Source of the DNA: Tetracentron sinense
Lineage: Eukaryota; Streptophyta; Magnoliopsida; Trochodendrales; Trochodendraceae
Assembly (NCBI GenBank): GCA_015143295.1
Contig: CM026565.1
Span: forward strand, 11,716,041 to 11,780,040
Length of the DNA: 64,000 bases
Direction of reading: 5' to 3'
Program-made: the position numbers and the translations under genes
Notes under the pieces: model-generated
The model's input: the letters and a program-made list of their open reading frames with translations, nothing else
Told to the model about the DNA's origin: nothing
Database searches by the model: none
Part shown: positions 1 to 64,000 of the stretch, in pieces
How positions within the stretch are numbered: position 1 is the stretch's first letter
Layout of the letters: each line of letters opens with the position of its first letter

Positions 1-2431
1 TTCCTTGATATACAAAGCGGCTAACTGTCTAGAGTTGAAAGTAGTTCGATAGGGTAAGAAATGTGCGGACTTTGTCAAACGATCCACTACTACCCATATC
101 GCATCTGAGCCCCTTGCCGTCTTTGGCAAGGCAACTATAAAATCCATGGATATGTTCTCCCATTTCCACTCAGGAATAGGAAGAGACCGCAATAGACCTG
201 CGGGCCGCATGTGTTCTGCTTTTACCTGTTGACACACCAAGCACCGTGCTACATATTCCGCAACCTCCCTCTTCATATTCCGCCACCAAAAGTGACTCTT
301 GAGGTTCCGGTACATCTTTGTACCCCCTGGGTGCACTGTGTACTTCGAACGGTGTGCTTCATCCAAAATCTCTCTTCGAAGATCTGCATTGGCTGGGACA
401 CACAGCCTTCCCTTGAATGTGATAGCACCTCGGCTAGTGAGAGAGAAGTCCTCACTACCCTTAGCAACTTCCTTGTCCCGATAATCCAACAATTCAGCGT
501 CCGTGGCTTGGTATTCTTGGATCAAATCTATAATGTATGGCCGAACCGTGACATTTGCCAAGATAGGACTACGGACAGAGTTATTCACACTGATGTCCAG
601 ATTTGCCAAATCTTCTAGTAGTTTCCATTCTTGAACCAACATGTGTGCTAACAACCCTTGAGGTCTTCTACTCAAAGCATCAGCCACTACATTTGCTTTA
701 CCCGGGTGGTATTGAATGGTACAGTCATAATCCTTCAAAAATTCCATCCAACGCCGTTGCCTTAGATTCAGCTCCTTTTGGGAAAAGAGATACTTGAGAC
801 TCTTGTGATCAGTGAACACATAGAACTCCACCCCATAAAGGTAATGACGCCAAATCTTAAGTGCAAACACAACCGCCGCAAGTTCCAAGTCATGCGTGGG
901 GTAATTCTTCTCATGCTCCTTCAACTGCCTTGATGCATAGGCAATGACTCTCTTGTGCTGCATGAGTACACACCCAAGTCCAACGTGTGAGGCATCACTA
1001 TACACCTCATACCCATAAGGTCCGGATGGCACAGTAAGGACAGGGGCTGTAGTAAGCCTCTTTTTCAGTTCCGTGAAACTGATTTCGCACTTATCACTCC
1101 ATACAAACTTGGCGTTCTTCCTTGTCAAGTAAGTGAGCGGTGCTGCAAGGCTAGAGAAACCCTCTACGAATCTCCTGTAGTAGCCTGCCAACCCAAGAAA
1201 GCTGTGTATCTCGGTAACACTCTTGGGCCTCGCCCAACTCATAACCGCTTCGATCTTCTTTGGATCAACCGAGATGCCTTCCACAGAAACAACGTGGCCT
1301 AGGAATGCCACCTCTTCCAACCAAAACTCACACTTGCTAAGTTTGGCGTATAGCTTGTGCTCTCTTAGCATTTCCAAAGCAAGGCGTAGGTCGCGTGTGT
1401 GATCTTCCCTTGTCTGGGAATAGACCAAAATGTCATCAACAAATACAATCACACACCTATCCAGATATGGCCGGAACACCGGTTCATCAAATCCATAAAG
1501 GCTGCCGGCGCGTTCGTGAGTCCAAAAGGCATCACCAAGAACTCGTAGTGTCCATACCGAGTCCTGAAAGCAGTTTTGGAAACATCTTCCACCTTAATCT
1601 TCAACTAGTGATAACCCGATCGAAGATCTATCTTCGAGAAAAATATCGCTCCCTTCAACTGATCGAACAAGTCGTCAATCCTAGGCAATGGATACCTATT
1701 CTTTATAGTGACTTTGTTCAATTGCCGGTAATCGACACACATCCGCATCGAGCCATCTTTCTTCTTAACAAACAACACTGGGGCACCCCACGGTGAGACA
1801 CTTGGTCGAATGAAGCTAAGGCTTTGTAATTCTTCCAACTGAGTCTTTAACTCTTTGAGTTCAATAGGGGCCATTCTATACGGAGCCCTGAAAACAGGAG
1901 CTGTGCCTGGTGCAAGCTCGATCATAAACTCAATCTCCCTGTCTGGAGGCAATCCTAGCAACTCCTCTGGAAATACATCCAGGAACTCACTCACAACCGG
2001 AATAGTCGATGAGTCCTTTGCCTCGGGGTTAGCTAAGCTCAACGCCGCAAAACGAGCAATAGATCTACTTTTCAACCCGCGGAAGTGGAATGGTTTTTCT
2101 TCTACTGGCTTGAAGAGTACCATTTTCTTAAAGCAAGCTACATGCCCATGATGTGCTGCTAACCAATCCATTCCCAATATAACATCAAAGTCTTGGAATC
2201 CAAGGACGATGAGATCAACCGCCAACTCGTGGCTTCCAACTTGGACCACACTATTTCTATACACTTTATCTGCCAATACTGTTTTGCCGAGAGGAGTCGA
2301 AATGGCTAACTCCGGTTCTAGCTGACTTGGCTCTACAGAAAAGCCTTCTGAAAAACTCGGTGAAACAAACGAATGAGTAGACCCGGTATCAACCAACACT
2401 CGAGCCAAATACTCATTGACTTGTAGGGTTC
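1..2431 (-). pseudogene. Gypsy element 1 pol (PR-RT-RH-INT), 3' end outside window
   Basis: Read on the minus strand, this is the pol part of a Ty3/gypsy chromovirus-like polyprotein. It starts just after the inferred gag-pol intron. The protease motif VDTGSTHSF is near 2390, then RT with [16 protein letters not shown] near 1700, RNase H, and integrase with the zinc-binding and catalytic core; the frame runs off at base 1. Two lesions are visible by comparison with the complete copy at 35974-45779. A CAG-to-TAG stop at 1605-1607 follows LRSGYH in RT. A 1-bp deletion near 1480 (ACACCGG where relatives have ACACCCGG) shifts the frame. The rest of the RH/INT frame appears open by spot checks. 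It belongs to the element whose gag is at 2576-3833 and whose 5' LTR is at 4184-6483. Not functional as it stands. Confidence 0.88.
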
Positions 2432-2575
2432 CTAAAATTTTAACTAGCGGAGTTAATCCATGCATCAACAGTGTATACATGTAGGTATATATATATATAG
2501 CATACCAAGTACGTACACAAGGAATAAAACATAACATAACAATCATGAATAAATAAAATAACTCCAAACGCGTAC
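2432..2575 (-). other. Inferred gag-pol intron of element 1 (144 nt)
   Basis: On the minus strand gag ends GTGCAAG, followed by GTACGC (donor at 2575-2574). An AT-rich stretch ends in TTTTAG (AG at 2433-2432), followed by GAACC of pol. Joining the flanks reads VQG-TLQVNE, matching the junction inferred in the other copies. In this copy the segment is a multiple of three and contains no stop, so the reading frame passes through it. Confidence 0.6.
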
Positions 2576-3833
2576 CTTGCACCACATCGTCAGATGCAAG
2601 TGCATCACCCTCTGTCAAGGCAAAAACTCACCCCTGGTTCGCCTGGCGAGACTGAGGCGTAGACCGGGTAGTCTGGGATGACGCCTGATATGATCCTGCT
2701 GGGCGTGCTGGTGGACTAATCCCCTGAGACTGGCTTGGTAAATGCTGACTGGGGCAATCCCTGATCATATGGCCCTGGCGACCACAATGAAAACATCCAC
2801 CCGATGCCCTTCGGCAATCCCCTACCGGGTGCCTTCGGCCGCATGAAGTGCAGACCTCGTGTGCATAAGTCGGAGGGGCCGGAGGTGGAGCATACCTCAT
2901 CGCCTGAGGTGCAACAGGCCGTGGGGCCGGAAGAGCCTGAGGCTCGGTGCCTGAGGCACATACTGCCGGGGAGCTGGAGGCGCATAAGATGGCCTCATCG
3001 GTGATGCTGGCCACGTATACTGATAAGGACCAGTCCGGGCCCGCCTCTCTAGAGGTGTTGGACCACTGGATTGGCCTCTCACCAACTCCCTCTTCTTGGA
3101 CACTGTCTTTGAATTGGCCTCGACCAATAAGGCCTTGTCTACTACCTCAGGGTAAGTAGCATGCTTGAAAACGGAAACCTTCTCCATAATCACATCCTTG
3201 AGCCCTTGCTCAAATCTTCTCGCCTTCATTGCCTCAGTAGCAACCATATGAGGCGCAAATCTCGACAACTCCGAGAACTTGGCCTCGTATTGTGCCACTG
3301 ACATCAAACCTTGTTCAAGGTTGATGAATTCTCTCTCTTTCTTTTCCCATGCTCCAATCGGAAAATACTTCTTGTAAAAAGTATCCTTGAACTCCTCCCA
3401 AGTCCAAGGTAGACCCTGCATGATCAGATCTCGTATCCTCAATGCGGACAACCACCAATGGTGGGCTTCACCCTCTAGCATGAAAGCTGCCCATGCTACT
3501 CTCTCCTCCTCTGTAGGCGAGATGACCGCAAAGATCTTCTCCATCTGGAGGATCCATGCCTCCGCAGCAAGAGGGTCCACACTCCCATGGAATGGTGGAG
3601 GCCTCAATCTCCTGAATGCCTCAACTCCAGCGGTACGATGTACTGGAGCTGCGGGCGGTGGAGTAGGTGCCGCCGACGATGGTATAGCTTGCCGAGCTGC
3701 CAGTATGGCGAGTGTCTCAGCAATAGAGCCTAAGACCTGAGAGAGGTCCGGCTGCTCATCCTCATCTCTGGAAGAAGATGAAGCTCTGGTGTGTGGTCCG
3801 CGACCCCGTGTGCCCCGCCTCATGACTAAAGTC
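2576..3833 (-). pseudogene. gag: Gypsy element 1 gag, frameshifted
   Basis: Capsid/nucleocapsid gene of element 1. The start is the ATG at 3833-3831 (MRRGTRGRGPHTR), matching the starts in elements 3, E and the complete copy. The N-terminal two thirds carries the plant retrotransposon Gag core, with EGEAHHWW and TWEEFKDTFYKKYFP. The C-terminal third has a CTSCGRRHPVGDC motif followed by a CCHC knuckle, CFHCGRQGHMIRDC. The two parts are in different frames, so a frameshift lies around 2900-3000, in the proline-rich linker. It is followed by the intron and pol. Inactive as it stands, and clearly derived from an intact Gag. Confidence 0.85.
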
Positions 3834-4167
3834 CTGAGAACAATAGCACCACATGAGTCTAACTTGAAACCACAGTTTATTTCCATGTTATTTCACAATA
3901 ATTCAATTTGTATTAGTTGTATAATACTGATATACATCACATCAAGTCGTCAGAGTATTCATCACATTATACTTATACTTTAGTGTTCTAGCGTACCTAG
4001 GGCTCGTACTTGGTTGAAACAACCATTTTGGCTAAGACTAAAGTTTAGTCTTACACTTGGATCAAGACTCTCTTCCGACTTACTTTCTTCCTAACTTGTT
4101 TCCTGACATATGCTCTTGTCAAGCCGTGGTATAAGATTCTAAGTGACCCTAGAGACCTAAAGCCTAG

Positions 4168-4179
4168 GCTCTGATACCA
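4168..4179 (-). other. Primer-binding site of element 1
   Basis: Minus strand TGGTATCAGAGC, complementary to the 3' end of initiator methionine tRNA and separated from the LTR by four bases. The interval 3834-4183 between gag and LTR is the untranslated leader; I see nothing else in it. Confidence 0.8.
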
Positions 4180-4910
4180 CTTCTGTCGCGACCCAAAACC
4201 CACCCTAGGAGTTAGAGTGAACTTTGGACGACTAATCATGACTTGCTTGACAAACCAACCTGCAAAACCCACAGAGCATATACAATAGAGGACAAAACAG
4301 CAGAAACATACTCTAACATGGTATAGCGGAAGTCTACCAAACCTCTATGTATATACATAAGCAATCCAAGTTTATACAAAAAGAATCCAAAAGAAAGTAC
4401 GGACATGCCCGCCAGAATACATAAATCTGACTCTCATCTCACCCACAGCTAATCCACTCAGAATCTAATCACCACCTACTGATAACCCTCTACGGGAGGT
4501 TCTTCCAAAGGCTCCTCGACGTACTCCTCTTCCACCCATGGACCAGGAGCACAAACATCAAATGGAGCAGCAGCTCCCTCAGAACCTGCCGACATAAGAA
4601 GTACGGCTGAGCATGGAATACTCAGCGGGTACTAAATACTAACCAACAATTATAGCATAGAAATGGCAATACATGATCAGGAGCAATTCATATATGTCAA
4701 ACGGAAACAATTCATATCATACAAGGAAGTAAAGCAGTTTATAATCATGCTTGTAATTCGTAGAAAGCCGATAAATCCTCTTGAAAACATCGTGCACTTG
4801 ACTTGACTTGAAATATCTTTTCGTACTTGAAAGCTTGTCTTGCCTATCTTGCTTGATTCTTGTATGTCGTGTCATGTCATGCATGCTTGCTTGTGATCAT
4901 GTAACTTGTG

Positions 4911-5045
4911 AGATGCACTTGTGAGATGCACTTGTGAGATGCCTTGAGAGATGCCTTGAGAGGGAAGGGAGACCCTTCTTCATGATATGTATGTACTTGC
5001 GAGGGAAGGGAGACCCTTCTTCATGATATGCACTCGTGAGTGAGG
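4911..5045 (-). repeat. Hairpin tandem array in LTR of element 1
   Basis: Short tandem units CTTGTGAGATGC are followed by two units of about 45 bp built around GAAGGGAGACCCTTC, a perfect stem of six with an AGA loop, then a variant. It sits in the presumed transcribed part of the LTR. The homologous array in the solo LTR is at 17408-17580. Confidence 0.7.
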
Positions 5046-5950
5046 GGAGAACCCTCATGGAATGTTGGTTCTTGTCTTCTTGTGAAAAGCGAGGTAAAAC
5101 ATATCTTAGGATATGTCCCACCTCTAACCATGTTCTTGAAAACCTCGATAAATCATGCCATGCATGCCGTGCTCGTGGGAACCGTGTACATACTTGCATT
5201 CCAATTTAAAGATGACATTTGGGTAATTTCACAACACATATAGTATCAAAGATTGAGCAATTCAATATTCATAGCATTTAGGGAAAGCATGAAACACACT
5301 ATCATAGGCCCTAGCAATATTCAGAATTTCTTAGGTATGCATTTCCTAATTCACAGCTCACTTTATTCACCTTGGCAAATCATCAAACATGGTGTGTTCA
5401 TTATGGATTTACCCTACAACATGCTTTTCTAGATGGGTTTTACTCAAATCATACATGTATGTTCATTATTGGAACAATGCCATTCCCCATTTGTTCATCA
5501 CACACAACCATTGGCATCCAATCGCCCATTCCATCTCCATTCACCATTCATCTATCTCATAGCACATGTGTAAATGAAAGGAAAATCAAAAGAAAAGAAA
5601 GGGAAAGAGGAACTATAACTAGGAGGGTAGTAAGAAGTACCGACCTCGAAGGAATGAGGAAGAAACCCTCTTTCCAAATGACTGTGAGTTGCTGCCCTAG
5701 CTTGGATCGCGAGCTCCACAATGCCTGAACCGAAATCTTGAAGAAAACGGGCTTGAGGTTGATCTAGGGTTTCAAACCCTTTGATTTCTCTCCAAAGTGG
5801 AAACCCTAGGTTGGAATCGCCTTCTCCCCTTTCTCCTATTCTCTCAAACTCTCTAAGTGTTGAGAATGAGCCTTAAAGGCTCGGGTTAAACTCTTAAGGT
5901 AAGAGTGAACTGACAAAAGACCATAACACCCTTACTAAATTTCTGTAAAA

Positions 5951-6282
5951 ACACGAGTGTCGAACTCGTGGTGCTGTGAACAGTGTCAACTCGTGGTGTT
6001 GTGAATAGTGTCAACTCGTGGTGTTGTGAATAGTATCAACCACGTTGTCCGTTGTGAATAGTATCAACCACGTTGTCCGTTGTGAATAGTACCAAACACG
6101 TTGTCCGTTGTCTTATGTACAGCGTGCTCGTGGTGCTGTACAACGTACCCGTTGTGAGCTACACAACGTACCAGTTGTGAGCTGCATGACGTACCGTTGT
6201 CTGTTGCACAACGGATGCACAGCGTATACGTTATCAGAGTACGTCCTTAGCGCATAACCGAGCTACGTCCTTGCCTACAGGT
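5951..6282 (-). repeat. Palindrome array, ACGT/CACGTTGTG type
   Basis: Irregular tandem units carry ACTCGTGGTG, CACGTTGTCC and ACAACGTACCCGTTGT, many of them inverted repeats around ACGT or CACG. They are interspersed with GTGAATAGT spacers. The left flank (CTGTAAAAACACGA) and right flank (TGTTTTGGCCATATC) are shared with LTR families whose arrays have a quite different core. Confidence 0.75.
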
Positions 6283-6483
6283 CCAGACTGTTTTGGCCAT
6301 ATCTTTTGACTCGTTCGTCCGATTTTGACGATTCAACTTGCGTTGGGTTCGTACTTCGAAAAGGAACATTTCTAACATTTCAGAATTTCCAATTTCTTCT
6401 TTATTTATTAATTATAACTCTTTAAAGGAAAAATGACAACGAAAGTGTCATGTATTAAGCATGAAAAAGTCTGGGGCTCTACA

Positions 6484-7301
6484 TTAACACAATGTGATTA
6501 ACCTCCAGAAATTAGAGAATTGCTTGTAAGTACCATCTCACAATATATTTACAAATAAATCCTTCCACATTCTGATATCACTTGTAAGCTTCCGGGATTG
6601 GAACAATTCCACTGTCTAGTCCCTAGCTTATGAATAGAACCCTTTCTCATGATTACTTTTTCATTAAACTGAACCTCCAAAACACTTTTGAAGAAACATT
6701 AGAAAAGAACTGACATATATATTTATATATACTTTTCCATATTGAAAATATCAACTTCGATAAAAACCATTTTACCGAAAAGCACCAGTACTGGATTTAA
6801 CTGTTCAGTTCAACAAGTATCACCTTGACATCATTATCTCCAATTAAGGAGTTGTGGATTCCTTATTGAGTGTTTACACACTTCTCCAAACATTGTGTAT
6901 ATGACCTAACGTACCCGGAGTTAGTCCTGTGTATTGGACATTGCCGATTGGCACATCAAAGCCATGTAGACAGATGTCTGAGAAGATGTTAATCTCTCAG
7001 GTCTAAGGACAATTTGTCAAATGGATAACCCTAATACAATCTGACAGTGTATTCTATAGGGTATCCACTAGTGACCCTGTTCAGTACTATGTACTTGTTA
7101 CATATACTCACATGTTAGTCAAGAGTCACCACTCTCTATGAATGAGATTCATCACACTATCTCGTAGAACTACACATGTGCAAGCCATATGAGACAGTAA
7201 TTAATATAAATACCCTTTATAGTTGGTTGTGTGAATATGATGCTTGTCTAATCAACATAGAAAAGTCTCTTATTGGCTTTTGAGGGCATATATGTCCAAC
7301 A
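6484..7301 (-). repeat. Truncated LTR-like sequence of unidentified family
   Basis: There is no coding potential. The right end, read on the minus strand, begins TGTTGGACATATATGCCC, a start typical of plant LTRs, and abuts the pol fragment of element 2 at 7302. The left end is cut by the LTR of element 1 at 6483, so no terminal CA or TSD can be confirmed. I infer an LTR fragment, possibly of a large non-autonomous element. Confidence 0.45.
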
Positions 7302-8490
7302 GCATAAGAACACAACCTAACCCAATGAGTGAGGCATCACTGTACACCACTAAACCTTCATTACCGGATGGAACAGTCAAGATCGGAGCGGTGGTGAGAC
7401 GCTTCTTCAACTCAAGAAAACTCTTCTCACATTTCTCACTGCACTCGAATTTGACGTTCTTTCGAGTTAGATGAGTAAGCGGAGCTGCCAAACTGGAAAA
7501 CCCTTCCACAAATCTTCGATAATATCCAGCTAAGCCCAAGAAGCTTCGTACCTCGGTTACACTCTTTGGCCTTCCCTATCCTTCCACTGCTTCTATCTTG
7601 GAAGGGTCCACAGAAATCCCCTCTCCAGACACCACATGGCCTAGAAATATTACATTTTCTAGCCAAAACTCGCACTTGCTAAGCTTAGCATATAGCTTAT
7701 GCTCACGAAGTGTCTTCAATGTGACCCAGAGATGCATCTCATGCTCCTTCTGTGTCCTGGAGTACTCTAGAATGTCATCCACAAACATAATCACAAAACG
7801 TTCCAGAGTCGGCTTGAAGATTCTGTTCATAAGATCCATGAATGCTGCCGGAGCATTTGTCAAACTGAACGGCATGACTAGGAATTCAAAATGCCCATAT
7901 CTAGTCCTGAACGCAGACTTAGGCACATCATCCGCCTTAATCTTCAACTGATGATAGCCTGATCTTAAATCGATCTTGGAGAAATACTTAGCTCCTTACA
8001 ACGGGTCAAACAAGTCATCGATCCTAGGTAAAGGATATTTGTTCTTGATAGTGACCTTGTTTAGTTGCCGATAGTCGATGCACATCCTCATCGAACCATC
8101 CTTCTTCTTTACAAACAAAACAGGAGCTCCCCAAGGTGATACACTTGGGCGGATAAACCCAAGATCAAGCAATTCATCAATCTGCTCCTTAAGCTCTTTT
8201 TAACTCTACTGGAGCCATCCTATATGGTGCTTTAAAGATAGGTGCCGTACCCGGGGCCAACTCAATTGCAAACTCTACTTCTTTATCTAGCGGCAAACTC
8301 GGTAAGTCTTTGGAAAAGACATCCACGAATTCCTCTACAACCGGGATACTTGAAGAATCTGGTGCATCTGAGGTAGTAAGACTCAATGCCGTAAAATGAG
8401 CTAGGTCTTTCTTCTTCAACCCTTGGAAACAAAAAGGGGGCTCACTGATTGGTCTAAAGTTGACTACCTTCCCAAAACAGTCGACATGCC
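7302..8490 (-). pseudogene. Gypsy element 2 pol fragment (RT and start of RNase H)
   Basis: Minus-strand chromovirus-type pol, from just after the protease to the start of RNase H. Visible motifs are [13 protein letters not shown] (8189-8250), [24 protein letters not shown] (the YXDD-type catalytic site, FVDD), [12 protein letters not shown] and YSDASLIGLGCVLM near 7310. Several frame breaks separate the open parts. It is cut on the left by the 6484-7301 sequence inside RNase H and on the right by a solo LTR at 8491. It continues at 10193, where the protease is found. RNase H remainder and integrase are missing. Confidence 0.85.
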
Positions 8491-9163
8491 TGTAAAGTCC
8501 ATGTTTTTGTATTGGCATATTCCGGTGTCAAAACAAGTGAGTCTAGGTGTCTAGGAGTGGTTCTTGTGTCATTGTCGTCAAGCATCCACTACAAGTGAAG
8601 TTGAAGCGCGTTGAAGAATCACTTGATCCACTCGGATGATCATTTCCTTCATAGGATGGTAAGTGACCTAGATACCATATGACCATAGGTGGGATTTGAC
8701 CTAGAATAATCCTAACATGATGCCTTAGGTGGTAAAAGTGTCCTAGTCTAATCATACGGACTCTAGGTGATGAGATAAGTAGTGCAAAACAAGTTAACAA
8801 TGCTGAAATTTTTTCAAAAAACCAAGGTTGCTTGTTTTACGCATATCTCCCAAATTGTAGATTAGATTTTACTATATAATATGTCAAATCGACCATGTCA
8901 AAAATAGCTACAACTTTCATGAAGGGATCAAGATCTGAAAATGAAGTTTTAAACCCTAAGTGGTAGATAAACAGTGCAAAACTTGTTTTAAAATCTGAAA
9001 TTCTTTCAAAAAACCAAGTTTTCTTGTTTTAGGTATATCTCACAAACCATTGCTCATATTTTGCTCTATAATATGTCAAATCGACCGTGTCAAAAAGAGC
9101 TACAACTTTTGTGAAGAGACTAAGAGCTAAAAACAATGTTTGAAAGTCTTTTTTAGCCTTAGG

Positions 9164-9320
9164 GTCGACCTTAGGCGTTCTGGGTCGACCCTGAATAGGC
9201 AAAATAATGTATGGGGTTTTTTTAACAGAATGTTGATTTTCTTAGGGTCGACCCAAAGGGACCTTTTGGTCGACCGAAGGTGTATTTTTGGTCAACCGAA
9301 TGCGACCCATTGGTCGACCC
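9164..9320 (+). repeat. Palindrome array, GGGTCGACCC type
   Basis: Six or more copies of GGTCGACC with variants (GGGTCGACCC, GGTCGACCG, GGTCAACCG) lie in about 160 bp, ending about 90 bp upstream of the TATA-like box of the solo LTR. The second copy has the same array at 62987-63138. Confidence 0.8.
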
Positions 9321-9410
9321 TGATATGTGGGTTTTGCTAAAACGATTTTTTGGTTTCCTTCTTTGATTTTTAACTTATTTTAGCAACTTCTAAGCTTGGT
9401 TTTCACTTCC

Positions 9411-9422
9411 CTATTTATATAG
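9411..9422 (+). promoter_or_regulatory. TATA-like box of copia-type solo LTR
   Basis: CTATTTATATAG, placed about 780 bp upstream of the LTR end and about 90 bp downstream of the palindrome array. The assignment rests on sequence and position only. Confidence 0.5.
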
Positions 9423-10192
9423 AACCCTTCTACTTTGTGGAGCACAACTTAGGGGGTGTGTGGAGAGGGTTTTTAAGTTCCTCCAGAGGTTATAAAACCT
9501 ATAGAAATTGGTGCTCTCCTCCCCTTTTGTTAATGCCTTTAAACCTAGAGTTTGTAAGCCTAAAGCTACAATTTTGCTTGTTTGGACTTGTCATTTGATG
9601 AAGTCCATCTAGGTATTGATTTATATTAAACCATCAACCCGTTCTGGATAGAACACCTTGGCCAGAGTATTCCAGAGCCTTTTCAAAGGAGATCGATCCG
9701 AGAAGGATCGTGGTAGAGTGATTTGGTCGGTGGAATCCGAAGCCGTCATTGACGGAGATCAATCGGAAGATTGTGGACTGTTTTAGAGACGCAAAGAGAA
9801 GTAAAAGTGGCTGTGATTGATCACGGGACTTGAGAGTACGTGGTGAATTTTCGAGGCGTGAAGGACTAAGAACTGAAGGATCGTGGTGTCGAGTCTGAAG
9901 GAGTCAAGTTCGAGTCTTGTAAGTTCTTGTTTACTTTGTCTTAGTGGATTCTCATGGCTGGACTAGGTCCCGTGGTTTTTCCCGGAAGGGTTTCCACGTA
10001 AAAATCCTTGTGTTGTGGTTTGCGTGTTTCTCTATATTTCCGCACTTGATTATCATCTTCCCTTGAGTTAAATAACTTAATTTAAATTCATTCAAAAGGG
10101 TAGGCAGACTATTAGGGAAACCTAACCATCCCCTCGAACTTATAGATTCTCAACTCAAACATCGGATTTGAGGTTCACCGAATTGTTTTTCA

Positions 10193-10482
10193 ATGCCCAT
10201 GGTATTTGGAAATCCAATCCATGCCTAGTATGACGTCGAAGTCTTGGAACTCAAGGATAATCAGATCAGCTGGCATCTCTCTCTGACCCACTCGAATATC
10301 ACAAGCTCGGTAGACCTTATCGGTGATGACTGAACTACCAACAGGAGTAGCAATAAACAATTCACGATCTAATAGACTTGGCTCCATCAGAAACTCTCGT
10401 GCAAAACTAGGTGTGACGAAGGAGTGAGTGGAACCAGTATCGATCAACACAAGAGCGAGAAAATCATTTATTAACAATGAGC
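10193..10482 (-). pseudogene. Gypsy element 2 protease (start of pol)
   Basis: Open minus-strand segment with the aspartic protease motif [15 protein letters not shown] and the downstream conserved [10 protein letters not shown]. It begins right after the inferred intron acceptor (GSLLINDFLA) and is cut at 10193 by the solo LTR. Its frame continues in the fragment at 7302-8490. Part of a dead element, although this short segment has no internal lesion. Confidence 0.85.
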
Positions 10483-10618
10483 CTGAATTAATACACAAAG
10501 GTAATTTGTCAAATCATGAATACATACATAAATCATACATCATGTTACATAATATTTAATATCACACGCATAGCCTCAAGACAATATTTTAATTAACTAA
10601 AAACACAAATAGACATAC
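10483..10618 (-). other. Inferred gag-pol intron of element 2 (136 nt)
   Basis: Minus strand: GTGCAGG, then GTATGT (donor at 10618-10617), then AATTCAG (AG at 10484-10483), then GCTCATTG. Splicing gives VQG-SLLIND, homologous to the junction in the other elements. The length is not a multiple of three. Confidence 0.6.
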
Positions 10619-11820
10619 CCTGCACAACGTCATCGGACGCCCGTGCATCCTGCTTCGAAGTAGCAAACACTCGACCCTGCGCTGGCTGGCGAAGCTGTTG
10701 AGGTCTAAGGCCCTGTGGTGGCCTTTGCTGCATGGGCTGCCTGCCTGGGGGCCTGATTCCCTGTGGCTGAGTCGACTGAAGCCCCTGCTGAATGCGAAGT
10801 GGGCAATCTCGGATCCGGTGTGAAATATCTCTACAATGAAAACAACCTCTAGTAATTGCCCTACACTCTCCTACTTATGCCTTTTTCCGCATTGGCTGCA
10901 TGCATCATACAACTGGGTCCCAGCAGTAGGCGGAGCCACCTGAGGTGCTCGAGGGACTGCCTGAGTAGGCCTCTGATATGAGGTAGGCCTAGCAATTGGC
11001 ACAGGACCTGATATCCTCGGTCTCTTGTCTTGAGGACCAAACCTACTTGCTTGAATCTTCTCCCTCTTCTTCAAAAATTCCTCTGAATTCTTCTCAGCTA
11101 TCAAGCCACGCTGGTACACCTCCCTACATGTTTCGAACTGAAGTATCAAAACCTTCTCCCGAATAAAATCCTTCAAGCCTCGCTCAAACCTCTTTGCCTT
11201 TATTCTCTCCGTAGCAATCAAGTGAGGAGCGAACCTAGAAAGCTCTATAAACTTGGCCTCATACTTGGCCACTGACATCCTCCCTTGCTTCATGGTAGAG
11301 AATTCAATCTCCTTCTGATCTCTCACAAACACCAGGAAGTATCTCTCGTAGAAGATGTTGAGGAACTCTCCCCAAGTCCACTCTTGTCCGGCTCGCACCA
11401 AATTCCTCTGCCTAGATGCAGCCCTCCACCAATGTTCAGCTTCGCCTTCCATGATGAAGGAGGCCCATTTCACCCTCTGCTCATCGGTAGCCTCAAGCAC
11501 GGAGAAAATCTTCTCTAGTTACATGATCCATAACTCGGCAACTGAGAGATCCATATTACCATAGAAGGTTGGAGGACTCATCCTCCTAAAAGCTTCCACT
11601 CCGTTGTGACGGGGTGGGTGAACATCAACCTGCCTCTCTTGCCTAGCTTGACCTGCCACAAGTAATGCAGTTTGCTGAGCCATAATTTCAGCCTGCCTCT
11701 CCATGGCTGCAGTAATAGCTTCCATAGCCCGACTCACATTAGCCTGGGGGTACCATCTGGAGTATCCCCATCAGTCACACTGCCTCCTCCATTCCTATTA
11801 TTTCTTCCACCCCTTCACAT
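10619..11820 (-). pseudogene. gag: Gypsy element 2 gag, multiply broken
   Basis: Degenerate minus-strand Gag. The probable start is the ATG at 11820-11818, followed at once by TGA where arginine is expected (MRR in relatives). The capsid core contains EGEAEHWW and TWGEFLNIFYERYF. A stop at 11519-11521 replaces the glutamine before LEKIF. The first Cys motif reads CSQCGKRHK and then a frameshift follows near 10871; a CCHC-like segment remains downstream of it. Gag of this element is clearly more diverged from the other copies than they are from each other, as is its LTR. Confidence 0.8.
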
Positions 11821-12008
11821 GCTTACAATCCTGAGAAGAAGAAAACAATCCATTTAGAACACACTCACTTAAATTCTTAAGTCTATGCTTAGTCAAAACG
11901 CCATCCTAAACAATTTTAAAGTCCTGAACTCGATGTTGCTTCCCTAAGGTTGACATCTTCCTATATCCTATACTTAATATCTTAGCCCTAAGGACTCTAA
12001 TGCCTTAT

Positions 12009-12020
12009 GCTCTGATACCA
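12009..12020 (-). other. Primer-binding site of element 2
   Basis: Minus strand TGGTATCAGAGC, four bases from the LTR. The interval 11821-12008 is leader sequence with nothing else recognised. Confidence 0.78.
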
Positions 12021-13203
12021 CCTCTGTGACGACCCCAAAATCCTACAAGGCTAAAATAGGACTTTGGAAATCGTCACATTACTTTAACCTGCTTAAAATC
12101 CATGCATACAAGGCTTCCTACACGAGTCTCCAAAAATGAGAGTAATAAAATTCCGATATATATGTATAACCAAGTCACCCTGCTCAAGTCTATGCTCAAC
12201 ATAACCTACCTCAATAAACAAATAGTCTAATATCCAACTGTAAAGTAATCCAATGGGCAACATCATCTAAAAAGGTCTATTACAAAATCCTTAAACCAAA
12301 CAAAACATAAGCTAATAGGGGTAACTATCAAAGCCCCTGGCTCCCTCCTCGGAAGGCTCACCTTCTCCTCCTTCCTCGGCGTAAGTCTCTTCGATCCATG
12401 GCCCCGCCGTGTGCTCCTGCTCTAAACCTGCAAAGACAAAGTCTGGCTGAGTACAAAAGTACTCGGTGTATATAAAATCCAACCAACAATAATATTATAC
12501 TTGCACTTAGTTAGAACCATAACAATAGCATGATTACATAATCAGAGTGCGGAATAACGTGTGCTCATATACCTTATATCATCATATCATCACCTTGACT
12601 CGTGTACTTGTGAGAACCTTAGACTTAGAAGACAATATACTTATGAGATGCTTATGCTTATGAGACCATGTGCTTGTGAGATGCTTAAGCTTATGCACTT
12701 ATTCAGATCATGCAGTGATGTGACACGCCGTTCTTGGCGGATACGGACCATGCCTAAGAAATCATAAAATGGACATGCCGTTCTTGGCGGATACGGACCA
12801 TGCCATGCTTATGCTTATTCAGAATGTCATACGTATGCCATGCTCATATTCCCATCCTCCATCATTAATCCATATTTCCATCCATGATAGCTTAACTCAT
12901 ATAAAATTAGGGAAAAACATATTTAATTCTATTTCTATCATTTCTATCATCTTAATATTGACAAAATATCATAGTAGGGTTGATTTGGATAGTATATCGA
13001 CCTTAGGGATCCTTCCCTTGGATCCAAATCGCTCCCAAGATGATTTGGGAAAGCTTTGAGGACGATCTCCAAGCTTTCCTAGCGATATCCAAGCTATCTC
13101 CTTCTCCAAGCAAACTTCCTCCCAAAACCTAGGTTTTTCTCTCCCTTTTGCCAAATTAGGTTAGAGATAGGTAGAGTACTCTAATACCTTGAAATAGGAC
13201 CCC

Positions 13204-13213
13204 CTATTTATAG
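13204..13213 (-). promoter_or_regulatory. TATA box in LTR of element 2
   Basis: On the minus strand this is CTATAAATAG, about 65 bp downstream of the palindrome array. It fits the expected U3 position of an LTR promoter. Confidence 0.6.
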
Positions 13214-13274
13214 CCCAAAGTTTGAGAGCCAAAAGACCTAAAAGCCCTTACTGAAATTCTGTAAAAACACGAAA

Positions 13275-13520
13275 GACCGAGCGATCGGTGGTTATGACTG
13301 AGCAATCTGTTGCCTATCGATCGACCGGTAATTATGACCGAGCAATCGGTTCTCAACCGAGCGATCGGTGTTCTTCACCGAGCTCTCAGTCAAAAATAAC
13401 CTCTCTGGAAAAATTTTCCATACAAAAAAGTTAACCAGTCGATGGCTACCGATCGATCGGTTGTGGACCGATCGATCGTTAATTCTGACTGAGCGTTCCC
13501 TAGCGATCGATGCTATACAG
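13275..13520 (-). repeat. Palindrome array, CGATCG type, in LTR of element 2
   Basis: About ten copies of ACCGAGCGATCGGT, ACCGATCGATCGGT and decayed variants with short spacers, between GTAAAAACACGA on one side and the conserved block on the other. Confidence 0.78.
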
Positions 13521-14009
13521 ATTTGACCCGTTTTAATGTTTTGGCCAAAACTTTTGACTCGCTCGTCGGATTCTGACGATTCAACTTGCGTTAGATTCAT
13601 CTTTCGAAAAGGAACATTTTTGATAGTTTAGAATTTCCAAATTCCCTCCCGTTTATGGACCAAATTATCCCTAAAGTTGACTGATCTGTAATTCCATCAG
13701 ACAAAACATCGGAAAACCCACTTTTGACTTAGCTTAGACTAAAAATATGAAAAACATTAAACATGAACCTCAAAGAGGGTTCCAATACCTTTCTAATGGT
13801 TTAAGAATCACTCAATTCTAATAAACAGTGCCAAAACTAGAGCTTCCTAAATTTAGGGTGTGATATGACATCCCTCCGATTACAAGTTTGATTAAGCCAT
13901 AATCACACTATACCAATTAGATAAAAATATATAAACATTAAAACATCACAAGGACCATAATACCCCTAATACTTGTAATAAAGGCATAAAAAAGATCCGG
14001 GTCTCTACA

Positions 14010-14836
14010 TCAGTGGTGGGGTTGGCCACACATACTGATAAAGGCTAGTCCTTGCCCTCTTCTCCGGCAGTGCCATGCTACTAGATTGGTCTCTTGCCAA
14101 ATCCCTCTGCCTCACAAAAGCCTCTTAGTTGGTTTCAACCAACAAGGCTTTATCCACCACTTTTCCGTAAGTGGCGTGCCTGAAGATTGAGACTCGGTCC
14201 ATGATGAAGTCTCTGAGCTCTTTCTCAAACCTCCTCACCTTCATCGCCTCGGTGGCGATTATGTGAGGCATGAATCTCGAGAGCTCCGAGAACTTGGCCT
14301 CATACGCGACCACAGTCATCAAACCTTGCTCGAGGTTGATGAACTCCCTCTCCTTCTTTTCCCGAGCTCCAACCGAGAAGTACTTCTTATAAAAGGTTTG
14401 CATGAACTCGCCCCAAGTTCATGGTTGACCTTGCCTGGTCAATTCCTGAGTCCTCAAGGCAGACAACCACCAATGGTAGGCCTCATCTTCTAGCATGAAA
14501 ACAGCCCATGCCACTCTTTCTTCCTCAGTGGGCGAGAGGACTGCGAAGATCTTCTCCAACTGGAGGATCCAAGCCTCTGCAGCAAGAGGGTCCACACTCC
14601 CATGGGATGCTAGAGGCCTCATCCTCTTAAATCCCTCAACCCCAGCTGTGCGATATACTGGTGTGACAGGCAGAGGGTAGGTGCTGCTGATGATGGAATA
14701 GTCTGCCTAGCCGCCAGTATGGTTAGTGTCTCAGCAATAGAGCCTAAGACCTGAAAGAGGTCCGGTTGCTCATCCTCACCCGAGAAGAAGAGGAAGTTCT
14801 AGTGTGTGGTCCGTGATCCCGTGTGCCCCGCCTCAT
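14010..14836 (-). pseudogene. gag: Gypsy element 3 gag, N-terminal part
   Basis: Minus-strand Gag starting at the ATG 14836-14834 (MRRGTRDHGPHTR), close to element 1 Gag. The capsid region shows EDEAYHWW, then a break near 14410-14420, then FYKKYFSVGAREKKERE. The proline-rich linker, zinc knuckle and all of pol are absent, because element 2 is inserted at 14010. At least two frame breaks are present. The upstream leader runs from 14837 to 15060. Confidence 0.8.
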
Positions 14837-15060
14837 GACTAACGTCCGCGATCGATGTATGCATAATATACTTATTTTTCTAGCGTTTCTAGACACACAC
14901 TTGGTTGAATCCAACCATTTTAGACTAAGACTAAGGTTTAGTCTTACACTTGGAACACGACTCACTTCTGACTTACTTCCTTCCTAACTTGCTTCCTGAC
15001 ATATGCTCTTCTCAAGCCGTGGTACCCGATTCTAGGTGACCCTAAAGACATAAAGCCTAA

Positions 15061-15072
15061 GCTCTGATACCA
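15061..15072 (-). other. Primer-binding site of element 3
   Basis: Minus strand TGGTATCAGAGC, four bases from the LTR boundary at 15077. Confidence 0.78.
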
Positions 15073-15076
15073 CTTC

Positions 15077-15588
15077 TGTCGCGACCCAAACTCCACCCTA
15101 GGAGTTAGAGTGAATCTTGGATGACTTATCATGACCTACGTGACATGCTTGACAAACCATCCTGCAAAATACTCAGAGCATATACAAAAGATGACAAATA
15201 GCGGAAGCATATACTAACATGGCACAGCGGAAGTCTAACCCAAACCTCTATGTATATACATGATCCAAGTCTGTACAAAAGAGAAATCAAAATAAAGAAG
15301 GTGCGGACATGTCCACCAAAATATATGGGTATAAATCTCTCATGCTCACCCACACTCACTTAGAATCTACCGCCTAATAATAGCCCTCTACATGAGGCTC
15401 CTCAGCAGGGACCTCCTCTATGTACTCCTCCACCCATGGACCTGGAGCACAAATGTCAAAAGGAACAGCCGCTCCACTAACACTTGCCGACATGAGACGT
15501 ACAGCTGAGCATGGAATACTCAGCGGGTACCAAATACTAACCAATAGTCCTAGCAACATAGCAATGAAAATAAAGCGGAAGCAGTTCA
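15077..15588 (-). repeat. 5' LTR of gypsy element 3, truncated
   Basis: Starts TGTCGCGACC next to the primer site. After 512 bp it is interrupted at 15589 by the plus-strand LTR of element C. The terminal hairpin (GCTGAG/CTCAGC) is present near 15504-15530. The sequence matches the reverse complement of the segment at 45785-45891, so elements 3 and C probably belong to one family in opposite orientation. Confidence 0.75.
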
Positions 15589-16464
15589 TGTAGAGCCCTG
15601 GAACTTTTGTATGTCTTGGAATTCATGTCAAGGCATGATACCCTGTAATCTCCATTTCCCATTGAATGAGAATGTGGAACCTTTGAGAATTTTGTATTTG
15701 TATGATATACAAATTAAATAAAATAATTAATAATGTACTATAGCCTTAGAAGTGTCCTAGTCATGCCTACATGATGTTAGAATGGAAGTAGGATAAGTCC
15801 AAGTAATGGATTGAGTGGAAAATAGACTCAGTGTCGAAATTTGTAGGGCACTGATCACTCGGTCTAGAGTAGCGATTGACCGGTCCACAATCGATTAATC
15901 GGTATCTTTCAACTGGTGCACTAATTTGTATGGGGAATTTTTCCAGAGAGGGTGTTTTCAACCGATCGCTCAGTCAAAAAACCAATCGCTCGGTTGGGCC
16001 CTATAGCTCGGTCCTGACCACCGATCGCTCGGTCTTTTGTGTTTTTGCAGAATTTCATTAATGACTTTTTCATCTTCTGGGCGTTACACCCTTGCCTATA
16101 AGGGTTGCATGAGCCATGGGTCCTCCTTCATCACACTTAGCTTCATTTTGAGAGGGAGTAAGAGAGGAGAAAGGGGTTTTCAACCTAGGGTTTGCAACTT
16201 GAGGGAAATCAAGGGTTTAAGAACCCTAGATCATCAGAAGCTAGGATTTCTTCAAGCACGCGGCTCAAGCACTTGAGGAGCTCGTTCTACAAGTTAGGGC
16301 AGCATCTTCCTTGGCAAGAACAAGGGTTTTCTTCCTCTATTTTAAGGTCGGTACCCTATGCTACCCTCCTAGTTCATATTCTTCCTTCTTTTCTTCATTT
16401 TATGGATTTTCCCCAAAATCTAAGTATGTTAATGCTATGGGATGAATAAATGGAGGAATGTTGG
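15589..16464 (+). repeat. 5' LTR of gypsy element C, left part
   Basis: Starts TGTAGAGCCC and runs in parallel with the 3' LTR that begins at 27637. Shared landmarks are a CGATCG array (15850-16032), a CCTATAAGGG TATA-like site near 16096, and the tail ending GGAATGTTGG at 16464. There it is cut by the LTR of element B; the continuation of this sequence is seen, uninterrupted, at 34961 onward. Confidence 0.8.
15850..16032 (+). repeat. Palindrome array, CGATCG type, 5' LTR of element C
   Basis: Decayed array with CGATCGCTCGGT, CGATTAATCGGT and CGGTCCTGACC. It includes the exact unoccupied version of the site where the hAT element sits in the other LTR (GGTCCTGACCACCGATCG). Confidence 0.75.
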
Positions 16465-17407
16465 TGTCGCGGCCCAAAACCCACCCTAGGAGTTAGTGTG
16501 AATCTTGGATAAGACTTGAAATGACTTGATAAACCATTCTGCAAAATAGAGTCAGAGCATGCATAGCGGAAGCAAACCCATGACACAGCGGAAGCAAAAT
16601 ATCTATCTCATCTATATATACACAAGTATCCCAAGTTATATACAACATCCAAAAGACAAGGTGTCGCGACCCAAAACCCACCCTAGGAGTTAGAGTGAAC
16701 TTTGGACGACTAATCATGGCTTACATGACTTGCTTGACAAACCAACCTGCAAAAACCCACAGAGCATATACAATAGAGGATGACAGCGGAAACATAACTA
16801 TAAAACACAGCGGAAGTCTAACAACCTCTAAGTATATACACATGGTCCAAGTTTAATACAAAGAAATCAAAACAAAGAAAGTGCGGACATGCCCGCCAAA
16901 ATACATGGATATAATCACTCATGCTCACCCACAGCCAATCCACTCAGAATCTAACACCACCTACTGATAACCCTCTACGGGAGGTTCCTCCAAAGGCTCC
17001 TCGACGTACTCCTCTTCCACCCATGGACCAGGAGCACAAACATCAAATGGAGCAGCAGCTCCCTCAGAACCTGCCGACATAAGAAGTACGGCTGAGCATG
17101 GAATACTCAGCGGGTACCAAATACTAACCAATAGTCATAGCATAAAAATGGCAATACATAAATCAGGAGCAATTCATATATGTTAGACGGAAACAATTCA
17201 TATCATACAAGGAAGTAAAGCAATTTATAATCATGCTTGTATTTCGTAGAAAGCCGATAAAACCTCTAGAAAACATCGTGCACTTGACTTGGCTTGAAAT
17301 ATCTTTTCGTACTTGAAAGCTTGTCGTGTTTGTCTTACTTGATCTTGTCGAGCGTGTCGTACGTGTCATGTCATGCATGTCATGCGTGCTTGCTTGTGAT
17401 CATGTAA

Positions 17408-17580
17408 CTTGTGAGATACACTTGTGAGATGTGCTTGAGAGATGCCTTGAGAGGGAAGGGAGACCCTTCTTTATGCAATGCACTTGCGAGGGAAGGGAGA
17501 CCCTTCTTCATGATATGTATGTACTTGCGAGGGAAGGGAGGCCCTTCTTCATGATATGCACTTGTGAGTGAGGGGAGACC
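17408..17580 (-). repeat. Hairpin tandem array in family A solo LTR
   Basis: Three to four units of about 45 bp with the perfect hairpin GAAGGGAGACCCTTC. The last unit is changed to GAGGGGAGACCCCTC, so both arms changed together and the stem is kept. Confidence 0.7.
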
Positions 17581-18499
17581 CCTCGTGGAATGTTGGTTCT
17601 TGTTTTCTTGTGAAAAGCGAGGTAAAACATATCGTAGGATATGTCCCACCTCTAACCATGTTCTTGAAAACCTCGATAAATCATGTCATGCATGCCGTGC
17701 TCGTGGGAACCGTGTACATACTTGCATTTAAATTTAAATATGACATTTGGGTAATTTCACAACACATATAACATCAATGATTGAGCAATGTAATATTCAT
17801 ATCATTTAGGGAAAGCAAGAAAACACACTATCATAGGCCCTAGCAATATTCATAATTTATTAGGCATGCATTTCCTAATTTACAGCTCATTTTATTCACC
17901 TTGGCATTTCATCAAACATGGTGTGTTCATTATTCATTATTCATTTAAACCTAAATCATGCTTTTCTAGGTGAGTCTACTCAAATCATAAAGGTGTGTTT
18001 ATTATGGATACAATGCCCTCCCCATTTTAATCATCACAACACAACCCTTGGCATCCAATCGCCCATTCCATCTCCATTCACCATTCACAACCATCCATCT
18101 CATAGCACATGTGTAAATGAAAGAAAATCAAAAGAATAAAGGGAAAAGAGGAACTATAACTAGGAGGGTAGTAAGAAGTACCGACCTTGAAGAAATGAGG
18201 AAGAAACCCCTTCCAAAAACGACCGTGAGGTGCTGCCCTAGCTTGGGGAACGCTCTCCACGAGTGCTTGAGCCGTGATCTTGGAGAAAAACCGGACTTGA
18301 AGTGATCTAGGGTCTCAAAACCCCTTTGATTCTTCTCCAAAAGCAAAACCCTAGCTTAGGAAACCCTTTCTCCGCTCTTCTAATCCCCCAAATCCTCTAA
18401 GTGTTGAGAATGAGCCCTAAAGGCTCGGGTTAAACTCTTAAGGTAAGAGTGAACCGACCAAAAGACCATAATACCCTTACTGAAATTTCTGCAAAAACA

Positions 18500-18970
18500 C
18501 GAGTGCCGAACACATTGAGCTGTGAATAGTGCCGAACACGTTGTGCTGTGAATAGTGCCGAACACGTTGTCACGTTGTGTTGTGCATAGTGCCGAACACG
18601 TTGTCTTATGTACAACGTGCCCGTCGTGAGCTGTACAACGTACACGTTGTTTGCTGTACAACGTACACGTTGTCTGCTGCACGACGTACCTGTTGTCTGT
18701 TGCACAACGGATGCACAACATATACGTTATCAGAGCTAGAGCTACGTTATCAGAGTACGTTGTCTATGCGTTGTCTGTGCCTTATCAGGGCACGTTGTCA
18801 GAGCACGTTATCAGAGCTACGTCCTTAGTGCCTTCCGAGCTACGTCCTTAGTGCCTCTCCAGAGCTCGCCCTCAAGTGCATATGCCCAGTGCCTCACCAG
18901 AGCTCGTCCTCAAGTGCATATGCCCGGTGCCTCTCCAGAGCTCGTCCTCAAGTGCATGACCGAGCGATCG
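18500..18970 (-). repeat. Palindrome array, CACGTTGTG/ACGT type, expanded
   Basis: About 470 bp of units such as GAACACGTTGTGCTGTGAAT and ACAACGTACACGTTGT, then degenerate CGTTATCAGAG and CCAGAGCTCG units. It is homologous to 5951-6282 but about 140 bp longer, showing gain of units. Confidence 0.75.
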
Positions 18971-19744
18971 ATTGCCTGCAGGTCCCGACTGTTTTGGCCA
19001 TATCTTTTGACTCGTTCGTCCGATTTTGACGATTCAACTTGCGTTGGGTTTGTACTTCGAAAAAGAACATATGTCAGGAAGCAAAATGGCAACGAAAGTG
19101 TCATGCATTAAATGTGAAAAGGTCCGGGGCTCTACACAAGGTGGACATGCCCACCATAAAATATACAAGTATACCCTCTCACCCACGCTCGAGGTCTACT
19201 AAACAAAACCTAACTAGGCAAATAGTCCCCATCACCAGGCTGAGGATCCTCCTGAGGTGTCTCTTCAACGTACTCCTCTTCCTCCCATGGACCGGCAGCA
19301 CATATGTCAAAAGGAGCAGTTGCTCCACTAGTACCTACCGACATCAAAAGTACGACTGAGCATGGAATACTCAGCGGGTACCTACTACTAACCAACAAGT
19401 CATAGAACAATGCATAATAATAATGATAACAATAAGCAGAGCAATAACGTTAAACAGAACAAGAAACAATTTGAAATTCATGCATGCTTGAAATCATGAT
19501 CGGTGAAACCTTGGTAAATTCTCGTGTACTTGTCTTGCCTTGTTACTTACATTTTAAATCATGTTTTCGTGCTTGGAAAAACTGGTCTTATCACTTGTCT
19601 TGTCATGTCTTGTTCTTGTCTTGTACTTGTGAAAACTTGCTTGTATGAACATGAATGCAAATGCATGTATGCTTGTCATGACATGATATGTACATGCTTG
19701 CTTGAATTTAAACGTGCTTGCTTGTCATGCATGCTTGGGATGTT

Positions 19745-19850
19745 AGTGCCCTTGAACAACTTGAAGTCGGGAGTGTAAACTCCCTTCAGCAAAATGCAAT
19801 AGAAGCAACTTGAAGTCAGGTGCAAGCACCCTTCATAGAAACATGCATGC
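19745..19850 (-). repeat. Hairpin tandem array in LTR of element B
   Basis: Units share ACTTGAAGTC and then perfect hairpins: GGGAGTGTAAACTCCC and GGTGCAAGCACC. The other LTR has a three-unit version at 23655-23785. Confidence 0.7.
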
Positions 19851-20791
19851 TTGAAAGGCGCACTAACATCTTGCTTGTCCTTGTGAAAAATGAGATAGGA
19901 CATACCCAAGGATATGCCCTACCTTTTTACCAACCCTTACGTTTGGCCTTGTCATGGTGTTCGTGAATCGAGTCATTTTATTCTTGTATTTCCTGAAATC
20001 AAAACCCGGTGTTCAAGCTTGAAAATCCTAGTTCATGATCTACATGTCGTGCTCGTGGGGCGTGTACATTTCAACACATGGAGCAATTAAACATATCACT
20101 TCAAGGAAACAATTTATTAAAAACAATTAAATCTACAAGCATGCAATTCTAGGAAGCGAGTAAGTCTACAATCATGCTATTCTAGGAATTAAAGAAAGTT
20201 CATACATGCATTTTCTAGAATTAGTTATCATTTTCCTCAATGTGGCATTTCTTCAAACACTTGGTGTGTGCATTATTTCCTTAAATCCTTTATTCTTGTT
20301 TTCATCCAACAAATCTTGTGTGTTCATTATGTGTAAATACCCTTCCCATTTGTTCATCACATCACATACATATGGCATCCATCGACCATCACACTCCATA
20401 CATGAAATCCATCTCATAGAGTGTTCATAATTTAGGGAGAAACAAAGAAAGAAGGTAAGAAAAAGAGAAAATATGACTAGGAGGGTAGCATAAGGTACCG
20501 ACCTTCAAATGGGAGAGAATCCCACGAAAATAGTCGTAGAAGTTGTTCGTGCTTGGAGGAGGTGCTCTTTGCTTGCCTTGCCTTGCATTTGAATAATCCA
20601 AGGGTTTGACGATGATCTAGGTCACCCAATGTTCAATCTCACACTAGAGAATGAGAACCCTGTCTTGGAAACGTAAGTTTTCTTCTTTTCCCCTCAAAAA
20701 ATCCCTTTTTAATTGTTAGAAACCTTAGAACCCCGAAAATTAGGTATATATAGAGTTTGGGTTGTGAAAATTAAAAAAACATTTCTGGGCA

Positions 20792-20895
20792 ATCTCGCTC
20801 GAGCGGGCTTCCATAGCGGGTTCCTCCCGGGACTAAAAACACCATTTCTGGGCAATCTCGCTCGAGCGGGCTTCCATCTCGCTCGAGCGAGTTTG
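20792..20895 (-). repeat. Palindrome array, CTCGCTCGAGCGAG type
   Basis: Three CTCGCTCGAGCG units, the last completing the 14-bp palindrome CTCGCTCGAGCGAG. They alternate with GGCTTCCAT and lie between a TATATA box on the downstream side and the conserved block on the upstream side. Confidence 0.75.
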
Positions 20896-22130
20896 TCTGC
20901 AAAAATGCCCTTTGGTATTTTGGCCATAACTTTTGATTCCCTTATCAGATTTTGACGATTCAACTTGCATTTGATTCATCTTTCAAAGGGGAACAACTTT
21001 TATGTTTTATACAACTCCACATTTTGAATTTTAATTTACCAAAAATGGCTCTAAAAATGACTGGTCTGTAAATGGGTTTCGACAGTCCAGATTTTCAATA
21101 GTACCGACTTTGGAAATTGGACTTTTGACTCAACCTTGACTCAAAATCAGGGAAAGTGATTAACATGAACCTTGAAGAGGGTTTAAATACCTTTCTAAAA
21201 ATTCATGAATTACCCAATTCTGATCATTGGTGATCAAACTAGAGCTTCTTAAAGTTGAGGGTGATGTTAAGACCTACCCTTTTTTTACACTTAGAACATC
21301 TCGAGTGTTTCACACTCTTTTTCCTTTGGTCCAAAAACATACTCACACCTCATGACCCATTACCCCATAGGTTTGTAAGTCACCTAGGTGATCATTGAGT
21401 TCACGCCAATATGCTTGAAAGGCCACGGCCTCTTTGTGCCTCACGCACTAGCACTATTCACCGCACTTTTCAATTACAACCCACTAAACTCTTAAGAGTA
21501 TTTTATATCCTTGTTTTTTTTTTTTTGACACTTAGAGTATATTCATACTTTCTTTTGAGATTCAAAACATGCACCTAAAATCCTCACTTAACTCACCACA
21601 CTAACTAGAACAAAAAGGACCATGCTACCAAGAACAAAAAGTAAAGGCCTTGAGCCTTTACACACCAGACAAGGGCACTACCCACACACTATTCATGGTA
21701 CTATTCCCAGCCTAGGGAACTCGGTTCTGGGTTTCTACATACATACTAAGGGTATTTTCATACCCATCCACCTTGAATCCAACCCCTACTCCATTCTCAT
21801 AATTCCCGACCCTAGGTTCTTAAATCAAACTAAGGTAACCCATTGGGCACAACCCATATGCATGGGAGGCCCGGCCGCTACAAAATCGCTCAAATTGACA
21901 CTTAGAGTGTTTTTATACTCTTGCATGTTTTCCCAAAACACCTTACACTTCTTAATTCATATACCGACTCACATCACACTCAAGCCATGAGGAAACCCTC
22001 ACTCTCATTAACCAAACCCAACTTATAATAAAGGCCTTTGGCCCTTCCAATACTAGTGCCATTGACACCATTCACTCACATGAAAGTGCTTGCACAAGAA
22101 CAGTGCTTGTAGAAAATCCGGGGTGCTACA

Positions 22131-22831
22131 ACCTCCCCCCCTTATAGGAATTTCGTCCTCGAAATTAGAACGCTATGTGAACAAGAGAGGATACCTTTCC
22201 CACACTTGGTTTTGCTCGAACGAGCCTTCGTACTTAGTAACCTAAGACACGACAATGGATTCATCAATCTGATGCCAACCAGTGCCGACCAACACCTAAC
22301 TAGGCACTCGCTTATAAGCAAGGTGCCCTTGGCTAACCACCATCCAGCAAGTACATAAATCATATGTATTATATAGATAGTATGTTATATACAATTAACA
22401 CATCTCACTTTATTGAAATAGGGTATAGTATACACTTGAATTAGCTTTAACAAATAGTTGATGTTTTTATTACCGTGAGACCCTAAGTTTGGTTGAGATT
22501 TCAACCGGCTTTTGACAAACAATAATTTGTTAGTCTACACTTAGAATACGATTTATCGAATTGATTCAATTTTCACAATAGAATAATCAATAGTAGTATA
22601 GTACTATCATATTCATCACATCATATCATCAGAGTATATATAAGATTATACATTGGTGTTCTAGCGTCTCTAAGACACATACTTGGTTGGGCTCAACCAT
22701 TTGGATCAAGACTAAGAGTTAGCCTATACTTGGGATATGATTCTCTTATTGACCCTAATTCTATGCTCAAGTCGCGGTATCATTTTCTAAGCGACCCTAA
22801 TGATCTAAAGCCTAAGCTCTGATACCAAACC
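22131..22831 (-). mobile_element. Internal region of element B, non-coding
   Basis: About 700 bp between the two LTRs of element B. The left end has a polypurine tract on the minus strand. The right end has the initiator-Met primer site at 22816-22827. I find no Gag or Pol motif between them. It therefore looks like a non-autonomous or internally deleted element that kept only the reverse-transcription signals and the leader. Confidence 0.7.
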
Positions 22832-23827
22832 TGTCGCGCCCCAAAACCCACCCTAGGAGTTAGAGTGAATCTTGGACGAGACTTGACATGACTTGATAAA
22901 CCATCCTGCAAAAGAGAGTTAGAGCATGCATAGCGGAAGCAAACCCATGACACAACGGAAGCAAACCCATGACACAGTGGAAGCAAAATATCTATCTCAT
23001 CTATATACACACAAGTATCCCAAATTATATACAATATCCAAAAGACAAGGTGGACATGCCCACCACAAAATATACAAGTATACCCTCTCACCCACGCTCG
23101 AGGTCTACTAAACAAAACCTAACTAGGCCAATAGTCCACATCACCAGCTGAGGATCTTCCTGAGGTGTCTCTTCGACATACTCCTCTTTCTCCCATGGAC
23201 CGGGAGCAAATATATCAAAAGGAACAGTTGCTCCACTAGTACCTGCTGACATCAAAAGTACGGCTGAGCGTGGAATACTCAACGGGTACCTACTACTAAC
23301 CAACAAGTCATAGAACAATGCATAATAATAATGATAACAATAAGCAGAGCTATAACGTTAAATAGAACAACAAACAATTGATATTCATGCATGCTTGAAA
23401 TCATGATCGGTGAAACCTCGGTAAATTCTCGTGTACTTGTCTTGCCTTGTTACTTACATTTTAAATCATGTTTTCGTGCTTGGAAAAACTGGTCTTGTCA
23501 CTTGTTTTGTTCTTGTCTTGTACTTTTGAAAACTTGCTTGCATGAACATGAATGCAAATGCATGTATGCTTATCATGACATGATATGCACATGCATGCTT
23601 GAATTTAAACGTGCTTGCTTGTCATGCATGCTTTGGATGTTAGTGCCATTTAACAACTTGAAGTCGGGAGTGTAAGCTCCCTTCAGCGGAACATGTCAAA
23701 CTACTTAAAGTCGGGAGTGTAAACTCCCTTCAACGAAATGCAATAGAAGCAACTTGAAGTCAGGTGCAAGCACCCTTCATGGAAATATGCATGCTTGAAA
23801 GGCGCACTAACATCTTGCTTGTCCTTC
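22832..23827 (-). repeat. 5' LTR of element B, truncated
   Basis: Starts TGTCGCGCCC beside the primer site and matches the other LTR of B up to the sequence CTTGCTTGTCCTT. It then changes abruptly, near 23827, to the Gag coding sequence of element C on the plus strand. It contains the terminal hairpin near 23255-23290 and hairpin repeats at 23655-23785. No TSD marks the junction, so a deletion is the likely cause. Confidence 0.75.
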
Positions 23828-24078
23828 CAGTAGGAGATTTGCGGAAGGCATTGGGTGGATGTTTCCACTATGGTCACCAGGGCTACATGATCAGGGATTG
23901 CCCGACGAGGCATTTGCTAGGCAGTCTCAGGGGATTAGGCCCCCAGCTCGTCTAGTGGGATCATATCAGGCGTCTTCCCAGCCTACACGGTCTACGCCTC
24001 TGCCTCGCCAGGTGAACTAGGGGCAAGTATTCGCCTTGACAGAGGGTGATACACTTGCATCGGATGATGTAGTGCAAG
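23828..24078 (+). pseudogene. gag: Gypsy element C gag, C-terminal end
   Basis: Plus-strand remnant of Gag from the first cysteine motif onward: PVGDLRKALGG, then a CCHC-type knuckle CFHYGHQGYMIRDC in which the second cysteine is tyrosine. It ends with the SDDVVQG signature of the gag end. The N-terminal three quarters is missing at the junction with element B. A stop follows GPQLV inside the linker, and a frame change is needed to reach SDDVVQG. Confidence 0.8.
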
Positions 24079-24217
24079 GTACGCGTTTAGAGTTTATTCA
24101 ATTATCCACGATGATCTTCTTATGCTTTATTTCTTGTGTACTTACATGGCATGTTACCTATCTATCTATACATACGCTGTTGTTGCATGGATTGACATAA
24201 CTAGTTATAATTTCAGG
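24079..24217 (+). other. Inferred gag-pol intron of element C (139 nt)
   Basis: GTGCAAG, then GTACGC (donor at 24079-24080), a T-rich interior, then ATTTCAG (AG at 24216-24217), then GAACCTTA. Splicing would give VQG-TLLVNE. The length is not a multiple of three. Confidence 0.6.
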
Positions 24218-27200
24218 AACCTTATTAGTCAATGAGTGTTTGGGTCGAGTGTTAATCGACACGGGATCGACTCACTCTTTTGTCTCACCCAGTTTTGTTA
24301 AAGGTTTTGCATCCGAGTTTAGTCGATTGGAGAGAGAGTTAACCATTGCAACTCTGCTTGGCAAGTCAGTTGATGTGGATAGAATACACATGGATAGTTT
24401 GGTACAAGTGGGGTAGAATGAATTACTAGCCAACCTCATCATCCTGGATTTCCAAGACTTGGATTTCGATGTCATCCTCAGGATGGATTGGTTAGCAGCG
24501 CATCATAGGCATGTGTCTTGCTTTGAGAAGATGGTACTCTTTAAGCCGGTGGAAGGGAAGCCATTTCATTTTGGGGGGTTGAGAAGTAAAAATATTACCC
24601 GCTTTGCGGCATTGAGCCTAGCGAACCATGAGGCAAAGGACTCCTTGACTATTCCGGTCGTGAGTGAATTCCTGAATGTATTTCCAGAGGAGTTGCCAGG
24701 GTTGCCCCCAGACAGGCAGATTGAGTTCATGATCGAGCTTGCACCAGGCACCGCTCTCATCTCTCGGGCTCCGTACAAGATGGCCCCGATTGAAGTCAAG
24801 GAGTTGAAGACTCAATTGGAGGAGATGCAAGACCTTGGTTTCATTTGACCAAGTGTCTCACCGTGGGTTGCCCCGGTGTTATTTGTTAAGAAGAAGGATG
24901 TCTCGATGCGGATGTGCATCGATTACAGGCAGTTGAACAAGGTCACGATAAAGAATAGGTATCCATTGCCTAGGATTGATGACTTGTTCGACCAGTTAAA
25001 GGGAGCAAAATTTTTCTCTAAGATTGATCTTCGGTCTGAATACCACCAGTTGAAGATCAAGGCAAAAGATGTTCCCAAAACTGCTTCCAGAACTCGGTAT
25101 AGGCATTACGAGTTCTTGATGATGCTTTTTGGTCTAACGAACGCCCCGACAGCCTTTATGGATCTAATGAACCGGGTGTTCTGACCATACCTGGATCGAT
25201 GCGTGATAGTGTTTGCCGATGATATCTTGGTCTATTCCCAGACACGGGAAGATCACGTGCGAGACCTTCGCCTTGCTTTGGAAATGCTGAGAGAGCACAA
25301 GTTGTATGCCAAACTAAGCAAGTGTGAGTTTTGGTTGGAGGAAGTGGCATTCTTAGGCCATGTTGTTTCTGCGGAAGGCATCTCGGTAGATCCGAAAAAG
25401 TTAGAGGCATTCATGAATTGGGCGAGGCCCAAGAGTGTCACAGAGATCCGCAGCTTCCTTGGGTTGGCAGGCTATTACTGAAGATTTGTTGAGGGTTTCT
25501 CCAGTCTTGCAGTGCCGCTCAATTATCTAACAAGGAAGAATGCCAAGTATGTGGAGCGATAAGTTCGAGATCAGTTTCATGGAGTTGAAGAAGAGGCTCA
25601 CCACGGCCCCCGTCCTTATAGTGCCATCAGGGCGTGGGGATTATGAAGTGTATAGTGATACCTCGTACGTTGGGCTTGGGTGGGTTCTCATGCAACATAA
25701 GAAGGTTATTGCCTATGCATCAAGGTAATTAAAGGAGCATGAAAAGAATTAGCCCACACACAACTTGGAGCTTGCTGCGGTTGTGTTTGTGCTCAAGATT
25801 TGGTGACATTACCTTTATGGGGAAGAATTCTATCTGTTCACGGATCACAAGAGTCTCAAGTACCTCTTTTCCCAAAAGGAGCTAAATTTACGGCAACAAC
25901 GTTGGATGGAATTTTTGAAAGACTATGAATGCACCATCCAATACCACCCGAGCAAAGCAAATGTAGTAACTGAAGCTTTGAGTAGAAGACCTCTGGGTTT
26001 GTTGGCTCACATGTTGGTGCGGGAATGGAAGCTATTGGAAGATATGGCTAATCTAGACATCAGTGTCAATGCTTCCATCCGCAGTCCAGTGATGGCAAAT
26101 ATTACGGTTCGGCCGTACATCATTGATTGGATCTGAGTGTTGCAGACTTCAGATGCTGACTTGCTGGCTTTCTGAGATAATGAAGTAGCCAAGGGAAGTG
26201 AAGAATTTTCTCTGACTGGCCAGGGTGCTATCACATTCAGGGGAAGACTGTGTGTCCCTACCAATACAGAGTTGAGGTAGGAGATTATGGATGAAGCCCA
26301 CCGTTTGAAGTATACAATGCATCCTGGGGGTACGAAGATGTACCAGAACCTCAAGGGGTATTTTTGGTGGCAGAACTTGAAGAGGGATGTCGCAGATTAT
26401 GTGGCACGGTGTTTGGTGTGCCAGCAGGTGAAAGCAGAACACATGCTACCGGCAAGTCTATTACAGTCTCTCCTGATTCCCGAGTGGAAATGGGAGCACA
26501 TTTCTATGGACTTCATAGTTGGCTTGCCACTCATGGCAAGGAACTCAGATGCAATATGGGTTGTGGTAGACCGTTTAACGAAGTCTGGGCATTTCTTATC
26601 CTATCAGACTACGTTCAACTCGAACCAGTTAGCGGCATTGTATATCAAGGAAATGGTTCAGTTACACGGGGTGCTAGTTAGTATTGTGTTAAATCTGGAT
26701 CCAAGATTCACATCCAAGTTCTAGAAGAGCTTTCAGGATGCTATGGGTTCTCGACTTGATTTCAGCATCGCCTTTCATTCATAGACGGATGGGCAAACTA
26801 AGAGGGTGAATCAAATCATCGAAGACATGCTTCGGGCATGTATGTTAGAATTTAAGGGCAACTGAGAAGAGCACTTGCCTTTGGTTGAATTCACATATAA
26901 CAATAGCTACCGGGCGAGCATCCAAAAGGCACCGTTCGAGGCCTTGTATGGGTGAAGCTACAGGTCTCCTCTCTACTGGGATGAGGTAGGAGAGAGGAAA
27001 GTGTTGGGTCTTGAGTTGATCGAGCAGACTACGAACAAAGTTAAGATCATCCGGGATCGGTTGAAAGCCACTGAAGATTGTCAAAAGAGCTATGCTGACA
27101 CTCACCGTAGGGACTTGGAATTCTGAGTTGGAGATCAAGTCTTTGTAAAAGTATCTCCTAACAAGGGGATTATGAGATTTGGCAAAAGAGGCAAGCTTAG

Positions 27201-27545
27201 TCCCCGGTATGTTGGGCCCTTTGAGATCATCACGCGAGTTGGTGAAGTTACTTACCGAGAAGCTCTTCCACCTCACATGGCCACAGTCCACAATGTGTTT
27301 CATGTGTCTATGCTTCGGAAGTATATTTAAGACCCTTCGCATGTCATAGACTTGGAACCGTTGGAAATCTGAGAGGATCTCACTTTGGTTGAAAAGTCAT
27401 TTCAGATATTGGATCGGAGAGATCAAGTCCTTTGCAAGAAGACCATCCCGTTGGTTCTCGTACAATGACAACATCATGCCCGAGAAGAGGCTACATGGGA
27501 GCGTGAGGCTGAAGTCAAAGCGAAGTACCCAGAATTATTTAAATA
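24218..27545 (+). pseudogene. Gypsy element C pol (PR-RT-RH-INT-chromodomain), degenerate
   Basis: Full-length but decayed pol on the plus strand, ending with TAG at 27543-27545. Visible in order are the protease (DTGSTHSF near 24260), RT ([17 protein letters not shown], then [10 protein letters not shown] near 25215), RNase H, integrase ([20 protein letters not shown]) and a chromodomain-like tail with EEATWE. More than ten stops or shifts are present, many of the type CAG-to-TAG, CGA-to-TGA or TGG-to-TAG/TGA, as expected from deamination of methylated cytosine. It is the internal part of the element whose LTRs are at 15589 and 27637. Confidence 0.87.
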
Positions 27546-27621
27546 GGCTTTTGTTTATACTATGTGATTTTGTTTTGGTTTTGTAATGCAAGTATCGTCC
27601 AAATTTTGGAGATAAAATTTT

Positions 27622-27636
27622 TATAAGGGGGGAGGA
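27622..27636 (+). other. Polypurine tract of element C
   Basis: ATAAGGGGGGAGGA immediately before the LTR start TGTAGAGCC. This is the expected plus-strand primer position. Confidence 0.7.
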
Positions 27637-28030
27637 TGTAGAGCCCCAGAACTTTTGTATATGTCTTGGAATGCATGTCAAGGCGTGATACCTTGTAATC
27701 TCCATTTCCCATGAAATGAGAATTTGGAACCTTTGAGAATTTTGTATTTGTATTATAAAATAATTAAATAAAATAATTAATAATGTACTATAGCCTTAGA
27801 AGGGTCCTAGTCATATCTAGATGATGTTAGAATGGAAGTGGGATAAGTCCAAGTAATGGATTGAGTGGAAAATGGACTCAGTGTCGAAATTTGCAGAGCA
27901 CCAATTGCTCGGTCCAGATTAGCGATTAACCGGTCCACAACCGATCGATCGGTATCTGTCGACTGGTGCACTAATTTGTATGAAATTTTTTTCTAGAGAG
28001 GGTGTTTTCAACCGATCGCTCGGTCCTGAC
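27637..28030 (+). repeat. 3' LTR of element C, segment 1
   Basis: Begins TGTAGAGCCC after the polypurine tract and parallels 15589 onward. It ends in the palindrome array (27899-28030, CGATCG type), where the hAT element is inserted. The LTR resumes at 32211. Confidence 0.82.
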
Positions 28031-28853
28031 CATAGTTAGTAAAGTCGCGACTCAATCGCGAACTATTCGCGAATGAATCGTGGTATTCGTTAAACGATTT
28101 GTTCGGCTGTCTGATTCAATCGTTCGGATGTATACGCGGTTATTTGAGTCAAAACGAATCAGTCGCGAATCAATCGCGATAAAGTAAAAAAAACTAAATA
28201 TTATAAAATTCTAAAATAGAATTTTCTATTAAACTATCCATTCCCGTAAGTCTTCTCCACTCATAAACAGTTGGTATTTGGTAATCGGTTTCAGACTTTC
28301 AGCCGGCTCTTCCTCTCTCTCTCTCAACAAGCTCCTTCTTATCCATTCCGGTGGCCGGCCTGAGCATCATCGAATCAGCGACCACCAGATTCACCACCGT
28401 TTTTATAGGTTAGTATCTCTCTCTCTCTCGTGCAAACGCCTCTGTTTCTTCCTTTCTCTCCCAAGTCCCAACTTCATCTCTCACACAGTATGATTTAGTA
28501 AATAGTAACAGCCACGGTATGATCATAAAAAAATTTGATCTTGAGCGGTCACTCTCGCAGCCTCACTCCCTTGCTTCTTGATCTTGAGCGACCAACATGA
28601 TCATCAAAAATTTGGGTGGGAAACTGGAAGTGAAGATGGTTTCTTCATGGGGTGAGTCATCTAGAAGGGGAAGCACGCACAGGCACCATTGTTTTTCCTT
28701 TCTCTCCCAAGTTCCAACTTCATCTCCAAGAATGTAATAATCACCGCCCCTCCTCCCCCAATATACATAAAATCCAAAAGGCCTTTCCTTCCTAAAATTT
28801 GAGTTCGTTTCTTCAAAAATAAATTGTAATTTTAGAGTAAGCTTAAACCCCTA

Positions 28854-29028
28854 TTAACCATGGTTAAAATGTATTAACCCTTAGGTTCAATAATCTAACC
28901 TTGTTTTTGAAAAAATATTAACTCTAAGGTTAAATTTTTTTAACTAAAGTTAAAATTTTTTTAAACCAAAGTTAGATTATTGAACCCTAAGGGTTGATGA
29001 ATCCTAACCAAAGTTAACCAAGGTTAAC
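28854..29028. repeat. Foldback (MITE-like) sequence within the hAT element
   Basis: Two long imperfect arms: one with TTAACCCTTAGGTTCAATAA followed by TCTAACCTT, the other its near reverse complement (AGATTATTGAACCCTAAGGG). TTAACC-rich ends flank both. It could be a small inserted element or a structural repeat of the hAT 5' region. Confidence 0.5.
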
Positions 29029-29549
29029 AAGGACACATGTTGACTGTGATTCAATATTTTTATCTATATATATATATATCAAAAAATTATTGTTCTCTCA
29101 CATTGTCAATAAAAAAATATATATTTTAAATTATAAAGTGGAAGGTCCTAGGTTTGATTTCTCACTCCCTTTTTGGGTTCAGCCCTGCTCAATATTTTCC
29201 CAGAGTTATCTAGTGTGGCGGGTTGCGGGCTCTCGTCACACCCCCAGGGATTAGTCCTGACCCAAAGGGTTGGGGATACCTTAAGTTACCAAAGAATAAA
29301 TCTTATAAATAATATTGTGAATATCTTGTCCTCAAGGAGCCTGACTCTCAAATACAAAGATAGAGAGAAAAGAAAAACTAGAACTTAGAGATTTTTTGGT
29401 CAGAATTATACTGTTTTTTCTCTTATTTTTGTGTATGCATGTTAAAATAGTTTTATTTATTTTATTTTATTTTTATATGTAATTTTAATAGTTTGTTGAG
29501 TGATATATGGATAGATGAATGTATGTTTTAATTGCAACAGTCTGTAGAT

Positions 29550-31626
29550 ATGGTGAGAAAAAGAGATCGATTCTGGGAGTATGCGGAGGATTTAACTGGA
29601 AGATTTATTTGTAAATTTTGCAATAAAGAATATTCTGGAGGAGTAGCCAGAGTTAAATCTCACTTGTCTCAACAAGAAGGACGAGATATTGCGATTTGTC
29701 CTCGTGTGCCGGATGATGTCCAAGCTTCAGCTCTCTTAGCAATTAGCGGAAATGAAAACTCTAATAAGAGAAGTAGGATTGGATCATCTTCATCATATAT
29801 TGGGGGAGGTGGAGTTAATTCGTCTTTGGGTGCAGATAATTCGATATCAGAGATACACCAAACTACAGTACCGGGAATGTGTCATAAAAAGGATAAAGAA
29901 TCAGTGGACAAAGCGCTTGCTAAATCATTCTTTCTGAATAACATTTCATTCAATGTTATTCAAGACCCATCATTTATTGAATTTTGTAGAACTCTTTCAA
30001 ACTACGGTGTTGGCTATTCTGTGCCATCTTATTCAACTCTACGTACAAAGTTGGTACAAAATGCTAAGGCAGAAGTTGATGAGTATGTCTCTAGAGTTAA
30101 GGAATCTTGGACTCAAACAGGTTCAGGGTGTACATTAATGTCTGATGGTTGGACCGATTTAAAAGGGCGATCTTTTATTAATATGATTGCGTATTCTCCA
30201 AAGGGAGCCATTTTTTTAAGGTCATTTGAAGAGACAAGTGAAAAAAAGACAGGTGTATATCTTAGAGATTTGCTTTGTTATGCCATAGAGGAGATTAGAG
30301 CAGAAAATGTTGTACAGATCATCACAGATAATGCATCTAATTATGAAAGTGCCTGTCAAATGGTTATAGAAAGGTATCCTCACATCTATAAAACACGATG
30401 TGCTGCACATGGAATTCAGTTGCTTCTCAAAGATATCTATAAGGAGGTTGATTGGGTAAGAAATATTTATGACGATGCCAAAGACATAGTGGATTACATG
30501 TACAAATATAGTTCAGTCTTGACTTTAATGAGAAAGATGACGAGTGATAAAGAATTGAAAAGGCCTTGTAAGACACGGTTTGCTTATCATTTTTTGATGC
30601 TTCAATCTATTTTAGAAGTTGAAGATGGGTTACGTCAGATGGTTGCATCACTTGAGTGGAGAAGCATGAAATATTACACATCTGAATGGCGCAAAAAATC
30701 ACAAATATAATTCAAGGATCTAATTTTTGGAGTGATGGAAAAGAAGTAATCTTTGTACTAGAGCCTCTTATTAGAGTACTTCGTTTAGTTGATGGTGAAG
30801 GATCAACTGCAGGGTACTTGTATGAAGCAATGGAAAGGGCAAGAGATGCGTTGAAGCACCGATGTGAGAATGATCAAGCAAGGTACATAAAGTTATGGGA
30901 ATTATTTGATTCGAGGCGAGATAGAAATATACTTCATTGTGTTCATGCGGTTGCTGCATATTTAAATCCATTATTAATGTCGAGTGGAAAGATTAGGTAT
31001 GATCACCCGGATGTTAGAAAAGGGTTGCTCTTTGTTGTGGAAAAAATGGTTAGCTCAAGTGATGAACAAAAGACATTTGGTATACAAATAACAGAGTATA
31101 ATACTCAAAGTTCAGATATATTTACTTCTCTTGCAAGACATCAAATGGAAACGATTCACCCAAGTAAGTATTTAGTTTCATTTATTTTTCAAGTTATGTA
31201 TTTATACATGAAAATATGTGCTAAATTTTTTATTGAATTGTAGGAGTGTGGTGGTCACAAAATGGTGGACCAATTTCAATAGTTCAAAAGATTGCTATTC
31301 GTATTCTGAGTCAACCATGTAGTTCATCAGCATGTGAAAGAAATTGGAGTGCATTTGAAGCAGCACAAACAAAGAAGGGAAATAGATTGACACCCAATAT
31401 GTTGGAGGACTTAATTCACATACGAATGAATTCGAAGATGGAAGCAAATTGTGGTGAGCGTGAGAAGCGAGATACAAAAATAATCAATCTTGAGCAGCTT
31501 GGAGAGCTTCCTGAATACATGGATGATGATCGGGAGGAGTATGAAAATGTGGAAGAAGCTTCAACCAGTCGGGAAGATATACTTTTTGATGAGTTGTTTG
31601 GGCCTAAATCATTTGTTTCACGTTAA
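29550..31626 (+). pseudogene. hAT transposase (BED finger, DUF659, dimerization domain), one frameshift
   Basis: Catalyses cut-and-paste transposition. The ATG at 29550 follows a splice acceptor-like GCAACAG. Near the N-terminus is a BED-type finger (CKFC...HL). The DUF659/RNase H-like core includes SDGWTD and ITDNASNYESA, which hold the presumed catalytic aspartates. The C-terminal hAT dimerization part has SSACERNWSAFE. An 80-nt intron at 31164-31243 (GTAAGT...TTGTAG) joins HP to RVWWSQNGG in frame. A single 1-nt deletion in a run of A near 30693-30698 breaks the frame between EWRKK and ITNIIQG. Corrected for that, about 665 residues would be encoded, a usual length. Nothing else looks damaged, so this is a recently inactivated autonomous element, or the frameshift is a sequencing error. 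Confidence 0.88.
31164..31243 (+). other. Intron in hAT transposase
   Basis: Donor CCAA|GTAAGTATT and acceptor GAATTGTAG|GAGTG. The interior is 80 nt, AT-rich, and carries a stop in the upstream frame just before the acceptor. Removing it restores a continuous frame into the dimerization domain. Confidence 0.8.
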
Positions 31627-32210
31627 ATAATTTCTTAGAAGCAAGTAGTAACTTAGATGGATGCAGACTAATTTTTTTAGTTTTTTAATTGTCATTGACT
31701 CTTTTGATAGACCAATGGATGCGGAATAAGATTTTATTTATCTTTCTTATTTGGATATAGATTAATATAGACACTTTTTATATCTCATTGGATGTCCGAA
31801 TTATTGTTTGAATTATTTTTTTGTTAATGGTAAATAGAACACACATATGAATGAATTATAGACATTTTATTATTAAGTTTTAGTTTAATTTAGTTATTTA
31901 ATAATTAGATTTGTTTATTTATCTATTATATATGCTTAGGTCACTTCTCTTTATCCATTCAATTGCATAAAAGTTTAGATAAAAGGTAATCTATATTATA
32001 TGCATTTTATATGTTTAGCCGAATTTTTGAACTAATTTTTTAGTTTTGATCCGAACTATACTCGAATTATTCCCGTACCGTACTTTTGACGTTCTACGTT
32101 TTTTTCACCGAAGTTTTGAACGAATTATTAAATAATTATTCCGAACTATACCCGAATAATTCCCGTGCCGAATTATTGCCGTACGACGAATTACTAACTA
32201 TGGTCCTGAC

Positions 32211-32616
32211 CACCGATCGCTCGGTCTTTCGCGTTTTTACAGAATTTCATTAAGGGCTTTTTCATCTTTTAGGCGTTACACCCTTGCCTATAAGGGCTTG
32301 CACGAGCCTTGGGTCCTCATTCATCACACTTAGCTGCATTTTGAGAGGGAGTAAGAGAGGAAAAAGGGTTTTCAACCTAGGATTTGCAACTTGAGGGAAA
32401 TCAAGGGTTTAAGAACCCTAGATCATCACAAGCTTGGATTTCTTCAAGCACGCCGCTCAAGCACATGAGGAGCTCGTTCTACAAGTTAGGGCAGCATCTT
32501 TCTCGGCAAGAACAAGGGTTTTCTTCCTCTATTTTAAGGTCGGTACCCTATGCTACCCTCCTAGTTCATATTCTTCATTCTTTTCTTCATCTTATGGTTT
32601 TTCCTCAAAATCTAAG
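32211..32616 (+). repeat. 3' LTR of element C, segment 2
   Basis: Continues the palindrome array (ACCGATCGCTCGGT at 32212), then CCTATAAGGG near 32288 as a TATA-like site, and matches 16020-16420. It is cut at 32617 by a solo LTR. Confidence 0.8.
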
Positions 32617-33314
32617 TGTCGCGCCCCAAAATACCCCCTAGGAGTTAAGGGATACTTTAGAGGTGACTACGTGTACCTGTCAAACCATCCTGTAATGCAA
32701 GAGGCCAAACATAATATAATACAATGATAATCAGAGCGCGGAAACTAAACATAATTGCGGAAGCATAAGCCAACTTTTTCTTTTCTTCTATAACTCCAAA
32801 TAGTATTCCAAGTTAACATATACCAAATACAATCAAGTAAAGGTGGACATGCCCACTTATCAAAATACAAAAAGGAACTCTCTAACCCTCTCCTCTCAAC
32901 AGTAGTCGAGGTATGGCCACACATCCAAGTCCCTATCCTCCTGAGACTGCCATGGGATAGGTGGCTCCTTCTCCTCTACATACTCCTCCTCGACCCAAGG
33001 CTCGGGGTCGAGGACATCCACAGTACCTGTCGACATAAAAGTACGGCTGAGCATGGAATACTCAGCGAGTACAAACTACTAGCTAACCATAACAATAGCG
33101 AAAGCATAACAACAGTGAGCAATACAAGATATTAATTTAAAGCAATAGTGAAAGCATAAGATACATAGCCATATCTTGACATGCGTGTATGAATGCAAAA
33201 ACCTCGGTAAAACTCATGTCTCGGAAACCTTTTTCGTGTCTCGATCAAATCATGTATGTGTGTCGTGTCTTGTCTTATATTTCATGTCTTGATTTGTTCT
33301 TGACTTGTATACTT

Positions 33315-33590
33315 GTGAGCCAGAGGCTAGCACCCTTCCTTAGGCTACCAACCTCCTTGTCATGTTCTTGTTCCATTTCTCTTGTGAGCCAGAGGCTAGC
33401 ACCCTTCCTTGGGCTACCAACCTCTTTGTCATGTTCTTGTTCCATTTCTCTTGTGAGCCAGAGGCTAGCACCCTTCCTTGGGCTACCAACCTCCTTGTCA
33501 TGTTCTTGTTCCATTTCTCTTGTGAGCCAGAGGCTAGCACCCTTCCTTGGGCTACCAACCTCCTTGTCATGTCCTTGTTCCATTTCTTGA
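33315..33590 (-). repeat. Four 69-bp tandem hairpin repeats
   Basis: Units start at 33315, 33384, 33453 and 33522 and are almost identical. Each contains GAGCCAGAGGCTAGCACCC and GGGCTACCAACCTCC, which form an imperfect inverted repeat. The period divides by three, so two frames on each strand look open here; these are not genes. Confidence 0.9.
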
Positions 33591-34556
33591 TTCAACATGT
33601 ATAATACAATCTTGAAAAACCCAGTTTCATGCATGCATGTGTGCTCGTGGGCGTGCCAATAGTGACAATCATGGGGACACGTGTAACAAGAGGGATATCG
33701 CATCATATTTCAATTCATAGTATAACATGTAAGCATTTAGGTGATCAACATGGCATTTGGTCAAGTCATCATTTACAAGAATAATTACATAAAGCTTACA
33801 TCCATTTCCTTTATCAATTTCATTTATTCTTGGTTTAGGCATATTATCAAACATCCGGTGTGAAAGATTTTAGTAGTTTTATTTCCCTTTTTTAGCGCAT
33901 AAATTTCCAACTCAACATCCAAGTATGTTCATTATTCATAGAGTGCCCTTCCACCATTTCCCATACCCACATTTCACCACGTCCAACGGCATCTAATCGC
34001 CTCTACATCCACCATTCATACATACAACCCCACATTCACATTTATCTTGTTTAGGTTTAGGAAGTATAGCACATTTCAAGTAAGGGAAGATACAAGACCA
34101 ACATCATAATGTCAAAGGGGAAAACTAGATTATTGCTAAAGAAAGTTAGTAGAGTGTACTAACCTTAGATCAAGGCTTGATCTTTGGTAAAAACCTTGAT
34201 TGAAGCTCCAACTTGAAAGAAGAACACCTTTGCTTGAAGGAGATTCGAGTTAAGGAAGAAACCCCTTTCAAAAACGTGCTTGGGTTGCTGCCCTAGCTTG
34301 GAGAATGGTTCACACACGAGCTTGAGCCTCGATTTTGAAGCAACTCGAGTTGGGGTGAGCTATGGTTCTTAAACCCCCTTTGATTTCCTTCTCAAAACCA
34401 AACCCTAGGTTAGAGCTTTCTCCTCTTCTCTCTCTATCTCTCAAAATCCCTCAATGTTGTAAGTGAGGCCTCAAAGGGTCGAGCAAACCCTTATGGGTAA
34501 GGGTTTAACACCCAAAAGACGAAAACGCCCTTACTGAAATTCCTGCAAAAACGCGA

Positions 34557-34745
34557 AGACCGAGCGATCGGTGGTTATGACCGATCGATCGGTTGCCTAC
34601 CGAGCGATCGGTGTTTATGACTGATAGACCGGTCAAAAACTCACTCTCTGGAAAATTTCCCCATACAAAATTTCTGACCGTGCGATAGCTACCGATCGAT
34701 CGATTATGGACCGATTGATCTCTGACTGGACCGAGCGATCGGTGC
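34557..34745 (-). repeat. Palindrome array, CGATCG type, in solo LTR
   Basis: Eight or so ACCGAGCGATCGGT / ACCGATCGATCGGT units, some decayed, with short spacers. It lies between GCAAAAACGCGAAG and the conserved block. Confidence 0.8.
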
Positions 34746-34960
34746 TCTGTATGTCTGGACTGTTTTGACCATATCTTTTGACTCGCTCGTCGGATTTTGA
34801 CGATTCAACTTGCGTTGGATCCGTCTTTCGAAAACGAACATTTCTGACATTTCGGAATTTCTGATTTCTCCCTTATTTATTAATTAGACTATGAAAACGG
34901 CCAATTAGCTACGAAAGTGCCATTCATTAAAGATGAAAAAGTCCGGGGTGCTACACTAAG

Positions 34961-35973
34961 TATGTTAATGCTATGGGATGAATGAATGGAGGAATGTTGG
35001 GCGATGGATGCCATGTGGGAGTGATGTGATGAAAATAATGGGAAGCTCATTTTACCAAATAATGAACGTATATGTATGATGGATGGATTTGATGAATTGC
35101 TAATTAAGAAGTGCATGAGTTAAAGTATGGAAATTTTAGGGTTTTATGTTAGTGTGTTACTCGCTTTCTAGAACGGCATGTGGTAAATGGATGTTTATCT
35201 TGATGAATAGTATACTATGAAATTCAATATGCCATGTTTGATTTCAAGCTATAGCATGTACACGACTTCACGCATGACATGGTTTATCAGTGTTTTTCAA
35301 GAACAAGGGTTTTTATTCTCGATTCATGAACACCATGACAAGGCCAAATGTAAAGGTTGGTAAATAGAGGTAGGGCATATTTTAAGATATGTTTTGCCTC
35401 GCTTTTTGTAAGATATGTTTTACCTCGATTTTTGACAAGAACAAGAACATGCCAAGCAAGACCCCAAGCATGCATGTTTACTTTCGATGCATCTTCGTTA
35501 AAGAGGGGTTTCCCCTCCCTCACAAGTTGTATCTCATTTAGGAAGAAGGGGTTCTAAACCACCCTCCCTCACAAGTAGCATGAACATGTTTATTTTCCAG
35601 TCAAGCAAGCAAGCATGAGCATTTAAATTCATGGCATGACATGTATGACACAACATGACACGCATGATAAGACAAGCACGACTTGACAAGACAACAAGAC
35701 AGAACATGACAAGACAAGTTTTTCAAGTACGAAAGAAGTATTTCGAGTCAAGTCAAGTACACGACATTTTCAAGAGTTTTTCCGATTTGATGTGATGCAA
35801 GCATGAATATAAACTGTTTTACTTTCCTGTTATGATATGAACTGCTTCTTGCTTTATATTCCATTATTATATGCTATGATTGTTGGTTAGTATTTGGTAC
35901 CCGCTGAGTATTTCATGCTCAACCGTACTTTTGATGTCAGCAGGTGTTAGTGGAGCGCCCGCTCCTTTTGACA
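34961..35973 (+). repeat. 3' LTR of element C, segment 3
   Basis: Continues the LTR of element C: a region with hairpins such as GAGGGGTTTCCCCTC near 35503, then the terminal hairpin GTACCCGCTGAG...CTCAACCGTAC at 35898-35929. It ends at the target site TGACA (35969-35973) of the complete element. Confidence 0.78.
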
Positions 35974-36068
35974 TGTAGCACCCCGGACTCTTTTCATCCT
36001 TAATGAATAGCACCTTCGTAGATAATTGACCGTTTTTGTAGTCTAATTAATAAATAAGGGAGAAATCG

Positions 36069-36175
36069 GAAATTCTGAAATGTCAGAAATGTGCGTTTTC
36101 GAAAGACGAACCCAACACAAGTTGAATCGTCGAAATCCGACGAGCGAGTCAAAAGATATGGTCAAAACAGTCCAG
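36069..36175 (+). promoter_or_regulatory. Conserved LTR block (about 100 bp)
   Basis: Contains CGAAAGACGAACCCAACACA, then AGTTGAATCGTCGAAATCC and GACGAGCGAGTCAAAAGATA. The same block, in LTR orientation, occurs in every gypsy LTR of the window that retains this region, even where the flanks do not match. It lies directly upstream of the palindrome array. Function unknown; U3 position suggests a promoter role. Confidence 0.6.
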
Positions 36176-36186
36176 ACATACAGAGA

Positions 36187-36375
36187 ACCGATCGCTCGGT
36201 CCAGTCAGCGATCGATCGGTCCATAACCGATCGATCGGTAGCTATCGCGCGGTCAGAAATTTTGTATGGGGAAATTTTCCAGAGAGTGAGTTTTTGGCCG
36301 GTCGATCGGTCATAAACACCGATCGATCGGTAGGCAACCGATCGATCGGTCATAACCACCGATCGCTCGGTCTTC
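36187..36375 (+). repeat. Palindrome array, CGATCG type, 5' LTR
   Basis: About nine units such as ACCGATCGATCGGT, ACCGATCGCTCGGT and GGTCGATCGGTC, with spacers of 5-30 bp, ending about 60 bp upstream of the TATA-like site. The 3' LTR copy is at 43650-43838. Confidence 0.85.
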
Positions 36376-37360
36376 GCGTTTTTGCAGAAATTTCAGTAAG
36401 GGCGTTTTCGTCTTTTGGGTGTTAAACCCTTACCCATAAGGGTTTGCTCGACCCTTTGAGGCCTCACTTACAACATTTGAGGGATTTTGAGAGATAGAGA
36501 GAGAGGAGGAGAAAGCTCTAAACCTAGGTTGCTTTTGGAGAAGAAATCAAAGGGGTGAAGACCCTAGATCGTCCCCAAGCACGTCTTCTTCAAGATTTCA
36601 ACTCAAGCTCGTGTGGAGGTGCATTCTCCAAGCTAGGGCAACACTCACTCACATTTTGAAAGGGGTTTCTTCCTCAACTCAAGTCTCCTTCAAGCAAAGG
36701 TGTTCTTCTTTCAAGTTGGAGCTTCAATCAAGGTTTCTATCAAGGATCAAGCCTTGATTTAAGGTTAGTACACCCTACTAACTTACCCTAGCAATAAATC
36801 TAGGTTTTTCCTTATGAAATATGATTCTTGTTAGTGTGTTTTATTCCTTGCAAATGGGGCATCTATAATAAATATAAACAAGATAAAGAAAGAGTAGGGA
36901 TGTTTGGATGGAGGTTGGATACGGCGATTGGATGCCGAATGTGTGATATATGATGTGTGGGATGTGGATTGGAAAATGGAGGATGGGCATTGTACAAATA
37001 ACAAACTTACCCTTGTGTGATTGAATGGAAAATATGCATTAAAAAGAAGGAGATAAACTACTAAGGAATAACGTATGAAAGTGTTTGACAAAATGCCTAA
37101 ATTATGAATAAATGATCTCAATGAAGGACATGGAAATGGGTTTTATGCATGCGTCCTTATAAATGATAAATTGATCAAATGTTATGCAAACTACTTATGT
37201 TACTTATGTTCATATCATGAATTGAATTATAATGTCATATTTGGTTATTTCCATTATCATGATTGTCACTATGGACACGTACACGAGCACGCATGATAGC
37301 ATGAACCGTGATTTCAAGAGCATGTGCATATAATAAACAACAAGAAATATTGCATGTCAA

Positions 37361-37605
37361 GGAGGTTGGTAGCCCAGGGACATTCGGGTGCTAGCCTCTG
37401 GCTCACAAGTGCATTGCATAACAAGGAGGTTGGTAGCCCAGGGACATTCGGGTGCTAGCCTCTGGCTCACAAGTGCATTTCATAACAAGGAGGTTGGTAG
37501 CCCAGGGAGGATTCGGGTACTAACCTCTGGCTCACAAGTGCATTGCATATCAAGGAGGTTGGCAGCCCAGGGAGATTCGGGTGCTAGCCTCTGGCTCACA
37601 AGTTT
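37361..37605 (+). repeat. Four 64-65-bp tandem hairpin repeats, 5' LTR
   Basis: Units start at 37361, 37425, 37489 and 37554. Each carries GGAGGTTGGTAGCCC and GGGTGCTAGCCTCTGG, which pair imperfectly. The 3' LTR copy is at 44824-45068. Confidence 0.9.
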
Positions 37606-37856
37606 ACAAGATGGAGGTTTACAAGATGATGATCATGCATTCATGCATGCACGCATACATGATTTCTACGAGGCATACCGGGACATGACAAGGGTTTTCA
37701 AGCATGAGTTTTATCGGCATTTTCGCATTCATGTACGCACGTCAGGATGCTTGTATTGCGTCATGCCCTATACTGTTTCTTTGTGATGTTTCTATTACTG
37801 CTTGTATGATATTACTATTATGTGTTTTTATTATTGTTATGGTCTGCTAGTAGCTT

Positions 37857-37888
37857 GTACTCGCTGAGTATTCCATGCTCAGCCGTAC
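37857..37888 (+). promoter_or_regulatory. Conserved terminal LTR hairpin
   Basis: GTAC-tc-GCTGAG, a nine-base loop TATTCCATG, then CTCAGC-c-GTAC: a ten-pair stem with a small bulge. It is followed by GTCGGCAGGTA. The same hairpin, loop included, occurs in the other gypsy LTRs. A role in polyadenylation, R-U5 structure or RNA packaging is possible but unproven. Confidence 0.6.
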
Positions 37889-38319
37889 TTTCATGTCGGC
37901 AGGTACTGAGGGAGCCCTCGACCCGGAGCCTTGGGTCGAGGAAGAGTATACAGAGGAGAGAGAGTCGGCTATCCCATTACAGTCTCAGGCGGACCGAGAC
38001 CTCGATGCGTGGCCATACCTCGACTACTGTTGAGGGGAGAGTATGAGAGAGTTTGGTGTATTTTGATATTTTGATAGGTGGGCCTGTCCACCTTAGGCTT
38101 AGACATGTCTTGTATTTATGTTAACTTGGAATACTATTTTGGATCATCAGAAGAAATGAAAATTGTTTACGCTTCCGCATATATGATAGCTTCCGCGCTC
38201 TGATTATCGTTATGAGTACTGTATTTTATCTTGTGCATTACAGGATGGTTTGATAGGTTCGCAGTGTGACACCTAAAATATCCCTAAACTCCTAGGGGGT
38301 ATTTCGGGGCGTTACAGAG

Positions 38320-38331
38320 TGGTATCAGAGC
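38320..38331 (+). other. Primer-binding site of the complete element
   Basis: TGGTATCAGAGC, three bases after the LTR end; complementary to the 3' end of initiator-Met tRNA. Confidence 0.88.
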
Positions 38332-38643
38332 TCTAGGCATTAGAGTCCCTAGGGTCACTTAGATGATTGAACAAGGTATTAGAATCACCTTAGAGAGTTG
38401 TATTCCAAGTATAGACTAACAAGTTAGTCTTAGTCAAAATGGGTTGAACTTCAACCGAACCTAGTGTCCTACGCTAGGAACGCGGATTGTATGTTATGCT
38501 ATTGTGTTATATACCATATGTGCATTAATTGTGTTGTGCTTATTAAGTATGCTTGATGAATATGTATTGAGCGAATTGCGAAATTTGTACTAATTGTGTA
38601 TCCAAGTTAGACTCATGTTGTATTGTCGTTCTCAGGAGAAATC

Positions 38644-41600
38644 ATGAGACGCAATACCCGGGGTCGCGGGTACAACACGAGGGGTAATGGAGGTGATGCT
38701 CCATCGGGTGATGATCAACCCGATTTTGCCCAAGCATTCGCATCCATAGCCGAGACCTTGGCTATGTTGGCGGCAAGGCAACCGGCCACTCCGCCTAATG
38801 CGGCACTCATACCGGCTCCTCCTAACCGAGCCCAAGCCGGGATAGAAGCTTTTCGGAGGATGAGGCCTCCAACTTTTTGTGGAAGCATTGATCCACTTGT
38901 TGCCGAGGGTTGGATCTGGCAACTTGAGAAGATATTCTCGGTATTAGCACCTACTGAAGTGGAAAGGGTCACATGGGCCGCCTTTATGCTTGAAGGCGAG
39001 GCCGATCATTGGTGGAAGTCTGCACTTCGGACCCGAGAGTTGACCCGGCAAGGTCAAGGTTGGACTTGGGAGGAATTCTTGGAGGTTTTCAACAAGAAGT
39101 ACTTCCCAATCGGGATGAAAGAAAAGATGGAAGTCGAATTCATTACCTTGGAGCAAGGTAATATGTCCGTAGCGGCTTATGAAGCCAAATTTTCGGAGCT
39201 ATCTCGATTTGCTCCACACATGATAGCGACCGAGGCTATGAAGGGCCGGAAATTCGAGAGGGGGTTGAAGGCCTACCTCAAGGACCGAGTCTCGATGTTT
39301 AGACATGAGACATATTCTGAAGTTGTTGATAAAGCACTATTGGCCGAGTCGAACTCCGAGGAGTTCTTCAAAAGGAGAGGAATGGAAAAAGGACAGTCGA
39401 GTAGTTCAGGGGAGAAAAGAGCAAGGACGAGCTTGTATCAGTCTGCAGGCCCGGCTCAGTCACAGAGGATGTATTCAGCACCACAGGCTCCCCGCTCTTT
39501 CGCTCCACCGGCTTTTCGCCCGGCTACCTCATATGCTCCTCGCCCCGCAGTTACTCAGGCTACGGGATATGCTCCTTCCTCCTATTTACATGATGTTTGC
39601 ACTCTTTGTGGGAGGAGGCATCCAGCGGGAGAATGCCGGAGAGTTTCAGGAAGTTGCTTCCATTGTGGTGACCAAGGCCACATGGTCAGAGATTGTCCCC
39701 GGCGTCAATTGCCAACTCAGTCTTTAGGGAGCAGGCCCCCGGTTAGGCAGACATCTCAGCCTAGCTCTTCTCAGGCTTCGAGGGCCTCACAGTCTACCCG
39801 GCCTCCTCGCCCAGCCACACAGGGCCGAGTCTTTGCCTTATCCGAGAGAGACGCACGTGCATCCGATGATGTCGTGCAAGGTACGCACGAATTCTAGAAT
39901 TTAAATTGTGTAAAATTTCTATGGTTTGCTTTGTGAGTTTCTATACTAAGGGTTACCTATGTATGATGCTTTTTGTTTGAAATCTACTAATAGTAGTCAC
40001 TTAATCGCACAGGCGCTTTGTTAGTGAACGAATGTCTTGCCCGAGTGTTGATCGACACAGGATCCACTCACTCCTTTGTGTCGCCTAGTTTCGCAAAGGG
40101 ATTTTTGACTGAGGCTACTCCGTTAAAGCAGGAGTTGACCATTGCAACTCCACTCGGCAAGTCAGTTGATACGGACAAGATATTCGGGGATAGTGTGGTT
40201 CAAGTGGGGGAGAATGAACTGTTAGCCGATCTCATCGTCCTAGATTTTCAAGACTTGGATTTTGATGTCATCTTAGGGATGGATTGGTTGTCAAACCATC
40301 AAGGGCATGTTGCGTGTTTTGAGAAGATGGTGAATTTCAAGCCGGAAGGGGGTAAGCCTTTTCACTTCCGAGGATTAAGAGAGAGGGACATTGCTCGCCT
40401 CGCAGCCTTGAGTGTAACAAACCTAGAAGCACAAAACTCCTCGGCCATTCCGGTCGTGAGTGATTTCTTGGACGTGTTTCCGGAGGAACTTCCCGGGTTA
40501 CCTCCGAATCGGGAGATTGAGTTCGCTATAGAGCTTACTCCGGGCACCGCTCCAATTTCAAGAGCCCCATATAGAATGGCCCCGATAGAGCTTGAAGAAT
40601 TGAAGAAGCAAATTGAGGAGTTACAACAACTTGGTTTCATCCAACCAAGTGTGTCACCGTGGGGAGCTCCGGTCCTTTTTGTAAAGAAGAAAGACGGGTC
40701 GATGAGAATGTGTATAGACTACCGTCAGTTGAACAAGGTAACTATCAAGAATCGTTATCCCTTGCCAAGGATCGATGACTTGTTCGACCAACTGAAGGGA
40801 GCGAGATTTTTCTCCAAAATTGACCTTAGATCGGGGTATCATCAATTAAGGATCAAGGCGGAAGATGTTCCGAAGACGGCTTTTAGGACTCGGTATGGGC
40901 ATTACGAGTTCCTTGTCATGCCTTTTGGGCTGACGAATGCACCGGCGGCATTCATGGATTTGATGAACCGGGTGTTCCGATCTTACTTGGATCGATGCGT
41001 GATTGTATTCATTGATGACATTTTGGTGTATTCCCAGACACGGGAAGATCACGCACGAGACCTCCGCCTCGCTCTAGAGATGTTGAGAGAGCATAGGCTA
41101 TATGCCAAATTGAGTAAGTGCGAGTTCTGGTTAGAGAAGGTCGCATTTCTTGGACACGTGGTGTCGGCCGAGGGCATTTCTGTAGATCCAGCCAAGGTTG
41201 AGGTAGTCATGAGTTGGGAGAGGCCCAAGAGCGTCACGGAGATACGTAGTTTCCTCGGATTGGCAGGCTACTACCGGAGATTTGTGGAGGGATTCTCCAG
41301 TTTGGCTGCACCTCTCACCTACTTGACAAGAAAAAGTGCAAGGTTCAGTTGGAGTGACCGATGTGAAGTAAGTTTCCAAGAGTTGAAGAAACGCCTCACC
41401 ACAGCCCCTGTCCTTACTGTGCCATCTGGACCTTTTGGGTATGAGGTGTACAGTGATGCCTCGCATGTTGGACTCGGGTGTGTCCTAATGCAACACAAGA
41501 AGGTCATTGCTTATGCATCAAGGCAGTTGAAAGAGCATGAAAAGAACTACCCCACTCACGACTTGGAGCTTGCGGCGGTCGTGTTTGCACTTAAAATTTG

Positions 41601-43344
41601 GCGACATTATCTGTACGGGGTGGAGTTCTATGTGTACACGGACCACAAGAGCCTCAAGTATCTCTTTTCCCAAAAAGAGTTAAACTTACGACAACGGCGT
41701 TGGATTGAGTTCTTAAAAGACTATGAGTGCACGATCCAATATCACCCGGGAAAAGCAAATGTGGTGGCAGACGCTTTGAGTAGGAAACCATCGGGGTTGT
41801 TGGCTCACATGTTGGTGCGGGAATGGAGACTGTTAGACGATTTGGCAAATCTAGACATCAGTGTGAACGATTCTGTCCGCAGTCCGGTTTTGGCAAATGT
41901 TACAGTTCGGCCGTACCTTATAGACTTGATCCAGGAGTATCAAGCCACGGACACTGACTTGTTGGTTTTCCGGGATAGGGAAGTGGCCAAGGGTAGTACG
42001 GACTTCTCTCTCACTAGCCGAGGTGCTATTACATTCAAGGGAAGGCTTTGTGTCCCAGCCAATGCAGACCTTCGGAGAGAGATTATGGACGAAGCTCACC
42101 GGTCTAAGTATACAGTGCATCCCGGGGGGACAAAGATGTACCGGAACCTCAAGAGTCACTTTTGGTGGCGAAACATGAAGAGGGAGGTTGCGGAGTATGT
42201 GGCACGGTGTTTGGTATGCCAACAGGTGAAAGCAGAGCATTTGAGACCAGCGGGTCTTTTGCAGTCCCTCCCTATTCCCGAGTGGAAATGGGAACATATC
42301 TCTATGGATTTCATCGTGGGGTTGCCGAAGACGGTTAGGAAGACTGATGCTATATGGGTAGTTGTTGATAGACTCACGAAGTCCGCTCATTTCTTACCGT
42401 ACCGGACTACATTCAACTCCAATCAGTTAGCGGAGCTATACATCAAGGAAATAGTCCGATTACACGGGGTGCCAGTGAGTATTGTGTCGGATAGAGACCC
42501 AAGATTCACATCCAGGTTTTGGAAAAGTTTTCAAGGTGCAATGGGCTCCCGATTAGACTTTAGCACAGCTTTCCACCCACAGACCGACGGGCAAACCGAG
42601 AGGGTGAATCAGGTTATTGAAGATATGCTCCGAGCATGTATGCTAGATTTCAAGGGAAGTTGGGAAGATCACCTACCTTTGGTGGAATTCGCTTACAACA
42701 ACAGTTATCAAGAAAGCATACAAATGGCGCCTTTCGAGGCTTTGTACGGAAGGAGTTGTAGATCCCCGTTGTATTGGGATGAAGTGGGAGAAAGAAAGAT
42801 TTTGGGCCCCGAGTTAATTGAACAAACCGCGGATAGGGTCAAGCTTATCCGAGAGAGGTTAAAGACTGCACAAGATAGACAGAAAAGCTATGCCGACAGC
42901 CGAAGGAGGGACCTTGAATTCCGAGTAGGTGATTTTGTGTTTGTAAGGATTTCACCAACCAAAGGTGTTATGCGATTCGGGAAGAGAGGCAAGCTTAGCC
43001 CGAGATATGTGGGTCCGTTCGAGATCATTACTCGAGTTGGCGAGGTGGCTTACCGTGTTGCTTTGCCCGCTCACATGGCGGCGGTCCATAATGTATTTCA
43101 TGTCTCTATGCTCCGGAAGTACATCTCGGATCCTTCTCATGTCATCGAGCTTGATCCGATTGAGATCCGAGAGGACCTCACTTTAGTTGAGAAGCCGGTT
43201 CATATTTTGGATAGGAGGGATCAAGTGCTTCGCAACAAGACTATTCCGCTAGTCCTCGTGCAATGGCAACATCATGCACGAGAAGAAGCCACGTGGGAGC
43301 GTGAAGCCGAAGTCAAAGCAAAGTATCCCGAGTTGTTTGAATAG
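38644..43344 (+). CDS. Gag-Pol polyprotein of the complete gypsy element, with intron 39881-40012
   Basis: The Gag start is the ATG at 38644 ([14 protein letters not shown]). Without splicing, Gag ends at TAG 39895-39897. With removal of 39881-40012 it continues as a protein of about 1522 residues. Gag core is near residues 83-158 ([23 protein letters not shown]). The CCHC knuckle [14 protein letters not shown] is near 338-351. The protease has [10 protein letters not shown] near 427. RT has [17 protein letters not shown] and FIDD near 746. RNase H has [10 protein letters not shown] near 892. Integrase has an HHCC finger near 1106-1145 and DDE residues in [15 protein letters not shown] and DGQTER. 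The C-terminal chromodomain-like tail has EEATWE near 1510. All key residues are present, so it could be active. The first in-frame ATG of pol lies far inside the protease, so pol cannot start on its own. Confidence 0.92.
39881..40012 (+). other. Inferred gag-pol intron of the complete element (132 nt)
   Basis: Donor GTGCAAG|GTACGC and acceptor TCGCACAG|GCGCTTTG. A TACTAAT branch-site-like sequence lies about 25 nt before the acceptor. The interior is AT-rich and has several in-frame stops, including TAG at 39895. The flanks are in the same frame and join as VQG-ALLVNE. Confidence 0.68.
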
Positions 43345-43421
43345 ACTTGTGCATATGACTTGTAATTTTGTTTTGATTTTGTGCATGTGTGTATCGTCCA
43401 AATTTCGGGGACGAAATTTTT

Positions 43422-43436
43422 GTAAGGGGGGGAGAA
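43422..43436 (+). other. Polypurine tract of the complete element
   Basis: GTAAGGGGGGGAGAA directly before the 3' LTR. The 75 bp between the pol stop and this tract contain a conserved TCGTCCAAATTTCGGGGACG segment, also seen in reverse at 22145, 46385 and 61805. Confidence 0.8.
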
Positions 43437-45779
43437 TGTAGCACCCCGGACTCTTTTCATCCTTAATGAATAGCACCTTCGTAGCTAATTGGCCGTTTTT
43501 GTAGTCTAATTAATAAATAAGGGAGAAATCGGAAATTCTGAAATGTCAGAAATGTGCGTTTTCGAAAGACGAACCCAACGCAAGTTGAATCTTCGAAATC
43601 CGACGAGCGAGTCAAAAGATATGGTCAAAACAGTCCAGACATACAGAGAACCGATCGCTCGGTCCAGTCAGCGATCGATCGGTCCATAACCGATCGATCG
43701 GTAGCTATCGCGCGGTCAAAAATTTTGTATGGGGAAATTTTCCAGAGAGTGAGTTTTTGGCCGGTCGATCGGTCATAAACACCGATCGATCGGTAGGCAA
43801 CCGATCGATCGGTCATAACCACCGATCGCTCGGTCTTCGCGTTTTTGCAGAAATTTCAGTAAGGGCGTTTTCGTCTTTTGGGTGTTAAACCCTTACCCAT
43901 AAGGGTTTGCTCGACCCTTTGAGGCCTCACTTACAACATTTGAGGGATTTTGAGAGATAGAGAGAGAGGAGGAGAAAGCTCTAAACCTAGGTTGCTTTTG
44001 GAGAAGAAATCAAAGGGGTGAAGACCCTAGATCGTCCCCAAGCACGTCTTCTTCAAGATTTCAACTCAAGCTCGTGTGGAGGTGCATTCTCCAAGCTAGG
44101 GCAGCACTCACTCACATTTTGAAAGGGGTTTCTTCCTCAACTCAAGTCTCCTTCAAGCAAAGGTGTTCTTCTTTCAAGTTGGAGCTTCATTCAAGGTTTC
44201 TATCAAGGATCAAGCCTTGATTTAAGGTTAGTACACCCTACTAACTTACCCTAGCAATAAATCTAGGTTTTTCCTTATGAAATATGATTCTTGTTAGTGT
44301 GTTTTATTCCTTGCAAATGGGGCATCTATAATAAATATAAACAAGATAAAGAAAGAGTAGGGATGTTTGGATGGAGGTTGGATACGGCGATTGGATGCCG
44401 AATGTGTGATATATGATGTGTGGGATGTGGATTGGAAAATGGAGGATGGGCATTGTACAAATAACAAACTTACCCTTGTGTGATTGAATGGAAAATATGC
44501 ATTAAAAAGAAGGAGATAAACTACTAAGGAATAACGTATGAAAGTGTTTGACAAAATGCCTAAACTATGAATAAATGATCTCAATGAAGGACATGGAAAT
44601 GGGTTTTATGCATGCGTCCTTATAAATGATAAATTGATCAAATGTTATGCAAACTACTTATGTTACTTATGTTCATATCATGAATTGAATTATAATGTCA
44701 TATTTGGTTATTTCCATTATCATGATTGTCACTATGGACACGTACACGAGCACGCATGATAGCATGAATCGTGATTTCAAGAGCATGTGCATATAATAAA
44801 CAACAAGAAATATTGCATGTCAAGGAGGTTGGTAGCCCAGGGACATTCGGGTGCTAGCCTCTGGCTCACAAGTGCATTGCATAACAAGGAGGTTGGTAGC
44901 CCAGGGACATTCGGGTGCTAGCCTCTGGCTCACAAGTGCATTTCATAACAAGGAGGTTGGTAGCCCAGGGAGGATTCGGGTACTAACCTCTGGCTCACAA
45001 GTGCATTGCATATCAAGGAGGTTGGCAGCCCAGGGAGATTCGGGTGCTAGCCTCTGGCTCACAAGTTTACAAGATGGAGGTTTACAAGATGATGATCATG
45101 CATTCATGCATGCACGCATACATGATTTCTACGAGGCATACCGGGACATGACAAGGGTTTTCAAGCATGAGTTTTATCGGCATTTTCGCATTCCTGTACG
45201 CACGTCAGGATGCTTGTATTGCGTCATGCCCTATACTGTTTCTTTGTGATGTTTCTATTACTGCTTGTATGATATTACTATTATGTGTTTTTATTATTGT
45301 TATGGTCTGCTAGTAGCTTGTACTCGCTGAGTATTCCATGCTCAGCCGTACTTTCATGTCGGCAGGTACTGAGGGAGCCCTCGACCCGGAGCCTTGGGTC
45401 GAGGAAGAGTATACAGAGGAGAGAGAGTCGGCTATCCCATTACAGTCTCAGGCGGACCGAGACCTCGATGCGTGGCCATACCTCGACTACTGTTGAGGGG
45501 AGAGTATGAGAGGGTTTGGTGTATTTTGATATTTTGATAGGTGGGCCTGTCCACCTTAGGCTTAGACATGTCTTGTATTTATGTTAACTTGGAATACTAT
45601 TTTGGATCATCAGAAGAAATGAAAATTGTTTACGCTTCCGCATATATGATAGCTTCCGCGCTCTGATTATCGTTATGAGTACTGTATTTTATCTTGTGCA
45701 TTACAGGATGGTTTGATAGGTTCGCAGTGTGACACCTAAAATATCCCTAAACTCCTAGGGGGTATTTCGGGGCGTTACA
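43437..45779 (+). repeat. 3' LTR of the complete gypsy element
   Basis: Same length as the 5' LTR (2343 bp) and offset by exactly 7463 bp throughout, so no indels separate the two. Substitutions are visible, for example, near 43484 (C for A), 43559 (G for A) and 45193 (C for A). It ends GGGCGTTACA, followed by the duplicated TGACA. Confidence 0.95.
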
Positions 45780-45784
45780 TGACA

Positions 45785-45891
45785 TCTGTGCTCCCGGACC
45801 ATGGGAGGAAGAGGAGTATGTTGAAGAGGTCCCTGCTGTGGAGCCTCATGTGGATGGCTACTATTACGTGGTAGACTCTAGGTGAGTGTGG
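45785..45891 (+). repeat. 3' LTR of element C, last segment
   Basis: Continues the LTR of element C after the insertion (TCTGTGCTCC...GAGTGTGG) and matches the reverse complement of 15360-15460. It stops abruptly near 45891, where a different LTR begins without a TSD. Confidence 0.7.
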
Positions 45892-46366
45892 ATTAAACCC
45901 TTATAGGGAAGGGTTTAACCCCCAAAAGATGAAATAGCTCTTACTGAAATTTCTGCAAAAATGCGAAGACCGAGCGATCGGTGGTTATGATCGATCGATT
46001 GGTTACCTACCGAGCGATCGGTGTCCTTGATCGAGCGACCGGTCAAAAATATGTTCTCTGGAAAATTTCCCCATACAAAAAAAGTTGACCAGTCGATAGC
46101 CTCCAATCGATCGGTTTTGGACCGATCGATCGCTACTAATGACCGAGCGATCGGTGCTTTGCAGGTCCCGACTGTTTTGACCATATCTTTTGACTCGCTC
46201 GACGGATTTTGACGATTCAACTTGCGTTGGGTTCATCTTTCGAAAAGGAACCTTTCTAACATTTCAGAATTTCCACTATCTCCCTTATTTATTAATTAGA
46301 CTATGAGAAAGGCCAATTAGCTACGAAAGTACCATTCATTAAATATAGAAAAGTCCGGGGTGCTAC
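45892..46366 (-). repeat. 3' LTR of gypsy element E, truncated
   Basis: 475 bp ending GGGGTGCTACA at 46366, followed by a polypurine tract (minus strand). It aligns with 53392-53866 of the 5' LTR over the same length, with about five percent differences by eye. The remaining 1.9 kb was lost at the junction near 45891. It includes a CGATCG array (45967-46160) and the conserved block (46170-46275). Confidence 0.82.
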
Positions 46367-46456
46367 ATTCTCCCCCCTTATAAAAATTTCATCCTTGAAA
46401 TTCGGACAATACATACATGCAGAAAACCATAACAAATATAAGGGAATGTCAAGGCC

Positions 46457-49400
46457 TTAAACAAATAACCGAGGATACTTTTCTCGCACTTCGGCTTCTC
46501 GTTCCTATGTAGCTTCCTCCCTTGAATAGTGTTGCCATCTTACCAAGACCAAGGGAATGGTCTTGTTGTGCAAGATTTGATCTCGCCTATCCAATATCTG
46601 TACCGGTTGCTCAACTAGTGTAAGATCCTCTTGGATTTCCACTGGATCAAGCTCTATGACATGGGAAGGGTCTGGGATGTACTTTCGAAGCATAGAGACA
46701 TGGAATACATTATGGACCGCCGCCATATGAGCAGGCAAAGCAACACGGTAAGCCACCTCACCAACTCTAGTAATGATCTTGAATGGGCCCACATATCTCG
46801 GACTGAGTTTGCTTTTCTTTCCGAATCTCATAACACCCTTGGTTGGTGAAACCCAAACAAATACAAAATCACCAACTCGAAACTCAAGGTCTCTCCTTCG
46901 GTTGTCAGCGTAGCTCTTCTGTCTATCTTGTGCGGTCTTCAACCTCTCCCGGATAAGCTTGACTCTATCCGCGGTTTGTTCAATTAATTCGGGGCCCAAC
47001 ACCTTCCTTTCCCCAACTTCATCCCAATACAACGGGGATCTACAACTCCTCCCATACAAAGCTTCAAAAGGTACCATCTGTATGCTTGCCTGATAATTGT
47101 TATTGTAGGCAAATTCTACCAAAGGTAGGTGATCTTCCCAGCTTCCCTTGAAGTCTAGCATACATGCACGGAGCATGTCTTCGATAATCTGATTAACTCG
47201 CTCGGTTTGCCTATCCGTCTGTGGATGGAAAGCCGTGCTAAAGTCTAACCGGGAACCCATTGCCCCTTGAAAACTTTTCCAAAACCTATACGTGAATCTC
47301 GGGTCCCGATCCGACACAATGCTCACTGGCACCCCGTGTAACTGGACTATTTCTTTGATATACAATGCGGCCAACTGATTTGAATTGAAAGTAGTCTGGT
47401 ACAGTAAGAAATGGGCGGACTTCGTCAGTCTGTTGACCACAACCTATATATCATCACAGTTTCTAGCCGTCTTTGGCAACCCCACAATGAAGTTCATAGA
47501 GATATGTTCCCATTTCCACTCGGGAATAGGGAGAGACTGGAAAAGTCAAGCCGGTCTTAAGTGTTCTGTTTTCACCTGTTGGCACACCAAACACCGTGCC
47601 ACGTACTTCGCAGCCTCCCTCTTCATGTTTCACCACCAAAAGTGACTCTTGAGGTTCTGGTACATCTTCGTACCCCTAGGATGTACCATATACTTGGACC
47701 GGTGAGCTTCATCTATAATCTCTCTTCGAAGGTCTGCATTGGCTGGGACACAAAGTCTTCCTATGAATGTAATGGCGCCCCGACTAGTGAGAGAGAAGTC
47801 CTTACTACCATTGGCAACTTCCTTGTCCCGGAAAGCTAACAAGTCAGCATCCGTAGCTTGATACTCTTAGATCAAATCTATGATGTACGGCCGAACCGTG
47901 ACATTTGCCAAAACAGGGCTACGGACAGAATCATTCACACTGATGTCTAGATTAGCCAAATCTTCCAATAATCTCCATTCTCGCACTAACATGTGAACCA
48001 ATAATTCCGGTGGTTTCCTACTCAAGGCGTCAGCCACTGCGTTCGCTTTTCCCGGGTGATATTGGATGGTGCACTCATAGTCCTTTAAAAATTCCATCCA
48101 ACGCTGTTGCCTTAGATTTAGCTCATTTTGGGAAAAGAGGTACTTAAGGCTCTTGTAATCTGTGAACACATAGAATTCTACCCCGTATAGGTAATGGCGC
48201 CAAATCTTGAGTGCAAACACGACCGCAGCAAGCTCCAAGTCATGAGTGGGGTAATTCTTTTCATGCTCCTTCAGTTGCCTTGATGCATAGGCAATGACTT
48301 TCGTGTGCTGCATTAGGACACACCCAAGTCCCACATGTGAGGCTTCAATAAACCTCATAACCAACATGTCCCGACGGCACTGTAAGGACGGGAGCTGTGG
48401 TAAGTCTCTTCTTCAGCTCCGTGAAACTGATCTCGCACTTGTCACTCCATACAAACTTGGCATTCTTCCGTGTCAGGTGAGTGAGAGGTGCAGTCAAACT
48501 GGAGAATCCCTCAACGAATCTCCGATAATAGCCTACCAATTCGAGGAAACTACGTATTTTTGTGATGCTCTTGGGCCTCTCCCAACTCATGACTGCCTCA
48601 ACCTTGGCTGGGTCTACAGAAATGCCCTCGGCCGACACTACGTGGCCTAGGAACGCCACCTTCTCTAACCAGAATTCACACTTTCTCAATTTGGCATATA
48701 GCCTATGCTCTCTCAACATCTCAAAGGCAAGGCGGAGGTCTCATGCGTGATCTTCCCGTGTCTGGGAATACACCAAAATTTCGTCGATGAACACAATCAC
48801 ACATCGATCTAAGTATAATCGGAACACCCGGTTCATCAAATCCATGAATGCCGCCGGTGCATTCGTCAGCCCAAAAGGCATGACAAGGAACTCGTAATGC
48901 CCATAATGAGTCCTGAAAGCCATCTTCGGAACATCTTCCGACTTGATCTTTAATTGATGATACCCCGATCTAAGATCAATCTTGGATAAAAATCTCGCTC
49001 CCGTCAGTTGGTCAAACAAGTCGTCTATCCTCGGCAAGGGATAACGATTCTTGATAGTTACCTTGTTCAACTGACGGTAGTCTATACACATTCTCATCGA
49101 CCCGTCTTTTTTCTTCACAAAGAGGACCAGAGCTCCCCACGGTGACACACTTGGTTTGATGAAACCAAGGTGTTGTAACTCCTCAATCTGCTTCTTCAAT
49201 TCTTCAAGCTCTATTGGGGCCATTCTATACGCTGCCCTTGAAATCGGAGCGGTGCCCGGAGCAAGCTCTATAGCGAACTCGATCTCTCGGTTAGGAGGCA
49301 ATCTGGGAAGTTCTTCCGGGAAAACATCTAAGAACTCACTCATGACCGGAATGGCCGAAGAGTTTGATGCCTCTGGGTTTGGTATATTCAAAGCTACGAG

Positions 49401-49786
49401 GCGAGCAATATCCTTTTCTCTCAATCCTCCGAAATGAAAAGGCTTAGCTCCTTCCGGCTTGAAGTTCACCATCTTTTCAAAGCATGCAACATGCCCGTAG
49501 TGGTTTGATAACCAATTCATCCCTAAGATGACATCAAAATCCAAGTTTTGGAAATCCAGGACGATAAGATCGGCTAACAGTTCATTCTCCCCCACTTGAA
49601 CCACACAATCTCCAAATACTTTGTCTGTACCCACTGACTTGCCAAGTGGAGTTGCAATGGTCAACCCCCGTTCTAACGGAGTAGCCTCAGTAAAAAATTC
49701 CTTCGTGAAACTAGCTGACACAAAGGAGTGAGTGGATCCTGTGTTGATCAATACTCGGGCGAGACACTAGTTCACTAATAAAGTGC
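46457..49786 (-). pseudogene. Gypsy element E pol, with stops and lost catalytic residues
   Basis: Minus-strand pol, complete in length. The protease active-site motif reads [10 protein letters not shown], with Asn for the catalytic Asp. A stop lies upstream of it (49769-49771). In RT the catalytic FIDE replaces FIDD, and a CGA-to-TGA stop follows at 48741. A frame change occurs near 48350 in RNase H. Integrase has several stops (for example at 47867), and SMNFIVG replaces SMDFIVG, losing the first catalytic Asp. The C-terminal part (46505-47440) is open, with SDRDPRF, a GPF motif and the chromodomain-like tail, then TAG at 46505-46507. Close relative of the complete element, but dead. Confidence 0.87.
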
Positions 49787-49920
49787 CTGTGCGAGTAAGT
49801 AACTAATATCAGTAGATTTTAAACAATAACAAGCATCATACATAGGTAACCCTTAGTAAAATTAACAACTCATCAACCATAGAAATCATTCACAACTTAA
49901 ACTCTAGAATTGTTGCGTAC
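49787..49920 (-). other. Inferred gag-pol intron of element E (134 nt)
   Basis: Minus strand: CATGCAAG|GTACGC (donor at 49920-49919) and TCGCACAG|GCACTTTA (AG at 49788-49787). Splicing would give QG-TLLVN. The length is not a multiple of three. Confidence 0.6.
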
Positions 49921-51155
49921 CTTGCATGACATCGCCGGATGCATGTGTATCTCTCTCTGATAGAGCAAAAACTCGACCCTGGGTGGCTGGGCGAGGAGGT
50001 CGTGTAGACTATGAGGCCCTCGAAGCCTGGGAAGAGCTAGGCTAAGATGTCTGCCTCATCGGGGGCTTGCTCCCTGAAGATTGAGTTGGCAAATGACGTT
50101 GGGGACAATCTCTAACCATGTGGCCAAGGTCACCACAATGAAAGCAACTTCCTGTAACCCTCCGGCATTCTCCCGCGGGATGCATCCTTCCACAAAGGGT
50201 GCATATATCGTGCAAAAAGGTGGGAGGAGCATATCCCGTAGCTTGAGTCACTGTGGGGCGAGAGTTTGAGCAAAAGTCGGGTGAAACGCTGGTGGAGAAA
50301 AAGGGCGGGGAGCTTGTGGTGCCGAATATATCCTCTGTGACTGAGCCGGCCCTGCGGACTGATACAAGCTAGTCCTTGCTCTTTTCTCTCCTGAACTACT
50401 CGACTATCCTTTCTCCATTCCTCTTCTTTTGAAGAACTCTTCGGAATTCGACTCGGCCAAAAGTGCCTTATCCACTACTTCTGAATATGTCTCATGTCTG
50501 AACATTGAGACTCAGTCCTTGAGGTAGGCCTTCAACCCCCTCTCAAATTTCTGGGCTTTCATAGCCTCGGTCGCAATCATATGTGGAGCAAATCTGGATA
50601 GCTCCAAAAACTTGGCTTCATAAGCCGCTACCGACATATTACCTTTCTCCAAGGTAATGAACTCAACTTCCATCTTTTCATTCATCCCTATTGGAAAGTA
50701 CTTCTTGTTGAAAACATCCAAGAATCCCTCCCAAGTCCAGTCTTGACCTTGTCGGGTCAACTCTCGGGTCTGAAGTGCGGACTTCCACCAATGTCGGCCT
50801 CACCTTCAAGCATAAAGGCGGCCCAAGTAACCCTTTCCGCCTCCGTAGGCGCCAATACAGAGAATACATTTTCTAATTGCAGAATCCATCCTTCGGCAAC
50901 AAGAGGGTCAATACTCCCACAAAAGGTTGGAGGCCTCATCCTTCGGAAAGCCTCTATTCCGGCTTGTGCACGATTAGGAGGAGTCGGTATAAGCGTGGCA
51001 TTAGGCGGAGTGGCCGGTTGCCTTGCCGCTAGCATAGCCAAGGTTTCGGGTATTGAAGCAAAAGCTTGGGCAAAGTCAGGTTGATCATCACCCGATGGAG
51101 CATCATTTCCGTTGCCCCGTGTGTTGTATCCACGACCCCGGGTATTGCGTCTCAT
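49921..51155 (-). pseudogene. gag: Gypsy element E gag, broken
   Basis: The start is the ATG at 51155-51153 ([14 protein letters not shown]), as in the complete element. The core reads EGEADIGG, because a 1-bp loss near 50795 shifts the frame just before the usual HWW; the frame is recovered in the segment 50512-50760 ([15 protein letters not shown]). A stop lies near 50512. The cysteine motifs CTLCGRMHPAGEC and CFHCGDLGHMVRDC (50042-50251) are intact. Non-functional because of these breaks. Confidence 0.85.
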
Positions 51156-51472
51156 AATTTCTCTTGAGAACGACAATACAACATGAGTCTACCTTGGATA
51201 CGCATTTAGGAATAGTTCACAATTTACTCAATACATATTCATCAAGCATGTTTACTAAGCACAAATCATGCACCCATGGTATACAACACAATATCATAAC
51301 ATACAATCCGTGTTCCTAGCGTAGGACTCTAAGTTCGGTCGAAAGTTCAACCTGTTTCGACTAAGACTAATTTGTTAGTCTATACTTGGAATACGACTCC
51401 TTCCTAATACCTAATGACTTATTCAATAATGATATCGAGTACTAAGCGACCCTAGGGACTCTAATGCCTAGG

Positions 51473-51484
51473 GCTCTGATACCA
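51473..51484 (-). other. Primer-binding site of element E
   Basis: Minus strand TGGTATCAGAGC, four bases from the LTR. The interval 51156-51472 is leader without other features. Confidence 0.8.
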
Positions 51485-52212
51485 CCTCTGTCGAGCCCCA
51501 AAATACCCCCTAGGAGTTTAGGGATACTTTAGATGTGACTATACGTACCTGCCAAACCATCCTGTCATGAATAAGATAATTACAGTATTAAAACAATGGT
51601 AATCAGAGCGCGGAAACTAAACATAAATGCGGAAGCGTAAACTAACTTTTCATTTCTTCTATAGTTCTCAAAATGGTATTCCAAGTGATCATAAATATAC
51701 AAACATGCCTAAGACTAAGGTGGACAGGCCCACCTATCAAAATGTCAAACTACATAAAACCCTCTCGTACTCTCCCCTCAACAGTAGTCGAGGTACCGCC
51801 ACACGCCGAGGTCTCGGTCCGCCTGAGCCCGTAGTTGGATAGACGGCTCTCTTTCCTCTATATACTCTTCCTCGACCCAAGGCTCCTGGTCAAGGGCTTC
51901 CTCAGCACCTGCCGACATAAAAGTACGGCTGAGCATGGAATACCCAGTGAGTACAAGCTACTAGCTAACCATAACAATAAGAACACACAACAACAATAGT
52001 ACAATGCAAAGCAGAAATAGGAGCATCACAAAAGAAATAGCATAAGACACGGTACAATGCAATCATCTTGACGTGCGTGCATGAATGCAAAAACTCCAAT
52101 AAAACTCATGCTTGAAAACCCGTTTCATATCTCGGTATGCCTTGTAGAAATCATGTATGCGTGCATGCATGAATGCCTTGTCATCATCTTGTAAACTTGC
52201 ATCTTGTAACTT

Positions 52213-52490
52213 GTGAGCCAGAGGCTAGCACCCGAATCTCCCTGGGTTGTCAACCTCCTTGATATATGGTTTTCTTGTGAGCCAGAGGCTAGTACCCGAA
52301 TGTCCCTGGGCTACCAACCTCCTTAACAATATATGATTTTTATTACTTGTTTAGTTTTCTTGTGAGCCAGAGGCTAGTACCCGAATGTCCCTGGGCTACC
52401 AACCTCCTTGACAATATGTGTTTTGAGTTTTCTTGTGAGCCAAAGGCTAGTACCCGAATGTCCCTGAGCTACCAACCTCCTTGACATGCA
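52213..52490 (-). repeat. Hairpin tandem array in LTR of element E
   Basis: Four diverged units of GAGCCAGAGGCTAGTACCCG and GGGCTACCAACCTCC, spaced by 55-90 bp because of variable linkers. It is homologous to the arrays at 33315, 37361 and 44824. Confidence 0.82.
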
Positions 52491-53467
52491 ATGTTTTCTT
52501 GTTGATTATTATATGCGTGTGCTCTTGAAATCTCGGTTCATGCAACATGTGTGCTCATGTAAGTGACAATAGTGACAATCATGGGAACACATGTAACAAG
52601 AGGAATATCGCATCACATTTCGATTCATAGTATAACATGCAAGCATTTAGGGGATCAACATAGCATTTGGTCAAATCGTCATTTACAAGAGTAGTTACAT
52701 CGGGCTTACATCCATTTCCTTATTTAAATTCATTTATTCTTGGTTTAGGCATTTTATCAGACATCCGGTGTGTAACATTTCTAGTAGTTTTTCTTCACCC
52801 TTTTTAACGCATATTTTCCATCAATCATCATGGTATATTCATTATTTATAGAATGTCCATCCACCGTTTTCCATTTCACCCATCACATCCACATCCAACG
52901 GCATCCAATCGCCACCATCCACATCCCATTCACACATTCGAATCTTTTTCTTATCTTATTTATATTTATTGGAGATGTTACATTTCATAGGAAAGGAAAA
53001 CATGATAGAAAGAATCATATTTCACCATAGAAAACCTAGATTATTGCTAGGGGAAGTTAGTAGGGTGTACTAACCTTGAATCAAGGCTTGATCTTGGTTG
53101 TAAACCTTGATTGGAGCTCCAACTTGCAAGAAGGAGGACTCTTGCTTGAAGAGGGCTTGAGTGGGAAGGAAATCCTCTTGAAAATAGCTTAGAGAATGCT
53201 ATCCTTGCTTGAGAGAGACTCCCCCCATGAGCTTGAGGCTTGGATTTGAGAGATCTAAGCTTTGGAAAAATTCTTGGGTAGCCCAACTCTTGATTTCTTC
53301 TCAAGAGCAAAACCCTAGGATGGTAAATCTCCTTCTCCTCTCTCTTTATCTCCCAAATACTCTAAGTATAGCGAATGAAGCCCTAAGGCTAGGGCAAAGC
53401 CTTATAGGGAAGGGTTTAACCTCCAAAAGATGAAATAGCCCTTACTGAAATTTCTGCAAAAACGTGA

Positions 53468-53660
53468 AGACCGAGCGATCGGTGGTTATGACCGATCGAT
53501 CGGTTGCCTACCGAGCGATCGGTGTCCTTGATCGAGCGATCGGTCAAAAACATGCTCTCTGAAAAATTTCTCCATACAAAAAAAGTTGACCAGTCGATAG
53601 CCTCCGATCGATCAGTTTTGGACCGATCGATCGCTACTAATGACCGAGCGATCGGTGCTT
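53468..53660 (-). repeat. Palindrome array, CGATCG type, in LTR of element E
   Basis: ACCGAGCGATCGGT, ACCGATCGATCGGT and variants, with the same flanks as in the complete element. Confidence 0.8.
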
Positions 53661-53866
53661 TGCAGGTCCCGACTGTTTTGACCATATCTTTTGATTCGCT
53701 CGTCGGATTTCGACGATTCAACTTGCGTTGGGTTCATCTTTCGAAAAGGAACCTTTTGACATTTCAGAATTTCTAATTTGTCCCTTATTTATTAATTAGA
53801 CTATGAGAAAGGCCAATTAGCTATGAAAGTACCATTAATAAATATAGAAAAGTCCGGGGTGCTACA

Positions 53867-55456
53867 GTGGTATAGAACCCCTCTTAAGAAAATACAATAA
53901 AGTACACATGTATGCTTGGAGGTGCACTAACATCTTGGTTGCTTGTTCTTGTTCATGTCGTGTTCTTGTTCTTGTCAAAAGCGAGGCAAAACATATCTTA
54001 AGATATGCCCTACCTCTCATACCAACCTTTACGTTTGGCCTTGTCATGGTGTTCGTGAATCAAGAATAAAACCCTTGTCTTGAAAACTCGATAAACCATG
54101 TCATGCATGCTGTGCTCGTGGTTTCGTGTACATGCTATCACTTGAAATTTAACATGACATATGAAATTCAATAATACATGGAATAGCATTCGTTCAACAC
54201 ATAAGGATATTCATACTATTATGGAAAGCGAATAAGCACACTATCATAAATCCTAGAAGTCTCATATGCCTTAAATTTATACATCCTTTTCTAGAAACAA
54301 TTATCATTCTCTTCACCTTGACATTTCATCAAACATTTGGTGTGTACATTATGGTTAAAGCCTACTTCTTGCTTTTCTAGATGGATCAACGCTCATAGCA
54401 TACATGTGTGTTCATTATTGGTGAAATACCCTTCCCATTTCATTCATCACAAAACATACACACGGCATCCATCGCCCATACACAACCATCCATCTCCATC
54501 CATTCATCCCATCACATTATCATGGTTAGAATTTAGGGAAAAACCATAAAATGAAGAAAAAAAAGAAAAGATGAACTAGAAGGGTAGTATAGGGTACCGA
54601 CCTTCAATAGAATGACGAAAACCCTTGATTTGGAGTCCCAACCTTAAAGAAGAACTCCTCTTGGGTTTGACAAACTCTAGTTGATTTGGGGAAAATCCTT
54701 GCTTGAAAATCTTCAAGCTTGAGCTTCCCTTCATCTCCAATCAAAACGCTCTTTGGAGGTTTTTCCCAAATTTCCTCTTCTCCTTCCTCCCCTCTTTCTC
54801 TCCTCTTGGTCTAGAAAAGCCCCAAATGAAGTTCCCTAACAAGCCAAGGGTTTAAAACCCTCAAATTCAGCATCAGCTACCGCATGCAATCGATTGCACA
54901 CTTAACTGGGATCGATTGCGGGTCGATACGATCGATCGCACATTGATGCGATCTGTCGCACATGAACCCAAACACTTTTGTCTGATTTCCTCCTGCATGT
55001 GATCAATTGCACACTCTTGCGATTGATCGCAGATCCTTGCGATCTGTCGCACCTGGTATCTCATCTATCGCATATGATCTAGAATGTTTGGGACTAATTT
55101 CACCTGCATGCGATCGATCACACCTAACTTGCGATCGATCATACTCCCCAGATTTTGTTATTTTCAATCATTTTTCCTTACTTTGGTATTCTGGCCATAA
55201 CTTTTGACTCGTTCGTCGGATTTTGACAATTGAACTTGCGTTGGATTCGTCTTTTGAAGGGGAACATTTCTGACATTTTAGAATTTTACAAATTATATTT
55301 TATTTATGAACCAAATTGTCCCGAAAGTTGACTCATCTGCAAATGAAGTTCGACAACCCAGATTTTCAATAATTCCGACTTCGGAATTCCAACTTTTAAC
55401 TCAAGAAAATGGCCTTAAGGCTTTGATACATGACAAAAAAAATCCGGGGTGCTACA
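53867..55456 (-). repeat. Partial LTR F of another gypsy family
   Basis: Cut on the left by element E and ending GGGGTGCTACA at 55456. The left part resembles 35330-35480 in reverse (GCGAGGCAAAACATATC, TTTACGTTTGGCCTTGTC). It holds a palindrome array at 54882-55150 and the conserved block at 55188-55290. No coding sequence and no mate were found. Confidence 0.72.
54882..55150 (-). repeat. Palindrome array, GCGATCGATCGC type
   Basis: Ten or so units of TGCGATCGATCGCA-like sequence, many decayed (GCGATCTGTCGCAC, GCAATCGATTGCAC), with CCTGCATG spacers. The core differs from the ACCGATCGGT arrays: the flanking pair is GC...GC rather than ACC...GGT. Confidence 0.75.
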
Positions 55457-56622
55457 AATAGTTTCGATGATAACACAATTGTGAACACCCCATTTTTACA
55501 CCCCTTAATCCTTTTATTTTTAATTTGTAATTTTAATTTTAGTATTACTTTACTTTATTTTATTATTGTTAGAAAAGAAACTTCAGCCTAATCCTATGAG
55601 TTGCGCATATATACATGGAAATTTACAAGTCACAATAAATTCTTAAGCAGGATTAAAGACTACTCAAGACTAAACCAAGACCAAAATGAAGTTAATAGGC
55701 CAAGGCCCATTGACCACTTATGGTCAATTGACTTTGACTCAATAACATTCCGAGGTTGAATATGGTGAGGCCCATAATTTGCAAATGAATAAAAATAGTC
55801 ACCACCCCGAACTACTATGAGGGTCTGATTCCGACTAACCGGATAAGTAGGCAGCCCGAGTCAGGGTTCGACCGCAACCTAGGATAAAGATCTTATACCT
55901 CTTTATGATTGTTTATGTTTGATTAGCAAAATTAATAATTGTTTTAGGAAATTTTAAGTGATTTAAATGTTTGGCTTATACCTAGTGAGTAGGTAACCGT
56001 CATTAGATGGGGGTCCTGGGGTGCCTAATCCCTTCCCCAGGACCTAAATGGATCTCTTACCTAGACTATTCTGAACCGTAGGCCCCTTATCTTGGATTAC
56101 CTCGGGATCCTACTTCCCCTAAGTAGGTGGCGACTCTTAAAATGAATTTAGCGTTATTCCTCTACTCTCGGACCTCACTTGGGCATTTAGAGTTGAGAGG
56201 AGGGGAAAGGTGGTGAATTTATGTGCTTACAACAATAATGGAATGAACTTTATGATTCTAATATTTCCATTTAGAATGTGAAATTTCAAAGAAAAAGTAT
56301 ATTAAGATCATCATTCATGTTATAAGAATTGAAGTATTCAATCACTCAAGGTTATTAAGGTTAAAGTTCAAGAACTAGTCACTTCAAGGGAAAATGCTTC
56401 AAGAGCTCAAGACAATTCATGAAGATCCATCTAGAGTGAAGCTCCACATATTCAGAAAGAAGATCATCACTCAATGGAGACTAGTATCATAGTTAAGAAT
56501 GTCTAGGACCTTGTAAAGTCCTCAAGACATTGGAAATGATTGCTCAAAGTTTACCTAGATAGACCCTACAAGACTTAGTATAATTTGGATATCATTCTAA
56601 GGGCCTAAAAAAGATTAAAATA
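55457..56622. repeat. Relic sequence, possibly a Tat/Ogre-type LTR end
   Basis: There is no open frame. Around 56000-56140, GGGTGCCTAATCCCTTCCCC followed by GTGGCGACTCTT resembles the LTR-end and primer-site context that I associate with Tat/Ogre gypsy elements. The rest is AT-rich and unassigned. The call is from memory of the motif only. Confidence 0.3.
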
Positions 56623-56705
56623 ATGTTGGTATGATGGCGTATGGGTTTAAGCATTATACCCATCAATTTGGTCTCAGTACACATGAGTTCCCTGAAAAAT
56701 TTCAG

Positions 56706-56824
56706 TGGACTCGTCGACGAGTAGAAGAGACTCATCGACGAATAGCAAAATAGTAAGCTCATTTTGATTACGGTCCCCCCACTCGTCGACGACCCAAGTT
56801 TTTCTAGACTCACTCATCGACGAG
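56706..56824 (+). repeat. Palindrome array, CTCGTCGACGAG type, in copia LTR
   Basis: Four units of ACTCGTCGACGAGT or variants (ACTCATCGACGAAT, ACTCGTCGACGACC, ACTCATCGACGAGT) in about 120 bp, ending about 75 bp upstream of TATAAATA. Confidence 0.78.
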
Positions 56825-56896
56825 TGTATGCAAGAAATGGGTATAACAGCTAGTTTGCACTAAATGTACTCTCAACGGCCATATTGATTGCTCAAC

Positions 56897-56904
56897 TATA
56901 AATA
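56897..56904 (+). promoter_or_regulatory. TATA box of copia LTR
   Basis: TATAAATA in ACTATAAATAGAGC, about 640 bp before the LTR end; standard for a U3 promoter. Confidence 0.6.
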
Positions 56905-57537
56905 GAGCTTATTTATGAACTAAATACAGGATTCCAACACTGTTCAATCATTCATACATTACTCACAATCTTCTAGCAATCAATACTCTGCTTTTACATT
57001 GAATACCTAGAATCTCAATCCCTCATTCTTGGAGCTTTCAATTCCAATCAATCTTGAGTGATTATTATCCTTGTATTCCATTCAAATCTAGCTCAATTAG
57101 GAGCTTTCAAATTTGGATTTCAATATTCAACAAATTCTATAAAAGTTGAAGTCAAGAATCGAGGATTCTTGCATCATTTGAGAAGAAGCTCTTCTTGTAT
57201 CCAAGAGAGGGTTTCTCTTGAAGAGGTTGGATCCTAAGCCTGTGAAAAGGATTGTAAAGGTTTACTCTCTGCCCATAAAGAAGAGTGCGATTAGTGAAAT
57301 CGTGGGAAAATCCATAAAGCGGGAAGCTTAAAGGCGGGGATGTAGGTAAGTTGTCAAACCCCGATAACATATCTTGTGTGTGGTATCATTTTCTCTCCCT
57401 CTCTTTATTTATCTCTATTTATTGTTGGTAGCATTAGTGATTAAATTTTAAATTCCGTATTAATCACCCAGTTAAACTTTTTAATTGTCATTGACCCTAA
57501 TCACCCCCTCTCTAGGGTGCATTAACTGGGTAACAAT

Positions 57538-57549
57538 TGGTATCAGAGG
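57538..57549 (+). other. Primer-binding site of copia element
   Basis: TGGTATCAGAGG, one mismatch to the initiator-Met type site, two bases after the LTR end. Confidence 0.72.
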
Positions 57550-57596
57550 CTAGTACTCTGTTTTTAGATTTAACCATCTTGAGTTAAAGATCCTAA

Positions 57597-59094
57597 ATGG
57601 CAAACATCTTTTCTACTACCTTAGGAGAGGGCCAATTGACCACCCATCCTCCATTGTTCAATGGAGAAAACTATAACTATTGGAAAACTAGGATGATGAT
57701 TACATCCAAGCTCTTGACTATGAATGCTGGAATGTGATAGTCAAGGGTCCATATTTTCTCACAAAAGTAGTTGATGATATTAGAATTCCTAAAGTGGAAG
57801 AAGAGTGGAATGAGATTGATATTAGACTGATTCAAATTAATGTTAAGGCTATTAGCAATCTTTATTGTGCTCTTAGCCCCCCACGAGTTTAATAGAGTCT
57901 CGGGATGTGATTCAGCCAAAGAAATCTAGGATAAGCTTCAAGTTACATATGAATGAACCAACCAAGTAAAAGAAGAAAAAATTAGTATGTTGGTTCATAA
58001 ATATGAACTTTTTACAATAGAAAATGATGAATCAATTAGTGAAATGTTTACTAGGTTCACTAACATCTTGAATGGTCTAAAGGTAGTTGGTAAAGTTTAT
58101 TCTAGTGCAAAAAATGTAAGAAAAGTGTTGAGGTCATTGCCAAAGGAATGGTCACCCAAGGTGACAGCGATTCAAGAAGCTAAGGACTTGACAAAGGTTC
58201 AAATGGATGAGCTTCTTGGGTCTTTGATGACTCATGAAATTATCATGAAGGGACATCAAGAAGATGAGCCCAAGAACAAGAAAGGACTTGCTCTCAAGTC
58301 ATCTCAACAAGAAGAAGAAAGTGATGAAGAGGAAAGTGAGGAAGATGAAGACATAGCCTTCATGGGTAGGAAATTCAAGAGACTCCTCAAGAACAAAAGG
58401 AACTTCAAGAAGAAGCCCTTCAACAAAGAATTTACCAAGGAGGTATCCAAAGGTGAAACAAGAAAAAAGGAACCAATCATATGCTATGAATGCAAAAAGC
58501 CGGGACACATCAAGACGGAGTGTTCTTAATGCAAGAAGAGCAAAAGGTTCCGGAAAAAGACCACGAAAGCTACATGGGATGACTCCAAAGAAAGTGGATC
58601 GGATGCCTCTAGCAATGAGGAAATGGCAAACTTGTGCTTCATGGCAAATGAGGATGAGGTAAATTCTTATCTTTGTGAATCACTTTCATATGATGAAATT
58701 AGGGACGCATGTGATGAACTTTACTTAGAATTTAAAAAAATTGCCTCAATGAACAAGTCTTTCAAAAAGGACATTATTTTGCTTAAAATTTTTTATGATG
58801 TTTTACAAAATGAAAAGACTTACCTTGCAAAAGAAAATGATATTTTGAATGAAAAATTAAAGGAATTTCAAAATTCATCCCAAGGATCACCTTGTAAGTG
58901 TGAAGAGTTTCAAGCCAAACTCAAAGATTTGATGAAAATAGCTCACACTTTGTCTACGGGTGAAAAGAACCTAGAGAGACTTTTGGGTCAACAAAGATGT
59001 GTCTTTGGTAAGGTTGGACATGGGTACAACTCTTTTGCAAAACAAAAAGAATACCAAAACTTCTTTTAAAAAACAACAAATGCTTTAAACCCAC
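57597..59094 (+). pseudogene. gag: Ty1/copia gag and start of polyprotein, truncated
   Basis: Starts at the ATG 57597 (MANIFSTTLGEGQ). The N-terminal part has NGENYNYWKTRM, then a frameshift near 57712 and stops near 57936-57955. The open stretch 57987-58529 is the copia-type Gag domain (MFTRFTNILNGL, LRSLPKEW), followed by an acidic segment rich in Glu/Asp, a Lys-rich segment and the CCHC knuckle CYECKKPGHIKTEC. A stop follows. The next open stretch, 58623-59069, contains ANLCFMANEDEVNSY and a coiled-coil-like, Lys/Glu-rich region. Protease, integrase and RT are absent, because the LTR of element G is inserted at 59095. Confidence 0.85.
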
Positions 59095-59769
59095 TGTCTC
59101 GCTCCAAAATACCCCCTAGGAGTTAAGGGATAATTTAGGTGTGACTATACTTAACCTGGCAAACATCATGTAATGAACAAGGCATAATATGATCTAATAG
59201 AGATATAACACAGAGTGTGGAAGCTAAGTATTGCGGAAATGCAAGCCAACTTTTTCTTTTCTATAAATGTTATGTATTCCAAGTTTATATACAAACATAA
59301 TAGTAAAGGTGGACATCCACCTATCAAAATACAAAAGACATCATACAACTCTCTCTCGCTCAGTAGTCACCCCCATGGGGCCAATGGTCTAAGTCCCTTG
59401 CCTTAACATGAGGCTCGACTATCGGATCCTCATAAGGTTCTTCCTCGCCGTAGTCTTCCTCTATACAAGGACCTGGAGCACAGATGTCGAAAGGGGCACA
59501 TGTACCTACCAACATAACATTTACGGCTGAGTATGGAATACTCAGCGAGTACAAGCTCCTAGCTAACAATAGTAATAACGATCATAATATCATATGCAAG
59601 TGCTGGAAAGAGTACAGTTCATAATCTTTGAAAACAACATCATACGAAAGCATTTATCAATACATAATTCTCAAGAACAAAATACATTGGTGAGTCACAT
59701 GCATCCTTATGAACTTTCCCTATGAGTTTCCTTATGAGTTCCTTATGTGTTTTCTTATGGGTTTCCTTA

Positions 59770-60345
59770 TGAGCCAGTGGTTGACAACCTCCTTGAAAAT
59801 ATCCTTATGAGAATTTCTTATGAGCCAGAGGTTGACAACCTCCTTGACAATATCCTTATGAGCCAATGGTTGACAACCTCCTTGAAAATATCCTTATGAG
59901 CATTTCTTATGAGCCAGAGGTTTACAACCTCCTTGATAATATCCTTATGAGCCAGACGTTAGCACCCTTAACTGGGGCTACCATCCTCCTTAACAATATC
60001 CTCATGACCATTTCTAATGAGCTAGAGGTTAGCACCCTTAACCAGGGCTACCAACCTCCTTGACAATATCCTTATGAGCCTTTCTTATGAGCCAGAGGTT
60101 AGCACCATTAACAGGGGCTACCAACCACCTTGACAATTCCTTATGAGCCTTTCTTCTGAGCTAGAGGTTAGCACCATTAACCGGGGCTACCAACCTCCTT
60201 GACAATATCCTTATGAGCCTTTCTTATGAGCCAGAGGTTAGCACCCTTATCCGGGGCTACCAACCTCCTTGACAATTCCTTATGAGCCTTTCTTATGAGC
60301 TAGAGGTTAGCAACCTTAATTGGGGCTACCAACCTCCTTAACAAT
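59770..60345 (-). repeat. Expanded hairpin tandem array, about ten units
   Basis: About ten units of 40-60 bp around GAGCCAGAGGTT...AACCTCC. The first four are short (GGTTGACAACC, a perfect inverted repeat). The last six also contain AGCACCCTTAACCGGGGCTACC. The other LTRs have four units. Confidence 0.83.
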
Positions 60346-61124
60346 CCACCCACACTTATGAACATTTCTTGTAAGTTCTTACGAGTTCTTGTGCATTTTT
60401 CTTGATGAGTTTCGCTTGTTATTTCGATTCTTAGCACTCGTGTATAATCAATAGGTGGCATCACGTGACATGAAATTAAGCATCATATAGCATTTCAGGA
60501 TCTTTATAAACATGTGAGAGTTGAGGAACATGTAAAACATATTAGCATGATCACCAATTAGTTTGGGAAAAGTTCCTAATTCATATGGCATAGTCTTGGT
60601 TCTAATTTCATACAAGCATTCCATCAAACACTAGGCTTGCACATCCTTATAGCTTTTTATTCATGGTTCTTAAGTTCAACATTTCTTCAAGCATATAGTG
60701 TGTGTTCATTATGAATACATTTCCCTTCCCATTTTTCATCACACAACAACATTCACATCTCCCATATTCACACCCATTTGATCTATCCTAATCATTTGTT
60801 GAGGCAAAACACATATTTAATGAAAAGGGAAATATATACAATCATTCATAAGCATTCTTTAAAAGAAACCTAGGTTATTACTAAATTAACTAGGAAGGGT
60901 GTACTAACCTTGAGGATTAACTTGAAATCTTGAAGAAGAACCCTCCTTGGTTGGAAATCCCAACTTGGTGAATGATGATCCTTGCTTGAAGAAGATCCAA
61001 GCTTGGCTTGAGCTCCACTCTCTCCAATCCCCAAGCCCTACTTGTTTCTCCCTAATCTCCTTCCTCTCAAACTCTCTTAGTCTCTTTTAGGTTTAGGGTA
61101 AAGCAAACCCCCAAAAGTCACCCC

Positions 61125-61134
61125 CTATTTATAG
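61125..61134 (-). promoter_or_regulatory. TATA box in LTR of element G
   Basis: Minus strand CTATAAATAG, about 45 bp downstream of the palindrome array. Confidence 0.6.
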
Positions 61135-61177
61135 GCAAAGGGTAGAAACCCTAAAAATCCCACATAAAATTTCTGGG

Positions 61178-61490
61178 TTCGCGACCTATGATCAGTCGTA
61201 GGTTTCCTATGATCAATCGTAGCATCTCTACAATCGGTTGTAAGTTTCTACGATCGATCGTAAACATTACAGAGAGTTTGCCCATTTCCGGAAGTCTTAC
61301 GATCGATCGTAGGTTTTCTACGATCGATCGTAGCTCACCTACAATTGTTCGTAGGGTCTGTACGATCGTTCATAATATGTCCAGTAAGTTTCTCAATTTT
61401 GGGGTTCTACGATCGATCGTAAGTTTTCTATGATCAATCGTAGATCACCTACGATTTTTCGTAGGGTCTATACGATCGTTCGTAAATCTG
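61178..61490 (-). repeat. Palindrome array, TACGATCGATCGTA type
   Basis: Twelve or so units of CTACGATCGATCGTAG, from perfect (near 61297 and 61318) to decayed, with TTTT-rich spacers. Confidence 0.82.
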
Positions 61491-61868
61491 ACAGAAGTTT
61501 TCTAGATTTTTTCCTTTTTGGTATTTCAGTCATAACTTTTGACTCGTTTATCAGATTTTGACGATTCAAATTGCGTTGGACTCGTCATTCGAAGAGGAAA
61601 AATTCTAGCATTTAGAATTTTCTAATTCTTCTTTATTCATGAACCAAATTACCCCTAAAGCTGACTGGTCTGTAAATTGGGTTTCAGCAGCCCAGATTTT
61701 CAATAGGTCCGACCTTGGAAATCCAACTTCTAACTCAATAAAATGACTTTAAAGTTTTAATAGATGTCAAAATTTCTGGGGTGCTACATCCTTCCCCCTT
61801 TATAAAAATTTTGTCCTCGAAATTAGGACGATACACGGAGATATAAAAGACAAGCAACACTAAGGAGA

Positions 61869-62513
61869 CTAAACAAACAATTGAGGATATTTTTCTTTCA
61901 CTTCGGCCTCACGTTCCCACGTAGCCTCTTCTGCTGAATGGTGTTGCCATCTCACCAGGACCAATGGAATGGTCTTGTTGCGCAGGACTTGCTCTCGCCT
62001 ATCCAATATTTGCATTGGTTGTTCTACTAGTGTGAGATCCTCCCGGATTTATACCGGATCAAGTTCATTGACATGGGATGGGTCGGGGATATATTTCTGG
62101 AGCATAGAAACAAGGAATACATTGTGGACCGCCGCCATGTGAGCGGACAAGGCAACCCGGTAAGCAACCTCACCTACTCTGGTGATGATATCGAACGGAC
62201 CCACATATCTCGGACTGAGCTTGCCTCTCTTCCCGAACCTTATGATGCCCTTAATTGGCAAAATCATGACAAACACAACGTCACCAACCATGAATTCAAG
62301 ATCTCTCCTACGAGTGTCCGCATAGCTCTTTTGTCAATCCTGTGCGGTCTTTAGCCTTTCCCGGTTAAGCTTGACCCTATCGATTGTTTGCTCAATCAAC
62401 TCGGGGCCTAATACCTTCCTTTTCCCGACTTCATCCCAGTACAGAGGAGATCTATAACTTCTCTCATACAAGGCCTCGAAAGGAGCCATTTGGATGCTCG
62501 CCGGATAGCTATT
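61869..62513 (-). pseudogene. Gypsy element G pol, integrase C-terminal part and chromodomain-like tail
   Basis: Minus-strand pol end; the stop is at 61871-61869. Visible are [21 protein letters not shown], a stop near 62334 (TTGACAAA context), [39 protein letters not shown] and the [10 protein letters not shown] tail. It is cut at 62514 by the second copia-type LTR; the rest of the element lies beyond the window. Confidence 0.83.
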
Positions 62514-64000
62514 TGTAAAGTCCATGTTTTTGTATTAGCATATTCCGGTATCAAAACAAGTGAGTCTAGGTGTCTAGGTGTGTATCTTGTGTCGTTGTCG
62601 TCAAGCATTCGCGAACAAGTGAAGTTGAAGACCGTTGAAGACTCGGGTTGATCATTTCCTTCATAGGACGGTAAGTGACCTAGATACCATACTACCATAG
62701 GTGAGATTTGACTTAGAATTATCCTAACATGATGCCTTAGGTGGTAAGTGACCTAGACTAACCATACGGACCCTAGGTGATGAGATAAACAATGCAAAAC
62801 TTGTTTTAAAATCTGAAATTTTTTAAAAAAACCAAGGTTGCTTGTTTTGAGCGTATCTCACAAACCGTAGCTTGGATTTTGCTCCTTAATATGTCAAAAC
62901 GACCATGTCAAAAAGAGCTACAACTTTTGTGAAGGGTACGAGACCCAAAAACAAATTTTAAAATTTGGGTTGGCACCTCAGGGTCGACCTTGACCATTTT
63001 GGGTCAACCCTGGGTATAGCTCTTTTTGTATGAGCAATTTGGGCAGAGAGTTGGAAAAGCATGGGTCGACCCTGAGGACCATCCGGTCGACCAAAAGGCA
63101 CCATTCGATTGACTGAATCTGCCTCATGGGTTGACCCTGATATGGAATGTTTGCCTAATTCGATTTTTTGCTATTTTGATGATTTTGGCAGCTTCCTTCT
63201 TGGTTTTTAGCAGCATCTAAACATTGTTTTTGATTCCCTATAAAGGTAGAACCCTTCCACTTCGTGGAGTACAACTTTGGGAGAGTATAGAGAGAGTTTT
63301 TAACTCCTTCTAGAGTTTATAAAAGCTCTGGAATCTTAGTGTTCTCCTCCCCTTTGTTTATGCATTAAACCTAGAGTTTGCAAGCCCAAAGTTCCAGTTT
63401 TGCTTGTTTGGACTTGTGCATTGAAGGAGTCCATCTAGGTGATGATTCTTATCAAACCACTAACCCGTTTTGGATAGAAACCTTGGCCAGAGTGTTCTAA
63501 GGCCTTTGCGAAGGAGATCGATCCGAGAAGGATCGTGGTAGAGTAATTTGGTCGGTGGATTCCGAAGCCGTCATTGACGGAGATCGATCGGAAGATCGTG
63601 GACTGTTTTAGAGACACAAAGAGAAGTACAAGCGGCTGTGGTTGATCACGGGAGTTGAGAGTACATGGGGACTTTTCGAGGCGTGGAGGACTAAGAACTG
63701 AAGAATCGTGGTGTCGTGTCCGAAGGAGTCAATTTCAAGTGTTGTAAGTTCTTGTTTACTTTGTCTTAGTGGATTCTCATGGCTGGACTAGGTCTCATGG
63801 TTTTTCCCGGAAGGGTTTCCACGTAAAAATCCTTGTGTTGTGGTTTGCTTGGTTTTCCTTTTTGCGTACTTAAAGTACATCATCCCTTAACTTAATAACT
63901 TAGTTGTTAAATCATTCAAAAAGGGTAGATAGACTTATAAGAAGCCTTAACCATCCCCTCGAACTTGTAGATTCTCAACTCAAACATAGATTTGAGGTTT
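62514..64000 (+). mobile_element. Copia-type LTR, second copy, running off the window
   Basis: Starts TGTAAAGTCC at 62514 within the integrase frame of element G. It follows the same course as 8491-10192: GTCGAC array, TATAAA at 63239, then GATCGATCCGAGAAGGATCG and CCGGAAGGGTTTCCACG. The window ends about 20-40 bp before the expected LTR end, so solo or full-length status is unknown. Confidence 0.8.
62987..63138 (+). repeat. Palindrome array, GGGTCGACCC type, second copy
   Basis: GGGTCGACCTTG, GGGTCGACCCTGA, GGTCGACCAAAAGG and decayed GGTTGACCC units, ending about 100 bp upstream of TATAAA. Homologous to 9164-9320. Confidence 0.75.

Follow-up and report, generated by a model that had tools for sequence, protein, structure and literature searches.

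The window analysed here, the whole stretch of 64,000 nucleotides at C15:11716041-11780040 of a 1.16-Gb plant genome, consists for the most part of nested Ty3/gypsy elements. Twelve of their long terminal repeats (LTRs), named by start kilobase, were compared (L06, L13, L15, L19, L21, L27, L34, L35, L46, L53, L55 and L61). Element A, on the forward strand, has its 5' LTR (L35) at 35974..38316, starting with TGTAGCACCCCGG, and its 3' LTR (L43, the twin of L35) at 43437..45779, also on the forward strand. Both are 2343 bp long and show 11 differences, with only 1 difference in 186 array bases. The coding part (38623..43344, forward strand) comprises gag (38623-39897) and pol (40018-43344), in which Pfam matches to protease, RT, RNase H and integrase follow the Ty3 order. 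A weak chromodomain match was found at the end of pol (PF00385, E 2.8e-4, 21.2 bits, under the cut-off of 25.1). Judged from these domains, element A is a chromovirus-like member of Ty3/gypsy. Its long LTRs are no more than a loose fit to the Tekay/Del clade. Protein neighbours are scattered over the angiosperms, at about 45-69% identity. The IMG/VR search returned no relatives of pol or of the conserved LTR block described below, and two palindrome matches in that search were (GATC)n microsatellites and were discarded; an Rfam search gave nothing at gathering scores.

Two other features were seen within the LTRs. A minisatellite of 64-73 bp (CTTGTGAGCCAGAGG...) with varying copy number is present in the downstream part of several array-bearing LTRs (33312-33587, 37349-37603, 44812-45066, 52269-52497 and 59764-60345). 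At 36740-36800, the sequence AAGGTTAGT(A/AC) after the 5' leader resembles a splice donor within the LTR, and several LTRs have it when read by eye.

In the sense direction, the LTRs begin with TGTAGCACCCC or a similar sequence, followed by a conserved block (GTTGAATCGTCAAAATCCGACGAGCGAGTCAAAAG...), an array of short repeats and a TATA-like box. Arrays were present at all the places given in the preliminary description of this DNA. The commonest kind, here called ACC type, is found in the 5' LTR of element A (36187..36371, forward strand) as two blocks of 3-4 palindromes with a pitch of 19-21 bp, separated by a 43-bp linker, and in the 3' LTR of the same element (43650-43834). The linker (36254-36296, TTTTGTATGGGGAAATTTTCCAGAGAG) is itself conserved among ACC-type LTRs. 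Other ACC-type arrays are in L13 (13276..13511, reverse strand, LTR start 14009), L15 (15850..16033, forward strand), L27 (27900..28024, forward strand) and L34 (34559..34743, reverse strand, LTR start 34955). The L27 array is split by a DNA transposon (28032-32201), so that its last unit lies at 32212-32225. This transposon has an ORF (29532-30710) with DUF659 and BED-finger domains, ends in ATAGTTAGTAA/TTACTAACTAT, is flanked on both sides by a repeated GGTCCTGACC, and bears subterminal palindromes rich in CGCGA. Two further ACC-type arrays, both on the reverse strand, belong to a truncated 3' LTR (45969..46155) and a 5' LTR (53470..53656) that are 94% identical over 473 bp, and are probably, by this resemblance, the LTR pair of one older element, element B. 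The sites 36187 and 43650, and likewise 45967 and 53468, had been counted as separate cases; the former are the LTR pair of element A (11 differences in 2343 bp) and the latter resemble that of element B (94%).

The remaining listed arrays, all on the reverse strand, are of other types. L55 carries a TGCGATCGATCGCA-type array (54885..55143), L61, which has a 110-bp higher-order repeat, a TACGATCGATCGTA-type array (61187..61484) of three blocks with four units each, and L21 a CTCGCTCGAGCGAG-type array of three units (20794..20891). The CACGTTGTG/ACAACG arrays of L06 and L19 are mostly ordinary tandem repeats of 23-28 bp: that of L19 (18500..18709) includes two imperfect 16-bp palindromes, and that of L06 (5951..6208) shows no palindrome enrichment.

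The units are CpG-rich palindromes of 14 bp. The ACC type consists of ACCGATCGATCGGT together with an imperfect form, ACCGATCGCTCGGT; the TAC type is TACGATCGATCGTA, the TGC type TGCGATCGATCGCA and the CTC type CTCGCTCGAGCGAG, and all four have three CpGs placed four bases apart. The preliminary description had taken the palindrome core to differ by family. On the contrary, ACCGATCGATCGGT, TACGATCGATCGTA and TGCGATCGATCGCA share the core CGATCGATCG and differ in the outer arms only. Two additional types, GACGATCGATCGTC (in LTR L068, from elsewhere in the genome) and ACTCGTCGACGAGT, come from outside the listed arrays. The exact ACC palindrome is present as described, although many units are imperfect (ACCGATCGCTCGGT), 28 of them with A>C at position 9. 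In 7/7 ACC-type LTRs the unit nearest the promoter is ACCGATCGCTCGGT, identical to the letter; in L13 this holds even with an identity of only 46-49% in the flank beyond the array on its downstream side.

Spacing of the units is regular. Of 38 gaps in five representative arrays, 28 measure 19-22 bp, 16 of these being exactly 21 bp; random placement gave 6.8 such gaps on average and never more than 19 in 20,000 trials. In the window and the sampled loci taken together, 117/126 core distances of up to 36 bp keep this pitch, in loci that had been selected by palindrome or block. A pitch of this size corresponds to about two turns of the helix. Units are mostly grouped in blocks of 3-4, with start-to-start gaps between blocks of 47-58 bp (63 in L21); since gaps of 47-58 bp do not match whole turns, helical phase between blocks was rejected and phase is claimed within blocks only. 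Unit number, which had been described as conserved, ranges from 3 to 12 among the arrays.

The frame in which the arrays are set was also compared. In element A the block lies at 36121..36161 and the TATA-like box, CATAAG, at 36435..36440, both on the forward strand, the box 64 bp after the last unit. A common block beside the arrays was confirmed in 10/12 LTRs, whereas L15 and L27 have an array without the upstream block. The distance from array to TATA-like box is 63-64 bp in six ACC-type LTRs (four with TATA, two with the weaker CATAAG), 53 bp in the TAC type and 42 bp in the CTC type, and TTTTTGCAGAAATTTCAGTAAGGG follows the array in the ACC and ACAACG types. Arrays had been said to end 35-100 bp before TATA-like boxes. 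This was the case in 8 of the 11 LTRs measured, at distances set by family (63-64, 53 and 42 bp), while no such box was found in L06, L19 and L55. The values 42, 53 and 63 bp lie near multiples of 10.5; being three values only, they are not taken as a helical phase relative to the box.

The same frame was found elsewhere in the genome. The conserved block, allowing up to 2 mismatches, occurs at 12,759 + 12,561 places (about 25,320), against 0 for the reversed control. Forty further loci, lying around the ACC and TAC matches that head the list for contig 1, were picked for an exact palindrome and thus test the frame and not palindrome frequency. The block was detected in 31/40 of them (up to 11 mismatches), with the array beginning 25-66 bp after it. 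Among these block-bearing loci, 13/16 of ACC type had a TATA-like box 61-65 bp beyond the last unit, and 11/15 of TAC type had one 53-56 bp beyond it. Twenty arbitrary 10-kb pieces contained two block-bearing LTRs, both with palindromes (L051 of TAC type and L053 of ACT type). Five LTRs chosen for varied block sequence among 100 block matches listed, and read by eye, showed palindromes of the ACC (L070), CTC (L071) and GAC (L068) types, an irregular CGACGAA array in L069 and, in L067:1-641, A/T-rich inverted and tandem repeats at the array place with no clear CpG palindromes.

Palindromes were counted as 14-mers with at least 6/7 pairs, and each array was compared with 500 shuffles of itself. 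The expected enrichment was found in 10/12 LTR arrays (P<=0.012), and failed in the CACGTTGTG/ACAACG arrays of L06 (P 1.0) and L19 (P 0.19). The counts over the 12 arrays were 7, 6, 5, 5, 4, 4, 4, 3, 2, 2, 2 and 0, six arrays (109-311 bp) holding 5-7 palindromes or nearly so; of 290 control tiles taken from the window, each 200 bp long, six had three or more and none had five. With up to one mismatch, ACCGATCGATCGGT occurs 34 times in the window and 0 times in 100 dinucleotide shuffles. A motif-blind scan of the window and 20 genome pieces of 10 kb detected 10 clusters of palindromes, compared with none in Markov copies; 9/10 of them were within 400 bp of a conserved block; eight were window clusters, from six LTRs. 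A CAACG-type palindrome cluster without a block, at L062:2382-2503, is perhaps part of another ACAACG-type LTR.

Genome-wide, each place being counted once per strand, exact matches number 30,033 for ACCGATCGATCGGT (reversed control 3), 4,871 for TACGATCGATCGTA (13), 2,111 for ACTCGTCGACGAGT (1) and 529 for CTCGCTCGAGCGAG (1). For these four palindromes the excess over the reversed pattern is about 370 to 10,000 fold, in LTR copies that are related by descent, so that the counts are not independent. Palindrome arrays are present throughout the genome, and chance as their origin is ruled out by the shuffles, the pitch null and the reversed-pattern counts. The chimera of the first two palindromes, ACCGATCGATCGTA, was found only 57 times on both strands (control 12), indicating discrete families of palindrome and not covariation as such, because one arm must undergo two substitutions to give a chimera. 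Arm covariation measured by shuffling in the sampled loci (93/124 vs 45.4) was discarded as biased, the loci having been picked by perfect palindromes.

All 12 arrays are rich in CpG, with observed/expected ratios of 1.08-1.93 against 0.66 for the window. Over the 300 bp that follow the array the ratio is 0.15-0.59 in 11/12 LTRs, the exception being L27, where the transposon lies; in the 200 bp upstream it is 0.87-1.54 in nine LTRs and 0.21-0.39 in L15, L27 and L21. As RNA of the sense strand, six palindromic arrays fold far below shuffled sequences (z -2.8 to -7.9), with downstream controls near 0, while the ACAACG arrays give -2.5 in L19 (control -2.3) and -0.9 in L06 (control -1.3). The folding would suit a role of the arrays as RNA hairpins cut into small RNAs, which would make them silencing hotspots and their turnover an escape race, and palindromes of maize Sireviruses have been described as small-RNA hotspots (PMC5311732, PMC10760457). 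Folding of this kind is, however, a by-product of any palindrome array, and hairpins require neither an exact pitch, nor a set TATA distance, nor an identical imperfect proximal unit. This explanation accounts better for silencing than for upkeep of the arrays, and we regard it as unlikely.

Within arrays, units are 73-88% identical in 9/10 arrays, compared with 22-39% for the flanking 5 bp on either side; in the tenth, L21 with its three units, the values are 95% and 60-73%. Plain tandem duplication would not yield such arrays, with units alike and spacers unlike. Neutral, minisatellite-like growth by slippage or template switching, with palindromes as an incidental outcome, would agree with the variation in unit number from 3 to 12, with the ACAACG arrays and with the 110-bp higher-order repeat of L61. 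It is hard to reconcile with spacers near chance identity next to conserved units, with the kept pitch, and with at least six palindromic array types in one position whose chimeric arms occur only 57 times, and it seems quite unlikely as a general explanation.

Comparison between LTRs gave a mixed picture of selection. Between group A (L34, L35) and group B (L46, L53), units are 89-93% and spacers 79-83% identical; the upstream U3 is 85-89% identical, nearly at unit level, and the downstream 300 bp 63-77%. Units are thus better kept than spacers between the groups, whereas within the close pairs they are no better (93 vs 100% in L34/L35, 95 vs 97% in L46/L53). These identities suggest, without proving it, purifying selection on units. 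In 76 units, departures amounted to 43 CpG transitions, 16 CpG transversions, 24 other transitions and 50 other transversions, of which 28 were A>C at position 9. Compensated pair changes, considered as proof of selection on the dyad, were rejected as such, with 5 observed vs 4.0 expected in the arrays. Selection for dyad-symmetric sites, as the preliminary description had it, is therefore favoured indirectly by unit over spacer identity, by the two-turn pitch and by the 7/7 proximal unit, but finds no excess of compensated changes.

Replacement of a whole array was found in one clade. LTRs were assigned to coding parts by order and strand in the window. In the RT-RNase H tree, the coding parts E06 (ACAACG) and E27 (ACC) form a sister pair with 100% bootstrap, a second pair joins EA and EB (both ACC) at 98%, and E13 (ACC) is the outgroup. 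The ACAACG array of E06 is therefore derived, since every other branch carries ACC arrays. The integrase piece also joins EA and EB at 98% but places E06 nearer to EA (83.5%) than to E27 (78.9%), a discord that makes recombination within pol possible. The upstream flank of L06 is 84-86% identical to those of L34, L35, L46 and L53. L19, which is related to L06 and shares its array type, retains AGTCGGGACCTGCA and ATCGATCGCTCGGTCAT at its 5' edge, where L53 and L46 carry them too, before the ACAACG repeats begin; the fossil ACC-type unit ATCGATCGCTCGGTCAT lies at 18956..18972 on the reverse strand, and the matching unit in L06 is further decayed. From this arrangement, we read the L06/L19 clade as one in which the array was replaced between fixed edges, leaving one old unit. 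Replacement of a cassette, as judged by array type against the RT tree, is thereby supported for one clade.

An array absent from the earlier list was found at 56709..56825 (forward strand), before a copia-type gag. It has four units of ACTCGTCGACGAGT type, the first two 21 bp apart, and the conserved block was not found at it. It is followed by TATAAATA at 56897, by TGGTATCAGAGG near 57540, which resembles a primer site, and by pieces of a copia-type gag; the element (56709-59066) encodes a Ty1/copia gag (PF14223, E 2.7e-16) and has no pol in the window. The same palindrome is present in chromovirus-type LTRs. L053, whose block has 5 mismatches, carries ACTAGTCAACGAGT, ATTAGTCGACGAGT and ACTCGTCAACGAGT at 804, 825 and 846, 21 bp apart, followed by TATAAATA, and a second case, known by coordinates only, has a block at C1:31841558-31841591 (reverse strand) and, 71 bp downstream of it, an exact copy of ACTCGTCGACGAGT. 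The copia-type array does not share its spacers with the chromovirus-type arrays, which leaves room for convergence as well as for old exchange.

This sharing bears on the idea that the partner of the sites is a protein encoded by the element or belonging to chromatin (integrase, a chromodomain complex or positioned nucleosomes) instead of a transcription factor. The weak chromodomain match in the elements would fit it, as would the wheat element RLG_Quinta, which replaced an LTR segment upstream of the TATA box and is linked to CENH3 nucleosomes (PMC11302176). Yet a copia-type element without chromovirus-lineage proteins bears the same palindrome type, and the 47-58 bp block spacing within arrays gives no nucleosome repeat, which leaves this idea very unlikely. 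A role in integration targeting was set aside, the published preference of LTR elements for palindromes being weak, and absent for Tekay, in the sources available.

The best reading, to which we give a probability of roughly 60%, is that the arrays are exchangeable enhancers for a dyad-symmetric host protein. Palindromes that differ by family in like spacing and position hint at interchangeable docking sites for such a protein. Each array would be an enhancer-like cis-regulatory cassette in the U3 of the LTR, just upstream of the core promoter, presenting on one helix face, at a two-turn pitch, 3-12 copies of a 14-bp site that has dyad symmetry and contains CpG. A dimeric host DNA-binding protein would bind these sites and drive element transcription, or gate it by methylation. 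Families would retain the frame (position, pitch, dyad and three CpGs) while altering the arms or the whole array, and such changes may bring a new partner or escape from repression. In favour of this reading are the excess of exact palindromes over reversed patterns, the two-turn pitch, the likeness of units beside unlike spacers, the distance to the TATA-like box set by family, the constant proximal unit, the CpG richness of the arrays, the palindrome type common to a copia-type and a chromovirus-type LTR, and the Sirevirus precedent given below. Against it are the ACAACG arrays and L067 with no clear palindromes, the close LTR pairs in which units are no better kept than spacers, an upstream U3 nearly as conserved as the units between groups A and B, the lack of an excess of compensated changes, and the common descent of the LTR copies. 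The anatomy of the arrays is itself firmly established.

An extension of the enhancer reading is possible but decidedly tentative. The LTR array of this genome may be a modular socket, for which unrelated superfamilies, chromovirus and copia, converge on or trade a small set of palindromes (arms AC, TA, TG or GA around CGATCGATCG; CTCGCTCGAGCGAG; ACTCGTCGACGAGT), each of which has three CpGs and recurs at a two-turn pitch. This set would mirror a family of methylation-sensitive dimeric host factors, and swaps of the L06/L19 type could be moves in a race to win these factors or to evade repression.

The architecture is not new in kind, with a precedent from 2010 in the LTRs of Sireviruses (Ty1/copia), which have palindromic repeated motifs upstream of the TATA box, there called Sirevirus-specific as against classic copia elements (PMC2829016). 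The two systems are alike in their tandem, family-specific palindromes, often with CpG, which lie within a CpG island a short way upstream of the TATA box; the Sirevirus motifs start 200-400 bp into the LTR and number at least 8 copies. Here, tandem palindromes upstream of an LTR TATA box were found with the exceptions of L06, L19 and L067, and a CpG island at the array in 12/12 LTRs. The Sirevirus motifs belong to Ty1/copia, with mostly a CGG-CCG signature, whereas those described here are in Ty3/gypsy chromovirus-like elements with mostly the CGATCGATCG core. The two-turn pitch, the frame of block and TATA box, array replacement and sharing with copia, all seen here, were not found in the consulted part of PMC2829016. 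Element A is not a Sirevirus, since it is Ty3/gypsy, and its arrays look as if they may work alike.

In maize Sireviruses, a palindrome-rich, variable cis-region of the LTR with a proposed silencing conflict (Bousios et al. 2016, as reported in PMC5311732 and PMC10760457) also resembles the present arrays, but belongs to another superfamily. The LTR segment replacement of RLG_Quinta/RLG_Cereba in wheat likewise affects a stretch upstream of the TATA box with the rest of the LTR kept, although this is a single 162-bp motif tied to CENH3 and not a palindrome array (PMC11302176). Rice Retrosat2, placed under Del/Tekay (PMC6317226), is a comparable chromovirus whose LTRs are long and whose U3 is short (1-244), and the word "palindrom" is absent from the text of its paper (PMC3485330). 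The literature search, with subscription literature outside its scope, found no account of such arrays in chromoviruses.

If the arrays are enhancers, a single palindrome with about 30,000 exact copies would give this genome a large pool of ready regulatory sites, and the arm types would account for expression differences between close families. The discrete arm types would then offer a natural test of which host factor is used by each retrotransposon family, and the sharing of one palindrome by copia and gypsy elements makes it testable whether host factors, and not descent, shape LTR promoters.
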